Positions 1 through 64,000 of a DNA stretch of 64,000 bases are shown piece after piece; position 1 is the first letter of the stretch; each line of letters opens with the position of its first letter. The position numbers were made by a program, and so were the translations under genes. The stretch is from Erythrobacter sp. NAP1 (lineage in GTDB: Bacteria > Pseudomonadota > Alphaproteobacteria > Sphingomonadales > Sphingomonadaceae), in contig NZ_CH672390.1 of NCBI RefSeq assembly GCF_000152865.1, positions 3,017,468 to 3,081,467 on the forward strand, read 5' to 3'. The notes below the pieces were generated by a model. That model did not search any database, had not been told where the DNA came from, and was given only the letters and a program-made list of their open reading frames with translations.

Positions 1-1021
1 CGACTTTGAAGCGGCTCTGAGGGTGCTTGAGGGTGATCCAACCGATCAGGCGCTGCGCGCAGGAGCGCTCGAAAGCGCTCGCCAACTGGCACAGACATTT
101 CAATTGGCCGATTTCTCGCTCGGCAACGCACGCCAACTCGTCGAGGATGACGTCAATGTCGGTGTCGACCGGATCAACGGCGCGGCGAGCGAAGTGGCGC
201 GCATCAATCTCGAACTTGCCAATGCGCGTGATGGCACGGCTGCGCAGGCTTCGCTGCTCGACGCGCGCGATGCGGCCCTGCGCGAAATCTCGTCCGAATT
301 TGGAATCATTGCCCGATTTGACGAGTTCGGCGCGGCCGAGGTTCGGTTGGTCGGCACACCTTCGCCAGCGGGTGAGGAAGGTCTCCTGCTGGTCGAAGGC
401 GGCAAGTTCAGTGAATTGAGCGCGCAGATCGATCCCCAGGGCACGGCCAGCTTCAATTTCGGCGGCGCTCCCTTTGCTCCGCTGAGCGGGGCAATGGCAG
501 GCCGCGCATCGGCTCTCACCGATCTTTCTGGCAGGCAATCCTCGCTCGACGCGATCGCAGGCCAGACTATTGCGCAGGCCAATGCAGCGCAGGCATCGGG
601 CGCCGCGCTCGACGGTTCGGCTGGGCAGCCGCTCTTCAGCGGCTCAGATGCTGGGACGATAGAGCTTGCGCTTGCCAGCGGTGAAGACCTCGCGTTAGCG
701 CCAGCTGGCTCGCCACCGGCAAGCCGGGACACGGCCAACCTCTCGAATGCGCTCGATGCGCTTGGTGCAGATGACGGCCCGATCGCCTCGGTCGACCGGT
801 TGTTATTGTCGCTGTCGAGCAGGATTTCCGGCATCGAGACGACGCGCGAGGGGCTGGCGATCATCAACTCGTCGGCCCAGGCCGATCTTTTGTCTGAAAC
901 CGGAGTGGACCTTGATGCAGAGGCGGCGAGCCTCATCCGGTTGCAACAGGCATTCGAAGCCAACAGCCGCGTCATCCAGGTCGCGAGCGAGCTTTTCGAC
1001 ACTATACTGGGGCTGAACTGA
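1..1021 (+). CDS. flgK: Flagellar hook-associated protein FlgK, C-terminal part (5' end outside window)
   Basis: FlgK (HAP1) forms the first junction ring between hook and filament outside the cell. The reading frame is open from base 2, so the start lies upstream of the window; 339 residues are visible. The last 40 or so residues carry the family's C-terminal signature: a VDLDAEAASLIRLQQAFEAN block and then a segment ending FDTILGLN, which corresponds to the D0 coiled-coil helix. The first visible region (DFEAALRVLEGDPTD) matches the FlgK mid-region where hook-associated proteins describe an 'F..AL..L..NP.D' pattern. The stop codon overlaps the flgL start by one base (TGATG), indicating translational coupling. 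Family assignment is secure; the missing N-terminus is due only to the window edge. Confidence 0.93.
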   Translation, partial: DFEAALRVLEGDPTDQALRAGALESARQLAQTFQLADFSLGNARQLVEDDVNVGVDRINGAASEVARINLELANARDGTAAQASLLDARDAALREISSEFGIIARFDEFGAAEVRLVGTPSPAGEEGLLLVEGGKFSELSAQIDPQGTASFNFGGAPFAPLSGAMAGRASALTDLSGRQSSLDAIAGQTIAQANAAQASGAALDGSAGQPLFSGSDAGTIELALASGEDLALAPAGSPPASRDTANLSNALDALGADDGPIASVDRLLLSLSSRISGIETTREGLAIINSSAQADLLSETGVDLDAEAASLIRLQQAFEANSRVIQVASELFDTILGLN

Positions 1022-1938
1022 TGAGCTTCGTCAGCAATTCCACCGGCGCGTTTTTCGAACGCTCGCTGACCCAGATGGGTTCGCTTCGTAAGGACGTCGA
1101 GCGCCTCCAGACCCAGATTGCGACAGGCGTTCGGATCGAGCGCGGTTCCGACGACCCTGTTGCCGCATCGCGTCTGCGGGCTCTTGCACGGCTTGAGACG
1201 CGCGGAGCGACCGAGGCGGAAAACGCGGCGCGGCTGGAACAGGACCTTGCGGAAGCGGGCAACCAGATCGAGGGCGTTGTCTCCATTCTCCAGCGCGCCC
1301 GCGAGCTCGCCGTTCTCGCAGCGAGCGACACGACGGGCGAGACCGGGCGGGCCGCGATTGCAGACGAACTCGATCAGATGTCGGACGAGCTGTTCGCGCG
1401 CTCCAACTCGCTCTCGATCACAGGCGCGCCGCTATTTGCGGGAACCGCTGGTGCACCTGCATTCGTGCGCGATGCAAATGGGGTCGTCACGTATAATGGC
1501 AACGGCCAGAGCGGCGCGATCCCGGTCGCGCCGGGGACCGAGATTGAGCGCGGCGTCACCGGCGCCCAATTGTTCGAATTCGACGTGGGAGGCGCGCCGA
1601 CCAGCAGTTTTGCCGTCATCGCCGACCTTGCCATTGCCATGCGCTCCGCTGGCGGTGATCCGGCACAGGCCGCCCGCGACGCGCTGGCCGGGATCGATGC
1701 CGCAATCGACACGGCCAATCGGAGCCAGACAGTGATCGGCACGCGCGCAGGCTGGGTCGAGGCGATTCAGCAGGACCAGCAGACCCGCGCCATCGACGTT
1801 GCCGAAAAACGCTCGCAAATAGCCGACACCGACGTCGCCGATACGATCGTTCGTCTGCAACAGGCATTGACCGCGCTCGAAGCCAGCCAGGCAAGCTTCA
1901 CGCGTGTCTCGTCGCTGACCTTGTTCAACGCGCTCTGA
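1021..1938 (+). CDS. flgL: Flagellar hook-filament junction protein FlgL
   Basis: FlgL (HAP3) is the second junction protein and links FlgK to the flagellin filament. The 305-residue product has the flagellin-like N-terminal helix with the pattern LQTQIATGVRIERGSDDPVA (residues about 30-50), where flagellin-family proteins have 'L.TG.RI....DDAA'. Its C-terminus ends in a helical ASQASFTRVSSLTLFNAL block typical of FlgL. It starts inside the flgK stop codon and is followed 27 bases later by motA. Length is normal for the family (about 300). Confident. Confidence 0.95.
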   Translation: MSFVSNSTGAFFERSLTQMGSLRKDVERLQTQIATGVRIERGSDDPVAASRLRALARLETRGATEAENAARLEQDLAEAGNQIEGVVSILQRARELAVLAASDTTGETGRAAIADELDQMSDELFARSNSLSITGAPLFAGTAGAPAFVRDANGVVTYNGNGQSGAIPVAPGTEIERGVTGAQLFEFDVGGAPTSSFAVIADLAIAMRSAGGDPAQAARDALAGIDAAIDTANRSQTVIGTRAGWVEAIQQDQQTRAIDVAEKRSQIADTDVADTIVRLQQALTALEASQASFTRVSSLTLFNAL

Positions 1939-1965
1939 CGTCAGCCAAGACAAGGAAGGCCAGCC

Positions 1966-2829
1966 ATGTTCGCCGCTATCGGTATCATCGTTCTGATCGT
2001 GATGGTCTTTGGCGGCTTCACGCTGGCAGGCGGCGCCTTGGGACCGATCCTTGCCGCGCTTCCGCTTGAGATGATGATGATCGGAGGAGCGGCAATCGGC
2101 GCGGTCCTGATCGGCAACTCGATGCACGAGATCAAGCTGCTCGGCAAAGGAGTGGCGAAGGTCTTTAAGGGGCCCAAATTCACGAACGAAGACCACATCG
2201 ACGCGATTGCGCTCACCAGCAAGCTGATGAAAGTCCTTCGTTCCGATGGAGCGGTTGCGCTTGAAAGCCATGTGACCGATCCGGCCAATTCGGCGATCTT
2301 CAGCGAATATCCGCGCCTTCAGAGCGATCCGGTCGTAGTCGACATGATCTGCGACCCGCTTACGCTGATGGTGGTTTCATCGGGCTCGCTTGACACCCAC
2401 GCAATCGAAGATGTGATCGACAATGCGATCAAGACGCAGCTTCACGAAATGGAAGAGCCAGCGCACACCATTCAATCGCTCGCGGATGCCTTCCCCGCTC
2501 TTGGGATCGTGGCTGCGGTGCTCGGCGTCATCAAGACCATGGGCGCCATCGATCAGCCACCCGAAATCCTAGGCAAGATGATCGGAGCGGCGCTGGTCGG
2601 GACTTTTCTGGGTGTGCTCCTTGCCTACGGGTTTGCCGGACCCATGGCGAGCCGCCTGAAGCAGGTGAATACGCACGACCAGCAGATCTTTCATTCGATC
2701 AAGCAGGTCATCGTCTCAAGCCTGCACGGATATCCGCAGCCGCTCGTTCTGGAAGCAGCGCGCTCCGGCCTGCCGCCTGCACACAGACCCAAGCTCACCG
2801 ATCTGCTCGACACGATGAGAGGGCGTTAG
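1966..2829 (+). CDS. motA: Flagellar motor stator protein MotA
   Basis: MotA is the inner-membrane stator subunit that couples ion flow to rotation by contacting FliG. The 287-residue protein begins with a membrane segment (MFAAIGIIVLIVMVFGGFTL) and has two further hydrophobic pairs in the C-terminal half. The conserved stator motifs FPALGIVAAVLGVIKTMG and GTFLGVLLAYGFAGPMA carry the prolines (equivalents of Pro173 and Pro222 in E. coli MotA) needed for torque generation. A GGAAGG-like ribosome binding site precedes ATG 1966. motB follows after a one-base gap, so the stator pair is co-translated. Confidence 0.95.
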   Translation: MFAAIGIIVLIVMVFGGFTLAGGALGPILAALPLEMMMIGGAAIGAVLIGNSMHEIKLLGKGVAKVFKGPKFTNEDHIDAIALTSKLMKVLRSDGAVALESHVTDPANSAIFSEYPRLQSDPVVVDMICDPLTLMVVSSGSLDTHAIEDVIDNAIKTQLHEMEEPAHTIQSLADAFPALGIVAAVLGVIKTMGAIDQPPEILGKMIGAALVGTFLGVLLAYGFAGPMASRLKQVNTHDQQIFHSIKQVIVSSLHGYPQPLVLEAARSGLPPAHRPKLTDLLDTMRGR

Positions 2830-2830
2830 G

Positions 2831-3790
2831 GTGGCTGACGCTGAGGCACCTGTCCCGCCCGCTCCGATCATCGTCAAGAAGGTGACGATTGCGCAAGGCG
2901 ATGGCCATCATGGCGGCGCGTGGAAGGTTGCCTATGCCGACTTCGTGACGGCAATGATGGCGTTCTTCCTGCTTCTCTGGCTGCTCGGGGCAACCGAAGA
3001 GAACCAACGCCGAGGCATCGCAGACTACTTCGCGCCAACGCTGGTCAAGACACGCCAGCAAAGCGCGGGGGCAGACGGGATGCTGGGTGGCAGTTCGCTG
3101 ACCGACGTCGACAACTACCCCAATGCTCAAGGTCAGACGGGCACGTTGTCGATCACGGTTCCGCGCGGAGCGGAGGGTGGGCCGATGGAAGGCGGCGGGG
3201 ATGGCGATATCGAGACAGAGCGGCTCGACCGATTGCGAGAGCAGATTGACGAGGCCCTCGCTCAGCGACGCCAAATCTCGCACCTGGCACGCCAGGTGAA
3301 GGTGATGCGCGCGCCCGATGGGATTCGTATTGACCTCGTCGATGATGCCGACTTCTCGATGTTCGCACTCGGCACGACGATCCTCACGCAGGACGCGCGC
3401 GGATTGCTTGAGGTGATCGGTGAAGTGTTGGAAGCGCAGCGCACGCCGCTGATCCTCCGTGGCCACACCGATTCGCTCCCCTGGCGAGACGGTATCACGG
3501 CCAACAACTGGTCGCTTTCTGCAGGCCGGGCCGAAGCGACACGGCAAGCCCTGATCGCAAGCGGGCTGGAAGCGAACAGGTTCGCCCGGATTGAAGGCGT
3601 CGCGGATACCGAGCCCTTGATTGCCGACAACCCCGCCGACCCGCGCAACCGGCGTATCTCGCTGCTTTTGCTTGAACAGCAGCGCGGGTCGGGAAGGCGG
3701 CGCGCGCCGCCAGTGAATGCAGCGCAGACCGCATCGCCTGCGCAATCCTCCGTAAGGATAAGCGCCGAGGGCACCGCTCCGCGCTCGTAA
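2831..3790 (+). CDS. motB: Flagellar motor stator protein MotB
   Basis: MotB anchors the stator to peptidoglycan and carries the ion-binding Asp. The 319-residue product starts at a GTG one base after motA. A single membrane helix follows the AYADFVTAMMAFFLLLWLL motif (residues about 35-55); the Asp in YADF is the family's ion-carrying residue. The C-terminal half is an OmpA-like peptidoglycan-binding domain with LRGHTDSLPW and NNWSLSAGRAEATRQALIA, then NRRISLLL. The sequence resembles proton-type MotB, but ion choice cannot be settled by eye. The Ala/Pro-rich tail of about 45 residues after the OmpA domain is a variable extension. Confidence 0.94.
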   Translation: MADAEAPVPPAPIIVKKVTIAQGDGHHGGAWKVAYADFVTAMMAFFLLLWLLGATEENQRRGIADYFAPTLVKTRQQSAGADGMLGGSSLTDVDNYPNAQGQTGTLSITVPRGAEGGPMEGGGDGDIETERLDRLREQIDEALAQRRQISHLARQVKVMRAPDGIRIDLVDDADFSMFALGTTILTQDARGLLEVIGEVLEAQRTPLILRGHTDSLPWRDGITANNWSLSAGRAEATRQALIASGLEANRFARIEGVADTEPLIADNPADPRNRRISLLLLEQQRGSGRRRAPPVNAAQTASPAQSSVRISAEGTAPRS

Positions 3791-3842
3791 ACCATGTTTG
3801 CCTAGCGTTCTTTCCCAACATCCACTGGGAGAGCGCGACGCC

Positions 3843-6278
3843 ATGAACCACACCATTCTGCCGCACGAATTACCCGGCGCTCTCGACCGAGCGCCCGAGG
3901 GCGTCAAAGTACTCTCGCTCGATTGTTTCGATACGCTTTTGTGGCGCGATTGCCATGCACCGACAGACGTGTTCGCCGGTCTCGATGGGCTGAGTGTGGG
4001 GCAGCGGGTGCGCGGAGAGACGCAGGCGCGCAAGCTCAAGGCCATTCGTCAAAGAGGCAGCGAGGTTGCGCTCGGCGAAATCTACGCAGAGGCCATGCCC
4101 AATGCGACCGCAGGTGAGCGCGATGCAGCGATCGCACAGGAGCTCACCTTGGAGGCGCGCACCTGCTTTGCCTTTGCTCCGACAGTAGAGCTGATGCGTC
4201 AGGCCAAATCGCGCGGACTTTCGATCATCATCGTATCCGACACCTATCTCGATGCGAAACAGCTCACCCGGCTCATCGAAGATGCAGCGGGCAAAGAGGT
4301 CGCCGCGATGATAACCCGTGTCTTCGCGTCGAGCGAGGCGGGAGTCTCCAAATCGCAGGGCCTTCTCGCCAAGGCGCTCAAGGCGATGAAAGTGCAAGCG
4401 GGTGAGGTGCTCCATATCGGAGACAACCCGAAGGCGGATTACGAGAGCGCACGCGCGCTTGGCATTCCGGCTCTCCACCTTTCGCAATTCAGCGAGTCGG
4501 CGCGAAGCCGGTTGCGGCTGGAGCGGGCCTGCGGGCAATTCGTCGGCGACACGAATGAAGCTGTGCGCGGATTGATGCCCCAGCGCGCGTTGCTTGCCGA
4601 TCAAGAGCCGCAAGTGAGCGACAAGGCAGAAGCACTCGGCCTCAGCGTCCTTGGCCCTGTCTTTCATGCCTTTGACCAGTGGCTAAGGCAGGAGGCTGAA
4701 ACTCTCGGCTCGAACAGTAAGGGGCGCGTCCATTGGCTCTTCATGCTGCGCGACGGGCACTTGCCGCAGATCGTTCACGCGGCTGGCGAAGAAGCGCCAA
4801 GCACCGCGCGAATCGAGATCAGTCGGTTCACCGCAATCGCCGCCGATCTGACAACGCGCGAGGCCTATGAACGGCAATGGATGCTGGAGGCCGCGCTCAA
4901 CCCGTCGACACTGGCAAGGCAAATGCTGTTCGACGAAAGCGAGATCGCGCGCATTGTCGGTGATCCCAAAGGCGAGAGGGCGAAGGCGGAGGCGAGCCAG
5001 CGCCTGCAGGGCGAGCTGCGAAAAGGGCAGCGACAAAAGCTTACGCGCAGAAGCTCACGTGAACGCGCCGAGCGGCTGATCAACCACGTGCGCCAAGCGG
5101 TCGTTCCGAAGCCGGGCGATGTGCTGATGCTGGTCGATCTTGGCTACAATGGATCGGCTCAGGACCGAATTGATGCTCTGCTGGCGCAGGCGTTCGATTG
5201 CCATGTCGCCGGTCGCTACCTGTTGCTGCGCGAAATGGCTGCGAGCGGGCTCGACAAGAAGGGCCTGATCGACGCGCGCCATTTCGATCCGGAATTGCTC
5301 GAAGCGCTATGCGCCAATGTCGCAGTGCTTGAACAACTGGCCACCTGCGCGACCGGATCAGTGGTCGACTACACGAGCGAGGGTGACCCGATCCGGACGC
5401 AAAATTCGGTGAAGGGAGCGCAAAGCGAGGTGCGTGAGCGAGTGCAGAACGGCGTGGTTCAATACGCCCGCGCCGCCGCCCGCCCGCCGGTTATTCGAGA
5501 GCAAGACCCACACCGAGAGCGAGCCTCGCGCGAAGCGGCGCTCGCGACGCTCATGCGCTTCATGTTCCTTCCGGGCACCGATGAACTCGAAGTGGTCAAG
5601 AGCTTCGAGCATGACGTCAATCTGGGCAGCGAACGCATGGTCGCCCTGTTTGATCAGGCGCACGCCCGCGCAGGGATGAGACGCCGAGGTCTGTTCTACA
5701 TGAAGGGGGCAGAGCGCATGTTCCTGCCCGCAGAACTGGAGGCCGACGACATCCATTCGCGCCTGTCGCTACTCGTGCAGAAACGCTTCGCTCTTGGCCT
5801 TTCCTACACCGATGGCTCTGCGCATTCGATTGCGCTCTCGGCAATCGTGATGAGCGATGGCGACGGGGCGCACACCCGTATCGAGGCGCAAAGAACGCAT
5901 GAAGGCTTTTTCGCGGCAAGAGTGCCCATCCCGGCGGGTGCGAAGGCCGTTGCCCTGGTTGTGGGGTCCGTTTTCGAGTGGTTCGAGCTCGCCGAGATCT
6001 CGCTCAGTCCCATCGCCAGCCTCAAGGGCGAGACGGACATGGATCAGGAGCGCCGCAACCTCGCACCACACTTTGACGGAGCGCGTGAACACGCATCAGG
6101 CATCGTCGAATGCACCAATCCGGGGGCAACATTGGTGGCATTTGTCCCGCCCAAGCTGGATGAAAGGGCACCGCATATGATCGAATTTGTCCTGCGCCCC
6201 CTTTGCACGCGTTCGGCTTCGACCGACGCTCTTCGACCGAACCAAACCACAAACACTATCAAGGATGCCGCCGCATGA
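3843..6278 (+). CDS. Large HAD-superfamily-like protein (COG5610 type), possible flagellin modification factor
   Basis: The 812-residue protein starts at ATG 3843, nine bases after a GGGAGAG ribosome binding site; an in-frame TTG at 3798 is less likely. The first 230 residues form a HAD fold: motif I LDCFDTLLW (Asp27), motif II IIVSDTYLD, a conserved Lys in KSQGLL, and motif IV IGDNPKADY (residues 192-200). Motif I reads D-C-F-D-T, so the third position is Phe instead of the acid/base Asp of HAD phosphatases, as in dehalogenase-like or non-phosphatase members. A middle region carries LVDLGYNGSAQD, which recurs in large HAD proteins of polysaccharide loci, and the last 170 residues look like a beta-rich domain. 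It overlaps the next gene by four bases (ATGA) and lies beside the flagellin gene. Substrate unknown. Confidence 0.7.
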   Translation: MNHTILPHELPGALDRAPEGVKVLSLDCFDTLLWRDCHAPTDVFAGLDGLSVGQRVRGETQARKLKAIRQRGSEVALGEIYAEAMPNATAGERDAAIAQELTLEARTCFAFAPTVELMRQAKSRGLSIIIVSDTYLDAKQLTRLIEDAAGKEVAAMITRVFASSEAGVSKSQGLLAKALKAMKVQAGEVLHIGDNPKADYESARALGIPALHLSQFSESARSRLRLERACGQFVGDTNEAVRGLMPQRALLADQEPQVSDKAEALGLSVLGPVFHAFDQWLRQEAETLGSNSKGRVHWLFMLRDGHLPQIVHAAGEEAPSTARIEISRFTAIAADLTTREAYERQWMLEAALNPSTLARQMLFDESEIARIVGDPKGERAKAEASQRLQGELRKGQRQKLTRRSSRERAERLINHVRQAVVPKPGDVLMLVDLGYNGSAQDRIDALLAQAFDCHVAGRYLLLREMAASGLDKKGLIDARHFDPELLEALCANVAVLEQLATCATGSVVDYTSEGDPIRTQNSVKGAQSEVRERVQNGVVQYARAAARPPVIREQDPHRERASREAALATLMRFMFLPGTDELEVVKSFEHDVNLGSERMVALFDQAHARAGMRRRGLFYMKGAERMFLPAELEADDIHSRLSLLVQKRFALGLSYTDGSAHSIALSAIVMSDGDGAHTRIEAQRTHEGFFAARVPIPAGAKAVALVVGSVFEWFELAEISLSPIASLKGETDMDQERRNLAPHFDGAREHASGIVECTNPGATLVAFVPPKLDERAPHMIEFVLRPLCTRSASTDALRPNQTTNTIKDAAA

Positions 6279-7087
6279 GTGAACTGCTCATCCATTCCAT
6301 GTCCGAGTTTTCGAGTGTGATTCTCCCGTGCCTCGAACAGGCAAAAGCACGCGAGATTGTCGAGATCGGCAGCGAATTCGGCGGCATGTCCAAAGTGCTC
6401 GCCGGGTGGACGGGAGAGCGCGGAGGATCGCTGACCTGCATCGACCCCGAACCAGCTGATGGCTTTGCCAGCTGGACCAATGAACATGCGCACGTCCACC
6501 ACGTCGCGCGACCCAGTCTCGAAGCGCTGGGCGATCACGACGCAGCCGATGCCTGGTTCGTCGACGGCGATCATAACTACTACACCGTCATTCACGAATT
6601 GCAGGCGATCGACCGAATCCAGCGCGAGGCAGGCAGGCCGCTGCTGGCATTCATGCATGACGTCTCCTGGCCGTGCGCAAGGCGCGATTTCTACTATGCC
6701 CCTGACCGGGTACCCCCCGGCTGGCGTCACCCGCACAGCTATGATCACGGCGTGCGCCTCGACGCTGACGAAGTGCTCGCAGGGCGCGGGATGCGCGGGA
6801 TGGGCTCGTTTGCGGTAGCCCTTGAAATCGGGGGGCCGCGCAATGGCGTGCTCACCGCTGTCGAGGACTTCCTTCGCGAAGCCGACACCAAGGAGCGTCC
6901 GCTTTTCTACGTGCATGTTCCTGCGGTCTTCGGGCTCGGGATCATCTTCGATGCATCGGCCAGCTGGTCGACGCCGATCGCAGAATTCCTGCTTCCTTAT
7001 CATGCGAACCCGTTGATCGCCCGGCTCGAGGAAAACCGGCTGCGCAACTGGCTTGAAGTGATCGATTGGCAGGATCGCTGCGCCTGA
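6275..7087 (+). CDS. Class I SAM-dependent methyltransferase-like protein (Methyltransf_24 type)
   Basis: The 270-residue protein shows a Rossmann methyltransferase pattern. A glycine-rich loop VEIGSEFGGMS at residues about 30-40 corresponds to motif I; CIDPEPAD follows as the acidic end of strand 2; and AWFVDGDHNYY matches the 'FIDGDHSYEGV' motif of Methyltransf_24 enzymes, which often act on sugars or small molecules in glycan loci. The downstream MHDVSWPCARRDFYY block is a typical active-site segment of cephalosporin-hydroxylase/glycan-methyltransferase relatives. ATG 6275 overlaps the stop of the HAD-like gene, so the two are almost certainly co-translated. The position next to fliC suggests that it methylates a glycan or residue of the flagellin, but this is inference. 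Confidence 0.65.
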   Translation: MSELLIHSMSEFSSVILPCLEQAKAREIVEIGSEFGGMSKVLAGWTGERGGSLTCIDPEPADGFASWTNEHAHVHHVARPSLEALGDHDAADAWFVDGDHNYYTVIHELQAIDRIQREAGRPLLAFMHDVSWPCARRDFYYAPDRVPPGWRHPHSYDHGVRLDADEVLAGRGMRGMGSFAVALEIGGPRNGVLTAVEDFLREADTKERPLFYVHVPAVFGLGIIFDASASWSTPIAEFLLPYHANPLIARLEENRLRNWLEVIDWQDRCA

Positions 7088-7088
7088 C

Positions 7089-7179
7089 GCGGCGGCCAAA
7101 CAGCCGCTCTCCTTGATCCCGACAACACGAAACCCGGAGCCTTTCGACCCCGGGTCCCTTGTCACTCCCCGCGAAGGGA
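7089..7179. terminator. Convergent intergenic region with three inverted repeats, possible terminators
   Basis: Between the methyltransferase-like gene (plus) and the flagellin gene (minus) there are three short inverted repeats: GCGGC/GCCGC at 7089-7107, ACCCGG/CCGGGT at about 7132-7155, and CTCCC/GGGAG at about 7164-7179. None is followed by a clear run of T on either strand, so intrinsic termination is only a possibility. The location between two convergent genes is what supports the call. Confidence 0.3.
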
Positions 7180-7198
7180 GCGTCTTGGCTCGATGGAC

Positions 7199-8017
7199 TT
7201 ACCGCAGGAGCGAAAGGACGTTCTGCTGCGACTGGTTCGCCTGTGCGAGCATCGCGGTCGACGCCTGTCCCAGGATCTGAGCCTTGGCGAGCGCGGTCGT
7301 CTCGGACGAGTAATCCGCATCCTGAATGCGCGAGCGCGCATCAGTGAGGTTGGTCGCGGTTGTCGTCAGGTTGTTGATCGCCGATTCCAGTCGGTTCTGA
7401 CCGGCACCAAGCGAGGATCGTGCCGAGTTCACATCGGACAGGATGCCATCGACATTGGTGATTGTCGTGCCGGCTTGCGTTGTATCGCTGACATTCAGCC
7501 CGGATGCGCTGATGTTGGTGCCATCGATTGCGGTGCTGGTCAGCGTCACATTACGGCCCGCGTCGATCTGGATATCGACCGTGACGTCGCTGCCGCTGGT
7601 CGTGCTGAACAGGGTCACGCCGTTAAACTCGGTGTTGGAGAGAATATCGGTGATCTGGCCGCGCAGCTCGTCGACTTCCTGGTTCATGAATCCGCGAGCG
7701 TCCGCATCATACGTGCCGCTTGACGATTGCACCGCCAGTTCGCGAATTCGCTGAAGCATGTTGGTGACTTCGTCGAGCGAGCCTTCAGCGGTTTGCGCAA
7801 GTGCAATGCCGTCATTGGCGTTTCGGATACCCTGATTGAGAGCTCGAATGTCGCTGGTGAAACCGGTGGCGATCGAAAGGCCCGCAGCATCGTCAGCTGC
7901 GCCATTGATACGCTGGCCGGTCGAAAGGCGTTCCATCGAAGTGCTCAGCATGTCGTTGGCGCGCATGCTCGCGTTCTGGGCCTTGAGGGCTGAGATATTG
8001 GTGTTGATTACGGACAT
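7199..8017 (-). CDS. fliC: Flagellin (short form)
   Basis: Flagellin polymerises into the filament. The 272-residue product has the full N-terminal D0/D1 signature ([34 protein letters not shown]) and the C-terminal end [12 protein letters not shown], but only a short central segment. It thus lacks the D2/D3 surface domains of the roughly 495-residue Salmonella protein. Residues 88-98 read [11 protein letters not shown], the same register as the TLR5-recognised motif of beta- and gammaproteobacterial flagellins. It is the only flagellin gene visible and is transcribed alone, between the putative modification genes and the flagellar regulator. No flaF or flbT neighbour is present. I could not find a convincing sigma-28 or sigma-54 promoter in the 8018-8282 interval on the minus strand. 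Confidence 0.97.
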
Positions 8018-8207
8018 TGGTCAAACTCCCTTGGGATCTGAGGAAAAGTGGTCACCGCTCAGGCGACACTGCGCCGCCGTTGCTGAGAGGTAGAGCGACC
8101 ATTGAGGCGGGAGTTTAAGGGCCTTTCGTGACTTATCGGGGCAGGCCCCACCGTGTCGGCGATGAACGCTTACGTGCTTTTCAGGATAAGTCCTAAGGGC
8201 AGCAACT

Positions 8208-8223
8208 AGGGCTTAAATTTGCT
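8208..8223 (+). promoter_or_regulatory. Candidate sigma-54 (-24/-12) promoter upstream of the flagellar regulator
   Basis: The sequence AGGGCTTAAATTTGCT has the invariant GG (8209-8210) and GC (8221-8222) ten bases apart and the TTGCT form of the -12 box. The -24 box matches only GG of TGGCACG. It lies 60 bases upstream of the regulator start at 8283 and would place a transcript start near 8234. The match is partial and could be chance. Confidence 0.35.
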
Positions 8224-8282
8224 CTATCTTGGACGTGCGGGCGGCAAATCATTTCCACCAGAACTTGCCGAAGGTGGATAGC

Positions 8283-9611
8283 ATGACAGGCCTGAACACG
8301 AGCGCCGTAACCCCGTTCCCCGTTGAACCGAGTGTTTCGCGCAGCTCAGAATTCGCTCCAGCCCAGGCACCACATGCAGCTTTGCTCGATTCGACATTGC
8401 CGCTCCTTTCTCAGAGCTGGCAAAAGGATCACCTGCTGATTGGCGAGAACGGCAAGTTCGTGCCGCTGAAAGGTGGCAGGCAGGCTGGCGCTCTTGCAAT
8501 CAACCTTGCTCACGCGCCAAGGGCGGCGCTTTGCCGCGCTCAGGCCAGCATAGTCACGCTCGCCTACGACCCTCGTCAAAGCGCGGCCGCTCAACCGGCG
8601 CTTTTGGCGAGCGCCGCTCAGCCGGGCTGGCCCATTGCGGGCGATACCGAGAGCCTGGCGCTGCTGACTCTGGCCGAGCGGATTGCGAAAAGTGCCATTC
8701 CTGTTCTTCTCGAAGGGCCGACCGGGACAGGCAAGGAAGTGATGGCGCGCTTCGTTCACACGATGAGCGAGCGTCGGTCAGGCCCCTTCCTTGCGATCAA
8801 TTGCGCAGCGATGCCCGAAGCAATGCTCGAGGGATTGCTGTTCGGTCATCGCAAGGGCGCTTTCACCGGAGCGGGCGAGGCACGCGAGGGCCTTTTCCGC
8901 GCAGCCGATGGAGGCTCCTTGCTTCTTGACGAGATTGGCGAATTGCCGCTTGCGCTTCAGGCAAAGTTGCTGCGCACCTTGCAGGAGGGCGAAGTTCTGC
9001 CGCTTGGCGCAACGAAGCCCGTCAAAGTCGACGTTCGGATAATCGCCGCCACCAATCGCACACTGTCAGCCGAAGTTGCCAAGGGGCGTTTCCGCGAAGA
9101 CCTGCTTTACCGGCTCAACGTATTTCCGCTTTCCATCCCGGCCTTGCGCGACAGGCGCGGCGATATCGCGCCGCTCGCTTTCGGCATGTTGCTCCGCCAC
9201 GCCTGTCAGCCGGGAAGCCCGACATGGATATCGGGACAAGCCATGGCGCTGCTCGAAGCGCATCCGTGGCCCGGCAATGTGCGCGAATTGGAAAATGTCA
9301 TTCGCCGCGCGATCCTGCTCGCAGGCAAAGAACCGCGCATCGGCAGCGAACACATCGTTTTCGATCTGGCCGCGCGCGCTGCCGAGGCACCGGTGGTAGC
9401 CGCCCCTGTGCCTGTGAGCGGGCCTTCGCCAAGCTCGCTATCGGACGTCGCTTTCCGATCGGAAGCGAAGGCGATCCTGAGTACGCTGCAAACGCATAAT
9501 GGCCACCGGGGCAAGACCGCCCGCAGCCTCGGAATTTCGGAGCGGACCCTGCGGTATAGGCTGGCTTCAATGCGCGAATCCGGGCTGATCGCAGCCGGAG
9601 GTGAGGCATGA
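8283..9611 (+). CDS. Sigma-54-dependent flagellar transcriptional activator without receiver domain (FleQ/FlbD-like)
   Basis: The 442-residue protein is a sigma-54 activator. The AAA+ domain has Walker A GPTGTGKE at residues 145-152, the sigma-54 contact loop GAFTGA at 192-197, Walker B LLLDEIGELP, the sensor AATNR, and the arginine-finger region HPWPGNVRELE. A Fis-type helix-turn-helix lies at the end (GKTARSLGISERTLRYRL). The first 130 residues do not resemble a phosphoreceiver or GAF domain, so activity may be constitutive or controlled by protein partners. Start ATG 8283 follows AGGTGGA; an in-frame TTG at 8229 is an alternative. The stop overlaps fliE (ATGA), so it heads the main flagellar operon and probably switches on sigma-54 flagellar promoters. 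Confidence 0.88.
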   Translation: MTGLNTSAVTPFPVEPSVSRSSEFAPAQAPHAALLDSTLPLLSQSWQKDHLLIGENGKFVPLKGGRQAGALAINLAHAPRAALCRAQASIVTLAYDPRQSAAAQPALLASAAQPGWPIAGDTESLALLTLAERIAKSAIPVLLEGPTGTGKEVMARFVHTMSERRSGPFLAINCAAMPEAMLEGLLFGHRKGAFTGAGEAREGLFRAADGGSLLLDEIGELPLALQAKLLRTLQEGEVLPLGATKPVKVDVRIIAATNRTLSAEVAKGRFREDLLYRLNVFPLSIPALRDRRGDIAPLAFGMLLRHACQPGSPTWISGQAMALLEAHPWPGNVRELENVIRRAILLAGKEPRIGSEHIVFDLAARAAEAPVVAAPVPVSGPSPSSLSDVAFRSEAKAILSTLQTHNGHRGKTARSLGISERTLRYRLASMRESGLIAAGGEA

Positions 9612-9973
9612 GCGGCGTCGGGGGCGCGGGCGGGCCGATGGCTTCGGTCAACCAGATCATGGCACTTCGGCAGGAGGTCCTTGGACGCAGTGAGGCACTT
9701 CAGCAGGTGCGGGCCGCAACCGGGACACAGCCGATCGACGCCGCCCAGCCAGCCAGCAGCTTTGCAAATGCGCTCAATGGCGCGCTTCAGGAAGTCAGCG
9801 CTGTGCAGGCAAAATCGGGCGCGATGCAGGCGGCGTATGAGCGCGGCGAGGTCACCGATATCGCCAAGGTCATGCTGGCTCGTCAGGAAGCAGGCGTCGC
9901 ATTCGAGGCGACGCTCCAGGTGCGCAACAAGCTTTTGTCCGCTTACCAGGACATCATGCGGATGGGGAGCTAG
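9608..9973 (+). CDS. fliE: Flagellar hook-basal body complex protein FliE
   Basis: FliE links the MS ring to the proximal rod and is among the first rod substrates exported. The 121-residue product has the conserved C-terminal helix AYERGEVTDIAKVMLARQEA followed by FEATLQVRNKLLSAYQDIMRM, the standard FliE signature. The first 35 residues are a loose Gly/Ala/Gln-rich N-terminus. It overlaps the regulator gene by four bases and is followed five bases later by fliF. Length is near the usual 100-120. Confidence 0.92.
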   Translation: MSGVGGAGGPMASVNQIMALRQEVLGRSEALQQVRAATGTQPIDAAQPASSFANALNGALQEVSAVQAKSGAMQAAYERGEVTDIAKVMLARQEAGVAFEATLQVRNKLLSAYQDIMRMGS

Positions 9974-9978
9974 CGTAA

Positions 9979-11622
9979 GTGGCAGAGGCAAACCTTCCCG
10001 CTGCGGGCGCTGGCGCGATCCCGCTTGAGCCAGCGCCTTCGTTTGCGGCTGGCGACTGGCGCGAGCGAGCGCGAGCCTTCATGGCGCAGCCAGCATTTCA
10101 GCGCGCCTTGGCGGCACTTGTCGGATTGATCGCTGTCGTGGTTGCCGGTGCGCTTTACTTTGCGATTGCGCAGGGGCCGCAGCGTATCCTGTATTCCGAC
10201 CTCTCCGATGTCGAGCGCGCAAAGGTGGTGCAGGCGCTTGAGACCGGCGGTATCGGCTACGCCATCGACAATTCGACCGGTGCCATAACCGTCGCAGAAA
10301 CCGATCTTTATCGCGCCCGCATGCTGGTTGCGAGCGACACCGGACTTGCCGCGCCAGAAGGGGCGAGCGCGATGCTGGATGCTATCCCGCTCGGATCGAG
10401 CCGAACGCTGGAAGGCGAAAGGCTGAGACTTGCCCGCGAACGCGAATTGATGCTCACCATCCGTGAGATCGACGGGATTGAGAGCGTGCGCGTCCACCTT
10501 GCAACGCCCGAGCGATCGGCCTTCGTGCGCGAGAATAATCCGCCCAGCGCCAGCGTTATGGTGCGCCTTGTTAGCGGTCGCTCGCTTGGCCGGTCGCAGG
10601 TCGAGGCGATCGTCAATCTCGTGTCTGGCTCGGTCCCCGGTTTAACGCCGGACAAGGTTCGCGTGGTCGATCAAAATGGGCGGCTCCTATCGGCTGCGCG
10701 CGAAGAAGCCTTGGGCGGGCTCGTGCTGCAACGCGAGTTCGAAGCCAAGCTGCGCGAGCAACTGGGCACCTTGCTCGCGCCGCTTTTGGGAGAGGGCAAT
10801 TTTTCAAGCCAGGTCCAGGTGGAACTGGAGCAGGAGGAATCGACGTCTGCGCGCGAAAGCTACGATCGCGAGGGCGTCATTCGCAGTGAAAGCGAACGCA
10901 GCGCGACCCGGATGGCAGGAGGTGCGGTCGGAGGGATCCCGGGTGTTGCCGCCAACACCCCGCCGCCCGACGCGCAATTGGTCGATGGTCCGCCTGAGGC
11001 AACCGCCGTCGACGGCGAGCAGGCTGCTGACCGCGATCAGGAGGTCTCGACACAGCGCAATTACGAGCTCGGTCGCGAGGTTGCCGTCACCTCCACCCGG
11101 CCAGGCGGATTGGTGAAGCTTTCGGTGGCGGTCGCGGTAAGCGATGCTGCGCTTGCGGCCGCAGCACCCATGACTGCCGAGCAGCTTCAATCACTTATAA
11201 GTGCCGCTGTTGGCGCTGATGAGGGGCGCGGTGACACAGTAGAGGTTGTCGTGAGTGCATTCGAGAATGCGCAGACCCAGCCGCTCGCTTTCTACGAGCA
11301 GAAATGGTTCGCTGACGTCCTTCGATATGCCACCGCGCTGATTGCCGTGCTCCTGGTTCTGCTTCTCGGCGTTCGACCTTTGGTCAAACGTTTGCGCGAG
11401 CCGTCTGCTGCCGCTGCTGAACTGGCGTCTGACGAAGGCGAGGGAGACGAAACAGCTTACGATCAACAGCAGATCGCCGAAGAGCCTGTCTCGGACGCAT
11501 TCCCGCAGAAGGTGGAACTCGCCCGCCAGCTCGCCGCCAGCCAGCCAGACCGGGCAGTCGAGGCGCTGCAACGCATGCTCGACGTGTCGGCAGAAACAAA
11601 GGCTAAGGCGAGCGCATCATGA
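9979..11622 (+). CDS. fliF: Flagellar MS-ring protein FliF
   Basis: FliF builds the MS ring in the inner membrane, on which switch and export gate assemble. The 547-residue protein has a first membrane helix at about residues 45-65 (ALVGLIAVVVAGALYFAI), the ring-building motifs GPQRILYSDLSD and SVRVHLATPERSAFVRE, and a second membrane helix near residue 450 (YATALIAVLLVLLLGV). The cytoplasmic C-terminal tail that binds FliG ends EVALQRMLDVSAET-like residues. The GTG start is 5 bases after fliE. The stop overlaps fliG by four bases. Length is typical (about 550). Confidence 0.95.
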   Translation: MAEANLPAAGAGAIPLEPAPSFAAGDWRERARAFMAQPAFQRALAALVGLIAVVVAGALYFAIAQGPQRILYSDLSDVERAKVVQALETGGIGYAIDNSTGAITVAETDLYRARMLVASDTGLAAPEGASAMLDAIPLGSSRTLEGERLRLARERELMLTIREIDGIESVRVHLATPERSAFVRENNPPSASVMVRLVSGRSLGRSQVEAIVNLVSGSVPGLTPDKVRVVDQNGRLLSAAREEALGGLVLQREFEAKLREQLGTLLAPLLGEGNFSSQVQVELEQEESTSARESYDREGVIRSESERSATRMAGGAVGGIPGVAANTPPPDAQLVDGPPEATAVDGEQAADRDQEVSTQRNYELGREVAVTSTRPGGLVKLSVAVAVSDAALAAAAPMTAEQLQSLISAAVGADEGRGDTVEVVVSAFENAQTQPLAFYEQKWFADVLRYATALIAVLLVLLLGVRPLVKRLREPSAAAAELASDEGEGDETAYDQQQIAEEPVSDAFPQKVELARQLAASQPDRAVEALQRMLDVSAETKAKASAS

Positions 11623-12662
11623 ACGAGGCGAGCGAAATGCTTGAACAGGCAACTGACACGGCTTTGCCAGAACGGCTTAGCAGGATCGACCGGGTCGCGG
11701 TCTTTCTGATGCTGCTCAGCGATGACGAAGCCGTCGGATTGCTTGCGCGGCTCGGGCCTGACGAACTTGAACGGATCGGCGCTTCGATGTGCGCGCTTGG
11801 CGAGATTGATCAGGGGGCCATGACCGAGGCGCTCGACGATTTCGTATCGGAAAGTTCGCGCGAAGTGATCACCGGACAGGACCGGACCGGCCAGGTGCGT
11901 ACTCTGCTCGAGCGCTCGCTCGGCCCGACCAAGGCGGAAAGCATGATGCTGCGGATCGAGCCCGATGCCCGCCCGCGCACTATCGAAATGGCACGCTGGT
12001 TGGCCCCTTCGGTATTGCTCAAACTGGTCGAAGACGAACACCCGCAGGTGATCGCCGCGCTTCTGCTGTTGCTCGATCCCGAGCCAGCTGCGCAGGTCCT
12101 GTCCGAGCTGCCCGGTCACATTCAACCCGGCGTGGTCGAACGGGTGGCATCGATGGGCAACGTGTCCGCCAAAGCGGTTGCCATGATCGACGAGCTTCTC
12201 TCGCAGCGCATTGGCGCAAGCTTCGGAGCGAGCGCGCTCAGCGTCGGGGGCCCGCGTGAAGCTGCGCAGCTGATCAACCTTGCAGCCGGAGAAGTTCGCG
12301 GCACCGTCCTACCCGCCATCGCCCAGCGCAACGCGCCCTTGGCCGAAAAGATCGAAGAAGAGCTGTTCACGTTCGAAATGCTGTTCGACCTCGAGCCCAA
12401 GGATATGGGTGTGGTGCTGCGCGATGTAGAGAGCGAAGTGCTCATCGATGCGCTCAAGGGCATCAGTGAAGAAGAGCGCGAATTCTTCTTCCGTGCCATG
12501 TCTTCGCGCGCAGCTGACGGCATCCGCGACGAGATCGAGCTGCGCGGACGCCTGACCCGCAGCGAAGTTGACGCAGCACAGCGCAAGGTCGTCGATCTTG
12601 CGCGCAAGCTTGCCGATACGGGTGAGATCATCTTGGGAGGCGATGATGGCGAATTCGTCTGA
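11619..12662 (+). CDS. fliG: Flagellar motor switch protein FliG
   Basis: FliG forms the torque ring that contacts MotA. The 347-residue product has the N-terminal FliF-binding domain (DRVAVFLMLLSDDEAVGLLA), the middle-domain EHPQVIAALLLLLDPEPAAQ helix (EHPQTIA motif of the family), and the C-terminal torque helix region LFDLEPKDMGVVLRDVESE and RAADGIRDEIELRGRL with alternating charges. It overlaps fliF upstream and fliH downstream by about 17 bases. Length and motif order are standard. Confidence 0.95.
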   Translation: MNEASEMLEQATDTALPERLSRIDRVAVFLMLLSDDEAVGLLARLGPDELERIGASMCALGEIDQGAMTEALDDFVSESSREVITGQDRTGQVRTLLERSLGPTKAESMMLRIEPDARPRTIEMARWLAPSVLLKLVEDEHPQVIAALLLLLDPEPAAQVLSELPGHIQPGVVERVASMGNVSAKAVAMIDELLSQRIGASFGASALSVGGPREAAQLINLAAGEVRGTVLPAIAQRNAPLAEKIEEELFTFEMLFDLEPKDMGVVLRDVESEVLIDALKGISEEEREFFFRAMSSRAADGIRDEIELRGRLTRSEVDAAQRKVVDLARKLADTGEIILGGDDGEFV

Positions 12663-13296
12663 CTGGATCGATGCGCTCGAGCAGGTCGATGCGCAAGAAC
12701 AGCCCAGGGTAGACGACTGGATCAGCGCACTCGCTGATTCTGGCGGCTTTGTCGAAGGCCTGCCATCCGCCGGCATATCGTCGCCCGCTCCGCTGACAAC
12801 GCCGCCACCTTCAGAGGGAGAGCCGCAGACCGAGGATACGCCTGATCACATTGCCGAAGCCTTCGAAACCGGCAAAGCAGAGGGAATTGCCGAGGCGCAA
12901 TCCGAGCAAACCAAGATTGAAAGCGCCAGACGCGAACTGCGGCTCACTTTCCAAGCATTTGACGGTGAAGCTACAGACGCGTTCGCGGCGGAACTGGCCG
13001 AAACCGTCATGGCGCTTTGCGAGGCGGCGATTGCAGATTTTCGTGCAGATCCGGAAAGTCTCCTCGCGCGCTGCAAGATCGCTGCTTCACGCTTTGGGGC
13101 AGCTGCGAGCGATTGCAGACTCCATCTCAATCCAGCAGATCTGGAGCTGCTGGGCGATCAGGCGCTTTCAGACTGGGATGTGATCGCGGACCAAAGTGTC
13201 GAACGCTCGGGCCTTCGGTTCGAGGCCCATGATGGCACGATCAGCGACACGCCGACCGATTGGCGACGATCGATCGCTGCCGCGTTGAAGGGGTAG
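12646..13296 (+). CDS. fliH: Flagellar assembly protein FliH
   Basis: FliH is the peripheral stator of the type III export ATPase; it binds and regulates FliI and docks it at FliN. The 216-residue product has an acidic, Pro-rich N-terminus, a central region starting IAEAFETGKAEGIAEAQSEQ that resembles the GxxxG-like coiled-coil of FliH, and a C-terminal FliH/YscL-type domain with DCRLHLNPADLELL and SGLRFEAHDGTISD. ATG 12646 lies five bases after GGAGG inside the fliG end; ATG 12643 is equally possible. Assignment rests on domain pattern and on position between fliG and fliI. Confidence 0.85.
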   Translation: MANSSDWIDALEQVDAQEQPRVDDWISALADSGGFVEGLPSAGISSPAPLTTPPPSEGEPQTEDTPDHIAEAFETGKAEGIAEAQSEQTKIESARRELRLTFQAFDGEATDAFAAELAETVMALCEAAIADFRADPESLLARCKIAASRFGAAASDCRLHLNPADLELLGDQALSDWDVIADQSVERSGLRFEAHDGTISDTPTDWRRSIAAALKG

Positions 13297-13303
13297 GCTT
13301 GTC

Positions 13304-14656
13304 ATGCTCGACACGATGGCCCTCGAACTGGCGCGCTTTCGAGGTGCTGCAATAGAGCGCGGCCCTGTCCCCTCGGGCAGGGTCGTCGCCTGTGATGGAG
13401 GGCTCATTGAAGTTTCGGGTTTAAGCGTGCCGATCGGTTCGCTTGGCGCAATTGAGAGCGACAGCGGCGACGAGCCATTGGCAGAGGTCATTGGCTTTCG
13501 GCGCGGCCATTCGCTGATGATGCTTTTGGGCGATGCGCAATTGCTGCAACCGCGCGCAAGCGTTCGCGCGATCGGTTCGCCGGGCAGCGTGCGTGTGGGA
13601 GATGCGCTTTTGGGCAGAGCCGTCGACGGGTTGGGCCAACCGATTGATGGCGGTCCAGCGATCCACGCTAGCGAAACCTGGCCGCTCTTGGGAAAACGCG
13701 AAAGCGCGCTTGCACGAAGCGGTGTCTCTGAAAGCTTCGATTGCGGAGTTCGGGCCGTCAATGCGCTGGCGACAATGGGTGTAGGCCAGCGCATGGGCAT
13801 TATCGCCGGTTCCGGCGTTGGCAAGTCGGTTTTGATCGACACTGTCGCCGCCAACGCCAAGGCTGATCTTGCCGTCATCGCGCTGATCGGTGAGCGCGCC
13901 CGCGAGGTCTCGGACTTTGTTACCCGGCATATGTCGGGCGCTGAGCGCGGCCGCATGGTGGTGGTGGCTGTGCCTGCAGACCATGCACCGAACCTGCGCC
14001 TTCGCGCCGCTCAGTATGCTAGCGCGATTGCAGAGCACTTTCGCGCGAAAGGCCGGAAAGTCCTGCTTGTTCTCGACAGCCTCACCCGCGTTGCTCATGC
14101 CGCGCGCGAATTGGCGTTGGTCCTGGGCGAGCCGGGAGCGGCGCGCGGCTATCCGCCCAGCGCTCTTTCGACGATCACGCGGCTCGTCGAGCGGGCGGGT
14201 AACTGCGCGACTTCGGGCGGAGCGGTTACGGGGATCTATTCGGTGCTGGCTGACGGGGACGATACGTCCGATCCGGTTGTCGATACAGCGCGAGCGATCC
14301 TCGATGGGCATCTGGTCCTTTCGCGCGAGCTCGCCCAGCGCGGCCATTATCCCGCAATCGATATTCCCGCATCGCTCAGCCGGGTGATGCACGACATTGC
14401 TTCGGCCGAGCAGCTGGAGGCGGCTCGCCGATTGCGCGCCTTGATTGCGGCGCGCGAACACAACCGTGACCTGGTCATGATGGGGGCATATCGCGCTGGA
14501 TCGGACCCCGATCTCGATTGTGCGCTTGCCCATTCGAATGCAATCGACGCGTTCCTACAGCAACCGCGCAACGCTTGCGTCAACATGACCCAAAGCCGTG
14601 CGCAGCTGATGGATATGCTCGCAAAAATCGATGCGCCTCTGGTCGCCAATGCGTGA
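13304..14656 (+). CDS. fliI: Flagellum-specific type III export ATPase FliI
   Basis: FliI is the F1-beta-like ATPase that energises unfolding and delivery of export substrates. The 450-residue protein has Walker A GSGVGKS at residues 169-175, Walker B VLLVLDSLTR, and the T3SS ATPase signature PPSALSTITRLVERAG. It starts seven bases after fliH and overlaps fliJ by eight bases. Length is normal (about 440-460). Confidence 0.96.
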   Translation: MLDTMALELARFRGAAIERGPVPSGRVVACDGGLIEVSGLSVPIGSLGAIESDSGDEPLAEVIGFRRGHSLMMLLGDAQLLQPRASVRAIGSPGSVRVGDALLGRAVDGLGQPIDGGPAIHASETWPLLGKRESALARSGVSESFDCGVRAVNALATMGVGQRMGIIAGSGVGKSVLIDTVAANAKADLAVIALIGERAREVSDFVTRHMSGAERGRMVVVAVPADHAPNLRLRAAQYASAIAEHFRAKGRKVLLVLDSLTRVAHAARELALVLGEPGAARGYPPSALSTITRLVERAGNCATSGGAVTGIYSVLADGDDTSDPVVDTARAILDGHLVLSRELAQRGHYPAIDIPASLSRVMHDIASAEQLEAARRLRALIAAREHNRDLVMMGAYRAGSDPDLDCALAHSNAIDAFLQQPRNACVNMTQSRAQLMDMLAKIDAPLVANA

Positions 14657-15080
14657 ACGTGCCCGCCTGAAGTTTGCTGCACGCCAGTCCCTGCTAGCCA
14701 AAATGGCGCGGCGCGAGGCCATGGCAGGCTTCGCCGATGCAGCGCGCGAAGAATTGCGAAGCGATACGCTGGCAGAGCGCAGCAAACATTTGCTTGCACA
14801 GTACACGGACAAGCCGGGCCATGCCTGCGCGCAAGACCTACGCGACCTTCACGCTTTCGCGCAGTCGCTCGGGATCGTGGCTTCGCAGGCAGAGGAAGCC
14901 CAGCACGATGCGAGCGCGCAGATGCAATGGCATGCTCAAACCCTTGCCGAGGCTTCAGCGCGCGCAGACGCGGCTGATGACCGGCTCCTGAGTGCGAGAC
15001 GCGCACTGTCAGTGGCGCTCGAGAGGCGCGAGGAAGAAACGCCCCGGCGTGTGGCACGCAAGTTGCAGACTGACGAGTAG
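14649..15080 (+). CDS. fliJ: Flagellar export protein FliJ
   Basis: FliJ is the small coiled-coil stalk that sits in the FliI hexamer and recycles export chaperones. The 143-residue product is almost entirely helical and rich in Arg, Ala, Gln and Glu, with no Pro in the central part, as expected for an antiparallel coiled coil. Sequence identity within the family is very low, so the call rests on size, composition and the position directly after fliI (overlap of eight bases). ATG 14649 was preferred to ATG 14631 because the latter would extend further into fliI. Confidence 0.8.
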   Translation: MRERARLKFAARQSLLAKMARREAMAGFADAAREELRSDTLAERSKHLLAQYTDKPGHACAQDLRDLHAFAQSLGIVASQAEEAQHDASAQMQWHAQTLAEASARADAADDRLLSARRALSVALERREEETPRRVARKLQTDE

Positions 15081-15124
15081 GAAGCCGAGCAACAAGGCGC
15101 GGCACGAGAACTCGGGAATTGCGC

Positions 15125-16783
15125 GTGATCGACCTCAACTTTCGCCTGCTCGCTGGAAGCGCGAATTACTCTGTCCAACCAGAACCCACTTTGCCCGGTG
15201 ATTTGGGCGCAGAAATCGTTGCGAAAGAGGGGTTTAGCGAGGTGCTCGAAGGGGCCCTTGCGCCGCTTGAGGAAGCTTCCGGCGACTGGGTGAGCGCGGG
15301 AACTCCAGCCCTTCCAGCGCCAATTCAAGACCCCGGCAATTTCATGCCGACAGCCGGAAAAACATTGCCTGATCGACCGGGTCAGGCTGCTGGCGAGTTG
15401 GAACCGCAAGCCGCCGCGACGATCCGGTCGGCGACTAATCCCGCTCCCGTCGCATCAGGTCTTATCCGTTCGTCAGAACACGGCATCGAGGCTGAAATGG
15501 CAACCCCGAACCTGCCGCCCGAGAGCGATGTAGCGCAAGGCGAGGCCGAACCGACCGCGGCTGGCTTCAAGCGAACTGCTCCAGCAACTCGTCAGTCACC
15601 GCTGCCTGCCGATCCGGCTGGTGGACGTGAATCTGGGCAGGCAATGCTTGATCGAAAGGAGCTTCCAACGAGCTCCGGCCCTCCGCTGCGCGTTCAAGAC
15701 AATCCGACCATTGAGCCCGAGCAGGTCGACGCGGAACCAAGACTGGCGATGCAGCTACCGCAGCCTGTGCCAATCATGGGTTCTACGAAAACGTTCGAAG
15801 AGGCCGACCAACAACAACCCCGCCGACCAACTCCAGCGCCGCCTCTCGCTCAGGAACGTTCGCAGCCTGCCGAGCCACGCCCCCTCCTTACTGTGCCTCA
15901 GCCCGTGGTTGCCACGCTCGCCGGAGGCGGATCACTGCCAGCTCCTCCGCAAGAGACCGCGCCGCCCAAAAAGACGCCCAGCCAGCGCCACTTTCGAGCA
16001 GAGTCAGTGCCAATTACGGATGCGGCACCGCCGCGCGCGGACAGTCGCCCGGTTGAAAAACCCGCATCAGAGGCGGCGTCCATTTTCAATGCAAAGGGCC
16101 CAGCTGAGCCGACTCCGGCCAAGCTATCTCAGAGCGTCTTGGGCGAATCCGCCGGTTCGCCCTCGCCTACTTCCACATCCTCTGGCATTTCATCAGTTCA
16201 ACAGCCGCTGGCGCAGGCTCAATCCCCATTGCAGGCTCTGGCCCAGGTCCCGGTTGCCGGGCCGCAAGCGGCCAGCGACATTCGCTCCGAAAGCCGTCCC
16301 GCGACCGCCCTTGAAAGCGTGATCGATCATCTCGCCGAAACCCGCGAAACCGGTCGTACGGCAAAGTCCCACGTTACGCTTCGCCATCATGACTTTGGCG
16401 CCATCAATGTGCGGCTCGAAGCAACCGGGTTCGACCTTCGCGCGACCTTGTCGGCACGTGATCCGGGATTTGTCATCGCCGCTCAATCAGCTTTGGCCGA
16501 CAGAGCCATCGTGGCCGCTGGCGAGGGCACCGCAACTCAATCTCAACGCGGGCACGAACATTCGCCCGGCCAGCAAGGCCAGCCGGGTCAGAACTCGCAT
16601 TCCGGACAACCCGGCGCGCACGGTGAGCCACGATACGGGTCATTCCTTGGGTCAGGGCAAGGCTCCCCTCAACCATACTCGGCGCAAATCATGGACAGCG
16701 ATGAAGAGGCTGATCTGATGCCTGCACCTCCCACGCAAGAAAGCGGCGGCGGTTCAGCGCACGACAGCGACCTGTTCGCGTGA
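15125..16783 (+). CDS. fliK: Flagellar hook-length control protein FliK
   Basis: FliK measures hook length and switches the export gate to filament substrates. The roughly 552-residue product has a long, Pro/Ala/Gln-rich, low-complexity N-terminal ruler (residues 1-390) and a short folded C-terminal Flg_hook domain (about 400-465) with SHVTLRHHDFGAINVRLEAT and LRATLSARDPGF. A final Gly/Gln/His-rich tail follows. The start is GTG 15125 or the in-frame TTG 15119; no clear ribosome binding site decides. Position between fliJ and fliL supports the name. Confidence 0.85.
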   Translation: MIDLNFRLLAGSANYSVQPEPTLPGDLGAEIVAKEGFSEVLEGALAPLEEASGDWVSAGTPALPAPIQDPGNFMPTAGKTLPDRPGQAAGELEPQAAATIRSATNPAPVASGLIRSSEHGIEAEMATPNLPPESDVAQGEAEPTAAGFKRTAPATRQSPLPADPAGGRESGQAMLDRKELPTSSGPPLRVQDNPTIEPEQVDAEPRLAMQLPQPVPIMGSTKTFEEADQQQPRRPTPAPPLAQERSQPAEPRPLLTVPQPVVATLAGGGSLPAPPQETAPPKKTPSQRHFRAESVPITDAAPPRADSRPVEKPASEAASIFNAKGPAEPTPAKLSQSVLGESAGSPSPTSTSSGISSVQQPLAQAQSPLQALAQVPVAGPQAASDIRSESRPATALESVIDHLAETRETGRTAKSHVTLRHHDFGAINVRLEATGFDLRATLSARDPGFVIAAQSALADRAIVAAGEGTATQSQRGHEHSPGQQGQPGQNSHSGQPGAHGEPRYGSFLGSGQGSPQPYSAQIMDSDEEADLMPAPPTQESGGGSAHDSDLFA

Positions 16784-16817
16784 GTGAAGCGTGATGCGCA
16801 AGAGGATCTGATCGAGC

Positions 16818-17396
16818 ATGGCAAGCGACAAGGATGACGAGACCGACAAGAAATCGGGCAAGGGGCTGATGAAGATAGCTCTTGGCGGCGTCTTCCTGCT
16901 CGTGGCGGGTGCTGGCGGCGCTTATGCTGCGGTAGCGTCGGGCGCTTTTGGCGATAGCGGGGCAGGTGGTCCCGATCTTCCCGAATATGTCCGCAAGGGT
17001 GACAGCGACCCCTACGCCTTGCCAAGCAGCGACAAGGGCGACGAGACAAGCATCGTCTATGGCGATGGCGGTAGCGAATATCGCACCGCTTACTACAGCT
17101 TTGACGACAGCTTCACCGCCAATCTCGCAGATTCTCCGGCGCTTATCCAGGTAGAGCTCGCCGTATCGACCCGCCGAGATGGACGCGTGCTGCAGTGGGT
17201 GCAGGCGCATGAGCTGGCGCTGCGTTCAGCGATCCTCGGGCAACTGGCCGCGACATCCGAAAGCGAGATCTATTCGGTTGAAGGAAAAGATGCGCTTGCC
17301 GTTCGGCTTACAGAGGCGGTCAACGATGTGCTCGAAGAAAACGAGGGCTTCGGCGGGGTGGATGCAGTCCATTTCAAGGGGATCCTCGTCCAGTGA
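16818..17396 (+). CDS. fliL: Flagellar basal body-associated protein FliL
   Basis: FliL surrounds the stator and helps motor function under load. The 192-residue protein has a charged cytoplasmic N-terminus, one membrane helix (residues about 18-40, MKIALGGVFLLVAGAGGAYA) and a periplasmic domain with the family pattern YYSFDDSFTANLADS, VELAVSTRRD and a C-terminal GGVDAVHFKGILVQ. The last motif matches the FliL ending in which a strand near 'V..VLFT.F.VQ' closes the stomatin-like fold. Overlaps fliM by four bases (GTGA). Confidence 0.9.
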   Translation: MASDKDDETDKKSGKGLMKIALGGVFLLVAGAGGAYAAVASGAFGDSGAGGPDLPEYVRKGDSDPYALPSSDKGDETSIVYGDGGSEYRTAYYSFDDSFTANLADSPALIQVELAVSTRRDGRVLQWVQAHELALRSAILGQLAATSESEIYSVEGKDALAVRLTEAVNDVLEENEGFGGVDAVHFKGILVQ

Positions 17397-18424
17397 ACAT
17401 GCAACGCATCTCGGCTGAAGACGTCACGCATGCGCGCGCCATCGCATCACATTGCGCTGAACTGACTTGGCGCGGACCGCGGCCAGAAGAGCGTGCGCAG
17501 GCGATTTCGACCTGGTGCCGCGATCTTGCGCAGGAATTGGCGCAAGAGCTCGCGCCGCTCCTGTCCGGCGGGAGACTCAATGTCAGCATTGCTGAACCCG
17601 AACAGGTTGGGGCGCAGGATGTGTTCGATTTGATCGGACCGATCGCAGTCAATTGTCTGTTGCGCTGCGGCGAGGGGGACCAAACGGTGCTTTTCTCGCT
17701 CGACTACGCAACCGCGATCGGGCTGACCGACTGCTCGTTCGGGGGAGAAGGTACCCTGCCAGACGAGGCTCCTTCGCAGTTGCCTCATTCAGCCGCGATG
17801 CTGGTCGAACAGTTCGCAGCAACGGTCGCTCAAGCGATTGTCATGACCAATGGATCAGCCGAGCGCGCGCGGGGCGATGTGCTTGTCCGGAGCGAGAGCG
17901 TAACACGGCTCAAGCCCTTCGGTGCCGACGCCGAGGTTGCGCTGTTCAAACTCACAATCAACAGAGGTGAGAGCGCGAACTGGTGCGCTCTCTTCGCGGT
18001 GGCGAGCGACCGGGTCGATGGCCTGCTGCCCGGCCTCGAAGCAGTTCGCATCCGCTCTCGCAGCCTCGAAGGATCAGGAGACTTCGAGCGCAGCGGGTTT
18101 GCCGCGATGCCGCTGACCCTTGAGGCGGTGGTTGGCGAAATTGACCTGACGTTGGGGCGGCTGGAGCAATTAAGGCCTGGCGACAAAATACCGCTCACCA
18201 TCTCACGCGATTTGCCGCTGCGCATCGGCGAGACTGTCTTCGCACGCGGGAAAGTGGGCCGTCTCGACAGCAATCTTGCATTGCGCGTCACCGCGCTTGG
18301 TGAAGCCTCAAGGTCGCAAGGCAAACAGGCTGGCCACGGGCTTGCCGGGGCGGCGTCAGGACATTCACCAGCTCAAGCATCGACCGAAACGTCACCCGAA
18401 GCGTCACGAGGGGCAGCGACATGA
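17393..18424 (+). CDS. fliM: Flagellar motor switch protein FliM
   Basis: FliM is the middle switch-ring protein that binds FliG and normally CheY-P. The 343-residue product shows a FliM middle domain (FDLIGPIAVNCLLRCGEGDQ and LDYATAIGLTDCSFGGEG) and a C-terminal SpoA domain (LEQLRPGDKIPLTISRDLPL). The N-terminal CheY-binding EIDAL-type peptide is not obvious; the protein begins NMQRISAEDVTHARAIASH. Divergence from canonical FliM is notable, so chemotactic coupling cannot be assumed. Starts in the fliL stop and overlaps fliN. Confidence 0.85.
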   Translation: MNMQRISAEDVTHARAIASHCAELTWRGPRPEERAQAISTWCRDLAQELAQELAPLLSGGRLNVSIAEPEQVGAQDVFDLIGPIAVNCLLRCGEGDQTVLFSLDYATAIGLTDCSFGGEGTLPDEAPSQLPHSAAMLVEQFAATVAQAIVMTNGSAERARGDVLVRSESVTRLKPFGADAEVALFKLTINRGESANWCALFAVASDRVDGLLPGLEAVRIRSRSLEGSGDFERSGFAAMPLTLEAVVGEIDLTLGRLEQLRPGDKIPLTISRDLPLRIGETVFARGKVGRLDSNLALRVTALGEASRSQGKQAGHGLAGAASGHSPAQASTETSPEASRGAAT

Positions 18425-18729
18425 ACGCTCTCAATCCCGCTCTCAAGCGCTTCGGCGATGTTACCGTGCGGCTGTCGGTCGAACTCGGACGCACCGAAAT
18501 GCCTCTCAAGGATGTGCTCGCCATCGACGAGGGAAGCGTCGTGCCGCTCAACCGCCTGACCGACGAATTGCTGGACGTAACCGCCAATGGCCGCGTGGTC
18601 GCGCGCGGTGAGGTCATCGCGCAGGACGGACGTTTCGCATTGCGGATCGTCGAATTGGTAGGCGACCCGTCAGCCGAGGAGCCGATCCCGGCTGCGCTGG
18701 GCGACAGGCCCGTGGACCCGCCCGCATGA
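18421..18729 (+). CDS. fliN: Flagellar motor switch protein FliN
   Basis: FliN forms the base of the C ring and docks FliH. The 102-residue product is essentially one SpoA domain: DVTVRLSVELGRTEMPLKDV, the AIDEGSVVPLNRL loop and NGRVVARGEVIAQDGRFALR, which match FliN closely. It is shorter than E. coli FliN (137) because the N-terminal extension is reduced. Overlaps fliM and fliO by four bases each. Confidence 0.93.
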   Translation: MNALNPALKRFGDVTVRLSVELGRTEMPLKDVLAIDEGSVVPLNRLTDELLDVTANGRVVARGEVIAQDGRFALRIVELVGDPSAEEPIPAALGDRPVDPPA

Positions 18730-19019
18730 TGACCGAGTATATCCTTCGGCTCGCATTGCTCTTGCCGCTGCTCGGCGTGCTGATCTGGGGCAGCTTGCGG
18801 CTTGCGCGAAGCCTGCAGTCTCGTCTGGTCAGCGGCGTCGGGGGCGAAAGCCGGGCTGTGGAACTGGTCGAAACGAGCCTGTTGGCACCGGGGCTCAAAC
18901 TCGCCGTCGTTCGCTTCCATGACCGTGAGATCCTGCTTGGCTGTTCGCGCAACGGTTTGGTGCCGTTGGGCGAGGCAGACGCGCGCCGCCAGCCTGACGC
19001 TCAAGCCGGACAGCAATGA
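18726..19019 (+). CDS. fliO: Flagellar biosynthesis protein FliO
   Basis: FliO is a small membrane protein that helps assemble the FliP ring of the export gate. The 97-residue product has one membrane helix near the N-terminus (LRLALLLPLLGVLIWGSLRL) and a cytoplasmic domain with SRAVELVETSLLAPGLKLAVV and FHDREILLGCSRNGLVPL, which is the usual FliO pattern 'L..Q.......L.lV.v.....LLGVT...I..L'. Overlaps both neighbours by four bases. Confidence 0.82.
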   Translation: MMTEYILRLALLLPLLGVLIWGSLRLARSLQSRLVSGVGGESRAVELVETSLLAPGLKLAVVRFHDREILLGCSRNGLVPLGEADARRQPDAQAGQQ

Positions 19020-19801
19020 TGGGCCGTCGAATTCCAATCGGTCTGGGCGCTTGCTTCTCAGCGTTAACCATGTTCGCTCTGCCCGACGCCGCCTTGGCAG
19101 CCTCAGGCGACCCGGTGGGTATCGGCAGCGCGATTGAACGTGCGCTAGGCGACGACGGCACTGGCGAGGACACGCCGCTCAGCTTCTCGATCCAGCTTCT
19201 GTTGGTGATTAGCCTTCTCACGATCCTCCCAGCGATCGTGCTGATGATGACGAGCTTCCTGCGCATCCTGATCGTGCTTTCGATCCTGAGGCAAGCCCTG
19301 GGCCTACAGGGATCTCCGCCGACACAGGTTCTGGTGGGCCTGTCGCTGTTCCTCTCGCTTTTCGTGATGGCCCCGACGCTCGATACGGTAAGCGAGCTTG
19401 CGATCGAACCCTATTCGGCGGGCACGATCGGAGCGGACGCTGCAATCGCCAGCGCAGGCGAGGCGTTTCACACATTCATGCTGCGTCAGACGCGCGAGGC
19501 CAACCTCGTCATGTTCGCCGATATTGCCGGTATCGGCGCATTTGCAGATGCCGATGCGATACCCTTCTCGATCCTTCTGCCTGCCTTCGTGACGAGCGAG
19601 TTGGAAACGGCGTTCCAGATTGGTTTCATGCTGTTCCTGCCTTTTCTCGTGATCGATCTGGTCGTTGCGAGCGTGCTGATGAGCCTTGGGATGATGATGC
19701 TTTCACCAACCATCATCTCGCTCCCCTTCAAGCTGTTGCTGTTCGTGCTGGTCGATGGCTGGTCGCTCCTGATGGGAAGCCTTGCGATGAGTTTCGCCTG
19801 A
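19016..19801 (+). CDS. fliP: Flagellar type III export gate protein FliP
   Basis: FliP is the main ring protein of the export pore. The 261-residue product has a cleavable signal peptide (IGLGACFSALTMFALPDAALA), several hydrophobic segments, and the highly conserved LPFLVIDLVVASVLMSLGMM and SFKLLLFVLVDGWSLLMGSL-type blocks (here with PFKLLLF). FliP signatures TSFLRILIVLSILRQALGLQ and PPTQVLVGLSLFLS are also present. Overlaps fliO by four bases; fliQ begins ten bases after the stop. Confidence 0.97.
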   Translation: MMGRRIPIGLGACFSALTMFALPDAALAASGDPVGIGSAIERALGDDGTGEDTPLSFSIQLLLVISLLTILPAIVLMMTSFLRILIVLSILRQALGLQGSPPTQVLVGLSLFLSLFVMAPTLDTVSELAIEPYSAGTIGADAAIASAGEAFHTFMLRQTREANLVMFADIAGIGAFADADAIPFSILLPAFVTSELETAFQIGFMLFLPFLVIDLVVASVLMSLGMMMLSPTIISLPFKLLLFVLVDGWSLLMGSLAMSFA

Positions 19802-19811
19802 GGAGCCCGCG

Positions 19812-20084
19812 GTGCAGGATGATGCTCAACTGCTGGCTCTTGCCGACCAGACCTTGTGGGTCACCGCCTTGATCGTCGGGCCGGTGTTGCTTTCTGCGCT
19901 CGCGGTGGGCCTGATCGTCGGGATCATTCAGGCTGCCACATCCGTCAACGAGCAGACGCTGACCTTCGTCCCCAAGCTTGCAATCACCGCGCTGGTATTC
20001 GTGATCCTCGGAGGGACCATGATGGCCCTGCTCGGCGATTTCATGCGCGAGATTTTCGGCCAGATCGCGGCCATTTCGACCTGA
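19812..20084 (+). CDS. fliQ: Flagellar type III export gate protein FliQ
   Basis: FliQ is the small helical-hairpin subunit that wraps the FliP-FliR core of the export gate. The 90-residue product has two membrane helices and the family motif GLIVGIIQAATSVNEQTLTF followed by VPKLAITALVFVILG. The GTG start at 19812 follows the fliP stop by ten bases, with GAGG at the stop codon acting as part of the ribosome binding site. Length is canonical (about 89). Confidence 0.96.
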   Translation: MQDDAQLLALADQTLWVTALIVGPVLLSALAVGLIVGIIQAATSVNEQTLTFVPKLAITALVFVILGGTMMALLGDFMREIFGQIAAIST

Positions 20085-20097
20085 TCGATAGCGCGCG

Positions 20098-20892
20098 ATG
20101 AATGTTCTCGATTTCGGTTTTACAGGGCTCGAAGAGCAACTGTGGCAGATCCTATTCCTCTCGATCCGCTGCGGCGCAGCTTTGCTTGCGGCTCCCATGG
20201 TCGGCGGAATGGTGGTCGCGCCGCAATTCCGCGCACTGATAGCGATCGTGCTGGCGGTGTTCGTATCGACCTGGATCCCCTTGCCGCCGCTTCCAGAGAT
20301 GATGAGCTTTGCCGCGGTGCTTGCGGTGGTGCAGGAGGTCGTGATCGGGGCTGCGCTCGGCTTTGTCCTACAGGTCGCTTTTGCAGTGCCGCTTATCGCA
20401 GCAGAGCAAATCTCTGGCACGATGGGCCTCGCGATTGCGACATCGATTGATCCTGCAAGCGGGGCACAGTCCGGCGCACTTGGCACCTATTTCGGGCTGA
20501 TCCTGACGTTGCTTTTCTATGCGATAGGTGGGCACCTCTTGTGGTTCGAGCTGCTGATCGAAAGCTATCGCATCCTGCCCGCTGGCACCCACGCATTCGC
20601 CGAGACGAGCGCGCGCGACATCGTAGCGTTCGCAGGATACGGCATAGCCACTGCCGCCGCGATCGGTTTGCCCGTCGTTCTGGTGCTCTTGTGCGTGCAG
20701 GTCGTCACCGGGACGATCTCCCGTTCGGCGCCGGCGCTCAATCTGTTTGCGCTCGGCCTTCCGGCCGGGGTGCTCGCGGGGATCGCAGCGCTGATTGTCG
20801 TGATGCCGATTATGGTCGAACAATTCACTGCGCTCCTCGTCGCGACGCTTGAGCAAGCAGAGGCGCTGACCGTGCCCAAGGTGCCTGCGTGA
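20098..20892 (+). CDS. fliR: Flagellar type III export gate protein FliR
   Basis: FliR completes the FliPQR export pore. The 264-residue product has about six membrane segments, with the conserved EVVIGAALGFVLQVAFAVPL and ISGTMGLAIATSIDPASGAQ regions and a C-terminal ALNLFALGLPAGVLAG segment ('N.F.iG.P' is a family hallmark). It starts 13 bases after fliQ and overlaps flhB by four bases (GTGA). Confidence 0.95.
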   Translation: MNVLDFGFTGLEEQLWQILFLSIRCGAALLAAPMVGGMVVAPQFRALIAIVLAVFVSTWIPLPPLPEMMSFAAVLAVVQEVVIGAALGFVLQVAFAVPLIAAEQISGTMGLAIATSIDPASGAQSGALGTYFGLILTLLFYAIGGHLLWFELLIESYRILPAGTHAFAETSARDIVAFAGYGIATAAAIGLPVVLVLLCVQVVTGTISRSAPALNLFALGLPAGVLAGIAALIVVMPIMVEQFTALLVATLEQAEALTVPKVPA

Positions 20893-22025
20893 GCGAGGAG
20901 ACGAATGGCGAGAAGCGGTTCGACCCCACGCCCAAGCGGCGCAGCGACGCGGCCAAGAAGGGCGACGTCCTGCGATCAAAGGAGGTCGCCACTGCCGCCG
21001 TGATGGCAGCGGGCACTTTCATGATCCTCATCATCGGGCCGTGGCTGCTTGATTCGATGGAAAGAGTGGCGCGTGCTGCCTTCGGGTTTGATCCGGCTGG
21101 ACTAGGCGACTTCGCGCCCGGAGCCATGATCTCACAGATCGCGCAGGAGATTTTGCCTCCCATCTTTGCAATCGGGCTTGTCGTGATCGCGGTCACGGTG
21201 GGATCGCAGATGGTGCTGGGCGAAGGGCGCTGGGTACCGCAAAATCTCAAGCCCAAGCCATCGCGCATAAATCCGCTTTCGGGTCTCAAGCGCATTTTTG
21301 GCATGCAGGGACTGATCGAACTGGGCAAGTCGATCCTGAAGCTGCTTTTGCTCGGCAGCATCGCGGCTTGGTGGGTTTCAGGAAGTCTCGATGGTATGCT
21401 TGGTCTTGGTCGCGGAACGCTGGATGCGCAGCTGAATTTCGCGTGGGACGCGATGACGACGCTGGTGGCGATGCTGGTTGTCGGTCTGCTTGTGATTGCT
21501 GTCATCGATTATCCGCTTCAGAGGCTTCAGCGCGACAAGCGGCTCAAGATGAGTTTCCAAGACCTCAAGGATGAAAACAAGCAATCCGAAGGCTCGCCCG
21601 AAATGAAGATGGCGCGCCGCCAGCGCCAGCGTGATCTGTCACGCGGAAGCATCGGCAAGGCGATGAAGGAAGCGCAGTTCATCGTGGTCAATCCGATGCA
21701 TTTTGCCGTTGCACTGACATACGATCCCAACCTAGCGCCCGCTCCCGTTGTGCTGGCCAAGGGGCGCGGAGAAACGGCGATGGCGATGCGTGAGCTTGCA
21801 AGCGAAATGGAACTGCCCGTGCTGCACTACCCCCAGCTTGCGCGCGCGCTCTATTTCACGACGCGGGCAGACCAGATGGTGCGCGAAGAGCTCTACGTCG
21901 CGATTGCAGCGCTGGTGGCTTTCGTGATGTCGCTCAAACGCGGTGAACGACCTCACAAGCCGGCGGTCGATGTGCCTGCAGCTCTTCAATTCGATACGGA
22001 CGGAAAGCTCGCTAATCCCGCTTAA
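20889..22025 (+). CDS. flhB: Flagellar export switch protein FlhB with NPMH cleavage motif
   Basis: FlhB is the export-gate component that switches substrate specificity after autocleavage. The 378-residue product has four membrane helices, the N-terminal block GEKRFDPTPKRRSDAAKKGD, and the C-terminal cytoplasmic domain with KMSFQDLKDENKQSEGSPEM and ARALYFTTRADQMVREELY. The autocleavage motif, NPTH in nearly all homologues, reads N268-P269-M270-H271 here (bases aat ccg atg cat at 21690-21701). The scissile Asn-Pro bond and His are kept, so cleavage may still occur, but Thr is replaced by Met. GTG start overlaps fliR. Confidence 0.96.
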   Translation: MSEETNGEKRFDPTPKRRSDAAKKGDVLRSKEVATAAVMAAGTFMILIIGPWLLDSMERVARAAFGFDPAGLGDFAPGAMISQIAQEILPPIFAIGLVVIAVTVGSQMVLGEGRWVPQNLKPKPSRINPLSGLKRIFGMQGLIELGKSILKLLLLGSIAAWWVSGSLDGMLGLGRGTLDAQLNFAWDAMTTLVAMLVVGLLVIAVIDYPLQRLQRDKRLKMSFQDLKDENKQSEGSPEMKMARRQRQRDLSRGSIGKAMKEAQFIVVNPMHFAVALTYDPNLAPAPVVLAKGRGETAMAMRELASEMELPVLHYPQLARALYFTTRADQMVREELYVAIAALVAFVMSLKRGERPHKPAVDVPAALQFDTDGKLANPA

Positions 22026-22055
22026 GTCCAATCCCATGCGACCGTTCTTCGATCC

Positions 22056-23489
22056 ATGGACAATCCCGGCTCATCGATCATTTCCGCATTCGGCGCTGGC
22101 AGCGGGGTGGATTTTGTCCAGCTCGCCGACCAGCTTTCCGAGGCCACATACGCCTTTCAGCGCAGCAATCTGGAGACGCGCAATCAGGGGTTGGAGGCGC
22201 GCATTTCTTCTGCCTCGCTCCTGCGCAACGCGCTGACTCAGCTGTCGAGCGCGCTTGGCGACCGGGTTCGCACTGGCGAGCTTGCGCCACGCGCGAACGT
22301 TTCGGACCCTGCGATTGTTGACGTGTCAACAACCTCTGGGGTGGTGCCGCGCGGCAGCTATTCGCTTGAGGTGAGCCAACTGGCGGACAGCCAGCTGCTC
22401 ATTTCGCAGGCCTATACATCGGGTGATGATCTTGTCGGTGAAGGGACGCTTCGCATCCGCTTTGGCGAGGTGAACGGAGCCACATTCACAGAGGATGCGG
22501 GGCAAGCGGCGCTCGAAATCGCGGTGGATGCGAGCGACACGGTCCAAACGCTCGCGGCGAAGATTTCCTCGGCAAGCGGCGGAGCGCTGCAGGCTTACGT
22601 GGCCGAGGGAAATGGCGGCGCGCAACTGGTGATCAAGGGTGAGGATGGCGCCAGCAATGGCTTCGTTGTCGAGGCCACCAGCGCTGCCCTTCTTCCCACC
22701 GCGACGCCGGGCGATCTCACTTACCTCGCCTGGGATCCAGCAACCGACGCAGGTCAATTGCGCCAGAGCGCGCGTGATGCGCTCTACACGCTCGACACGG
22801 TCGAATACTCGAGCCCGAGCAACACAGTCACAGACCTTCCCGAAGGTCTGAGTTTCGACCTCAAGGCGACCAATGTCGGCGCGCCGACCACGATTACCTT
22901 CAGCAACGATACCAGCGCGATCACCGATGTGATGAACGATTTTCTGGTGGCGCTGAACGATCTGGCGGGTCTGCTTGCCGAAGAAGCAACGCCGCTTGGC
23001 GGGACGCTTGGCAACGATCCCGGTGCACGCGAGCTGAAGCGCGATCTGGCGCGCCTCACCAACGAAGTTGTCATGCCGGGAGCTGCACCGGGTGAACCCT
23101 CGACGCTCGCCGACCTTGGCCTCAAGACGACCCGAGAAGGCCGGTTCGAGCTGGATACCGAGCGGCTCAATGAAACGCTCAGCAACAATCCCGAGGCCGC
23201 AGCCGCGATGTTCACGACCGGTCCGTTCGGCCTCTTCGCGACCATCGACCGACTGGCGCGCGACAACACGACACGAAGCGATCCGGGTTCGCTTGCAGGA
23301 TCGGTCTCGCGATACGAGGCGCAAGTGGAGCGCAATTCCGACAAGCTGGACCGCATTGCCGAGCAGCAAGAGAACCTGCGCGAGCGGCTGACCCGCGATC
23401 TGGTGGCAGCGGAACGCCGTATCTCCGCCTCGCAATCAACGCTGAGCTTCCTCGAGCAGCAGATCGAAGCCTGGAACGGATCGAACTAA
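22056..23489 (+). CDS. fliD: Flagellar filament capping protein FliD
   Basis: FliD (HAP2) caps the filament and inserts flagellin monomers. The 477-residue protein starts at ATG 22056 and shows FliD_N features (AFGAGSGVDFVQLADQLSEA, then the SLEVSQLADSQLLIS block) and the FliD_C end with a long coiled-coil (SDKLDRIAEQQENLRERLTR) and SQSTLSFLEQQIEAWN. Length matches the family (about 470). It is followed by fliS 13 bases later. Confidence 0.93.
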   Translation: MDNPGSSIISAFGAGSGVDFVQLADQLSEATYAFQRSNLETRNQGLEARISSASLLRNALTQLSSALGDRVRTGELAPRANVSDPAIVDVSTTSGVVPRGSYSLEVSQLADSQLLISQAYTSGDDLVGEGTLRIRFGEVNGATFTEDAGQAALEIAVDASDTVQTLAAKISSASGGALQAYVAEGNGGAQLVIKGEDGASNGFVVEATSAALLPTATPGDLTYLAWDPATDAGQLRQSARDALYTLDTVEYSSPSNTVTDLPEGLSFDLKATNVGAPTTITFSNDTSAITDVMNDFLVALNDLAGLLAEEATPLGGTLGNDPGARELKRDLARLTNEVVMPGAAPGEPSTLADLGLKTTREGRFELDTERLNETLSNNPEAAAAMFTTGPFGLFATIDRLARDNTTRSDPGSLAGSVSRYEAQVERNSDKLDRIAEQQENLRERLTRDLVAAERRISASQSTLSFLEQQIEAWNGSN

Positions 23490-23502
23490 GGCGGCCAGAG
23501 AA

Positions 23503-23880
23503 ATGATGCATGAATTCGCGACAAGCCCTGCAAAAGCCTACCGCCGGATCGACCTCGACGCCCGGATCGAGGCGTCTTCCGGCGGCGAACTGACGCTTAT
23601 CTGCCTTGAGGAGGTTGTGGCGGCGCTGGGGCAGGCGCTGTTTGCGCTCGAACGGGCTCCCGATGAAGTCCCGAACGAGCCTTTGGCCCGGGCCCACGGT
23701 ATTGCGATCTGGCTCGCACGCAGTGTCGCGCCCGATAACCCGATGCGCAGTGCATTGGTGCAATTCTATGGCGGGCTGGTCACGACCCTCACGCGCAACC
23801 GCGTGCGACCTTCGGTTGAAGAGCTGACACAGGTGAGAACCGATTTCGCCGACCTGCTTGAGGCTGCAAAGTCCGCCTAG
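23503..23880 (+). CDS. fliS: Flagellin export chaperone FliS
   Basis: FliS binds the C-terminus of flagellin in the cytoplasm and prevents early polymerisation. The 125-residue all-helical product begins with SPAKAYRRIDLDARIEASSG, close to the FliS opening 'A..aY....v.t.sp..Li..Lyeg', and has the LARAHGIAIWLARSVAPDNP and FYGGLVTTLTRNRVRPSVEE helices. It is the last gene of the flagellar run; its stop overlaps the end of the converging alpha/beta hydrolase gene by three bases. The call is supported mainly by size, opening motif and position after fliD. Confidence 0.82.
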   Translation: MMHEFATSPAKAYRRIDLDARIEASSGGELTLICLEEVVAALGQALFALERAPDEVPNEPLARAHGIAIWLARSVAPDNPMRSALVQFYGGLVTTLTRNRVRPSVEELTQVRTDFADLLEAAKSA

Positions 23881-24752
23881 GCGTTTTCAGCCTCGGCGAT
23901 GATCGTCGCTGCGTCTTCGGGGTCTTCGAAGGGGTGGAAGTGGGTCATGTCAGGGCGATAGAGGTCGGTGCCATTCGGGATTGTTCCAGCGAGACCCGGC
24001 CAGGTCGGCGATCCCTTGAAATCCGCGAGCCCCGTCTGCTTGGCCCGAACAACTGTTACCATAATTTCGACCGCCCTTGCCGCGTCGAAAATACCGGCAT
24101 TGCTGCGGCTCGATCCGTAGACGCTCGCTTCCATTTCGGGCGTGCAGGCGAGCACGAAATCGCCTCCGGTCCGTTCAATCAGGCCATGGCGGCAATAGTC
24201 TTCGAAAACGCGGGGCGCGAAAAGGCTGTAGGGTTCGCGCGTGCGAAACCGCTCCATCATCGCCTCGGGCGATGCGAAGTCACGCTTGCGGCGGATAGCA
24301 GGGTGGGGCGCATCGCCCATCATGCCTGCGGACCCTTGCGAATAGTACTCCATCGGAAGGATCACCGGATCGAACAGGACGAGGCGGCTGAACGCCTCGG
24401 TGCGGTCGGCTGCGGCCTGCAGCAGCACATGCGCGCCCATTGAATGACCCACACCCACGGCGCGGCGGATGCGGAGCTGGTCGAGAAACGCGGTCACATC
24501 GTCCACGAACGTTTGCCAATGGCTCACCGGCCCGCCTTCGCTCCGACCGTGACCGCGAAGGTCGAGCGCGATCACGCGGCGGTCGGGAAATCGCTCTGCA
24601 ATCGCGCTGTAGCAGCGGCCGTGAAAGCCTGTCGCGTGCGCGATCAGCAGCGGCGGCTCCTGATTGCCGGGCGCGGCGCGCCACTCGTAATAGGTCAGCG
24701 CGATGTCATTGACCCGGACGCTGCGGGTGACCGGCTTGGCATTGTCAGGCAT
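23877..24752 (-). CDS. Alpha/beta hydrolase
   Basis: The 291-residue protein has a clear alpha/beta-hydrolase fold: oxyanion region LLIAHATGFHGRC, strand-4 segment VIALDLRGHGRSEG, nucleophile elbow GVGHSMGAH (catalytic Ser), and a late His in the C-terminal segment MTHFHPFEDPEDAA. The C-terminal YRPDMTHFHPFE would place the catalytic His. The substrate cannot be told; the best parallel is with haloperoxidase- or esterase-like members. It starts eight bases after the nhaA stop, so it is probably co-transcribed with nhaA. Confidence 0.8.
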   Translation of the reverse strand: MPDNAKPVTRSVRVNDIALTYYEWRAAPGNQEPPLLIAHATGFHGRCYSAIAERFPDRRVIALDLRGHGRSEGGPVSHWQTFVDDVTAFLDQLRIRRAVGVGHSMGAHVLLQAAADRTEAFSRLVLFDPVILPMEYYSQGSAGMMGDAPHPAIRRKRDFASPEAMMERFRTREPYSLFAPRVFEDYCRHGLIERTGGDFVLACTPEMEASVYGSSRSNAGIFDAARAVEIMVTVVRAKQTGLADFKGSPTWPGLAGTIPNGTDLYRPDMTHFHPFEDPEDAATIIAEAENA

Positions 24753-24760
24753 TGCGAGGG

Positions 24761-25957
24761 CTATTCAATCTCTTCGTCTTCGGGGGCAGGCTCATCAGGC
24801 AGCGCGGCCTTGAGCATGAAATAGCCTGCAAACGCTGCGATCAGCGATCCGGAGAGCACGCCGAGCTTGACCGCGTCAACCTGTGCCTGGTCCTCGAACG
24901 CGAGATTGCCGATGAACAGGCTCATCGTGAAGCCGATTGCCGCGAGCAGCGAAAGCCCGTGGATCTTGCGCCAGCCCACGCCTTCGGGAAGCTTGGCAAA
25001 GCCAGCTTTCACCGCGACCCAGGCAAAACCGACGATCCCGATCTGCTTGCCGATCAAGAGGCCAAGTGCAATGCCGAGCGGCAGCGGCTGCAACAGGTCG
25101 GCAGGTGACAGTCCGATAAGGGTGACGCCCGCATTAGCGAACCCGAAGATCGGGATGATGACGAACGCGACCCATTTGTGCAGCGCATGCTCCATGTGTT
25201 CGAGAAGGTGCGAGCCATCGCGAGCCACCATCGGCACCATCATCGCGGCCGTCACACCGGCAAGCGTCGCGTGGACGCCGGACTTAAGGATAAATACCCA
25301 CATGATGACGGTGAAAAGGACATAGGGAATGACCGATGCGATGCGCGCGCGGCCCAGCGCGAAGAGCAGGGCCAGCATAACGCCGCCTCCGATCAGCATG
25401 TCGGTCTTGATCTCGCCGGTGTAGAACAGCGCGATGACCGTAATCGCGCCGATATCATCGATCACGGCGATTGCGAGAAGCAGCGCCTTCATCGCGACCG
25501 GCACACGCGGGCCGAGCAGCGACAGGATACCGAGCGCAAAAGCAATATCGGTCGCCGCCGGGATGGCCCAGCCGCCTATGCTTTCGGGCGAGTTCCAGTT
25601 GAAGGCGACGTAGATGGCCGCCGGAATCCCCATACCGCCGATGGCCGCGGCGAGCGGCAGGGAAGCCTTGTCCCACGAGGACAACTGTCCGTTTATGATC
25701 TCGCGCTTAACTTCGAGACCGATCAGGAAGAAGAAGATCGCCATGAGCCCGTCATTGATCCACAGGATCAGGCCCTTGTTGATGGCAAAGTCGCCGAAGG
25801 ACACGTTGAGCTTGGTTTCAAGCGTGCCGAAATAAAATGGTGCAAGCGGGCTGTTTGCGATCAGCAACGCCAGCGCGGCTGCAGCGATCAGGACGATCCC
25901 CCCGGCGCTTTCCTGTTTGAGGAAATCCTTGAGCGCGGCGCTCACCTTGCTGATCAT
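24761..25957 (-). CDS. nhaA: Na+/H+ antiporter NhaA
   Basis: NhaA exchanges external protons for internal sodium and keeps pH and salt balance. The 398-residue product has about 12 membrane helices. The functional pair of aspartates of E. coli NhaA (Asp163-Asp164) is seen in LAIAVIDDIGAITVIALFYT, and GFANAGVTLIGLS and GLLIGKQIGIVGFAW are family blocks. I chose ATG 25957 (MISKVSAALKDFLKQESAGG); an in-frame upstream start at 26002 would add a poor N-terminus. A marine or saline lifestyle would fit this gene, but that is inference. Confidence 0.95.
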   Translation of the reverse strand: MISKVSAALKDFLKQESAGGIVLIAAAALALLIANSPLAPFYFGTLETKLNVSFGDFAINKGLILWINDGLMAIFFFLIGLEVKREIINGQLSSWDKASLPLAAAIGGMGIPAAIYVAFNWNSPESIGGWAIPAATDIAFALGILSLLGPRVPVAMKALLLAIAVIDDIGAITVIALFYTGEIKTDMLIGGGVMLALLFALGRARIASVIPYVLFTVIMWVFILKSGVHATLAGVTAAMMVPMVARDGSHLLEHMEHALHKWVAFVIIPIFGFANAGVTLIGLSPADLLQPLPLGIALGLLIGKQIGIVGFAWVAVKAGFAKLPEGVGWRKIHGLSLLAAIGFTMSLFIGNLAFEDQAQVDAVKLGVLSGSLIAAFAGYFMLKAALPDEPAPEDEEIE

Positions 25958-26001
25958 GAACCGTCTTCCCGTGCTGGCTTGCAGTAATCCCTTAAGTGCC
26001 A

Positions 26002-26030
26002 ACGCAGGACGCGGTCAGGCGTTCCTGCGT
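26002..26030. promoter_or_regulatory. Inverted repeat in the nhaA / flavin reductase divergent region (candidate operator)
   Basis: ACGCAGGA (26002-26009) and TCCTGCGT (26023-26030) are perfect 8-base inverted arms separated by 13 bases. Three further pairs can form inside with one bulged T. The site lies 44 bases upstream of nhaA and about 97 bases upstream of the flavin reductase-TetR operon. Dyads of this kind near a TetR gene are often its operator, but a transcript hairpin is equally possible. Confidence 0.35.
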
Positions 26031-26126
26031 GGCGGGGTCTCATTGACAATTGCCCCCGCTTGGTTGAACCCGCGCAGGGTCCACCCCATCCTTAGGCGAT
26101 CCCACCCACTTTCTTCGGAGTTCTTC

Positions 26127-26687
26127 TTGCGCGATCCTGCCGCTCATCGCGATACCCATGCTCAGGACACGGGCCAGGCGTCTTTGCCGAGCACGTCCGA
26201 GTTTCGAAAGCTGATGGGCCAGTTTGCGACCGGCGTGTGCGTGGTCGCGGTCGAGACGGAAAGTGGCGGCGTGGCGGCGATGACGATCAATTCGCTCGTC
26301 TCGGTCTCGCTCGAGCCGATGCTCCTGTGCTGGAGCCTGCACAATTCATCGAGCCAGTTCGACCTGTTTGCCAAGGCTGAACGCTTCACGATCAGCATCC
26401 TCTCCGAAGACCAGGCCGAAGTGGCGTTGCGATATGCCGCTCGCGGCGACAGTCGACTGGTCGCCGACGACTTCGCGACAAGCTCAACCGGGCTGCCCTC
26501 GATCATCGGTTCGGTCGGCCATTTCGAGTGCCGCCAATATTCGAGCCATACTGCCGGCGACCACACCATGCTTCTCGGCGAAGTCACCGCGATGAGCCCG
26601 CTCCCTGCGACAGAAGGCGAGGAAGAGGCAGGCGTTTCGCCGCTTGGCTTTTTCAAAGGGCGCTTTTTTAGTATCGGCAACGAATGA
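26127..26687 (+). CDS. Flavin reductase family protein
   Basis: The product is a flavin reductase-like (FMN-binding split-barrel) protein of about 186 residues. The hallmark block starts FRKLMGQFATGVCVVAVETE and continues with MTINSLVSVSLEPMLLCWSL and FTISILSEDQAEVALRYA; it ends with GFFKGRFFSIG. Such enzymes reduce FMN/FAD with NAD(P)H for a partner monooxygenase or act alone. TTG 26127 is chosen because GGAG lies six bases upstream; an in-frame ATG at 25956 would add a long unconvincing N-terminus across the intergenic dyad. The stop overlaps the TetR gene. Confidence 0.82.
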   Translation: MRDPAAHRDTHAQDTGQASLPSTSEFRKLMGQFATGVCVVAVETESGGVAAMTINSLVSVSLEPMLLCWSLHNSSSQFDLFAKAERFTISILSEDQAEVALRYAARGDSRLVADDFATSSTGLPSIIGSVGHFECRQYSSHTAGDHTMLLGEVTAMSPLPATEGEEEAGVSPLGFFKGRFFSIGNE

Positions 26688-27316
26688 GTGATGAGATTCC
26701 CGCCGAATCGCAAGATGATACGCGAGAACAGCTGCTAGACGCGGCCCACGCTCAATTTGCCGAACGCGGATTTTACGGAGCCAGCATCGCCCAGATCGCC
26801 GGCGAGATCGGGCTGACCAAGCAGGCTCTGCTTTATCACTTCAAACGCAAGGATGATCTCTATCGCGAGGTCCTCAAGCGCATCGCCGACCGCCTGTTCG
26901 AGGTGACGCGGGCGAGCCAGAACGCCGGGGCATCGCCCGCACAACGCTTCGAGGACGTTATTCTAGCCGTCTACGAGCGCGCGGTAGCAAACCCGCTCGA
27001 CACCAAGCTGCTAATGCGCGAGTTGCTCGAGGACCAGCGCAGCGAAGCGCCCGAGGGGGATTGGTTCTTCAAGAACTGGCTTGGCGAACTCATCGCCCTG
27101 CTCGAAACGATCGAGGGTCAGGCTGACCTGCCGATGGCCGACAAGATCGCGCGGGTTTACCTGCTTATCTCGGCGATCCAGTTCTACGCCGGCTCGGATG
27201 CGGTTCTTGCCCGGTTTTACGGGAAAGAAGAGTTTGACCGGATCGGGGAATTTTACCCGCAGGAACTGCGACGTCTGGTGAGACGCCTGCTCACCAACGG
27301 TCACGGCGCGACCTAG
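26684..27316 (+). CDS. TetR/AcrR family transcriptional regulator
   Basis: The 210-residue protein has a TetR N-terminal helix-turn-helix (residues about 14-60: REQLLDAAHAQFAERGFYGA, then IAGEIGLTKQALLYHFKRKD), followed by an all-helical ligand-binding domain. It overlaps the flavin reductase stop (ATGA) and is therefore co-expressed with it. The likely targets are its own operon and perhaps divergent nhaA; the dyad at 26002-26030 is a candidate operator. The ligand is unknown. Confidence 0.88.
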   Translation: MSDEIPAESQDDTREQLLDAAHAQFAERGFYGASIAQIAGEIGLTKQALLYHFKRKDDLYREVLKRIADRLFEVTRASQNAGASPAQRFEDVILAVYERAVANPLDTKLLMRELLEDQRSEAPEGDWFFKNWLGELIALLETIEGQADLPMADKIARVYLLISAIQFYAGSDAVLARFYGKEEFDRIGEFYPQELRRLVRRLLTNGHGAT

Positions 27317-27714
27317 TACAAGATCATCTGAGTGCAGCGGAACAGGGCGAGTTTGCGCCCGGTTTCCTGATGCGTGACGATTGAGCTCCACACCTGCGTC
27401 GTGCGTCCAAGATGGTCGGCGTCGGCCCTGCCGATAAGCGTTCCCTCGCTTGCAGTGCCGAGGAAGTTCGATTTGAGCTCGATAGTGGTGTAGCCCTTCG
27501 CGCCTTCGGGCAAAACCTGCCCCGCCGCAAAACCGCATACGCTGTCGGCAAGCGCGATCATGCTGGCTGCGTGAAGGGCATTCGCGCCCGAGCGCAGGTG
27601 ATGCTGTTCGATCACCATTTTCGCTTCCAACCACCCTTCGCCTTCGTCGGCCAGCGTGATCCCCATATGCGGGACGAGGCCACCGGCGGGTGGATGAAAG
27701 CGAGGATCGCTCAT
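27313..27714 (-). CDS. PaaI-like hotdog-fold thioesterase
   Basis: The 133-residue protein has the PaaI/YbgC-type hotdog pattern: LRSGANALHAASMIALADSV (helix-tip region with the usual Gly/His and catalytic-acid neighbourhood), then KGYTTIELKSNFLGTASEGT and GRADADHLGRTTQVWSS. These enzymes hydrolyse acyl-CoA or acyl-thioesters. It overlaps fghA by four bases on the same strand and converges on the TetR gene end to end. Its place at the end of the formaldehyde detoxification operon may mean a side role in thioester clean-up; that is inference. Confidence 0.8.
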   Translation of the reverse strand: MSDPRFHPPAGGLVPHMGITLADEGEGWLEAKMVIEQHHLRSGANALHAASMIALADSVCGFAAGQVLPEGAKGYTTIELKSNFLGTASEGTLIGRADADHLGRTTQVWSSIVTHQETGRKLALFRCTQMILY

Positions 27715-28553
27715 GACTTCAGATGCTTTGCATGCCAGGCGATGTGTTCGGCCATGAAGGTCGAGATGAAGAAATAGGAGTGGTCGTAGCCCTCCTGCAT
27801 CCGGATATCAGCAGGGACGCCGTTCGCCTTGCATGCATCGACAAACCGATGGGTCTGGAGCTGTTCTTCGAGGAAATTGTCTGCCGTGCCCTGGTCGATG
27901 AGGATGTGATCATGCCTTGCGCCGCCTTCGATCAAGGCGACCGCGTCGTGGGCACGCCAGCTTTCGCGGCCAGCTCCCAGATACCGCCCGAGCGCCTTCT
28001 CTCCCCACGGCACTTGCGACGGCGCAACGATGGGCGAGAACGCGCTGATCGAGCGGAATCGTCCCGCATTGCGCAGGCCGATTGTGAGCGCTCCGTGGCC
28101 TCCCATCGAATGACCGGTGATCGACTGGCGACCCGTGTCGACCGGGAAATATTGCGCGATGACGGCGGGCAACTCCTCCTCGATATAGGTGCGCATCCGG
28201 TAGTGTTTGGCCCACGGTTCTTCCGTCGCATCGACATAGAAGCCAGCGCCCTTGCCAAAATCGTATTCGTCTGCGGCATCGGAAACATTATCGCCGCGTG
28301 GACTGGTGTCGGGCGCGACGAAGATGATGCCGTGCTTTGCGCAGGCTTCTCGATATTCGCCCTTCTCCATGACGTTGGCATGCGTGCAGGTGAGGCCGGA
28401 CAGATATGTCAGTACGGGAAGCCGTGCGCCCTCTTCATGGTCGGGCACGAAGACCGCAAAGGTCATTTCGGTCGAAGTTGCCTCGCTCGCATGCCGATAG
28501 ACGCCCTGCGTGCCGCCATGGCTGCGGACTTCGGAAACGGTTTCAAGCGCCAC
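27711..28553 (-). CDS. fghA: S-formylglutathione hydrolase
   Basis: FghA hydrolyses S-formylglutathione to formate and glutathione, the second step of formaldehyde oxidation. The 280-residue product shows the esterase-D signature: LTYLSGLTCTHANVMEKGEY, the nucleophile motif ITGHSMGGHGALTIGLRN, an Asp in LIDQGTADNFLEE and the His in YDHSYFFI. Starts at GTG 28553, two bases after the cupin stop. It follows adhC and the cupin gene, forming the formaldehyde operon. Length is normal (about 278). Confidence 0.95.
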   Translation of the reverse strand: MALETVSEVRSHGGTQGVYRHASEATSTEMTFAVFVPDHEEGARLPVLTYLSGLTCTHANVMEKGEYREACAKHGIIFVAPDTSPRGDNVSDAADEYDFGKGAGFYVDATEEPWAKHYRMRTYIEEELPAVIAQYFPVDTGRQSITGHSMGGHGALTIGLRNAGRFRSISAFSPIVAPSQVPWGEKALGRYLGAGRESWRAHDAVALIEGGARHDHILIDQGTADNFLEEQLQTHRFVDACKANGVPADIRMQEGYDHSYFFISTFMAEHIAWHAKHLKS

Positions 28554-28555
28554 TC

Positions 28556-28912
28556 TCAGACCTCGACCGGCTTGAAGGCAGTGGCCTCGTCACCCGTGTT
28601 GGGCGTGCCGTCGGCATCCATCACCAGCAGCTTCACCTCTCCTGAGCGCGCGCAGGGACGATGCTCGGTGCCGCGCGGGACGACGATGAGGTCGCCGGCT
28701 TTCATGTGCTCGGTGCGGTCGCGGAACTCCATGTCGAGCTCGCCCTCGATCACGAGGAAAAGCTCGTCCGTCTCATCGTGCTTGTGCCAGTGAAACTCCC
28801 CTTCGACCTTGGCGAGCCGCACCTCGTTGCCGTTGTAGCGAGCTGCGAGGCGCGGAGCCCAGTGATCGTCGAACAGAGCGAACTTCTCGGCAAGGCGGAC
28901 CTTCACGGCCAT
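28556..28912 (-). CDS. Cupin domain-containing protein
   Basis: The 118-residue protein is a single cupin barrel. Motif 1 is HWHKHDETDELFLVIEGELD (two His and a Glu as metal ligands), and motif 2 includes GDLIVVPRGTEHRPCA (His ligand). It sits between adhC and fghA: its ATG overlaps the adhC stop by one base, and fghA starts two bases after its stop. It is therefore translated together with the formaldehyde pathway. It could be a metal-dependent isomerase or a sensor; a role in the glutathione-formaldehyde pathway is only suggested by context. Confidence 0.8.
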   Translation of the reverse strand: MAVKVRLAEKFALFDDHWAPRLAARYNGNEVRLAKVEGEFHWHKHDETDELFLVIEGELDMEFRDRTEHMKAGDLIVVPRGTEHRPCARSGEVKLLVMDADGTPNTGDEATAFKPVEV

Positions 28913-30018
28913 CAGTAGACGACCACGCTGCGGATGCTTTCGCCTGCATGCATGAGGTCAAAGCCCTTGTTGATCTCTTCGAGGCTCAAAGTGTGCGTGA
29001 TCATCGGGTCGATCGCGATCTTGCCGTTCATGTACCAGTCGACGATCTTGGGCACGTCGGTGCGCCCCTTGGCGCCGCCGAAGGCAGTACCGCGCCAGTT
29101 GCGCCCGGTGACAAGCTGGAAGGGCCGCGTCGCGATCTCCTTGCCGGCTTCGGCTACGCCGATGATGATCGAGGTGCCCCAGCCCTTGTGACAGCACTCG
29201 AGCGCGTCGCGCATCACGTCGGTGTTACCGGTGCAATCGAACGAATAGTCCGCACCGCCATCAAGCAGCTCGACCAAGTGCGCGACAACGTCCGAGGTCT
29301 CCTTGGGGTTCACGAAGTCGGTCATGCCGAACTTCTCGCCCCATTCGCGCTTTGCCGGATTGATATCTACGCCGACGATCCGGTCCGCGCCCGCCATCTT
29401 CGCGCCCTGGATGACATTGAGCCCGATCCCGCCAAGCCCAAAGACGACGACATTGTCGCCCGGCTCGACCTTGGCCGTGTTGACCACCGCGCCAACGCCG
29501 GTCGTCACCCCGCAGCCGACATAGCAGGAGGTCTCAAACGGTGCGTCGGTGCGTATTTTGGCGACCGCTATTTCAGGAAGGACGATGAAGTTCGAGAAGG
29601 TCGAACAGCCCATGTAGTGGTAGATCGTCTCGCCGCGATAGCTCATCCGGCTCGTGCCATCGGGCATCAGCCCTTGGCCCTGGGTCGCGCGGATTGCGCT
29701 GCACAAATTGGTCTTGCCCGACAGGCACATTTTGCACTGGCGACATTCGGGCGTGTAAAGCGGGATAACGTGATCGTCGGGTGCAACGCTGGTTACGCCT
29801 GCGCCCACTTCGCGCACGATGCCTGCGCCCTCATGGCCAAGCACGCTGGGGAAGATCCCCTCGCTGTCGAGCCCGTCCAGCGTGTAAGCGTCGGTGTGGC
29901 AGATCCCGGTTGCCATGATCTCGACCAGCACCTCGCCAGCCTTTGGACCTTCGAGGTCGAGTTCGACGATCTCGAGCGGCTTTTTCGCTTCGAAAGCTAC
30001 GGCTGCGCGGGTTTTCAT
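28912..30018 (-). CDS. adhC: S-(hydroxymethyl)glutathione dehydrogenase / class III alcohol dehydrogenase
   Basis: AdhC oxidises S-hydroxymethylglutathione to S-formylglutathione with NAD+, clearing formaldehyde, and also reduces S-nitrosoglutathione. The 368-residue protein has the catalytic zinc motif [12 protein letters not shown] and LGHEGAG, the structural zinc loop [17 protein letters not shown], and the NAD-binding [20 protein letters not shown]. Length is standard (368-370). The ribosome binding site GGAGAGAG just upstream lies within a short hairpin (see 30022-30045). Confidence 0.97.
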
Positions 30019-30021
30019 CGG

Positions 30022-30045
30022 GCTCTCTCCATCATGTGAGAGAGC
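30022..30045 (-). promoter_or_regulatory. Hairpin that covers the adhC ribosome binding site
   Basis: On the minus strand, arms GCTCTCTC and GAGAGAGC (30045-30038 and 30029-30022) are perfect complements of 8 bases with an 8-base loop. The 3' arm is the purine-rich Shine-Dalgarno sequence (GGAGAGAG), and the adhC ATG follows three bases after the arm. The pairing could limit ribosome access and make adhC translation conditional. Confidence 0.45.
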
Positions 30046-30111
30046 GGCCTAGCACAGCGGCAAGTGCCCGCAAGAGCGGGTTTGACCATGCTGCATGTCT
30101 GACTTGAAAAA

Positions 30112-30198
30112 TGGTGCGGTCGAGAAGACTCGAACTTCCACGGGCGTTAGCCCACAACGACCTCAACGTTGCGCGTCTACCAGTTCCGCCACGACCGC
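30112..30198 (-). tRNA. tRNA-Leu (anticodon GAG)
   Basis: The minus strand folds as a class II tRNA of 87 bases with CCA encoded (30112-30114 on the plus strand is TGG). The acceptor stem GCGGTCG pairs with CGACCGC; discriminator A. The anticodon stem CAACG/CGTTG encloses loop TTGAGGT, giving GAG. A long variable arm (GGGC/GCCC) is typical of tRNA-Leu, and the T arm has the TTCGAGT loop. No integrase gene is nearby. Confidence 0.95.
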
Positions 30199-30403
30199 AC
30201 TCGGGGTGTCAGGGCTGCGCAAATTCGCTGCCGCCCTTGGTAGGAGCGCGCCCCTAGCAACAGGTTTGAGGGTGCGCAAGAGCTTTGATGCATTGCCGCA
30301 TGACTTGGTGCGTTTGGTAACCCTTGACGAGCCGCTGTCCCGCTGCGGGACCGCGTTAACGGGTCGCTTGCAGAAATGGTAAATCGGTCGGTAACCATTG
30401 GGC

Positions 30404-30658
30404 ATGAGCTTCACCGCTGCCCTCCTGATTATTGCACAGAGCGCCGCCCCTTCGGTTGCTGTTGCGCCGGTCGAGCAAGCATCGGGCGCATCGGCAGGCA
30501 GCGTCAGCGTACAGGCAAGCGCCAGCGCCCGGATCATCCGTTCGGTTGAAATCACATTCGACGCAGAAAGCGGCATCGAGGTCACGGGCAACGCGCAAAA
30601 CCACACGCTCCAGCGCAGCCGCGACGACGCGGGAACCTATTGGATCGAATTCAGCTGA
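30404..30658 (+). CDS. Small hypothetical exported protein
   Basis: An 84-residue product with a probable signal peptide (SFTAALLIIAQSAAPSVAVA, residues 2-21), then a Ser/Ala-rich stretch and a compact C-terminus containing IIRSVEITFDAESGIEVTGN and RDDAGTYWIEFS. I do not recognise a family. In-frame TTG at 30398 is an alternative start. Because it is short and alone between tRNA-Leu and a convergent gene, coding status is likely but not certain; the coding-strand third-position G/C bias supports it. Confidence 0.55.
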   Translation: MSFTAALLIIAQSAAPSVAVAPVEQASGASAGSVSVQASASARIIRSVEITFDAESGIEVTGNAQNHTLQRSRDDAGTYWIEFS

Positions 30659-30671
30659 ATGACCGGCGCCC

Positions 30672-31628
30672 TTAGCTGGGCGACCATCCGATTTCCGCAG
30701 CCTGTGCTGCAGGGGGAATGTCGGTCACTGCCTCGGTCACGTTGAGACTTTCGCCCGGCGCAAGCTCGCGCTTCGAGGGCACGACCACCCAGGAATAGAC
30801 GTTCTTCTCACGCGCATCGCGGAAGACGACCAGCACGCTCGGCACGCTTTGGCTTTCCTGCGAGACGTTGGAGATGCTGCCGCTCACCCGGAAAATCTCT
30901 TCCCCGCTTTCGAGCGTTTCCTTGCGCTGCCGTGCTTGCGGGAAGTCGAGGACGAGTTCTTCTTTGCCGATGCCGAAGGTCGGCTTGCTGATCGGGAGCC
31001 AGTCGGGAAGGCCGTAATAATTGACCGCGACCGCAGTACCGCTTGCCAGTAGCGCAAAGACCCCTGCGGCGATCGTCCACATCTTGAGCGAGTTGCGGCG
31101 GCGCGAGAAGGGCGGGCTGTAGTCGAACTGCGAGCCTTCTTCCTCGTAATCATAGTCGTCGTCAAAAGCGGCATCGACGTGGGCTTCGCCGTCCACATCG
31201 CTGAATTCGCCCGCCAGAGGATCGGTTCCGGACTCGAAGCCGCTTTCGGTCTCGGGTTCAGGCTCTGGTTCGGGATCGGGTTCTGGCGCTGGTTCTTCGA
31301 CCTGCTCTTCTTCCGTGTCGGTAGATTCTGGTCGATCGGAGGTGCGCCAGTGGCTGATTGAAGGGCTTGCCGCCTCTTCGGGCTCGGATGCGGGCGCCAG
31401 GCTTTCTTCGGCTTCGGCTACCGGTTCAGGCTCAGGAGGCGGCGGAGGTGGTGGCGGAGCCGGTGTCGGCTCCGGTTCGGCGGCTACTTCTTTGTCGAGG
31501 TCGAGCGGCTTTGGTTCCTGGAACCAGCTGTGCTTGCATTTTGCACAGCGCACGGTCCTGCCCTCAGCGCCAATCGCGCTTTCCGGGACGACATATCGTG
31601 TCGAGCACTCTGGGCACGAAATGATCAT
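30672..31628 (-). CDS. Zinc-ribbon membrane protein with DUF3426 domain (MJ0042 family)
   Basis: The roughly 318-residue protein begins with an MJ0042-type zinc ribbon ([18 protein letters not shown]... CAKCKHSWF; cysteine pairs CPEC and CAKC). A very acidic, Pro/Glu-rich linker of about 120 residues follows, then one membrane helix ([20 protein letters not shown]) and a C-terminal DUF3426 domain ([20 protein letters not shown]). These proteins are common in alphaproteobacteria next to ftsE. ATG 31628 (MIISCPEC) is taken as the start; ATG 31643 is possible. It is divergent from ftsE and may share its promoter region. Function unknown; a structural link between cytoplasm and periplasm is plausible. 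Confidence 0.85.
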
Positions 31629-31819
31629 TTCGACAAATGGCATGAATCAGCTTGGCGAGCGCTGCAAGGGCGGGCGCGTTTACCATGGGCGAATTGCTGT
31701 CTTTTTCCACACTGCAGAGCGAAAATTGCAATCAGGCGTAACAATGCTGCGACATATTGTGGGAGTAGCGCACCTCGCGGGCTTCCCTGCGTGCTGGCAG
31801 CTTGGTAAACGCGCCGGTG

Positions 31820-32566
31820 ATGAACGAGCGGCCACCAGAAATCGTGAAATTCGACAATGTGGGCCTTCGCTATGGCACCGACCCTGAGGTGTTGAGCGAC
31901 CTGTCGTTCACGCTGTTTCCCGGCAGCTTCTACTTTCTCACCGGTGCTAGCGGTGCTGGCAAGACCAGCCTTTTGAAGCTGCTCTACCTCGCTCAGCGTC
32001 CCTCACGCGGCAGTATTCGCATGTTCGGCAAGGACATGATCACTCTCCCTCGCCAGAAGCTTCCTGATTTTCGCAGGCGTCTGGGAGTGGTGTTCCAGAA
32101 CTTCCGCCTCGTCCCGCATCTTTCAGCCTTCGACAATGTCGCTTTGCCGTTGAGGCTGGCCGGAACGGATGAGGCCAAGGTGGTCAAAGCGGTGTCCGAC
32201 ATGCTCGAGTGGGTCGGGCTCTCTCACCGAGCTCAGGCGGGCCCCGCGACGATGTCCGGCGGTGAGCAGCAGCGGGTCGCGATTGCGCGGGCGGTGATCG
32301 CTCGCCCGCAAATGCTGATTGCGGACGAGCCGACCGGCAACGTCGATCCTGACATGGCCCTGAAGCTGCTGCGCCTGTTCGAGGCGTTGAACAACCGCGT
32401 CGGCACGACCGTCATTGTCGCGACCCACGATGTGCACTTGCTCAAGAAAGTGCCGGAATCGCTCATAATGCGGCTGCACAAGGGGCGACTTTCCGACCCG
32501 ACGGGCGCGCTGCGCTATCCGCCGCAGCCCAAGTCGCGGCCTGCCCCGCGCAAGGGTGCGGCGTGA
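31820..32566 (+). CDS. ftsE: Cell division ATP-binding protein FtsE
   Basis: FtsE is the ATPase of the FtsEX complex, which controls peptidoglycan hydrolases at the septum. The 248-residue product has Walker A GASGAGKT at residues 42-49, the ABC signature MSGGEQQRVAIARAV, Walker B MLIADEPTGNVD and the switch His in VATHDVHLL. ATG 31820 is preferred; the GTG at 31817 and TTG at 31802 are in frame. It overlaps ftsX by four bases (GTGA). Confidence 0.95.
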   Translation: MNERPPEIVKFDNVGLRYGTDPEVLSDLSFTLFPGSFYFLTGASGAGKTSLLKLLYLAQRPSRGSIRMFGKDMITLPRQKLPDFRRRLGVVFQNFRLVPHLSAFDNVALPLRLAGTDEAKVVKAVSDMLEWVGLSHRAQAGPATMSGGEQQRVAIARAVIARPQMLIADEPTGNVDPDMALKLLRLFEALNNRVGTTVIVATHDVHLLKKVPESLIMRLHKGRLSDPTGALRYPPQPKSRPAPRKGAA

Positions 32567-33504
32567 GGACGCCTCCCGTCCCCGAAGAACGGATCGAGAA
32601 GGTCGCGCCGATGAAGGGCTCGGTCACCGCGAAACTGCTGCCGCAGACGCGTTTTGGCGGGCCGATACCGTGGGTGATTGCGATCCTTATTGCGCTTGTC
32701 GTGATCGCGGCTGCGGGCGGGCTCTCGCTGCGAAACCTCGCCGAAAACGCGCGCGCCGACCTGTCCGATGCCGTGACCGTGCAGATTGTCGAGGCCGATG
32801 AGAATGCCCGCAACGCGCAGGCAGAGGCCGCAGCCGAGGCGCTGGGCAATTCGCGGCTCGTCACTTCGGTAAGGGTGGTTCCCGAGGCCGAACTGGAGCA
32901 ATTGCTCGCACCGTGGCTGGGGGAGAGCGCGGTCTCCGAAGACGTGCCGATTCCGGCGCTGATTGATGTCGAACTGACGCGCGAAGCGAACGCGCAGGAA
33001 ATCGCCCAGTTGCAGACCGCGCTGGACGAGGCACTGGAGCCACTTGGAGGTTCAGCCCGCATCGATGCCCAATCGGAATGGCTGCGCCCGGTCTACGATG
33101 CTCTTGCCGCTCTCCAATATCTCGCGCTCGCGCTCATCGCGCTGGTGAGCTTCGCGACGGCTGCGGCGGTCTGGCTCGCCGCGAGAAGTGCCTTTGCCAA
33201 CCACCGCGACACGGTGGAGATCATCCACCTCCTCGGTGGGACCGACAGGCAGGTGACGCGGGTGTTCCAGCGCTCGGTCGTGCGCGATGCAGCGTTCGGA
33301 GCATTCGTCGGTCTGATCCTCGGCCTTGCCGCGGTCTGGCTGCTCGGCCAGCAGTTTGCCGCACTCGACAGCGGCATGGTGGGCGGAGGCGGCCTTGACG
33401 TGGTCGATTGGGCAGTTATCGGCGCGGTTCCTGTCGCGGGCGTTCTGCTTGCGCTCATCACGGGTCGGATAACGATCGGACTTGCGCTAAAGTCGATGCT
33501 GTAA
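32563..33504 (+). CDS. ftsX: Cell division protein FtsX
   Basis: FtsX is the membrane partner of FtsE and carries the periplasmic loop that activates hydrolases. The 313-residue protein has an N-terminal membrane helix (about residues 34-56, GPIPWVIAILIALVVIAAAG), a periplasmic domain with many Ala/Glu residues, and three membrane helices in the C-terminal half, including ALALIALVSFATAAAVWLAA. The block FANHRDTVEIIHLLGGTDRQ is the FtsX signature 'I.L.G.t...I...F'. It starts at GTG in the ftsE stop. Confidence 0.93.
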   Translation: MRTPPVPEERIEKVAPMKGSVTAKLLPQTRFGGPIPWVIAILIALVVIAAAGGLSLRNLAENARADLSDAVTVQIVEADENARNAQAEAAAEALGNSRLVTSVRVVPEAELEQLLAPWLGESAVSEDVPIPALIDVELTREANAQEIAQLQTALDEALEPLGGSARIDAQSEWLRPVYDALAALQYLALALIALVSFATAAAVWLAARSAFANHRDTVEIIHLLGGTDRQVTRVFQRSVVRDAAFGAFVGLILGLAAVWLLGQQFAALDSGMVGGGGLDVVDWAVIGAVPVAGVLLALITGRITIGLALKSML

Positions 33505-33509
33505 ACACA

Positions 33510-34046
33510 ATGGTTGCTATTCGTTATCTCCTCGCCGCGAGCGTGCTCGTTTGGGCTTTGGGCTTTTTCTGGTTCGCCGCCGCCTTGCCGCAGCCTGCCG
33601 AAGAGCTTTCAACCGATGCGGTTATCGTGCCGACCGGCGGGCCGGGCCGCATCGCGCAAGGGTTGCAGGTTCTCGAGCAAGGTCAGGCCCAGCGGATGCT
33701 GGTCACCGGTGTCGATCCGGAAGTGACGCGCGACGAATTCGCCGCCGAGTTCGAAGTCGATGAGGCGCGGATGGATTGCTGCATCACGCTCGGCTCGGAA
33801 GCGGTCGACACCCGCTCGAACGCGACCGAGACCGCCGAATGGGTTGCCGCCAACGACATCACCTCGCTGCGCCTCGTTACGACCGACTGGCATATGCGCC
33901 GCGCTGCCGGAGAGCTTGATCGCGAGCTGCCTTCATCGGTCACGGTTGTTCGCGACGCTGTGCCATCGCAGCCGAGCCTTGCCAGCCTCTTCCTTGAATA
34001 TCACAAGCTGATCGCCAGCTTTATTGCAGGCCTTTTCGGTTATTGA
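33510..34046 (+). CDS. YdcF-like (DUF218) membrane protein
   Basis: The 178-residue product has a membrane helix at its N-terminus (RYLLAASVLVWALGFFWFAA) and a DUF218/YdcF domain with DAVIVPTGGPGRIAQGLQVL and the LVTTDWHMRRA motif (equivalents of 'VvLGgg..R...a..L' and 'T...HM.RA'). YdcF-type proteins may be involved in envelope sugar or peptidoglycan metabolism, but the substrate is not settled. ATG 33510 lies five bases after the ftsX stop, so it is part of the ftsEX operon. Confidence 0.85.
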   Translation: MVAIRYLLAASVLVWALGFFWFAAALPQPAEELSTDAVIVPTGGPGRIAQGLQVLEQGQAQRMLVTGVDPEVTRDEFAAEFEVDEARMDCCITLGSEAVDTRSNATETAEWVAANDITSLRLVTTDWHMRRAAGELDRELPSSVTVVRDAVPSQPSLASLFLEYHKLIASFIAGLFGY

Positions 34047-34056
34047 GGCATCCTGA

Positions 34057-34788
34057 GTGGCGTTTCTTCGCAGCCTTGTTTTCTACCCGGTCTTTTACGG
34101 CTTCAGCGCGATCCTCGTGGTGGTATCGCTGTTCGCGCTGTTGTTCGGGCTGGAGGCGCTGAAGAGAGTGGTGGCGCTCTGGGGCAATTGGCACAAGTGG
34201 TGCGTTGAAAACCTGCTCGGCATCACGATCGTGCAGGAAGGTGAAATTCCCGATGAGCCTGTCCTGATCGCGGTGAAGCACGAGAGTTTCTTCGAGGCGA
34301 TCGACATGCCGCGCCTGTTTCGCTTTCCCACGGTATTTGCCAAGCGTGAATTGTTCCTGATCCCAGGCTGGGGGTACTCGGCCAAGGTCTATGGCCTTGT
34401 GCCCGTGGCGCGCGACCGGGGCGCGCAGGCGCTGCGTCAAATGATCGCCTTTGCCAAGGAGCGCGTGAGCGAAGGGCGCCCGCTCATCATTTTCCCTGAA
34501 GGCACCAGAGTGCCGCACGGGAAGGAGCCGCCGCTTCAGTCCGGCTTTGCGGGCATCTACAAGCTTCTCGGTCTGCCGGTGGTGCCGGTCGCCGTGAACA
34601 GCGGGCCGCTCTATCATCGCATCATCAAGCAGCCCGGCACGATCACCTACCGCGTGGGCGAGACCATCCCGGCAGGTCTCCCGCGCGCCGAAATGGAGCG
34701 CCGCGTGCACCGCGCGATCAACGTGCTCAATTCAGGCGAGAGCATATCCCTGACTGCGAACCCGCATCCGCGGGTTCGTCCTCGCTAG
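34057..34788 (+). CDS. 1-acyl-sn-glycerol-3-phosphate acyltransferase (lysophospholipid acyltransferase)
   Basis: The 243-residue membrane-bound enzyme transfers an acyl group to lysophosphatidate, forming phosphatidate. An N-terminal membrane helix (FLRSLVFYPVFYGFSAILVV, extended) is followed by motif I KHESFFEAID, motif III-like IIFPEGTRVPHG, and a region VVPVAVNSGPLY. Motif I reads H-x4-E in place of the H-x4-D most common in E. coli PlsC; the H-x4-E form is seen in alphaproteobacterial members. GTG start 34057, ten bases after the YdcF-like stop. Confidence 0.85.
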   Translation: MAFLRSLVFYPVFYGFSAILVVVSLFALLFGLEALKRVVALWGNWHKWCVENLLGITIVQEGEIPDEPVLIAVKHESFFEAIDMPRLFRFPTVFAKRELFLIPGWGYSAKVYGLVPVARDRGAQALRQMIAFAKERVSEGRPLIIFPEGTRVPHGKEPPLQSGFAGIYKLLGLPVVPVAVNSGPLYHRIIKQPGTITYRVGETIPAGLPRAEMERRVHRAINVLNSGESISLTANPHPRVRPR

Positions 34789-34794
34789 ACGCGC

Positions 34795-34850
34795 AGCAAG
34801 GCTGCGCCCGCTGCGGACGGGCGGTCGCCCTTGCGGCCCTTCGGGCCGAG
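34795..34850. terminator. Cluster of three hairpins between converging genes
   Basis: Between the acyltransferase (plus) and tyrA (minus) there are three neat hairpins: GCAGC/GCTGC near 34795-34807, GCCCG/CGGGC near 34806-34822, and CGGCCC/GGGCCG at 34834-34848 closed by a TTC loop. None has an adjacent T run, but their position at a convergent junction suggests bidirectional transcript end protection or termination. Confidence 0.35.
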
Positions 34851-34858
34851 CTTAAGCC

Positions 34859-35767
34859 TCACCCATGATCCTCGCGCCCGAAGTCTGGGCGACCATCGTC
34901 CTGGCCTTCCTTGATGACTTCGCGGCGGATCGCGCGGGTGCGGCTGAAGAGATCGTGCAGCGCATCACCATCGCCTGAGCGGATCGCGCGCTGGAGGGCG
35001 GTGAGGTCTTCGGTGAAGCGCCCCAGCATTTCGAGCACCGCGCTCTTGTTGTTGAGGAACACATCGCGCCACATCACCGGGTCGGAGGCCGCGATGCGGG
35101 TGAAGTCGCGAAAGCCGCCAGCCGAATACTTGATAACTTCGGACCGAGTGACGTCTTCGAGATCGCTCGCTGTGCCGACGATTGTGAACGCGATGAGGTG
35201 CGGGATGTGGCTTGTGACCGCAAGGACCAGATCGTGGTGCTCTGCGTCCATCACCTCGACCATCGCACCAAGCTTCGCCCAAAAATCGGAGAGCGCAGCG
35301 AGCGCCTCCTCGTCGGTTCCCTCGGGCGGGGTGAGAATGCACCAGCGATTGGTGAAAAGCGAGGCAAAGCCTGCCTCCGGTCCGCTTTCCTCGGTCCCCG
35401 CGACCGGGTGCGCTGGGATGATCGTCTTGCCGGGTAATGCCCGCGCGAGGGCCTCGGTCACGCTCTGCTTGGACGAGCCGACATCCGAGATGATGGCGCC
35501 ATCTGGCAGGAGGTCGGCAAGCTCGGCAGCGGCAGCCTCCATCGCGCCCACTGGGACGCACAGGATAACAAGGTCGGCCTCGCGCACCGCCTCGGCAGCA
35601 GTGTCGCAAACGGCCGCGGCAAGGCCGCGTTCACGCGCTACCCGCCGCACGCCTTCGTCGCGATCATAGCCGGTGGTTGTGATGCCCGGCGCATGTTCCC
35701 TGACCGCGAGCCCAATCGACCCGCCGAGCAGGCCGAGCCCGATGATCGCGACGCGCTCGATGCTCAC
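34859..35767 (-). CDS. tyrA: Prephenate/arogenate dehydrogenase family protein
   Basis: TyrA oxidises prephenate or arogenate for tyrosine synthesis. The 302-residue protein has the N-terminal NAD(P) motif [18 protein letters not shown] and the conserved regions [35 protein letters not shown] and [13 protein letters not shown] with the catalytic His-containing segment. Substrate preference (prephenate or arogenate) cannot be read with certainty. It starts four bases inside the hisC stop and is thus paired with hisC, a common arrangement in alphaproteobacteria. Confidence 0.92.
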
Positions 35768-36867
35768 GCGGTTTCTCCGCAGAGTTCGCGCAAGGTGGCG
35801 ATGACGCGCTCCATGTCTTCCGACTTGCCGATGGTGATGCGCAGTGCATCAGGCAAGCCTTGCGAGGGCAGGTGGCGCACAGCGTAGCCTGCCTCGGCGA
35901 TGGCGGTGAGGGCGGTCTCGGCTTTCACATCGCCATCGAAGCGCACCAGCACGAAGTTCGCCTCACTTGGGACGGCGCTCAGGCCGTGATTGCCCAGCGC
36001 TGAAATCGCTTCGACAAAGCGCGCGCGTTCGGCAGAGTTGTGATCGCGGCTCGCCTCGACAAAGCCAGTGTCGCCCAGCGCGGCCAGAGCAGCTTTCTGG
36101 CCGCTTACTGTCACGTTGAACGGTCCGCGAATGCGGTTGAGCACGTCGATCAGGCCCGGCGCGCCGGTTGCCCAGCCGATCCGTTCAGCAGCAAGGCCGT
36201 GGATCTTGGAAAAGGTGCGCGTGACCAGCACGTTGTCGCGCTTCGCGGCAAGCTCGAAGCCGATACGCTGATGCGCGGGGTCGAGATATTCGGCGTAGGC
36301 CTCGTCGACCACCAGCAGCACGTCAGCAGGCAAGCCTGCGTGCAGGCGCTCGACCTCGGCGGGTGCGATCCAGGTGCCGGTCGGGTTGTTGGGGTTCGCG
36401 AGGAACACCACACGCGTCTTTGGCGTCACCGCAGCCAGGATGGCGTCGACATCGGCAGTGTAGTCGCGGTCATCGACCTCGACCGGCTCAGCCCCGCAGC
36501 GCCTTGCTGCGATGTCGTAGACCGCAAATGAATGGCGCGAGAACAGCACCTCATCGCCAACACCGGCAAAGCCCTGTGCGGCAAGGTTCAAGAGCTCATC
36601 CGATCCCGTCCCGCACACGATCCGCTCCGCGTCGAGGCTGTGGAGGTCCGCAATCGCCGCGCGCAGCGCCTTTGCGTCAGGGTCCGGATAGCTTGCCGCT
36701 TCCCCGCGCGCTTGCTCCAGCGCTTCGAGCGCCGCCGGGCTGGTTCCGAGCGGGTTCTCGTTCGCCGACAGCTTCACCAGCTTGCGCCCATCGCTCGCGG
36801 TCGCCTTGCCGGGGACATAGGCGTGGATGCCGAGGATATAGGGTTTGGGTTCGGGACGTGTGGTCAT
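35764..36867 (-). CDS. hisC: Histidinol-phosphate aminotransferase
   Basis: HisC transaminates imidazole acetol phosphate in histidine synthesis and also aromatic substrates in some bacteria. The 367-residue fold-type I PLP enzyme has [19 protein letters not shown] near the start, [23 protein letters not shown] and the PLP-binding Lys in [21 protein letters not shown] 36867 follows the GGCC-rich leader; an in-frame upstream ATG at 36900 is less likely. It is divergent from metX. Confidence 0.94.
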
Positions 36868-36950
36868 GGCCGCGGGGCGATAACCGCTTGCGGCGCGCAA
36901 GAACAGCCCAATTGACTTGCACGCCTCGCTACCCCACTTCGCGCTGGCTT

Positions 36951-38048
36951 ATGAACGCTGCCCCAGCCTCGAAGAGCTATGCGCTGCCCGCTCCCCTGCC
37001 GCTTGATAGCGGGCAGGCGCTCGAAGGCGCGAGAATCGCGTATGAGACCTATGGCGAGTTGGCCGAGGATCGCTCGAATGCGGTGCTAATCTGCCATGCG
37101 CTAACCGGTGACCAATATGTTGCGAGCAATCACCCGATCACCGGCAAGCCGGGCTGGTGGGAGCGGATGGTCGGCCCCGGCAAGCCGATCGACACGGATC
37201 GCTTCCACGTCATCTGCGCCAATGTGATCGGCAGCTGCATGGGGTCGAGCGGCCCTGCGTCCGAAGCATCCGACGGTGCGCCTTATGCGATGCGCTTCCC
37301 CGTTATCACCATCCGCGACATGGTGCGCGGGCTTGTGGCTTTGCTCGACGGGCTCGGGATCGAGCAGCTTCATACGGTTGTCGGCGGATCGATGGGCGGC
37401 ATGCAGGCGTTGAGCCTTGCCGCTAACTGGCCAAGCCGCGCAGCGCGGGTGTTGGTGATCGCTTCGACCGCGCGGCATTCGGCGCAGAACATCGCCTTTC
37501 ACGAAGTCGGACGCCAGGCGATCATGGCGGACCCGGCTTGGGCGGACGGCGACTATTATGCGAGCGGCTCCTCGCCCGACAATGGCCTCGCCGTGGCGCG
37601 TATGGCGGCGCATATTACCTACCTTTCCGAGGAAGGACTGACCGCCAAGTTCGGGCGGCGCTTGCAGGACCGCGATGCCAAGAGCTTCGGCTTCGATGCC
37701 GACTTCCAGGTCGAGAGTTATCTGCGCTATCAGGGCAGCGGTTTCACCCAGCGATTTGACGCCAATTCCTACCTCTACATCACGCGGGCGATGGACTATT
37801 TCGATATCGCCGAAGAGCATGGCGGGAAGCTTGCCGATGCCTTTGCAGGGACGAGCGCGCGGTTCTGCATCGTCAGCTTCGACACCGACTGGCTCTATCC
37901 GACGTCGGAGAGCCGGCACGTCGTCCACGCCTTGAACGCCGCTGGAGCCAAGGTCAGCTTTGTCGAGCTGTCCGCTCCCAACGGGCATGACAGCTTCCTG
38001 TTGCCGCATGAAGAGCTCGACCGCGTTGTGAAGGCCTTCGTCGAATGA
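36951..38048 (+). CDS. metX: Homoserine O-acetyltransferase
   Basis: MetX acetylates (or succinylates) homoserine as the first step of methionine synthesis. The 365-residue alpha/beta-hydrolase protein has the nucleophile elbow [19 protein letters not shown], the segment [11 protein letters not shown] with the catalytic Asp, and [13 protein letters not shown] with the catalytic His. ATG 36951 is chosen; in-frame codons upstream run antisense to hisC. No SAM-II-like riboswitch is seen in the 83-base leader. The stop overlaps metW (ATGA). Confidence 0.94.
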
Positions 38049-38647
38049 GCGGGTCTCTAAACACACTGCGCCCTGACCTTGCTGCGATTGCGCGCCACGT
38101 TGCTCGCAGGACGCGGGTGCTCGATATCGGCTGCGGCGAGGGCGAATTGATGGCCGTGCTCGAGGGTGAGAAGCAGTGCGATGCGCGCGGGCTTGAGTTG
38201 GACCCGGCGCTTGTGGCCCGCTGTGTCGGGCGGGGCCTTTCCGTGGTGCAGGGCGATGCCAACACCGACCTTTCGGACTATCACGACAAGGCGTTCGACT
38301 ACACGATCCTTAGCCAGACGCTCCAGACCGCGACCCGGCCCGACCTGATGCTCGACGAGTTGCTCCGGGTGGGAACGCGCGCTTTCGTCTCGTTCCCCAA
38401 CTTCGCGCATTGGCGCACGCGCACTGCGCTCATGCTCGGTGGGCGGATGCCGGTCACCCGCGCCCTGCCGGTGACGTGGTACGAAACCCAGAACATCCAC
38501 CACGTGACGGTGGATGATTTCCGCGAGCTTGCGAGGGCCAAGGGCGCCAAGATCGAGCGCACCTGGTTCTTTGCAAATGAGCGCGCCATCGGCCCCGTCG
38601 GGGCCAACTGGCGCGCTGAGTTCGCTGTGTTCCAGCTAAGCCGTTAG
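38045..38647 (+). CDS. metW: Methionine biosynthesis protein MetW
   Basis: MetW is the methyltransferase-fold partner of MetX; in several proteobacteria it is required for MetX activity. The 200-residue product has motif [17 protein letters not shown], then [20 protein letters not shown] and [20 protein letters not shown], and the C-terminal MetW block [18 protein letters not shown] and [18 protein letters not shown]. It overlaps metX by four bases. Length is standard (about 200). Confidence 0.95.
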
Positions 38648-38652
38648 GCCTA

Positions 38653-39045
38653 TCAAGAAGGCCGGTGGATGCCGCACATCTTGTGACCGTCGGGATCGGT
38701 GAAGTAGCACAGGTTCATCGGGCCCATCGATCCGTTGCGTGTGCCCGGCGGGTCTTCGATGCTCTTGCCGCCGTTTGCCACGGCCACATCGTGCAGTTCG
38801 GTAACCTGCTCAAGGCTGTCGCACTTGAAGCCGATCGTCATGCCGTTGGCGCATTCGGCGGGCTGGCCGTTGATCGGTTCGCTGATCGAGAAGGTCGATC
38901 CATTGTGCATGTAGAACAGGCGGGTCTGGCCGGTGTCGTTGACGTGCACCATCGGCTCGCCCGCACCCAGCACGCCGAGCACGGCGTTGTAGAAGGTCTT
39001 CGACTTTTCGATGTCGTTCGACCCGATCATCACGTGATTGAGCAT
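38653..39045 (-). CDS. VOC/glyoxalase family protein
   Basis: The 130-residue protein is a small vicinal-oxygen-chelate protein. The N-terminal MLNHVMIGSNDIEKSKTFYN and C-terminal YFTDPDGHKMCGIHR are the usual VOC betaalphabetabetabeta signatures. Metal ligands could be the early His and the late His/Glu positions, but not all are obvious. It converges on metW (gap of about 5 bases). Substrate unknown. Confidence 0.8.
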   Translation of the reverse strand: MLNHVMIGSNDIEKSKTFYNAVLGVLGAGEPMVHVNDTGQTRLFYMHNGSTFSISEPINGQPAECANGMTIGFKCDSLEQVTELHDVAVANGGKSIEDPPGTRNGSMGPMNLCYFTDPDGHKMCGIHRPS

Positions 39046-39190
39046 TTCGCTTTGTCCTCTCTCTTAGTGGTCAATTGCAACCGACATAGGTCGAGGTAGG
39101 GCGCGGTTGCGGGCATCACAAGCGCTTTGTCCAACAGCCTTGCGACGCGCCGTAGCCAAGCGTTCATCCGCCCCGCTATAGGAATGCGCC

Positions 39191-39586
39191 ATGACCTTGC
39201 CTCTCCTTGCCGCCATCGCGGCTCCACTCGCGCTGCAAGCTGCTCCGGCCCCCGACGCTGCCAAGCCTGCAACGCTCGAAGACCTCCCCGTCACCGAAGC
39301 CACCGCGCCGCGCTGCGGGGTGGCGTTTGCGACGCTGGAAGGGTGGCAGAAGTCGGGCGATCCGCGCGGTAGCGAATGGCCGACTATGACCGAGACCGGC
39401 GGGCGCGAGTTCTTCGTGGTTGCGATGGTGCGACTGATGGACACCTACGCGCTCAACCGCGAGGACGTGACCCGCCTCGTCCAGAGCGAGGTTGCGCGTC
39501 ACGAGGCCGATGGCGGCGAGGCGGTCAAGGCGATGCTGCCGGCGTGCCTGACGCTGCTTGATGCCACCAACAATCGCACCAACTGA
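39191..39586 (+). CDS. Hypothetical exported protein
   Basis: A 131-residue product with an N-terminal signal peptide (LPLLAAIAAPLALQAAPAPD) and no domain I recognise. The mature part contains two Cys (CGVAFATLEGW and LPACLTLLDA) that could form a disulfide. ATG 39191 is divergent from the VOC gene. The core PRCGVAFATLEGWQKSGDPR recurs in small proteins of sphingomonads, but I cannot name a function. Confidence 0.6.
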   Translation: MTLPLLAAIAAPLALQAAPAPDAAKPATLEDLPVTEATAPRCGVAFATLEGWQKSGDPRGSEWPTMTETGGREFFVVAMVRLMDTYALNREDVTRLVQSEVARHEADGGEAVKAMLPACLTLLDATNNRTN

Positions 39587-39655
39587 CGCTTTCGCGCATC
39601 TCGCAGCCTCGCTATGAGGGAACCGGCCTCGCTCTGAGGTTTTAGGATCCTTGTA

Positions 39656-40327
39656 ATGTGGCAGCTCTACCAATTTCCCCTGTGTCCGTTCTCGCGCAAG
39701 ATCAGGCTGCTCATGGGGGAGAAGGGCGTCGCTTACGATCTGGTGCGTGAGCATCCCTGGGCTCCGTCCGACACGTTCCACAACCTCAACGCGGCGGGCC
39801 GCACGCCGGTGCTTGTGAACGAGGAGAAGGGCATCACGCTCGCCGACAGCCGGGCGATTGCCGAGTACCTTGAAGAGACGATCGACACATCGCCGATGAT
39901 CAACGGCACCGCAGCGGGCCGTGCGGAGATCCGCCGGCTGGTGGCGCTGTTCGACGAGAACTTCTACGCCGATGTCACCGCGCCCCTGCTGCACGAGCGG
40001 ATGAAGAAGCGCATCATCACCCGCCAACCACCCGACAGCCGCCAACTGCGCGACGCGATGCGGCTGGCACACGGGCACCTCGATTACATGGACTGGCTGA
40101 TCGACAATCGCCCGTGGCTCGCCGGGTCGACCATGAGCATGGCGGACCTTGCCGCTGCCGCGCAGATCAGCGTTGCGGACTACCTTGGCGGGATCGACTG
40201 GAAGGGGCACGAACAGACGCGCGGCTGGTACGCGGTCTTCAAGAGCCGCCCCAGTTTCCGCCCGCTGCTTTCCGAACGTATGGACGTGATCAAGCCGCCT
40301 GCGCATTACAGTCAGGTCGATGCGTGA
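39656..40327 (+). CDS. Glutathione S-transferase family protein
   Basis: The 223-residue protein has a thioredoxin-like N-domain starting LYQFPLCPFSRKIRLLMGEK, with a Cys-Pro-Phe-Ser motif and the GSH-binding DSRAIAEYLEET block, followed by an all-helical C-domain (RRLVALFDENFYADVTAPLL, then WLIDNRPWLAGSTMSMADLA). The CPFS form is typical of GSTs with a catalytic Cys or Ser (omega/beta-like). It might detoxify electrophiles; specific substrate unknown. Confidence 0.85.
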   Translation: MWQLYQFPLCPFSRKIRLLMGEKGVAYDLVREHPWAPSDTFHNLNAAGRTPVLVNEEKGITLADSRAIAEYLEETIDTSPMINGTAAGRAEIRRLVALFDENFYADVTAPLLHERMKKRIITRQPPDSRQLRDAMRLAHGHLDYMDWLIDNRPWLAGSTMSMADLAAAAQISVADYLGGIDWKGHEQTRGWYAVFKSRPSFRPLLSERMDVIKPPAHYSQVDA

Positions 40328-40590
40328 GCTGTTAGCGATGGACCGCGCAAATGGTGCGTTTGGAAAAGTGCCGTAGCAATCCAAGTCCCTGATCGCGTTG
40401 AGCGAATGCCCGCTCATGCCTGTAGGACGTGTGACCTTTCGCAAATTTGAGTTCAGGCGGGATTTGAGAGCAAGATCACACGGCATCTCACCTCAGATAA
40501 CCGGGTGAAGGCGAGTAGGAAAACGCGCGGCGCTTGCAGTCCCGCCAACTCGCACCGATATTGCCACTAAGCGAGAGAGGCCGAGAAACC

Positions 40591-40995
40591 ATGACCGACG
40601 ATCCCAAGACCTTGACCGAAGCCGAATGGCGCGAGCGCCTGACCGCCGAGCAGTTCCACATCCTGCGCGAAGCGGGAACCGAGCGGGCCTTCACCGGCAA
40701 ATACGACAAGTTCTACGAGAAGGGCGAATATATGTGCGCGGCATGCGGCACTCGGCTCTTCATCAGCGCGGCGAAATACAACAGCGGCTGCGGGTGGCCT
40801 GCCTTCACCAAGCCGGCTGACGAAGAGGTGATCGACGAGCACCGCGACACCTCTTTTGGCATGATCCGCACCGAGGTCACTTGCGGCAATTGCGGCAGCC
40901 ATCTGGGCCATGTGTTCCCCGATGGCCCGCCCGAGGAAGGCGGCCTTCGCTACTGCATAAACTCCGCCGCGCTTGAGTTCGCGCCGGAGGATTGA
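40591..40995 (+). CDS. msrB: Peptide methionine (R)-S-oxide reductase MsrB
   Basis: MsrB reduces the R form of methionine sulfoxide in proteins. The 134-residue product has zinc-binding pairs CAAC and CGNC, the block [17 protein letters not shown], the C-terminal [13 protein letters not shown] with catalytic Cys, and [15 protein letters not shown] 40591 is preceded by a GAGAGG ribosome binding site; an in-frame ATG at 40534 upstream is less likely. Together with msrA at 57427 the genome has both repair activities. The 263 bases upstream (40328-40590) show no gene or obvious signal. Confidence 0.95.
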
Positions 40996-41170
40996 GGCCG
41001 CGCCTCGCCTCGCCCGCACTTGTAAAATCGGCGGATAAAATCGCCTTTCAGCGCGTTTTACCCTCAAGGAGCGCTCATTGGGCGTTCCAGCCCGTTCACG
41101 CAGGGTTACAAGTTAACTATGCAGGGCCGGAATTTGAGGTATTGGGCGCCATTGGTCTTTTTGGAAATTC

Positions 41171-43420
41171 ATGTCGAAACGCGGTGACCGTCTGCAAAAC
41201 AAGGGCAAGCGCGGGTCGCGCCGTGCTGCAACCGAGCGGGCACAGGCCTCTTCGGGCAAAACCACGCGGGCCAAGAAGGTCGCGAACGGTTCGTCCTCCA
41301 GCAGCGAAATGAAGCGGCCGTCGTCTTTCTGGAAGTGGTTCAAGCGTCTTGCGATCGGCGGCGTAGCCGCCGCGCTTCTTGCGGTTGTTTTCCTCGGCTT
41401 CGCTGTCGGCTTTGCCGCGCGCTCCATCCCCACATTCACGCAATTGCAGGCAACGCAGGCAGGCCAGACCATTCTGGTGCGTGCGCGCGACGGGACCGAG
41501 ATCGTCGAAATCGGCCCGAGCTTTGGCGAATGGCTGCCGCATGACGAAATCCCGGCCAATATGCGCAACGCGATGATCGCGGTCGAGGACCGGCGCTTCC
41601 ATTCACATTTCGGGATTGATTTCTGGCGCACCGGAGGCGCGATCATCGAAGGTATCACCGGGACGCGCAGCCGCGTCGGGGGTACCTCGACCATCTCGCA
41701 GCAGCTTGCGCGCAATCTCTTCCTGTCATCCAACCGCACCGTCGACCGCAAGGCGCGCGAGGCGGTGCTGGCGATGGCGCTAGAATGGAAATTCACCAAG
41801 GAAGAGATCCTCGAGCTCTACCTTAACAAGGTCTATTTCGGCGGCGGCGCCTACGGAGTGGACAGCGCGAGCCGCAAGTTCTTCAGCCATCCCGGCACCG
41901 AGCTATCGGTCGCCGAAAGCGCGATCATTGCAGGGCTTGTGAAAGCGCCGAGCCGTTATTCGCCGACCGCCGATGTCGATGCCGCCGTGGCGCGCGCGCA
42001 GGTCGTGCTGCGTCTGATGCGCGAGCAGGGCTACATCACCTCGCAGCAGGCGAGCGTCGATACGAGCACGGTCGAACTGAAGGAGCAGGCAGGACAGAAC
42101 TCGGTGCGTTACTTCACCGACTGGGCGCTGCCGCAGCTCGACATCCTGCTGCCTGAAACGAACGCGCCGCTGGAGGTCTGGACCACGCTGGACGTAGGCA
42201 TGCAGCGCGCAGCGACTGCGGCGATCGATTCCAACACGCCGGATGGATCGCAAGGCGCGCTCGTCAGCCTCGACCGTGACGGTGCGATTCTCGCGCTGGT
42301 GGGCGGGACCGACTACGTCGAAACCAACTTCAACCGCGCGACCAACGCGATGCGTCAGCCCGGTTCCTCTTGGAAGCTGTTCGTCTATCTCGCCGCGCTC
42401 GAAGCCGGGTATACGCCCGATGACCGCGTGGTCGACACGCCGGTGACGATCGACGGGTGGAGCCCCCGAAACTCCAACGGGCGCAATGTCGGCGAGACGA
42501 ACCTGCGCACCGCATTCGCCTATTCGATCAACACCGTCGCGGCCCAACTGGGCAACGAAGTGGGTTTCGGAACTGTCGCCTCGATGGCGCGGCGCTTTGG
42601 TGTCTCCAGCCCGATTTCGACTTTCCCCTCAATGGTGCTCGGCTCGTCCGAAGTGCGCCTTCTGGAAATGACCCGCGCCTTCGGAGGCATTTCCTCGGGC
42701 GGCATCGGGATCGAGCCTTATGGCATTCTCAAAGTTGCAACCGCCGGGGGCGAGGTGATTTACGAGCGAGAGGAACTGCGCGAGCGTCAGCTGATCCCTG
42801 ACTATGTCGCCGCTGGGATCACTGATCTTTTGCAGGCCGCCGTCCAGACAGGCACGGGCCGCGCCGCGCAGATCGGGCGTCCGGTGGCTGGCAAGACCGG
42901 CACGACCAGTTCGAACAAGGATGGCTGGTTCGTCGGCTTCTCCAGCGGCATCACCACAGGCGTATGGATGGGCCGCGACGACGCGCGTGCGGTTCCGGGC
43001 CTACAGGGTGGCCGAGCGCCAGCCCGCGCCTTTGCTGCTTACATGCGCTACGCCGTCAAAGACCGCCCGATCGAGCAATTCGACACCGAGCTGAACCTTC
43101 CCGACTGGCAGCTTGAGCCCGATGAAGAGGCGCTGTTCGGCGATCCGGACGACTATTACTTCATCGATGAGCAGGGGAACCTGATCGAGCCGGGCCGCCG
43201 CGATCCAATCGGGACGCCCTTCGATATCGAAGGTGAGAGCGAAGGCGGGCTGGAGCCGATTACCGAGCCGCCTTCTGCCGTGGACGACGATTTCCTTGAC
43301 CGCGCCATCCGCGGGCCGGTGGAAGCGCCGCCGCCTCCGCGTTCAAGGCCCTCGCCATCGCCTACACCCACCCAGCCGCTTGAGGTTGCGCCGCCAAGGC
43401 CGCCGCAGCCATCGGGCTAG
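41171..43420 (+). CDS. mrcA: Penicillin-binding protein 1A (class A)
   Basis: This bifunctional peptidoglycan synthase has an N-terminal basic cytoplasmic tail (residues 1-60), one membrane helix (LAIGGVAAALLAVVFLGFAV), a GT51 transglycosylase domain (EDRRFHSHFGIDFWRTGGAI with catalytic Glu, and GGTSTISQQLARNLFLSS) and a transpeptidase domain. In the latter, SXXK is RQPGSSWKLF, SXN is YSINTVAAQ, and KTG is GKTGTTSSNKDGWF. The 749-residue length is typical. A Pro-rich C-terminal tail of about 50 residues follows. It is followed at once by a strong bidirectional terminator. Confidence 0.95.
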   Translation: MSKRGDRLQNKGKRGSRRAATERAQASSGKTTRAKKVANGSSSSSEMKRPSSFWKWFKRLAIGGVAAALLAVVFLGFAVGFAARSIPTFTQLQATQAGQTILVRARDGTEIVEIGPSFGEWLPHDEIPANMRNAMIAVEDRRFHSHFGIDFWRTGGAIIEGITGTRSRVGGTSTISQQLARNLFLSSNRTVDRKAREAVLAMALEWKFTKEEILELYLNKVYFGGGAYGVDSASRKFFSHPGTELSVAESAIIAGLVKAPSRYSPTADVDAAVARAQVVLRLMREQGYITSQQASVDTSTVELKEQAGQNSVRYFTDWALPQLDILLPETNAPLEVWTTLDVGMQRAATAAIDSNTPDGSQGALVSLDRDGAILALVGGTDYVETNFNRATNAMRQPGSSWKLFVYLAALEAGYTPDDRVVDTPVTIDGWSPRNSNGRNVGETNLRTAFAYSINTVAAQLGNEVGFGTVASMARRFGVSSPISTFPSMVLGSSEVRLLEMTRAFGGISSGGIGIEPYGILKVATAGGEVIYEREELRERQLIPDYVAAGITDLLQAAVQTGTGRAAQIGRPVAGKTGTTSSNKDGWFVGFSSGITTGVWMGRDDARAVPGLQGGRAPARAFAAYMRYAVKDRPIEQFDTELNLPDWQLEPDEEALFGDPDDYYFIDEQGNLIEPGRRDPIGTPFDIEGESEGGLEPITEPPSAVDDDFLDRAIRGPVEAPPPPRSRPSPSPTPTQPLEVAPPRPPQPSG

Positions 43421-43442
43421 GGACTGGGATCAGGAACCAATG

Positions 43443-43484
43443 AAAAAAGGGCCCCGGAGCGCGATGCTCCGGGGCCCTTTTCTT
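43443..43484. terminator. Strong bidirectional intrinsic terminator between PBP1A and Do protease genes
   Basis: A 16-base perfect inverted repeat (AAAAGGGCCCCGGAGC at 43445-43460 and GCTCCGGGGCCCTTTT at 43466-43481, loop GCGAT) has T/A runs on both sides, so it can stop transcription of the PBP1A gene (plus) and of the Do protease gene (minus). This is the cleanest terminator in the window. Confidence 0.9.
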
Positions 43485-43503
43485 ATCGCTTTAAGAGCGT
43501 CGC

Positions 43504-45039
43504 TTAGCGCAGGCGCACCGGGAGGAAGCGCGCTGGCATGCCGCGGCGCTGGATGCGCAGGAGCACGGCGTCGCGGCCCTCGCTCTCGGCTGCGGCGATC
43601 TGCTCGCGCAGCGCCTCGGTCGAGGCGACTTCCTGATAGTTGGCCGACAGGATGATGTCCCCGCGGCGCAGGCCCTTGCGGCCAGCATCCGAGTTGGGAT
43701 CAACCGCGCCAATCACGAGGCCCGTCGTCTCCGTCGGCACGCCAAGGCTGCGCGCGATCTGCGGGGTGAGGTCGAGGACCTGCAATCCGAGCTTTTCCGC
43801 GATCATCTCGTCGGACGCCTCGGGATCCATCGGCTCTTCGCTTTCAGGATCGAAGGTCTGGGTCTGCTGAGCGATTTCCTCTTCGCTCGGGCGACGGGCA
43901 AGCGTCGCATTGACCGTGATCGTGCGGCCTTCGCGCAGCACCTCGACGGGTACGCTTTCGCCCGGCTCGATATTGGCGACGATGAAGGAGACGCTCTGCT
44001 CCGATGTCACTTCGCGGCCATTCACGCCGACGATCACATCGCCGGGGCGCAGGCCTGCGCGGCTGGCGGGGCTGTCATCGGTGACGATCTGGACGATCTC
44101 GCCGCGATTGCGCTCAAGCCCGAGCGAATCGGCGAGGTCGTCGTTGATCGGTTCGAGGCTGACGCCGAGATAGCCGCGCTCGATTTCCTGGCCCTGCTTG
44201 AGCTGGTCGACGATCGGGGCTGCGATTTCAGCCGGGATGGCAAAGCCGATGCCCACACTGCCGCCCGAAGGCGAGAAGATCGCGTTGTTGATGCCGATCA
44301 CGTTGCCGCGCATGTCGAACAGCGGACCGCCCGAATTGCCTCGGTTGATCGACGCGTCGGTCTGGATGTAGCGGTCATAGGCGCCGCCCTGACCGGTGTT
44401 GCGGTAGACCGCCGAGACGATCCCGCTGGTGACTGTGCCGCCGAGGCCGAACGGGTTGCCGATCGCGACCACCCATTCACCCACGCGCGTCTGCGAACTG
44501 TCGCCGAAGCGCACGAAGGGGAAGGTTTCCGACGACTGGATCTTGAGCACCGCGAGGTCCGACTGAGCGTCCGCGCCGACCAGTTCGGCCTGGTACTCGG
44601 TTCCGTCGGGCATGGTGACGGTGATCTCTTCAAGCCGGGCCCGGTTGTCGGGCGAGACCACGTGGTTGTTGGTCACGACGAAGCCGTCGGCGCTGATGAT
44701 GAAGCCCGAGCCAAGCGAGTTCGCCTCGCGCCGCTGGGGCTGCTGACCGTTATTGCCGCCGCGCCGGTTGAACAGCTCTGCAAAGGGAGTGCCGGCAAAC
44801 GGATTGCGGTTCACTTCGATCGACTGGCGGGTCGAGATGTTGACCACTGCCGGCTGGAGTTGCTGGGTGAGGTCGGCAAAGCTTGCCGGGGCCCCTTCGA
44901 CCGGAACGACACGGTCCATGACCGCTTCGTCGTTCTGGGCGACCTGTGCGCCGGCCGGGTAGCCGGTCATCAGCGAAACTGCTGCGCCTCCCACCAGAAG
45001 CGCGCTTGTCAGTCCATAAACATACCGCACGTTGTTCAC
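43504..45039 (-). CDS. Periplasmic serine protease of the Do (DegP/DegQ/MucD) family
   Basis: The 511-residue protein degrades or refolds misfolded envelope proteins. It has a signal peptide (GLTSALLVGGAAVSLMTGYP), a trypsin-like domain with catalytic His in FVVTNNHVVS, Asp in AQSDLAVLKI and Ser in INRGNSGGPLFD, and two PDZ domains (GYLGVSLEPINDDLADSLGL ... and LGLQVLDLTPQIARSLGVPT). Length and architecture are typical of DegP/MucD. It lies downstream of hflK-hflC on the same strand but 180 bases away, so it probably has its own promoter in 45040-45220. Confidence 0.93.
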   Translation of the reverse strand: MNNVRYVYGLTSALLVGGAAVSLMTGYPAGAQVAQNDEAVMDRVVPVEGAPASFADLTQQLQPAVVNISTRQSIEVNRNPFAGTPFAELFNRRGGNNGQQPQRREANSLGSGFIISADGFVVTNNHVVSPDNRARLEEITVTMPDGTEYQAELVGADAQSDLAVLKIQSSETFPFVRFGDSSQTRVGEWVVAIGNPFGLGGTVTSGIVSAVYRNTGQGGAYDRYIQTDASINRGNSGGPLFDMRGNVIGINNAIFSPSGGSVGIGFAIPAEIAAPIVDQLKQGQEIERGYLGVSLEPINDDLADSLGLERNRGEIVQIVTDDSPASRAGLRPGDVIVGVNGREVTSEQSVSFIVANIEPGESVPVEVLREGRTITVNATLARRPSEEEIAQQTQTFDPESEEPMDPEASDEMIAEKLGLQVLDLTPQIARSLGVPTETTGLVIGAVDPNSDAGRKGLRRGDIILSANYQEVASTEALREQIAAAESEGRDAVLLRIQRRGMPARFLPVRLR

Positions 45040-45220
45040 GTCCTCTCGTTCCTTCTCTTGAGTGGGGCAGCGCCCGGTCAGGCGCGCCCGCTTGTCTTCC
45101 AGTTACGCCCCAACAAAGAGGGCAGATGCGCTGAACGCTGAATGAAGACGCTTGTAATCGGTAGCGTCAGATCAGCGCTTCGTCGGTCAGAGGTCTTCAG
45201 CCATCTCTCATCCGCCGAAC

Positions 45221-46066
45221 CTAGGGCCGACCGTTGAATTGGTTGAAGTATTCGTTGTCCGCATCAAGCACCATCGAGGAGTTTCCTTCCCCATTGATGA
45301 AAGTCTGGCGATAGCTCTCCATGGCCCGGTAGAAATCGTAGAAATCCGGGTCCTTGCCGTAGGCATCTGCGTAGGTGCTGGCCGCATCTGCATCGGCTTC
45401 GGCGCGGATGATCTGCGCGTTCTTGCGACCTTGTGCACGGATCGTCTCGGCCTGCTCCTGCCGGTCCGAGATCATCCGGGTGAAGGCAGCTTCAAGCGGA
45501 GTGCCTTCGGGAAGGTCGGCCGCCTTGATGCGCACGTCGATGATCTGCACGCCATATTCGCGCGCCTGTTCGTCGAGGATGTCGCGGATGTTGGTCATTG
45601 CCGTACCGCGATCTGCCGTGAGCAGGCTTGCAAAGGTGCGGCGGCCCAGTTCCTGGCGCAGCACCGAGGTCAGGATCGGCGACAGCTGCGTCAGCAGACG
45701 CGCTTCGTCGCCTGCACGTTCCACCATCGTCACCGGCTGGATGATCCGGAAGCGCGCATAGGCGTTCACCTGAAGGCGCTGCTGGTCGCTGGTGAGAACC
45801 TGCTGGTTGTCCATGTCGAGATCGAGCACGCGGCGTTCGACCATCTGCACCCGGTCGATGAACGGGATGCGATACCAGAAGCCTGCGCCGGTCTGACCAT
45901 AAGGGTCTTCAGGCGTGTACATGTTGACGATCTCGCGCGGTTCACCCGTACGGATGATTACGGCCTGCTTGGTTTCGGGCGTCACGAATAGCGTCGAGGC
46001 GGCACCGATCAGGACCAAGGCCACCGCGATGATGGCGATTTTATACTGGTTCCAGACGTTCTGCAT
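45221..46066 (-). CDS. hflC: Protease modulator HflC
   Basis: HflC is the SPFH/band-7 partner of HflK; together they form a membrane cage that controls FtsH. The 281-residue product has an N-terminal membrane helix (YKIAIIAVALVLIGAASTLF) and the HflC body with KQAVIIRTGEPREIVN, QMVERRVLDLDMDNQQVLTS, EYGVQIIDVRIKAADLPEG and AEADADAASTYADAYGKDPD. ATG 46066 lies one base after the hflK stop. Length is near the usual 290-330. Confidence 0.95.
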   Translation of the reverse strand: MQNVWNQYKIAIIAVALVLIGAASTLFVTPETKQAVIIRTGEPREIVNMYTPEDPYGQTGAGFWYRIPFIDRVQMVERRVLDLDMDNQQVLTSDQQRLQVNAYARFRIIQPVTMVERAGDEARLLTQLSPILTSVLRQELGRRTFASLLTADRGTAMTNIRDILDEQAREYGVQIIDVRIKAADLPEGTPLEAAFTRMISDRQEQAETIRAQGRKNAQIIRAEADADAASTYADAYGKDPDFYDFYRAMESYRQTFINGEGNSSMVLDADNEYFNQFNGRP

Positions 46067-46067
46067 C

Positions 46068-47210
46068 TTACTGGCCTCCCGTTGGCGTTGCAGGCTGGGC
46101 GGCGCTTGAACGACCCCGCTCAACTTCACGCAAGGGGATGTAAGGCGTTACGCCATCGGCATCGATCACCGTCTTGTCGGTACGCGAAAGCACGGCTTCC
46201 ATTGTCTCGTAATAGAGGCGGCGGCGCGTCACTTCGGGCGCAAGCGCATATTCCGAATAGATCTGGTTGAACGCTTCGGCGTCACCTTCGGCGCGGGCGA
46301 GCACCTGCTGCGCATAACGGCGCGCACGGTTCAGTTCACGCTCGGCATCCTGCTGTGCGGCAAGGACGTCGTTGAAGGCCTCAACCACGCTTTCGGGCGG
46401 GTCGGTCTTGTCGATTTCGATACCCTGCACCGCGATGCCTGCGCCGTAACCGTCGAGGATCGACTGCATGCGCATGCGCACGTTCTCCTGGATGTCTGCG
46501 CGCCCTTCACCCGAGATCACCGAATCAAGCGTCTTTTCAGCAACCGATGAACGCATCGCTGTTTCCGCCGCTTCGCGCACGGTTTCGATCGGGTCGGCAA
46601 GCTGGAACTGGAACAGGGTCAGGTCCTTGATGTTCCAGCGGATCGAATAGCTGAGGTCGACGAGGTTTTGGTCGCCCGTGAGGATCAGCTTGGTCGGAAC
46701 TTCCTCGGTCCGGATTTCGATCACGTTTTCGGTTTCGACCACGCTGATCGGATAAGGATAGGACCAGTTGGTACCCGGCCCGTAGCTGCCGACATACTTG
46801 CCGCCAAAGCGGGTGACAGTGGCCGCTTCGCCCGGCTGAACGAAGTGAACGCTCGACATGATGACCCACAGGCCAAGCGCCGCTGCGATGAGGACCGGAA
46901 CCCAGCTTCCGCCGCCGGGGCGTTCGGGCAGCTTGATGCCGCCACCGCCGCCAGCGCGGCGCGGGCCTTCGGGGCCGCGGTTCTTGAAGATGTCTTCGAT
47001 GGAGGCTGAACGGCGGCCGCCGCTCTTGTCTCCGCCCTTCCCGCCGGGAAGCCAAGGATTGCGCGGGCCGTCGGAGCCACCACCGGTTGGCGTATCACCG
47101 CCATCCGAGCCATCATCTCCACCCGATCCACCGCCTGAGCCACCCCAGGGATTTTTCTTTCCCGCCATCGCAAGGCCAAATTGCTTTTTAAAGCCGTCAA
47201 ACATTCGCAT
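46068..47210 (-). CDS. hflK: FtsH protease activity modulator HflK
   Basis: The 380-residue product has a Gly/Arg-rich cytoplasmic N-terminus (residues 1-90 with GGGSGGGDDGSDGG repeats, typical of HflK), a membrane helix near residue 100 (LIAAALGLWVIMSSVHFV), and the band-7 domain with VVETENVIEIRTEEVPTKLI and DLSYSIRWNIKDLTLFQFQL. Later GYGAGIAVQGIEIDKTDPPE is an HflK block. ATG 47210 follows an AAGGA ribosome binding site; ATG 47204 is an equally good alternative. It forms an operon with hflC and is divergent from mrp. Confidence 0.95.
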   Translation of the reverse strand: MRMFDGFKKQFGLAMAGKKNPWGGSGGGSGGDDGSDGGDTPTGGGSDGPRNPWLPGGKGGDKSGGRRSASIEDIFKNRGPEGPRRAGGGGGIKLPERPGGGSWVPVLIAAALGLWVIMSSVHFVQPGEAATVTRFGGKYVGSYGPGTNWSYPYPISVVETENVIEIRTEEVPTKLILTGDQNLVDLSYSIRWNIKDLTLFQFQLADPIETVREAAETAMRSSVAEKTLDSVISGEGRADIQENVRMRMQSILDGYGAGIAVQGIEIDKTDPPESVVEAFNDVLAAQQDAERELNRARRYAQQVLARAEGDAEAFNQIYSEYALAPEVTRRRLYYETMEAVLSRTDKTVIDADGVTPYIPLREVERGRSSAAQPATPTGGQ

Positions 47211-47304
47211 GCATTCCTTATAGGAACGCCTTTTGGGGAAAAACAGGGGTTGGCGCTTCGATTTTGGTGTTAGGGGCGATTTTGGTGATAGAGGCCGATG
47301 CAAT

Positions 47305-48306
47305 ATGTCTGACGATCCAAAACCTTCTGCGAACCCTGCCGACGACGAAGCGCGCCTGCGCGCGGCTCTGCCGATCGAGATCCACGGGCGCCTGCGCTCG
47401 CTGCGCCTGAAGGACGGGCGAGCTATCGTTGTTGCCGAGGCAGGAGACCTTGGCGCGAAGGCTCGCGAAGAGCTTGAAGGGCTGATCGAGAACGAAATCA
47501 GCAAGCTGGATGACGTCGAGACGGTGCATGTCGCGCTGATCGCGGATCGCCGCCGCCGGATGATTATAGCTGTCGGGTCGGGCAAGGGCGGCGTCGGCAA
47601 ATCAACTCTCACCACCAATCTCGCGGTCGCGCTGGCGCGAAAAGGCCGCAAGGTCGGTGTGATCGACGGCGACGTCTACGGCCCTTCGCAACAGCGCCTG
47701 CTCGCAACCGACCGCGCAAAGCCGCTTACGCAAGGCGACAAGCTGGTCCCGGTCGATAGCCCGCACGGGGTGAAGGTGCTCTCGATGGGGCACCTCGTCC
47801 CTCCTGGAAAGGCGCTTGCATGGCGCGGACCGATGGCGGGCAAGGCGCTGGGCCAGCTGGTCGATGCAGCGTGGGGCGATACCGAGCTTCTCCTGATCGA
47901 CTTGCCGCCGGGAACGGGCGACGTGCAGATTTCGATGATGGCCGACAGCAAGCCCGATGGCGCGGTGCTGGTCTCAACCCCGCAGGACCTCGCGCTGCTC
48001 GATGCGGCGCGCGCCGGGCAATTGTTCGAGGATGGCGAGGTGCCGATCATCGGACTGGTCGAGAACATGGCAGGCTACGAATGCCCGCATTGCGGCGAGG
48101 TCTCCGATCCTTTCGGCCAGGGCGGGGTGGAAAAGTTCGCCGACGCGCTCAAGATCCCGTTCCTTGGCCGCATTCCGCTCACCATCGACACCCGGATTGC
48201 AGGCGATGCGGGCAAACCTCCTGCTGCCGGTGACGATGAGGGCGCTGCGCCGTTCATGGCTGTGGCTGACAAGCTAGATCGCTGGCTGACCAACGGAGCG
48301 ATCTGA
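47305..48306 (+). CDS. mrp: Mrp/NBP35 family iron-sulfur cluster carrier (ApbC)
   Basis: Mrp is a P-loop ATPase that carries [4Fe-4S] clusters to apoproteins. The 333-residue product has a short DUF59-like N-domain, Walker A GSGKGGVGKS at residues 91-100, the DGDVYGPSQQRLL block, DLPPGTGDVQISM (Walker B region), and the cluster-binding CPHC in YECPHCGEVSDPFGQ. Start ATG 47305 (in-frame TTG upstream rejected). It is followed five bases later by a molybdopterin oxidoreductase gene, which might need Fe-S partners. Confidence 0.95.
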   Translation: MSDDPKPSANPADDEARLRAALPIEIHGRLRSLRLKDGRAIVVAEAGDLGAKAREELEGLIENEISKLDDVETVHVALIADRRRRMIIAVGSGKGGVGKSTLTTNLAVALARKGRKVGVIDGDVYGPSQQRLLATDRAKPLTQGDKLVPVDSPHGVKVLSMGHLVPPGKALAWRGPMAGKALGQLVDAAWGDTELLLIDLPPGTGDVQISMMADSKPDGAVLVSTPQDLALLDAARAGQLFEDGEVPIIGLVENMAGYECPHCGEVSDPFGQGGVEKFADALKIPFLGRIPLTIDTRIAGDAGKPPAAGDDEGAAPFMAVADKLDRWLTNGAI

Positions 48307-48310
48307 CGCG

Positions 48311-50596
48311 ATGCAGGTGACCCGCCGCGGCCTTGTGACCGGCGCTGCCGTTGGCGGCGGGTTGCTGGTTGCGTGGTGGTTCCTGCCGCGCAATTACGCG
48401 AACCCGCTAGAGCCGGCGAGCGGCGAGCATCTGTTCGGCGCGTGGATCAAGATTGCCGAGGATGGCGTCGTCTCGGTCGCGGTGCCTCAGCTTGAGATGG
48501 GGCAGGGTGTTACGACGCTGATCCCGCAGATCGTTGCGCAGGAGTTGGGTGCAGACTGGCGGCAGGTTGCGGTGGAGCCAGCACCGGTCGCCTCGGCCTA
48601 TCCCAACGTACCGCTTGCAGAGCGCTGGGCGGAGCTGTGGGACCCGGTATCGGTTGGCGTTTCCGAGACCACCGACGACATGCTTGCGCAGCGTTTTGCA
48701 AGGGCGCAGCGGTTCACCGCGACCGCCGATGGCACCTCGCTCGCCGCCTACGAGGCTCCCGCCCGCGAAGCCGCAGCGGCCGCTCGTGCGATGCTGGCGC
48801 TCGAAGCGGCGGATCGCTGGGGCGTTGCCTGGGAAGAATGCCAGGTCGTGAGCGGCATCGTCAGCCACGGTGATAAAAGCGCCACCTTCGGTGAGCTTGC
48901 AGGCGGCGCCGCCGATCAGTCTCCGCCCGATCCCCCTCCGCTACGACCCGAAGCCCCGAGCGACAATCCGCCTCCCGGCAGCCTGCCAGACGATGTCAGC
49001 GCAATTCCGCAGTTTCCGCGCATTGACCTGCCCTCCAAGGTCGACGGCTCGTACCGCTTTGCTGCCGATGTGCGCTTACCCGGCATGGTCTACGCCGCGA
49101 TCCGACACGGGCCCAACAATGGCAGCGAGCTGACCGGCTTCAACGAGGCGGCCGCCGAGGGCATCAGCGGGATCGTTGGCGCGGTGCGGCACAAGCGCTG
49201 GCTCGCCGTGGCGGCGACAACGTGGTGGAGCGCCCAGCGCGCGCTGGAGGCGATGGCCCCGCAATTCACGGTCAGCTACCCTGTCGACAGCGCCGATATC
49301 GAAGCCCGGATCGAGACGCTGCTTCGCTCGGGCGACAGCTATCTCGTGGCCGAAACCGGCTTTGGCGAAGAGGGCATGACCCGCGTCGACACCGCGCGAC
49401 GCTACGATGTCGAGCCCGCCCATGCCGCCCCGGTCGAAACCGCGAGCGCGGCGGCGCGCTGGTCGGGCGGGCGGCTCGAACTCTGGATTGCAAGCCAGGC
49501 CCCCGAACAGGCTCGTAAGGCGGCGGCAAAAGCGGTCGGCATCTCGCCCGAGGACGTCGCACTCTACCCCATGCCCGCAGGCGGCAGCTTCGATGCGCGG
49601 CTTGAGCATGAACACGCTATCGAAATCGCGCACATCGCAAAAGAGCTTGGCCGCCCGGTCCAGCTGACATGGCCACGCCGCGATGAACTCATCCGGTCGC
49701 GCCCCCGCGCGCCCGCAGGCGTGCTGATCGGAGCGCAATTGGCCGAGGGTGGACAGGGTTCGATCGACGCGATGCGGGTGCGCGTTGCTTGCCAGCCGTC
49801 GAGCCACGAATTCGGCCGTCGCCTGTTCGGCAACCTCATCCCATCCGCCGCGATCCGCGACACGACCGGCCAGAAGGACGAACTCGCGCTCGAAGGGGCT
49901 GTACCGCCTTACGATTTGCCGAGCGTCAGTGTGCACCATGTACCGGTTGAAACGGGCTACCCCGCCGGGCGCGTGCGCGGCAATGCGCACCAGGTCAGCG
50001 CCTTCGCAATCGAAAGCTTCATCGACGAAGTCGCGGCCGAGAACAATCGCGAGCCGCTGTCCTACCGCATGAGCATGCTTGGCGGTGATATCAGGCTTGC
50101 CGCCTGCCTCCAGCGCGCCGCTTCGATGGCCGAGTGGGATGGCGGCGTAAACCAGAGCGGACAGGGTCTCGCCTGTCACCGCATCGGCGATGCGGAAACG
50201 GGCGCGCGCATCGCCTGTGTGGCCACCGCGCGGCGCGGAGAAGGCGGAGTGCGCGTTGCGCGGCTTTCGGCAGCGGTCGATATCGGGCGGATCGTCAATA
50301 TCGACATCGCCCGCCAGCAGATCGAAGGCGGCCTCATGTTCGGCATCGGCATTGCGCTTGGCAACGCGCTGCGAATGCGCGGCGGCCTTCCGGCGAGCTT
50401 CGACTACGCCGATCTCGGATTGCCTCGGCTTGCCGATTGCCCCGAGATCGATGTCGATTTCCTCCCCAGTGAAGCCGCGCCTGCCGATCCGGGCGAACTG
50501 GGCACGGTGGTTGCCCCTCCGGCGATTGCCAATGCCCTGTTTTCCGCTACAGGGTTGCGACTTCGCCGCTTGCCCCTACTTTCAAGCGGACTGTAA
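48311..50596 (+). CDS. Molybdopterin-binding oxidoreductase subunit, isoquinoline 1-oxidoreductase beta type
   Basis: The 761-residue protein resembles the large (Mo-binding) subunit of isoquinoline 1-oxidoreductase or aldehyde oxidase. A TAT-like leader is present (TRRGLVTGAAVGGGLLVAWW), then DGVVSVAVPQLEMGQGVTTL, where GQG binds the cofactor, and the C-terminal GELGTVVAPPAIANALFSAT. The usual small [2Fe-2S] subunit is not adjacent, so electron acceptor and partners are unknown. It lies directly after mrp and just upstream of hemH. A second, related gene ends this window at 62417-64000. Confidence 0.82.
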   Translation: MQVTRRGLVTGAAVGGGLLVAWWFLPRNYANPLEPASGEHLFGAWIKIAEDGVVSVAVPQLEMGQGVTTLIPQIVAQELGADWRQVAVEPAPVASAYPNVPLAERWAELWDPVSVGVSETTDDMLAQRFARAQRFTATADGTSLAAYEAPAREAAAAARAMLALEAADRWGVAWEECQVVSGIVSHGDKSATFGELAGGAADQSPPDPPPLRPEAPSDNPPPGSLPDDVSAIPQFPRIDLPSKVDGSYRFAADVRLPGMVYAAIRHGPNNGSELTGFNEAAAEGISGIVGAVRHKRWLAVAATTWWSAQRALEAMAPQFTVSYPVDSADIEARIETLLRSGDSYLVAETGFGEEGMTRVDTARRYDVEPAHAAPVETASAAARWSGGRLELWIASQAPEQARKAAAKAVGISPEDVALYPMPAGGSFDARLEHEHAIEIAHIAKELGRPVQLTWPRRDELIRSRPRAPAGVLIGAQLAEGGQGSIDAMRVRVACQPSSHEFGRRLFGNLIPSAAIRDTTGQKDELALEGAVPPYDLPSVSVHHVPVETGYPAGRVRGNAHQVSAFAIESFIDEVAAENNREPLSYRMSMLGGDIRLAACLQRAASMAEWDGGVNQSGQGLACHRIGDAETGARIACVATARRGEGGVRVARLSAAVDIGRIVNIDIARQQIEGGLMFGIGIALGNALRMRGGLPASFDYADLGLPRLADCPEIDVDFLPSEAAPADPGELGTVVAPPAIANALFSATGLRLRRLPLLSSGL

Positions 50597-50695
50597 AAAT
50601 CTGACACCATGGCGTGCGGGATCGCGTCTGCCTCCACGGGCTGGACGAGAACGTATATGGGCTCGGCACGAGAATTAAGGCGATACCCGCGAAAC

Positions 50696-51730
50696 ATGAC
50701 CTGGCAAAAGCAGCACCTTCCTAACGATCACCCGCCCGTATCGAGCGGCTCAATCGGCGTGCTGCTGGTCAATCTGGGCACGCCCGATGGCCCTGATGCA
50801 GGTTCGGTGAAGCGCTATCTCAAGCAATTCCTGTCCGACCGGCGGGTGATCGAGATACCGGCTATCGCGTGGCAGCCGATCCTGCGCGGCATAATCCTCA
50901 ACACAAGGCCGCAGAAAAGCGCGCAAGCCTATTCCAAGATATGGACCGACCGCGGGTCGCCGTTGGCGGACATCACCGCTCGTCAGGCCGAGGCGATTGC
51001 CGATGATTTCGGCGAGAACGTAATCGTCGACTATGCGATGCGTTACGGCCAGCCCTCGATCGAAAAACGGCTCAAAGAGCTGACCGAAAAGGGCTGCGAT
51101 CGCATCCTGATCGCGCCGATGTATCCGCAATATTGTGCCGCCACGACCGCGACCGTTTTCGATGAGGTCGCCCGCGTGCTGCGCGAAATGCGCTGGCAAC
51201 CCGCGCTACGGTTCCTGCCGCCTTATCACGACGATGACCTTTACCTCACCGCGCTCGCTGACGATCTGACGCGGCAGGTGAATGCGCTCTCGTTCAAGCC
51301 CGAGACGATGCTGCTGAGCTTTCACGGCATGCCTCAACGCACGCTTGAGCGCGGCGATCCCTATCACTGCCACTGCCACAAGAGCGCACGCCTTCTACGC
51401 GAACGGCTTGAAACCCGGCCCGAATTCGAGGGGGTGGAGTTCAAGACCACTTTCCAGTCGCGCTTTGGCCCGGCGCAGTGGCTTGAACCTGCCACCGACG
51501 ATACGCTTATCGAGGAAGGCGAAAAGGGCACCAAGCGTCTCGTTGTTGCAGCCCCCGGCTTTGCTGCCGATTGCGTCGAGACGCTTGAGGAACTGGCGCT
51601 CGAAGGGCGCGACGAATTTCTCGAGGCGGGGGGCGAGCAATATGCGGTGCTCGACTGCCTCAACGTATCGCAATCGGGCGTTGTCATGCTCGATGCGATG
51701 ATCCGGCGAGAACTATCGGGCTGGATCTGA
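50696..51730 (+). CDS. hemH: Ferrochelatase
   Basis: HemH inserts Fe2+ into protoporphyrin IX, the last step of heme synthesis. The 344-residue product has IGVLLVNLGTPDGPDAGSVK at the N-terminus, DRILIAPMYPQYCAATTATV, and the catalytic signature LLSFHGMPQRTLERGDPYHC (His near the end of strand). The C-terminal FAADCVETLEELALEGRDEF is also conserved. ATG 50696 gives the standard length; an in-frame ATG at 50609 overlaps the upstream gene's end and has no domain support. Confidence 0.95.
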   Translation: MTWQKQHLPNDHPPVSSGSIGVLLVNLGTPDGPDAGSVKRYLKQFLSDRRVIEIPAIAWQPILRGIILNTRPQKSAQAYSKIWTDRGSPLADITARQAEAIADDFGENVIVDYAMRYGQPSIEKRLKELTEKGCDRILIAPMYPQYCAATTATVFDEVARVLREMRWQPALRFLPPYHDDDLYLTALADDLTRQVNALSFKPETMLLSFHGMPQRTLERGDPYHCHCHKSARLLRERLETRPEFEGVEFKTTFQSRFGPAQWLEPATDDTLIEEGEKGTKRLVVAAPGFAADCVETLEELALEGRDEFLEAGGEQYAVLDCLNVSQSGVVMLDAMIRRELSGWI

Positions 51731-51779
51731 GCGCGGCCACGCGAATGGGCGGATCGGTCCTATCAGGTTAAGTGCACGT

Positions 51780-51801
51780 CTATTTACACTGTGGTAAGTA
51801 G
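51780..51801. promoter_or_regulatory. Palindromic site upstream of the P450 gene
   Basis: CTATTTAC (51780-51787) and GTAAGTAG (51794-51801) form inverted 8-base arms with 7 matches and a 6-base spacer. The site lies 51 bases upstream of the P450 start. The TTAC-N6-GTAA core resembles operator half-sites of TetR/MarR-type regulators. No regulator gene is adjacent. Confidence 0.35.
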
Positions 51802-51851
51802 CACATAGCATACCGACCGACCTTACCTGCCCAATACCGGAGCCGCCACTG

Positions 51852-53279
51852 ATGGCAACGCTTGCCAAATCGCCCGAAGACAACACCACCCAAGAAGCTG
51901 CGAGCGAAGAAGCCGCGCCAAAGCACTGGTCCGAAGGCGTGCCCGAAGATGACGCGCTCGATCACATTCCGGGCGAAAAAGGCTGGCCGCTGGTTGGCAA
52001 CACTTTCCGCACGCTTGCCGACCCGCACGCTTTCACCAGCTACATGGTTGAAAACTATGGCAAGGTGTACAAGACCCACGCATTCGGCGGCTGGAACGTC
52101 GCGCTGATCGGGGCTGAGGCGAACGAGCTTGTCCTGTTCAACAAGGACAAGATCTTCTCCTCCGAACAGGGCTGGGGCCCGGTGCTCGACCAGCTGTTTC
52201 CGCGCGGGCTGATGCTGCTCGACTTCGATCACCACCGGATCGACCGCCGCGCGCTTTCGATCGCGTTCAAGCCGGGTCCGATGCGCCATTATGCGGGCTC
52301 ATTGAACTCGGGTATCTCGCGCGAAGTCGCGAAGTGGGAAGGGGAGATGAAATTCTACCCCGCGATCAAGTCGCTCACCCTCGACCTTGCTGCCGACAGC
52401 TTTCTCGGCATTCCGTGGGGGCCCGAAGCCGACGCGATCAACACAGCCTTTGTCGACATGGTGCAGGCCAGCGTCGCGCCCGTGCGCAGCCCGCTGCCCT
52501 TCACCAAGATGAAAAAGGGCGTCGACGGGCGCAAGTTCATGGTCGAGTTCCTCACTGCCGAAACGATTAGGCGGCGCAAGGAAGGCGGCGGACAGGACAT
52601 GTTCAGCCAGTTCGCGACCGCGACCCGCGAAGATGGCGAGTTGCTGCCCGTTGATGAAGTTGTCGACCACATGAGCTTTCTGCTGATGGCCGCGCACGAT
52701 ACGATTACCTCGTCGGCGACCTCGCTGATCTACTATCTCGCGATCAATCCCGAATGGCAGGAAAAGCTGCGCGAGGAAATCGTCGCGGTGACCGGCGGCC
52801 CTGATGGCGACGGCAATCCGCGTCCGCTCGACTACGACGATCTCGGAAAGCTTGAGCTGACTGACATGGCCTTCAAGGAAGCTCTGCGGATGATGCCGCC
52901 GGTTCCCTCGATGCCGCGCCGCGCGCTTAAGAGCTTCGAGTTCGGTGGCTACCGCATCCCGGCGGGCACACATGTCGGAATCAACATCTACTGGACGCAT
53001 TATTCGGACGAATACTGGGACGATCCGCAGACTTTCGACCCGATGCGCTTCACGCCCGAAAAGGTGAAGGCGCGGCACAAATACGCATGGGTGCCCTTTG
53101 GCGGCGGCGCGCATATGTGCCTCGGCCTGCACTTTGCCTACATGCAGGTGAAGGTGCTGATGGCGCAGCTGCTGCAACGTTATCGCATCGAAGCGCCCGA
53201 AGGCTACGCGCCCGACTGGCAACCCTGGCCGATCCCGCAGCCCAAGGACGGCCTGAAGGTCACCTTCAAGCCGCTGTGA
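51852..53279 (+). CDS. Cytochrome P450
   Basis: The 475-residue protein is a P450 monooxygenase. The heme-binding loop is PFGGGAHMCLGLHFAYMQVK (Cys thiolate), the K-helix EXXR is in FKEALRMMPP, and the I-helix proton-relay segment is LLMAAHDTITSSATSLIYYL. N-terminal GWPLVGNTFRTLADPHAFTS and LMLLDFDHHRIDRRALSIAF suggest relation to the CYP120/CYP26-like group, which act on retinoids or related terpenoids; that link is tentative. The gene has no adjacent ferredoxin, but a palindromic site lies at 51780-51801. Confidence 0.93.
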   Translation: MATLAKSPEDNTTQEAASEEAAPKHWSEGVPEDDALDHIPGEKGWPLVGNTFRTLADPHAFTSYMVENYGKVYKTHAFGGWNVALIGAEANELVLFNKDKIFSSEQGWGPVLDQLFPRGLMLLDFDHHRIDRRALSIAFKPGPMRHYAGSLNSGISREVAKWEGEMKFYPAIKSLTLDLAADSFLGIPWGPEADAINTAFVDMVQASVAPVRSPLPFTKMKKGVDGRKFMVEFLTAETIRRRKEGGGQDMFSQFATATREDGELLPVDEVVDHMSFLLMAAHDTITSSATSLIYYLAINPEWQEKLREEIVAVTGGPDGDGNPRPLDYDDLGKLELTDMAFKEALRMMPPVPSMPRRALKSFEFGGYRIPAGTHVGINIYWTHYSDEYWDDPQTFDPMRFTPEKVKARHKYAWVPFGGGAHMCLGLHFAYMQVKVLMAQLLQRYRIEAPEGYAPDWQPWPIPQPKDGLKVTFKPL

Positions 53280-53322
53280 CGGTTTAGCTTTCGTGCAGCG
53301 AATGCGGCGCAAATCAGCTCGC

Positions 53323-53784
53323 ATGACAGCGCGAAACCGGTTCTTCGCCATGGGCGTCGCCTTTGTCGCAGCCGTGGCGGCAGCACCCGTCAGCGCGCAG
53401 GATTTGCCTGAGATCGGCGAAGGGCAATGCTTTTATGCCGATCGCTACGCCCCGCTCCTTGCTGAAGGCGTGTTCTTCGTAGATTGCGATTCTGTTCGCA
53501 TTGAGCGCGCGGGCGATAATGTCGTATTTAGCTTCATCGACACCGGCCGCAGGTTTGCTGTGGGGTTTCGAACACAACCGGACGGTGAGAGGTGGAAAAT
53601 CCTTGAAACCCGTCAGCAAGATCGCCGTTGGCGCCCAGCGATCGGGATGTGCGAGCTGTTTCGCCGCGACGGCGAAATCAGCGTGGTAACCTGTGTTACC
53701 ATGAGAGGCATCGTTCGATACGCAGCGAATTTCGAAGTGGGAAGAGGTGTCAGCTCCCGCCTTCAGCCGGACTTTCCGAATTAG
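53323..53784 (+). CDS. Hypothetical exported protein
   Basis: The 153-residue product has a signal peptide (NRFFAMGVAFVAAVAAAPVS, ending near ASAQ) and a small, all-beta-looking mature domain with several Cys residues (GQCFYADRYAPL, FVDCDSVRIERAGD, MCELFRRDG, VTCVTMRG). The four cysteines could form two disulfides. I do not recognise a family. In-frame GTG 53293 is possible. It is convergent with the SDHAF4-like gene. Confidence 0.6.
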   Translation: MTARNRFFAMGVAFVAAVAAAPVSAQDLPEIGEGQCFYADRYAPLLAEGVFFVDCDSVRIERAGDNVVFSFIDTGRRFAVGFRTQPDGERWKILETRQQDRRWRPAIGMCELFRRDGEISVVTCVTMRGIVRYAANFEVGRGVSSRLQPDFPN

Positions 53785-53803
53785 GCCGCGCTAGCGTCTT
53801 TAG

Positions 53804-53974
53804 TCAGAAATCCCAGGCGATGCCGTTCTTTTCCCAGTCGCCATAGCGGGTGGGAGAGATCTCGCGCGGTTCGTCCTTCATCGGATCGACGGCTTTCGGC
53901 TCGGGCGGCGGATCGTTGGTCCAGTGCGCGGGCTTCTGGAAGTCTTTTGCGGTCTTGGATTTTTCCTGAGTCAT
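53804..53974 (-). CDS. SDHAF4-like succinate dehydrogenase assembly factor (DUF1674)
   Basis: The 56-residue protein has the DUF1674/SDHAF4 core: KDFQKPAHWTNDPPPEPKAV at the start and the C-terminal EISPTRYGDWEKNGIAWDF. In eukaryotes SDHAF4 chaperones flavinylated SdhA; the conserved RYGDWE...G...DF motif is shared with alphaproteobacterial homologues. It is divergent from rsmB, with start codons 60 bases apart. Length is typical (50-100). Confidence 0.85.
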   Translation of the reverse strand: MTQEKSKTAKDFQKPAHWTNDPPPEPKAVDPMKDEPREISPTRYGDWEKNGIAWDF

Positions 53975-54034
53975 ACACTCATAGATACGCACAAGCTGGC
54001 GCATGGTTTCAAGTCCCGTTAGGGGCTTGTCGCA

Positions 54035-55279
54035 ATGGCAACACCCACCGGAATCCACGCGCGCCGCGCTGCGCTCAAGATGCTCGACGCCGTTTTGCGC
54101 CGGGGAGAGACGCTTGAGCAAGCTGCACCCGGCGCGCTTCGCGATGTACGAGATGCGAATGATCAGGCGCTTGCCCGTGCGATTGCGGGGGAGGCGCTGC
54201 GCTGGCTGACCGACCTCGACGCTCTTATCGACAGCGCGACCCGGCAGCGGCTCCCGGACGATGCCAAGCCGCGCAGTGTTCTGCGGTTGATGCTCGCACA
54301 GGCGCTCAGGCTCGAGACTCCGCCGCACGCGGTGATCGCGACCGGCCTGCCGCTGTTGTCCGGGGGGCCGCGTAGGCTCGCGCATGGTGTTTTCTCGACG
54401 CTGATGAAGCGCGAGGTCGCGCTGCCGGATGTGCCGACCCTGCCTGAGAACGTGCGCGAGCGGTGGGGCGATAGGGCGGTCGAGATCGCGCCCGGCCTCG
54501 TCCATCCGCCCGAGGTCGACCTGCACATCAAGGATGCCAAGCAAACCCCGCAGTGGCAGGCGAAGCTTGGCGGGGAGAGCCTTGCGCCCGGCCATGTCCG
54601 CATCCCGCGCGGCAGCCGGATCGAAAGCCTCGACGGCTACAAGGACGGCGCTTGGTGGGTGCAGGATCTTGCCGCCATGATCCCTTCGATGGTGATTGGT
54701 GAGGGGAAGGGCCACGCGCTCGACCTGTGCGCTGCGCCGGGTGGTAAGACAATGGCGCTTGCGAGCGCAGGCTGGGACGTGACCGCGCTCGACATCTCGA
54801 AGCGGCGGCTCGGCACTCTCAAGGAGAACCTCAAGCGCACTGGGTTGAAGGCCTCACCGGTTCGCGCCGATGCGATGCAATGGGAGCCGAAGCATCACTT
54901 CGATGCGATCTTGCTCGACACGCCCTGCACCGCGACCGGCACCTGCCGCCGCCATCCCGATGTGCTCCACCGCATCGGCGCGCGCCAGATTGCAGAGATG
55001 GTCGAGATCCAGCGCGGCCTCGTCGCGCGGGCTGCCGAGTTGCTCAAGCCTGGCGGCACGCTCGTCTATGCGGTGTGTTCGCTCGAACGCGAGGAGGGCG
55101 AGGAGCAGGCGACGTGGATCGACTCCGAGCTTGGACTGCAGCCAATGCCGATCGCGGCGGATGAACTGCCCGCCGGCCTTGCGCCGACAGCGCAAGGCCA
55201 TGTCCGCACGCATCCCGGCATGCTGCCGGAGCAAGGCGGTCTCGACGGGTTCTTCGTGGCGCGCTGGCGGAAAAGCTGA
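54035..55279 (+). CDS. rsmB: 16S rRNA (cytosine-5) methyltransferase RsmB (NusB-domain)
   Basis: RsmB methylates C967 of 16S rRNA. The 414-residue protein has an N-terminal NusB-like helical domain (residues 1-140), and a Nol1/Nop2/Sun methyltransferase domain with motif I LDLCAAPGGKTMALASAGWD, catalytic motif LDTPCTATGTCRRHPDVLHR (motif IV Cys) and VCSLEREEGEEQ (motif VI Cys). The final GLDGFFVARWRKS is the family end. Length is slightly shorter than E. coli RsmB (429). Confidence 0.93.
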   Translation: MATPTGIHARRAALKMLDAVLRRGETLEQAAPGALRDVRDANDQALARAIAGEALRWLTDLDALIDSATRQRLPDDAKPRSVLRLMLAQALRLETPPHAVIATGLPLLSGGPRRLAHGVFSTLMKREVALPDVPTLPENVRERWGDRAVEIAPGLVHPPEVDLHIKDAKQTPQWQAKLGGESLAPGHVRIPRGSRIESLDGYKDGAWWVQDLAAMIPSMVIGEGKGHALDLCAAPGGKTMALASAGWDVTALDISKRRLGTLKENLKRTGLKASPVRADAMQWEPKHHFDAILLDTPCTATGTCRRHPDVLHRIGARQIAEMVEIQRGLVARAAELLKPGGTLVYAVCSLEREEGEEQATWIDSELGLQPMPIAADELPAGLAPTAQGHVRTHPGMLPEQGGLDGFFVARWRKS

Positions 55280-55341
55280 CCGGCGCGCTTTGCGCTCACA
55301 CCCGTGATGTGCCACCCCTCTGACACGAGGGGGAGAGGCCA

Positions 55342-56565
55342 ATGTGGCGCATCATCGGTCCCGCGCTGCTGTTTTCGGGCGCGGCCATCGGGACATCGCA
55401 CCTGATTCAATCGACGCGGGCGGGCGCGGTTTACGGGCTGGGCCTGATGGGCGTGATCGCGCTCGCCTGTATCCTCAAATATCCAGCCTTTCGTTTCGGG
55501 GTCGATTACGGCCACGCGGCGCGCCGGTCGCTGCTTCACGGCTATCGCGAGCTGGGACTGTGGGCGCCGATCGTCTTTGCGTGCTTCGCAATCCTGGTCG
55601 TGCCGATAATCTACGCAGCCCTCGCATCGGCTACGGCTGGGATCGCAATCGCGGTGTTCGGGATCGACATCGCCGTACCGCTCCTCGCGCTGATCGTGCT
55701 TTCAGCGGCAGGGGCGGTGCTGCTGATCGGTGGGTATGACTGGCTCGACCTCATCAACCGCGTGCTGGTCGCGTTTCTGGCGGTTTCGACGCTGCTCGTC
55801 ACCGCTTTCGTGTTGCCGCGTGTCGAGTGGGGCACGATTGGCGCGCTTGGCTGGGTCAGCGATCCGGGCGCAATTCTGTTCGTGGTCGCGCTCGCCGGGT
55901 TCATGCCCAATCCGCTCGACGTGTCGGTGACGACCTCGATGTGGATCGCCGAGGCTGAGAGCCGCGAGGACAAGGATCACCAGTCGGGCCTAGCCGATGC
56001 GCGCCGCGCCTTTGCTTCGGGATATGTGATGACGGCGTTTCTTGCGCTGTGCTTCTGCGTGATCGGAGCGGGCGTGATGCACGCCGATGGCATCGCGCCT
56101 GAAACCAGCGCACCCGGTTTCGCGCAGCAGATCATCGCGCTCTATTCGAGCACGCTAGGAGAAAGCGCAGCGGTGTTGGCCTCCATCGCAGCATTGTCTG
56201 TGATGACGACGACGGTGCTGGCCGCGCTCGATATCGGGGGGCGGCACGTCGCATCGGTGTGGCAGCAAACTGTGGGTGCAGAGACCGAGGCGCAGTTCAC
56301 GATCGTCTACCGCATCGCAATCCCGGTCTTGATCGCGCTGACCGCTGCCGTGCTTTACGCCTTCACCAGCAGCTTCACCGCGATGCTGGACCTTGCGACC
56401 AGCGCGGCCTTTGTCGGAGCGCCGGTGATTGCGACGCTGAACCACCTTGTGGTGACACGCTGCTCCATGCCCGAAGAAGCGCGCCCGTCGAAAGCGTTCC
56501 GCGCGCTCAACCTCTTCGCAATTGCCGTAATGGCGAGCCTTGCGATCGCCTATTTCGTCCTGTGA
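55342..56565 (+). CDS. Nramp-related divalent metal transporter
   Basis: The 407-residue protein has about eleven membrane helices and resembles Nramp/MntH-type transporters. Instead of the classical DPGN in helix 1 it has the variant AAIGTSHLIQSTRAGAVYGL, found in a branch of bacterial Nramp-related proteins. Helix 6 has GFMPNPLDVSVTTSMWIAEA, where Nramp has its MPH-type metal site. Metal selectivity is therefore uncertain. It converges on the next gene with six bases between the stop codons. Confidence 0.75.
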   Translation: MWRIIGPALLFSGAAIGTSHLIQSTRAGAVYGLGLMGVIALACILKYPAFRFGVDYGHAARRSLLHGYRELGLWAPIVFACFAILVVPIIYAALASATAGIAIAVFGIDIAVPLLALIVLSAAGAVLLIGGYDWLDLINRVLVAFLAVSTLLVTAFVLPRVEWGTIGALGWVSDPGAILFVVALAGFMPNPLDVSVTTSMWIAEAESREDKDHQSGLADARRAFASGYVMTAFLALCFCVIGAGVMHADGIAPETSAPGFAQQIIALYSSTLGESAAVLASIAALSVMTTTVLAALDIGGRHVASVWQQTVGAETEAQFTIVYRIAIPVLIALTAAVLYAFTSSFTAMLDLATSAAFVGAPVIATLNHLVVTRCSMPEEARPSKAFRALNLFAIAVMASLAIAYFVL

Positions 56566-56571
56566 GCGCGC

Positions 56572-57387
56572 TTACCAGCGCAGGGTGATTTCGGCGCAGG
56601 CCCGGTCCATTTGACGAAGCTCGAAAGTGATCGAGCGATCCGCCTGATCGCTTATTTGGAGCCTGAGCGGCGTGCCGAGCTCGACATAGCGGTTGAGCGT
56701 CATTTCGCCGCTCGTATCGATGTCGGTGCGCCCCTTAATAAGAAACAGCGCCTGGCGGGCAATCTCGTGAAAGTGGGTCGAGTTTACATGATCGCCCGAA
56801 CCGCCGATCACCGGATTGCCCGGAGGAAATCCGTTCGCCGGGGTCACCAAGGCTTCGACATAATCAGCGCCAGGTTGGAAGGGCGCAACGAGCACGCGCT
56901 CGTGTTCTGTCAGGCCCAACGCCTCGCGCTCGGCGTAAACGAAATCGTCCTGCGGAGCGGCCTTGCGCGCCTCTTCCTTCGCCCCTTCGCGCCATTTCTC
57001 GAAATTGCGGTTGCGGAACACGACACCGCGCCCGCGAATGGTCACGATGACCGAGTCGGCAGCGTTAAAAAGCACGACATCGTAAGCGGGATTTTCGGAG
57101 CTTTCATCGCGGGTGTAGACGCCGCGCACCGCGTGTCCGCCCGATCCATCGCCCAGTTCCCAATCGATCCAGGTCAGCGCGCTCCACTGCGTTGCCTCAA
57201 GCCCCGCAAGCGCGACCGAAGCGCCCACGGCCGTCCAGAACGCCTGCGTCTGGATTACGACAGGATGATGGGGCGGGAGGGTCAGCCAGGGCAGCTTTTG
57301 CACATCGAGCGAACAGTCAAATGCGACCGAGCCGTCATTCGTGATGACTTGCCCGGTCGCATATGGATTGTTCGAATAGTCGGGCAT
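56572..57387 (-). CDS. Unrecognised protein, possible double-hotdog fold
   Basis: The 271-residue protein has no membrane segment or signal peptide. Two parts look similar: near residues 40-60 (PHHPVVIQTQAFWTAVGA) and near 205-225 (VNSTHFHEIARQALFLIKGR). Both recall the helix of hotdog proteins such as AfsA/FabZ, where 'H......EaarQa' places a catalytic His. The first half also carries HAVRGVYTRDESSENPAYDV. This structural idea is tentative. It is followed on the same strand by nothing and preceded by msrA about 35 bases away in the transcription direction; hence it may be co-transcribed with msrA. Confidence 0.5.
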   Translation of the reverse strand: MPDYSNNPYATGQVITNDGSVAFDCSLDVQKLPWLTLPPHHPVVIQTQAFWTAVGASVALAGLEATQWSALTWIDWELGDGSGGHAVRGVYTRDESSENPAYDVVLFNAADSVIVTIRGRGVVFRNRNFEKWREGAKEEARKAAPQDDFVYAEREALGLTEHERVLVAPFQPGADYVEALVTPANGFPPGNPVIGGSGDHVNSTHFHEIARQALFLIKGRTDIDTSGEMTLNRYVELGTPLRLQISDQADRSITFELRQMDRACAEITLRW

Positions 57388-57426
57388 CGCCTCTCCCCTC
57401 TTACCGGCGCTCCGATCGGTTGCGGC

Positions 57427-57972
57427 TTAAGCCTTCACCTTGTTCTGGAAGCTCTTTCTCAGCTTCATCAGCTTGGGCGGGATCACGGCGAGGCAATAGG
57501 GATTACGCTGGCCTTCGCCTTCCCAGTATTCCTGGTGGTAATCCTCTGCCGGATACCAGGCCGCGGTCTGCGTATCGCCTTCGAGCCCTTCGATCGTGGT
57601 CACGGCCATTTTGCCATTCTCTGCATTCCAGCGCCCGATCGCGGCCTTGGCTTCCTCGCCTTGGCTTGCGGAAAGCGGGAAGATCGCGCTGCGGTACTGC
57701 GTGCCGATATCGCCGCCCTGCCGGTTCAGCTGGGTCGGATCATGCGTGCCGAGAAACATGTCGTAGATTTCGGCAAGGCTTGTCACGTCGGGGTCGAACG
57801 TTACCCGGATGCCTTCGGCATGGCCGGTGTTGCCGGTGCAGACCTGCTTGTAGGTGGGGTTATCGACCGTGCCGCCGATATAGCCGCTTTCGACCTCGCT
57901 TACCCCTACGACATCGCGGAACACCGCCTCGGTGCACCAGAAACATCCGCCTGCAATGATCGCTTGTTCCAT
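57427..57972 (-). CDS. msrA: Peptide methionine (S)-S-oxide reductase MsrA
   Basis: MsrA repairs the S form of methionine sulfoxide. The 181-residue product has the catalytic motif AGGCFWCTEAVFRDV (Cys), the VESGYIGGTVDNPTYKQVCT block, and the later FLGTHDPTQLNRQGGDIGTQ and YHQEYWEGEGQRNPYC. Length is normal. It is transcribed away from the exported methyltransferase-like genes. Confidence 0.96.
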   Translation of the reverse strand: MEQAIIAGGCFWCTEAVFRDVVGVSEVESGYIGGTVDNPTYKQVCTGNTGHAEGIRVTFDPDVTSLAEIYDMFLGTHDPTQLNRQGGDIGTQYRSAIFPLSASQGEEAKAAIGRWNAENGKMAVTTIEGLEGDTQTAAWYPAEDYHQEYWEGEGQRNPYCLAVIPPKLMKLRKSFQNKVKA

Positions 57973-58086
57973 GTCTAATCAGTCTCCTTTTCGACCAACG
58001 ACATAGGGAGGCCGACCGGTATTGCCAGTGGTAGGGCCGCATTCGATCAGATGCCTTGTCATGACGGCCTTGGCGCGTCAGGAGTC

Positions 58087-58113
58087 TCTCCACGACACTG
58101 GAGAAAGAGGACT
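58087..58113 (+). promoter_or_regulatory. Small hairpin just before the ribosome binding site of the exported methyltransferase-like gene
   Basis: TCTCCA (58087-58092) and TGGAGA (58099-58104) are perfect inverted arms with a 6-base loop; AGTC (58083-58086) and GACT (58110-58113) extend the pairing beyond an asymmetric gap. The AGAGG ribosome binding site (58106-58110) is next to or partly inside the structure. The structure is weaker than those upstream of adhC and the SIMPL gene. Confidence 0.3.
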
Positions 58114-58120
58114 CGCCGTC

Positions 58121-58981
58121 ATGAACATTAAATTGCTTGCTCCGCTCGCCGCGCTTGCCGCTGGGACCGCCATGGTCAGCTTTACCGCGCCTGTTGCAGC
58201 AGAGGCTCACATGGACGCCGCCGCGCCGTCGCTTGAAGACGTGCTTGCGCACGAGCGCCGCGACGATGACCGCGCCCGCGACCAATATCGTAACCCTGCC
58301 GAAACGCTCGACTTCTTCGGGGTCGAGCCGACCATGACGGTCGCCGAATATGGTCCGGGCGGCGGCTGGTACACCCGCGTGCTCGCGCCTTACCTGATGC
58401 CTGCGGGCCAATATATCGCGTTCAATCAGGACAGCGATGGCCGCAGCTACAACACACGCGCACAGGAAGCGCGCTCCAAGGGCTGGACTGAGAACTTCAA
58501 GACCTCGCTCGCCGAAGGCATGGGTGTCGAGGCCAGCGAAGTGATGGCTTTCGAAACCGACGAAATGCCTGAGGATGTCGCCGGCACGGTAGACCGCGTG
58601 CTGATCTTCCGTTCGATGCACGGCCTCAATATCGGCAATTCGGCTGACAGCGTTCTGAAGGCTGCGCGCATGATGCTAAAGGACGACGGCATGGTCGGCG
58701 TCGTGCAGCACCGCGCTCCTGAAGGCGCGAGCTACGATGATTACGGCGCACGCCAGCGCGGCTATATGCGCAAGCAGGACGTCGTCGCGATTTTCGAAGC
58801 CAACGGGTTCGAACTCGCCGGCGAAAGCGAGATCAACGCCAATCCCAACGATCCCGCCAATTGGGAAGGCGGCGTTTGGACGCTTCCTCCGATCCTTCGT
58901 TACGGCGATCAGGACCGCGAACGCTACATGGCGATCGGCGAAAGCGACCGCATGACGCTGCTGTTCCGCAAGGCGGACTGA
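58121..58981 (+). CDS. Exported methyltransferase-fold protein (COG4798 type), copy 1
   Basis: The 286-residue product has a signal peptide (NIKLLAPLAALAAGTAMVSF, cleavage after VAAEA-like Ala) followed by a methyltransferase fold: VAEYGPGGGWYTRVLAPYLM is motif I, with glycine-rich loop and downstream strand QYIAFNQDSD. The middle DRVLIFRSMHGLNIGNSADS and C-terminal RMTLLFRK are shared with copy 2 at 59032. Start ATG 58121. A methyltransferase with a signal peptide is unusual since SAM is cytoplasmic. Function unknown. Confidence 0.75.
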   Translation: MNIKLLAPLAALAAGTAMVSFTAPVAAEAHMDAAAPSLEDVLAHERRDDDRARDQYRNPAETLDFFGVEPTMTVAEYGPGGGWYTRVLAPYLMPAGQYIAFNQDSDGRSYNTRAQEARSKGWTENFKTSLAEGMGVEASEVMAFETDEMPEDVAGTVDRVLIFRSMHGLNIGNSADSVLKAARMMLKDDGMVGVVQHRAPEGASYDDYGARQRGYMRKQDVVAIFEANGFELAGESEINANPNDPANWEGGVWTLPPILRYGDQDRERYMAIGESDRMTLLFRKAD

Positions 58982-58987
58982 GCAACC

Positions 58988-59003
58988 CGCTCGGGGGCGA
59001 GCG
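58988..59003. repeat. GC-rich hairpin between the two methyltransferase-like genes
   Basis: CGCTCG and CGAGCG are perfect 6-base inverted arms around GGGG, just after the stop of copy 1 (58979-58981). No T run follows, so it may stabilise or trim the transcript rather than stop it. The downstream gene has its own GGGAGAGG ribosome binding site. Confidence 0.35.
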
Positions 59004-59031
59004 TGCACATCACAGAACAGGGAGAGGAAAC

Positions 59032-59922
59032 ATGATGACCTCGACGAAGGGCGCTGTGCGCCATTGGACCATCGCGGCTGCCAGCGTGCTTGCACTGGCG
59101 GCCTGCGCGCCCGGTGAACAGGCACCGAGCGATGACGAACCGGCAGCCAACGTGATCGACGACGATGCTTTGGCTGAAGTGCTCGCGGATGAACGCCGCG
59201 CCGATGACGCAAAACGCGATGAATTTCGCAATCCTGGCGAAACGCTCGCTTTCTTCGGGCTGGCACCGGATCAGACCGTGATCGAATACGCGCCGGGCGG
59301 CGGCTGGTACACGCGCATCCTTGCGCCCTACCTTGCCGAGGATGGCCAATATATCGCGGTCGGCTTTGCACCCGAAGGCATCGATTCTCTGGGAGCTGAC
59401 TTTCAGGCGCGGGTGCGCGAAGGGGGCGAGAACTTCTCCGCCGAACAGTCCGAGGCGCTCGGCATCGAGGCTGAGAAGCTGCCGTTCCATTTCGGGGATT
59501 CGATCCCTGACGAACTTGATGGCACGGTCGACACGGTCCTCATCATCCGCATGATGCACAACCTGCTGCGCTGGGGGATCGCGGAAAGCGAGATCGCTGC
59601 GCTGCGCGATACGCTGAAACCCGGCGGCGTGATCGGCGTGGTCCAGCACCGCGCCAAGCCCGATGCAGATGATGAATTCGCGGACGGCAATGCGGGCTAT
59701 GTGAAAGAAGCCGACCTCGTCGATTTCTTCTCCGAGAATGGCTTCGAACTGGTCGACAGCTCGGAAATCAACGCGAACCCCGCCGACACCGCCGATCACG
59801 AGGCAGGCGTGTGGACGCTGCCGCCGACCTATGCGCTCGGCGATCAGGACCGCGACAAGTACACCGCCATCGGCGAAAGCGACCGGATGACACTGCTCTT
59901 CCGCAAGACCGGCGAAGAGTGA
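59032..59922 (+). CDS. Lipoprotein-type methyltransferase-fold protein (COG4798 type), copy 2
   Basis: The 296-residue product starts at ATG 59032 or 59035, after a GGGAGAGGAAAC ribosome binding site. A lipobox LALAACAPG (Cys about residue 24) indicates a lipoprotein signal peptide. The mature part has VIEYAPGGGWYTRILAPYLA, very similar to copy 1, and a similar ending SDRMTLLFRKTG. It is clearly a tandem paralogue of the gene at 58121. One is presumably soluble periplasmic, the other membrane-anchored. Role unknown. Confidence 0.75.
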   Translation: MMTSTKGAVRHWTIAAASVLALAACAPGEQAPSDDEPAANVIDDDALAEVLADERRADDAKRDEFRNPGETLAFFGLAPDQTVIEYAPGGGWYTRILAPYLAEDGQYIAVGFAPEGIDSLGADFQARVREGGENFSAEQSEALGIEAEKLPFHFGDSIPDELDGTVDTVLIIRMMHNLLRWGIAESEIAALRDTLKPGGVIGVVQHRAKPDADDEFADGNAGYVKEADLVDFFSENGFELVDSSEINANPADTADHEAGVWTLPPTYALGDQDRDKYTAIGESDRMTLLFRKTGEE

Positions 59923-59972
59923 CGGCGTCGCACTGAGAGCTGCGTTCAAAGCCGGTTCACATTGAAAAACCA

Positions 59973-60015
59973 CCATATTCTCCATCGGCGAGTGTCTCGC
60001 CAATGGAGAATATGG
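59973..60015 (+). promoter_or_regulatory. Long hairpin that covers the ribosome binding site of the SIMPL-domain gene
   Basis: CCATATTCTCCAT (59973-59985) and ATGGAGAATATGG (60003-60015) are 13-base perfect inverted arms. After one C/A mismatch, GGCGAG (59987-59992) and CTCGCC (59996-60001) add six more pairs around a TGT loop. The 3' arm includes the GGAG Shine-Dalgarno sequence (60005-60008) and ATG codons at 60003 and 60012. Opening of the stem would be needed for initiation at 60018 or 60024. Confidence 0.6.
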
Positions 60016-60017
60016 AC

Positions 60018-60803
60018 ATGACTATGCTCAAATTCGCTGGCGCATCGGCGCTTGCCCTTGCGCTGGCCGCGTGCTGTTCGTCTACGGGCGATCCGCGCGG
60101 CGTGGACCGCGCTGAAACGCTTTTATCGGTTAGCGCCACGGGCGAAGCCGACATGCGCCCCGACGAAGCGCGTTTTCAGGCGGGTGTCCAGAACTGGGCG
60201 CGCAATGCCGAGCAGGCGAGCGAGGAAACGCAGGAAGATATCGACCAGATCGTCGCCGCGCTGCTCGAACTCGGGATCGAGGAAAAGGACATCCAGACCA
60301 GCGCCGTCAACGTCCAGCGGATCAATTACGGCGACAGGCGCGGGCAGTTTCAGGCATACAACACGCTGAGCGTGCGGGTGCGTGACGTCGATCTGGCAGG
60401 CCAGGCGGTCACCGCTGTCACTGGTGTCGGCGCGAATATCGTTTCTGGTCCCGAATTGCGTATCTCCGATGTCGAGGCGGCGGCGAACATGGCCTACGCC
60501 AATGCCTATGCCAACGCCCGCAAACGCGCCGAAGCCTATGCCGAGGCGGCCGACATGGAGATCTCGCGCGTGCTCTACATCCGCGATGCGGGCGGATCGC
60601 AGGGCGGGCGATATCTTGGCGGAGCGATGGCAACCGCGATGGATGCCGCCGCTTACGCCCCGCCTTCGCCGGTTGCTCCGCCTCCACCCATGTCGATCAG
60701 ACCCGAATCCGTTGAGCAGACAAGCAATGGCTCCACCATCATGCCGGGCCAGACGACCAGCAGCGTCAGCGTGCAAGTGGACTTCGCCCTGCGGGAGAAG
60801 TAA
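60018..60803 (+). CDS. SIMPL domain lipoprotein (DUF541)
   Basis: The roughly 261-residue protein has a lipoprotein signal peptide ending LALALAACCSS, then a SIMPL/DUF541 domain: LLSVSATGEADMRPDEARFQ, and the later DIQTSAVNVQRINYGDRRGQ with the typical VSVRVRDVDLAGQAVTAV. A Pro-rich segment (AAYAPPSPVAPPPPMSIRPE) precedes a final STIMPGQTTSSVSVQVDFAL. ATG candidates are 60003, 60012, 60018 and 60024; 60018 has GGAG nine bases upstream. Function: periplasmic/outer-membrane proteins of this type are linked to stress defence in some bacteria. It precedes the amidase gene by 12 bases. Confidence 0.82.
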   Translation: MTMLKFAGASALALALAACCSSTGDPRGVDRAETLLSVSATGEADMRPDEARFQAGVQNWARNAEQASEETQEDIDQIVAALLELGIEEKDIQTSAVNVQRINYGDRRGQFQAYNTLSVRVRDVDLAGQAVTAVTGVGANIVSGPELRISDVEAAANMAYANAYANARKRAEAYAEAADMEISRVLYIRDAGGSQGGRYLGGAMATAMDAAAYAPPSPVAPPPPMSIRPESVEQTSNGSTIMPGQTTSSVSVQVDFALREK

Positions 60804-60815
60804 GCGCTCATCCCC

Positions 60816-61691
60816 ATGAGCACACTCACCGTCGCCGCCCTCCAGCTCGAGCTTCAGCGCGAGGACGAGGCCGATAACATCGCCGCCGTTGCCGCGCTGG
60901 TCGAAGAGGCTGCGCAGCGAGGCGCGAAGCTGATCCTGCCGCCTGAATTGTTCTCCGGCCCCTATTTCTGTCGCGAGGAAGACGAGGCGCTGTTTGCGCT
61001 CGCCAAGCCGACTGCAGAGCACCCGAGCGTCATCGCGATGCGCGAGCTTGCGGCGCGTCTGAAGGTCGCGATCCCGACCAGCTTCTTCGAGCGCGACGGG
61101 CATCACTATTACAACACGCTCGCCATGATCGGCCCTGATGGCGAGGTGCTGGGAACCTATCGCAAGAGCCACATTCCCGACGGTCCGGGCTACGAGGAGA
61201 AGTACTATTTCCGGCCCGGCAATGACGGGTTCAAGGTGTGGGACGTGCGCGGCGACCAGGGGCAGTCGGTGCGCATCGGTGTCGGCATTTGCTGGGACCA
61301 GTGGTACCCCGAATGCGCGCGGGTGATGGCGCTTAAAGGAGCAGAAATGCTGCTCTACCCCACCGCAATCGGTTCGGAGCCATACGACGCCGATCTCGAC
61401 ACCAGCCGCATGTGGCGCCGCGCCATGATCGGGCATGCCGTGTCGAACTGCATGCCGGTCATCGCTTCGAACCGCATCGGCGCAGAAGGGCCTGCGGGAG
61501 AGCAGAGCTTTTACGGCCATTCCTTCATCAGCGACGAATGGGGCGATCTGGTGGAGGAGTTTGGCGCGGCTGAAAGCGGCGTGCTGGTCACTACGCTTGA
61601 CCTCGCACGAGCCGCCACGCACCGGGCTGGCATGGGCTTTTTCCGCGACCGCCGCCCGCAGCTTTACGGCCGCATCGCCGAAGACATCTGA
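60816..61691 (+). CDS. aguB: N-carbamoylputrescine amidase (nitrilase superfamily)
   Basis: AguB hydrolyses N-carbamoylputrescine to putrescine, CO2 and ammonia in the agmatine pathway. The 291-residue protein has the nitrilase triad: Glu in ILPPELFSGPYFCREED, Lys in YRKSHIPDGPGYEEKYYFRP and Cys in GVGICWDQWYPECARVMALK. Those motifs fit AguB more closely than other nitrilases. The aguA gene is not in the window. It starts 12 bases after the SIMPL gene and 10 bases before folK, so the three may be co-transcribed. Confidence 0.92.
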   Translation: MSTLTVAALQLELQREDEADNIAAVAALVEEAAQRGAKLILPPELFSGPYFCREEDEALFALAKPTAEHPSVIAMRELAARLKVAIPTSFFERDGHHYYNTLAMIGPDGEVLGTYRKSHIPDGPGYEEKYYFRPGNDGFKVWDVRGDQGQSVRIGVGICWDQWYPECARVMALKGAEMLLYPTAIGSEPYDADLDTSRMWRRAMIGHAVSNCMPVIASNRIGAEGPAGEQSFYGHSFISDEWGDLVEEFGAAESGVLVTTLDLARAATHRAGMGFFRDRRPQLYGRIAEDI

Positions 61692-61701
61692 GACATATTA
61701 C

Positions 61702-62190
61702 TTGAGCAGCACTTTCCTCATCGCGCTGGGATCGAATCGCCGGCACTACCTCTACGGCCTGCCGAAGGGCGTGGTGCGCGCAGCGATGGAGGAATTGTCT
61801 GCGCTCGGCACGGTCACTGCGCGCTCGCCGATCATCTCGTCTGCTCCGATGGGCGCAGCGCGGCGCCGTTTTGCCAACGCCGCTGCGCTGGTCGAGAGCG
61901 AGTATGATCCCGAGGCGATGCTCGCGGGCCTCAAGTGGCTCGAGAGCGAGTTTGGGCGACGGGGATCCCGGCGCTGGGGGGACCGGGTACTCGACCTCGA
62001 TATCGTGCTTTGGAGCGGCGGTGTGTGGCGCAGCCGCGAGCTTGTTATCCCGCATCCAGGCCTTCGTGAGCGCGACTTCGTACTTACCCCGGCAAGCGCG
62101 ATCGTACCTGATTGGCGCGATCCGATTTCGGGCCAAAATGTGCGACAGTTGAAAGCCCGCTTGACCCGAAAGGCTACCCTGCCTAGGTGA
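61702..62190 (+). CDS. folK: 2-amino-4-hydroxy-6-hydroxymethyldihydropteridine diphosphokinase
   Basis: FolK pyrophosphorylates hydroxymethyl-dihydropterin in folate synthesis. The 162-residue product begins at TTG 61702 with FLIALGSNRRHYLYGLPKGV, has the Mg2+/pterin motif RWGDRVLDLDIVLWSGG (D-x-D) and the conserved IPHPGLRERDFVLTPASAIV. A longer in-frame ORF upstream would run through aguB and is not used. TTG initiation is inferred because no ATG or GTG is available in the right place. Confidence 0.93.
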   Translation: MSSTFLIALGSNRRHYLYGLPKGVVRAAMEELSALGTVTARSPIISSAPMGAARRRFANAAALVESEYDPEAMLAGLKWLESEFGRRGSRRWGDRVLDLDIVLWSGGVWRSRELVIPHPGLRERDFVLTPASAIVPDWRDPISGQNVRQLKARLTRKATLPR

Positions 62191-62246
62191 GCGCTCCGAT
62201 GTGCGCCGGGCACTACAACCGCCACGGCCCGCACGCGACCCCATGG

Positions 62247-62322
62247 GGGCCCTTAGCTCAGTCGGTAGAGCAACTGACTTTTAATCAGTAGGTCGCTGGT
62301 TCGAACCCAGCAGGGCTCACCA
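62247..62322 (+). tRNA. tRNA-Lys (anticodon TTT)
   Basis: A 76-base tRNA with encoded CCA. The acceptor stem GGGCCCT pairs with AGGGCTC (one G-T pair), D arm GCTCAGTCGGTAGAGC, anticodon stem ACTGA/TCAGT around CTTTTAA (anticodon TTT), and T arm CTGGTTCGAACCCAG. It is followed by a pyrimidine-rich stretch and then by the molybdopterin gene. No integrase or repeat indicates an attachment site. Confidence 0.96.
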
Positions 62323-62416
62323 TTCTCTCTCTCATCACGCATGCACCTAGTTGCCGATATTGCCTCCTTTGGGTGGATCGGCCAAGATCGTGTGACGGGC
62401 CCTGGGAGAGAGCACC

Positions 62417-64000
62417 ATGTTTCTGCACGATATCGGCATCATTCCAGGGCGCAAGGAGGGCGGCGAGGCGGGCTTGGGCGCTCGCAGCTGACCAATCTCA
62501 GCCGCAGAGGTTTTGTGACCGGTTCGGGCCTGTTCGTGCTTGGCGTAACGCTTGCCGGTTGCTCGAATTATGTTGAGCCAGATGTCGATGCCAACGCCTT
62601 CGATCTGCCCGAGGCTGGCCCCAGCCCGCTGACCGAGGTCAAGGGCGGCGATGCAACGCCAACGCTGTGGATCGCGATCGAGGAAGACGGCACGGTCAAG
62701 ATCACCTGCCATCGCTCTGAAATGGGGCAGCAGGTCTGGACTTCGATGGCGCAGATCGTGGCGGATGAACTCGATGCCGACTGGGACAATGTCGAGATCG
62801 TCCAGGCCGAAGGGCACGAGCGCTATGGCGACCAGAACACCGACGGTTCGCGCTCGGTTCGTTACAATTTCCATCGTTTGCGGATTGCTGGTGCGGCGAT
62901 GAAGCAGATGCTGATCGGTGCCGCTGCCATGTACTGGGAGCTCGATCCTGCACAATGCTCCGCCGCCGAGGGCAAGGTCAGTAACGATCAGAATTCCGAC
63001 ACGCTTTCCTACGGCAATCTCGCTGAGCTTGCGGGGCGTCTTCAGATTCCAGCCGAAGACGAAATCACGCTCAAACAGCCTGACGAATGGCGCTTCATCA
63101 ACAAGGAAGTCCCATCGCTCACGATCCCCAAGCTGGTGAAGGGTGAGGGCACGTTCGGGATCGATGTCGACCGCCCGAACATGGTTTATGCAGTCGTCGC
63201 TCGTCCGCCGCAGGTATTTGGGCGCACGGGCAGTGTCGATGATGCCGCAACCCTCGAAGTGCCGGGCGTCTTGCGAACCGTGAGGCTACCCGACGCAAGG
63301 CCGCCAGCGGTGTTCAACGCCATGGGCGGGGTAGCGGTTGTTGCCGAAGACACCTGGGCAGCCATCGAGGGGCGCAACGCGCTCGCGGTCACGTGGCGCG
63401 ATGGGCCCAATGCGGGGTACGATTCCGAAAGCTACGGCGAGGCGATGAAAGCCACCGCGCGCCGGAGGGGTACGATGCGCAGGTCGCGCGGCGACACGGC
63501 GTCGGCGCTGTCATCGGCGGCCACCCGGATCGAGGCGGAGTATTACGCGCCGCACCTTTCGCAATCACCGATGGAGCCGCCCGCTGCGACGGCAGAGTGG
63601 GACGGCGATACGCTCACCTGCTGGGCCTGCGTGCAGGACCCCCAGTCGACGCGCAACGTGCTGGCTGAAGTGCTTGGCATCGACAAGGAGAACATCACGG
63701 TCAACGCGACGTGGCTTGGCGGCGCTTTTGGCCGCAAGTCAAAGCCTGACTTCGTCGTCGAGGCTGCGCTGATCGCGAAGGAAGTCGGCAGGCCGGTGAA
63801 AGTCACCTGGACGCGCGAGGACGAGGTTGCTCACGGCTTTTATCATTCGGTGAGTGCGCAATTTTGCGAGGCGGGCCTCGACGAGGAAGGCAATTGCACC
63901 GCCTATCTTCACCGCACGGTCTTTCCGCCGATTGCCTCGACCTTCGTTGACGGTATGGCGACGCCGACGGATGGGGAAATGGGCCTTGGCGCGACCGACG
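62417..64000 (+). CDS. Molybdopterin-binding oxidoreductase subunit (xanthine dehydrogenase family), 5' frameshift suspected, 3' end outside window
   Basis: From 62488 to the window end one frame is open (504 codons) and encodes an isoquinoline-oxidoreductase-type Mo-binding subunit: TNLSRRGFVTGSGLFVLGVT (twin-Arg leader), ITCHRSEMGQQVWTSMAQIV, IEAEYYAPHLSQSPMEPPAA, and NATWLGGAFGRKSKPDFVVE. No ATG lies in that frame nearby. ATG 62417, six bases after GGGAGAG, starts 24 codons in a different frame that end at TGA 62489-62491, overlapping a CTG at 62488. Loss of one base near 62485 would explain this, or CTG initiation. It is related to 48311-50596, and no [2Fe-2S] subunit is adjacent. Confidence 0.7.

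Follow-up and report, generated by a model that had tools for sequence, protein, structure and literature searches.

The gene pair between motB and fliC of Erythrobacter sp. NAP1 probably encodes a cytoplasmic flagellin-modifying module acting by PRPP-dependent ribofuranosylation, dephosphorylation and O-methylation, a reading for which there is no biochemical evidence. The larger protein (gene 1) is no orphan HAD protein. Its assignment, from profile alignment and a predicted structure, as a HAD phosphatase fused with a glycan phosphoribosyltransferase (gPRT) that uses PRPP is well supported. The pair consists of two ORFs of the window (the whole 64,000-nucleotide stretch of DNA analyzed), both starting with ATG and sharing a 4-bp ATGA overlap, with motA and motB upstream and fliC downstream on the opposite strand:

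1966–3790, + strand: motA and motB, on the same strand as gene 1 and ending 52 bp before it
3843–6278, + strand: gene 1, 811 aa, with a predicted HAD phosphatase, gPRT transferase and C-terminal β domain
3897–4517, + strand: HAD (PRP/CrpP-like phosphatase) domain, residues ∼19–225, from Pfam PF00702 and the Bcs3 and 7SHG alignments
3921–3935, + strand: HAD motif I, D27-C-F-D-T31, invariant in 63/63 homologues (D-I-F-D-T in Bcs3); D27 is the presumed nucleophile
4518–5762, + strand: gPRT (CriT-like phosphoribosyltransferase) region, residues ∼226–640, from the profile alignment and from 8a0c, aligned up to model residue 639
4749–4754, + strand: R303-D304, counterpart of Bcs3 R679-D680 by profile alignment (63/63)
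4821–4826, + strand: S327-R328, counterpart of Bcs3 S707-R708 by profile alignment (63/63)
5136–5162, + strand: loop D432-L-G-Y-N-G-S-A-Q440, with D, G, Y, G, [ST] and Q in 63/63; D432 is the counterpart of Bcs3 E818
5805–6212, + strand: C-terminal β domain, residues ∼655–790, the least conserved part, from strands in the model
6275–7087, + strand: gene 2, 270 aa, putative class I SAM-dependent O-methyltransferase, sharing 4 bp with gene 1
6560–6583, + strand: VDGDHNYY motif, gene 2 residues 96–103, with D97, G98, D99, H100 and N101 invariant in 36/36
7199–8017, − strand: fliC, flagellin, 272 aa (PF00669 and PF00700); presumed acceptor, inferred from gene order
7586–7606, − strand: FliC residues 138–144, STTSGSD, a Ser/Thr-rich loop and possible attachment site (a hint only)

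ORFs, Pfam matches and neighbors confirm the original prediction of a gene pair with a four-base overlap at this position. The DCFDT and VDGDHNYY motifs that it had read are both found in the translations, and only the claimed 812 residues of the large protein have to be corrected to 811. The overlap is kept in 6/6 other congeneric pairs and in 40 of the 46 methyltransferase-bearing loci of an 80-locus set (see below), indicating that the pair is more than a chance arrangement.

The N-terminal part of the gene 1 protein matches Pfam HAD (E 5.7e-9, residues 22–207), and D27, S132, K170, D194 and D199 are invariant in 63/63 homologues. It possesses the first Asp of motif I together with motifs II–IV, by which we define a HAD phosphatase domain. 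DCFDT had been taken as a departure from phosphatases. This view had to be given up, because the motif is normal for a phosphatase of the Bcs3 type, which retains only the first Asp of DxD, as stated in the portion of PMC10299916 available to us; as an argument against a phosphatase, DCFDT is ruled out by the same comparison.

A profile built from the 63 homologues and compared with the PDB matches the ribofuranosyl transferase of Thermobacillus composti (7SHG; E 2.6e-20, with 4e-10 for the HAD stretch and 3.8e-7 for the gPRT stretch) and Bcs3 CrpP-CriT of Haemophilus influenzae type b (8A0C and 8A0M; E 7.4e-18, spanning both domains). The AlphaFold model of the gene 1 protein is confident (pLDDT 91.1, pTM 0.89), and in profile and model alike residues ∼19–640 match these two-domain ribofuranosyltransferases. 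In the Foldseek search, chains of Bcs3 and 7SHG take the first eight places. VIA superposes model residues 19–639 with 8a0c (Z 24.3, rmsd 7.1, 575 aligned residues) and the model with 7shg (Z 23.4, rmsd 12.9, 505 aligned), after which the entries drop to Z 15.4 over ∼185 residues. The 8a0c Z-score and the E-value of the 7SHG gPRT stretch meet our requirement for a PRTase-like gPRT domain following the HAD domain.

The suspected transferase-like part of the HAD-like protein is thereby supported, and the large middle region and β-rich end described for it are both visible in the model. The structural comparison, run on the whole-protein model, points to a transferase of a phosphoribosyltransferase-like gPRT kind and not of the GT-A or GT-B kind. 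That the middle region has a GT-A/GT-B fold was rejected on these top structural matches, which are gPRT enzymes; not appearing in the VIA list is no ground for excluding any GT-type or PRTase family. In phmmer, the middle region resembles Utp24 with E 0.088 at best, which was attributed to chance. The predicted gPRT nature of the transferase part would also explain the missing sugar-nucleotide genes.

Key catalytic residues of the gPRT part are kept. R303-D304, S327-R328, D432, G434, Y435, G437 and Q440 are invariant in 63/63 homologues, and D304 and D432 align with the acidic residues D680 and E818 of Bcs3. The S327-R328 site differs in the rhizobial and G392/G218 homologues. In the profile alignment, the loop from D432 to Q440 corresponds to VDVGWKGTIQ in 7SHG (shared pattern VDxG[WY]xGTxQ), and a Glu is aligned with E497; identity in the structural alignments is 17%. 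Two pocket residues of Bcs3 are not kept: the gene 1 family has L/M302 in place of S678, and no basic residue near I332 corresponds to R712.

Gene 1 and Bcs3 both place a HAD phosphatase ahead of a PRTase-like ribofuranosyltransferase and have the lone first Asp in motif I. In contrast to gene 1, Bcs3 additionally possesses a ribitol-phosphate transferase and makes capsule. Gene 1 in turn differs by its C-terminal β domain, its methyltransferase partner and its fliC neighbor. The β domain has a mean column identity of 39% with 3 invariant columns (46 sequences) and perhaps binds the acceptor, a role that is inferred. The HAD-then-gPRT order is also common to 7SHG and stand-alone PRP-gPRT enzymes of O-antigen clusters; unlike the gene pair, these are described for polysaccharide and, in the parts of the publications available, without a coupled methyltransferase.

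The gene 2 protein matches Pfam Methyltransf_24 (PF13578, E 1.6e-8, 35.8 bits, cut-off 26.3). Its model (pLDDT 92.3) assumes a class I fold, whose nearest relatives by VIA are O-methyltransferases (Z 15.2 to 8c9v), whereas the best Foldseek match by E-value is a glycine N-methyltransferase. From Pfam match and fold, it models as a COMT-like class I SAM-dependent O-methyltransferase, methyl transfer to a hydroxyl being inferred. It has the DGDH and HD motifs of the COMT-like/Methyltransf_24 enzymes but, among proteins of solved structure, no relative close in sequence (none below E 0.05 in the profile search); matches to pyrroline-5-carboxylate reductase (E 0.071) were taken as chance. The methyltransferase is present in 45/60 flagella-linked loci versus 1/20 solitary loci.

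These figures refer to a set of 80 loci retained after scanning genomes for gene 1 homologues; 60 of them adjoin flagellar or motA-chemotaxis genes, whereas 20 have no recognized flagellar neighbor. Of the 60, 22 lie beside fliC; 37 adjoin motA and chemotaxis genes instead, without fliC in the flanking DNA examined. Two draws blind to flagella gave flagellar linkage in 7/9 genomes found, two from other classes, and the homologues of G386 and G535 have no recognized flagellar neighbor. Near-full-length congeneric homologues lie between motB and fliC in 8/8 cases, and a homologue with flagellar neighbors is found in the gammaproteobacterium Aquicella lusitana. The flagellar link of the gene 1 family in distant lineages is well supported. 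Homologues lying mostly far from flagellar genes, named beforehand as a refutation, are not what we observe (60/80 kept loci and 7/9 genomes linked). Rhizobial plasmid homologues have no annotated flagellar gene nearby, and a weak HAD-only match (31%) without flagellar neighbor in G007 was left out of the congener tally. The gene is absent from 17/26 flagellate genomes of the genus, indicating that it is dispensable for flagella.

Flagellar linkage and transferase homology together support the predicted flagellin modification module beside fliC, with the acceptor inferred. In the proposed mechanism, PRPP would supply 5-phospho-ribofuranose, which the gPRT part places either directly on flagellin or on a sugar that flagellin already carries. 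After transfer, the 5-phosphate would be stripped by the HAD part, and the O-methyltransferase may, as an optional step, methylate the sugar so added or a neighboring hydroxyl, all prior to export. PRPP as donor, the ribofuranose product, the step order and the methyl position are likewise inferences. Only tentatively do we propose PRPP as the direct donor for a phosphoribofuranose on Ser/Thr of flagellin (perhaps in STTSGSD), from which the HAD part removes the phosphate before the methyltransferase caps the ribose, so that two genes act without a sugar-nucleotide pathway. A longer Ser/Thr/Gly loop is present in 28/28 flagellins beside the gene (25 distinct), in 1/15 (by motif) or 2/15 (by length) of congeners without it and in 0/20 flagellins of other families; G027 has the loop and lacks the gene. 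The association is not independent of descent and remains only a hint, because the tree needs only 3 changes (sign test p 0.5).

Alternatively, the gPRT part might add ribofuranose to a nonulosonic acid pre-attached to flagellin by another enzyme, followed by methylation. Such a glycan, a nonulosonate bearing ribose, has to be taken seriously as a rival, since the genome has NeuB-type genes, even if we consider it unlikely. The acceptors of described gPRT family members are sugars and not protein, as far as the available parts of the literature go. One of the two NeuB genes is clustered with Polysacc_synt_2, DegT and cytidylyltransferase genes, and in G290 Polysacc_synt_2 and DegT genes share an island with gPRT and fliC-like genes. 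However, both NeuB loci lie far from the window, and the flippase, Wzz or O-antigen-ligase genes that they carry suggest a role in surface polysaccharide; a search of the genome for Maf (PF01973) gave 0 matches, although bacterial Maf may be missed, as only four of 14 controls, all archaea, matched.

It appears improbable that another phosphosugar is the donor, or that side chains of flagellin (e.g. lysine) are what the methyltransferase modifies, so that the product is not a methyl-ribose. Flagellin lysine methylation is known in Shewanella (from the part of PMC3765264 available), and the two altered pocket residues, the missing solved relative of the methyltransferase and its Foldseek match leave room for this possibility. 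Against it, the Asp pair is conserved, as is the VDxGYxGxxQ loop, which closely resembles that of 7SHG, VIA places the methyltransferase nearest O-methyltransferases, and its gene occurs almost only with flagella-linked gPRT genes, mostly overlapping them. It is very improbable that the pair works on a surface polysaccharide or other envelope glycan and adjoins fliC through an accident of gene order in the lineage. In favor of this reading, capsule or O-antigen is what Bcs3 and the other described members make, a Pseudomonas plasmid carries a remote homologue within a polysaccharide cluster, and solitary gene copies exist. Against it, linkage to flagellar genes is seen repeatedly, in different arrangements and in other classes, no glycosyltransferase family occurs among 20 neighbors of 11 of the 20 solitary loci, and a Flagellin_N match is present in 47/47 genomes, which contain 50 of the 80 loci.

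FlmG is a known flagellin modification system. Like the proposed module, Maf glycosylates flagellin in the cytoplasm before export and Shewanella Sfm provides an O-methylated flagellin glycan (PMC3765264). Both involve nonulosonic acids, unlike the proposed PRPP route, and in the literature examined, which was available in part, none of the three systems is described with a PRPP-dependent enzyme. Described PRPP-dependent ribofuranosyltransferases serve polysaccharides (PMC11127046, PMC10299916 and PMC11231755, each available in part). No paper linking gPRT or ribofuranose with flagellin was found among titles, abstract beginnings and term counts of the open-licence literature. The pair, put forward as a candidate for an undescribed system, is therefore not wholly undescribed: the enzyme kind is described, and what we did not find in print is the role, which, judged from sequence, would be an unreported use.

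If true, PRPP-dependent ribofuranosyltransferases would be brought from polysaccharides into flagellin and protein glycosylation, and ribofuranose, probably O-methylated, would join the list of flagellin sugars. "HAD family hydrolase" proteins adjoining flagellar genes, in Sphingomonadales and beyond, would gain a function. Since PRPP occurs universally as a metabolite, flagellin might be decorated with no more than two genes, which would be of use in glycoengineering. The modification may also be relevant in plant-associated Sphingomonas, as plant immunity perceives the flagellin of these bacteria according to the part of PMC13015449 available.

Among congeners without the pair, 10 proteins from 8 loci at the corresponding slot (crude ORF rule) gave a weak or empty outcome. 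An unknown-family protein beside the G290 gene has no match in the genome of the window, in a search without positive control. In favor of the main reading, the G290 gPRT gene also has an IspD-SDR fusion and a LicD protein among its neighbors, both of which ribose/ribitol chemistry would lead one to expect.

The two genes are joined by an ATGA overlap and lie 52 bp downstream of motB, in a genome of 3.27 Mb whose closest named relatives in the genome scan are Erythrobacter.

3843-6278, same strand as flgK-flgL-motA-motB: gene 1, large protein, 811 amino acids, HAD family (Pfam PF00702)
6275-7087, same strand as flgK-flgL-motA-motB: gene 2, small protein, 270 amino acids, Methyltransf_24 family (Pfam PF13578)
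7199-8017, convergent to the pair: fliC

The coordinates and motifs of the original prediction were correct, and the length of 812 residues that it gave for the first protein is amended to 811.

A single-sequence search of the PDB returned a weak match of the HAD part to the ribofuranosyl transferase of Thermobacillus composti (PDB code 7SHG; E 0.0058). With a profile of 63 homologues, the same structure was found at E 2.6e-20, in separate stretches for the HAD domain (4e-10) and the glycan phosphoribosyltransferase (gPRT) domain (3.8e-7), and Bcs3, the capsule enzyme of Haemophilus influenzae type b (Hib; PDB code 8A0C), at E 7.4e-18, spanning both domains. We compared the AlphaFold model of the large protein (mean pLDDT 91.1, pTM 0.89) with known structures. 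The top eight Foldseek matches are all chains of Bcs3 and 7SHG. VIA aligned 8A0C over 575 residues (Z 24.3, rmsd 7.1) and 7SHG over 505 (Z 23.4, rmsd 12.9), followed by plain HADs (Z 15.4, ∼185 residues). The high rmsd values probably reflect domain placement, as we infer.

Residues D27, S132, K170, D194, and D199 of the HAD domain and R303-D304, S327-R328, and D432-x-G-Y-x-G-[ST]-x-Q440 of the gPRT domain are invariant in 63/63 homologues; at the S-R position, the rhizobial homologues carry R-K and those of G392 and G218, two genomes of one genus, N-R. According to the accessible part of the Bcs3 study, its CrpP phosphatase retains the first Asp of DxD but not the second; its CriT transferase is phosphoribosyltransferase-like and draws on PRPP, with D680 and E818 replacing the DD pair (PMC10299916). 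In contrast to Bcs3, the large protein has L/M302 at the position of S678 and no basic counterpart of R712. As far as the available text of the respective papers goes, the class combines a gPRT with a HAD phosphatase (PRP), is cytoplasmic, and transfers β-ribofuranose (Ribf) onto acceptor sugars (PMC11127046), and has stand-alone two-domain members (PMC11231755). We assign the large protein to the HAD plus gPRT ribofuranosyltransferases with high confidence.

For the small protein, no sequence relative of solved structure was found below E 0.05. Its model (pLDDT 92.3) lies nearest to O-methyltransferases in VIA (8c9v, Z 15.2, rmsd 2.8, 164 aligned residues), and the best 50 entries, down to Z 13.3, are mostly of the COMT and CCoAOMT types; the top Foldseek match by E-value is a glycine N-methyltransferase (3.7e-6). 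The motifs DGDHN and HD (128-129) are invariant (36/36). Metal-dependent O-methylation is inferred, without activity data.

Flagellar linkage was recovered in two genome draws blind to flagella. Eight of 398 genomes of the phylum matched the gPRT gene at E ≤ 1e-40. Linked copies occur in the own genome, congener G019, and G186 (motB-pair-fliC), in G281 (fliC-fliD-fliS) and G290 (two fliC-like genes, flbD), both of other classes, and in G392 and G218 (fliC, fliD, flgK); that of G386 is not flagella-linked. Among 385 genomes of the class, four matched, and the single new one, G535, is not flagella-linked. Linkage thus holds in 7/9 genomes over both draws (5/7 without the own genome and congener), which is far above chance because the flagellar cluster makes up ∼1% of a genome, by our own order-of-magnitude estimate.

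In the genome scan, the best 80 of 241 relatives were analyzed. At 21 loci the gene lies between motB and fliC (in one case the contig stops short of fliC), at 37 it adjoins motA and chemotaxis genes in DNA that, as far as examined, contains no fliC, and at 2 it is next to fliC and flgH; at the remaining 20, four of them on contigs <11 kb, no recognized flagellar gene is near. These contexts require nine changes on the tree, and a Flagellin_N match was present in all 47 genomes that together hold 50 of the loci. The loci are mostly from Sphingomonadales and overlap the genus survey (contigs of L038, L043, and L044 match in length), and are not independent. Within this set, the methyltransferase is present at 46 loci, with an overlap of exactly 4 bp in 40, and at 45/60 flagella-linked versus 1/20 solitary loci (Fisher 2.5e-8, uncorrected for relatedness). 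Because it was unmatched at 15 linked loci, we regard it as an optional partner.

Among 20 neighbors scanned at 11 of the 20 solitary loci, no glycosyltransferase family was found; three HD-GYP-like proteins and one GH130 were. In an incomplete gene table, no flagellar gene is annotated less than 9 kb from the homologues on rhizobial plasmids (27-28%). A more remote homologue, on a Pseudomonas plasmid (24% over 65%), sits in a polysaccharide cluster. HD-GYP-like proteins (DUF3391 plus HD_5) lie upstream of the solitary gPRT gene at L091, L100, and L102, and the G386 copy adjoins a GGDEF protein (L164:7376-9136); a c-di-GMP link of these copies is possible.

At E ≤ 0.001, the large protein was matched in 10/61 relatives, all of one genus. 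The eight near-full-length copies (own included) all occupy the motB-fliC interval, one cut at a contig edge follows motB, and a weak HAD-only match has no flagellar neighbor; the methyltransferase accompanies seven. Flagellin_N matches, which include FlgL-like ones, occur in 26/37 genomes of the genus, some of them incomplete. The gPRT gene is present in 9/26 of these versus 0/11 others (Fisher p 0.036, relatedness uncorrected) and absent from 17/26 flagellate congeners. FliC is 75-94% identical to that of the window in the seven other genomes with near-full-length pairs and 50-65% in 14/15 flagellate congeners without the gene. The exception, G027 (L131, G027:C1:1610000-1620000), has a pair-type flagellin (76%, loop STTAGTD) without the gPRT gene, perhaps a recent gene loss and natural control. 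A Ser/Thr-rich loop (FliC residues 138-144; 7586-7606) is longer in 28/28 gene-adjacent flagellins than in most others, an association not independent of descent. In the eight of these 15 congeners without the gene that were scanned, genes between motB and fliC or adjoining fliC belong to Na/H exchanger, Sel1, PAP2 (below cut-off), ABC ATPase, MscS, and TPR regulator families, or to none. An unrelated methyltransferase (Methyltransf_11) adjoins fliC in one congener without the pair (G022, L132:7428-8156).

Flagellin or its glycan is the probable target. In the mechanism that we propose, the gPRT would transfer Ribf-5-P from PRPP in the cytoplasm, the HAD domain would strip the phosphate, and the methyltransferase would methylate the product before flagellin is exported; this whole chain we hold with somewhat less assurance, as fairly likely. 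E497, which aligns with a Glu of 7SHG, may be the acceptor-activating base, as we infer. Possible acceptors are Ser/Thr residues of FliC and a nonulosonate carried by FliC; the genome has two NeuB loci (L140, G000:C1:358000-374000; L141, G000:C1:2601000-2617000), one with Polysacc_synt_2, DegT, cytidylyltransferase, and flippase-like genes and the other with Wzz and O-antigen-ligase genes. No Maf-type protein was matched in this genome, with a weak positive control. The enzyme kind is known; we did not find this role in the open-licence literature searched.

Among distant homologues, one on an Aquicella lusitana plasmid (31.6% identity, 98% covered) adjoins fliK-fliC-fliD-fliS and annotated methyltransferases. 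An island in G290 (L163, G290:C1:47000-66900, 3053-17113) combines a gPRT homologue with two fliC-like genes, LicD, Polysacc_synt_2, DegT, and an IspD-SDR fusion, which scores above cut-off with the ispD model and 165.2 versus 166 with the D-ribitol-5-phosphate cytidylyltransferase model. Hib Bcs1 is likewise an IspD-SDR fusion. It forms CDP-ribitol via NADPH reduction and CTP activation (PMC10299916). The island perhaps provides a Hib-like ribose-ribitol-phosphate decoration of flagellin. Reverse-transcriptase genes lie near two distant flagellin-linked homologues (L162:11861-12460 and L029:20849-22102).
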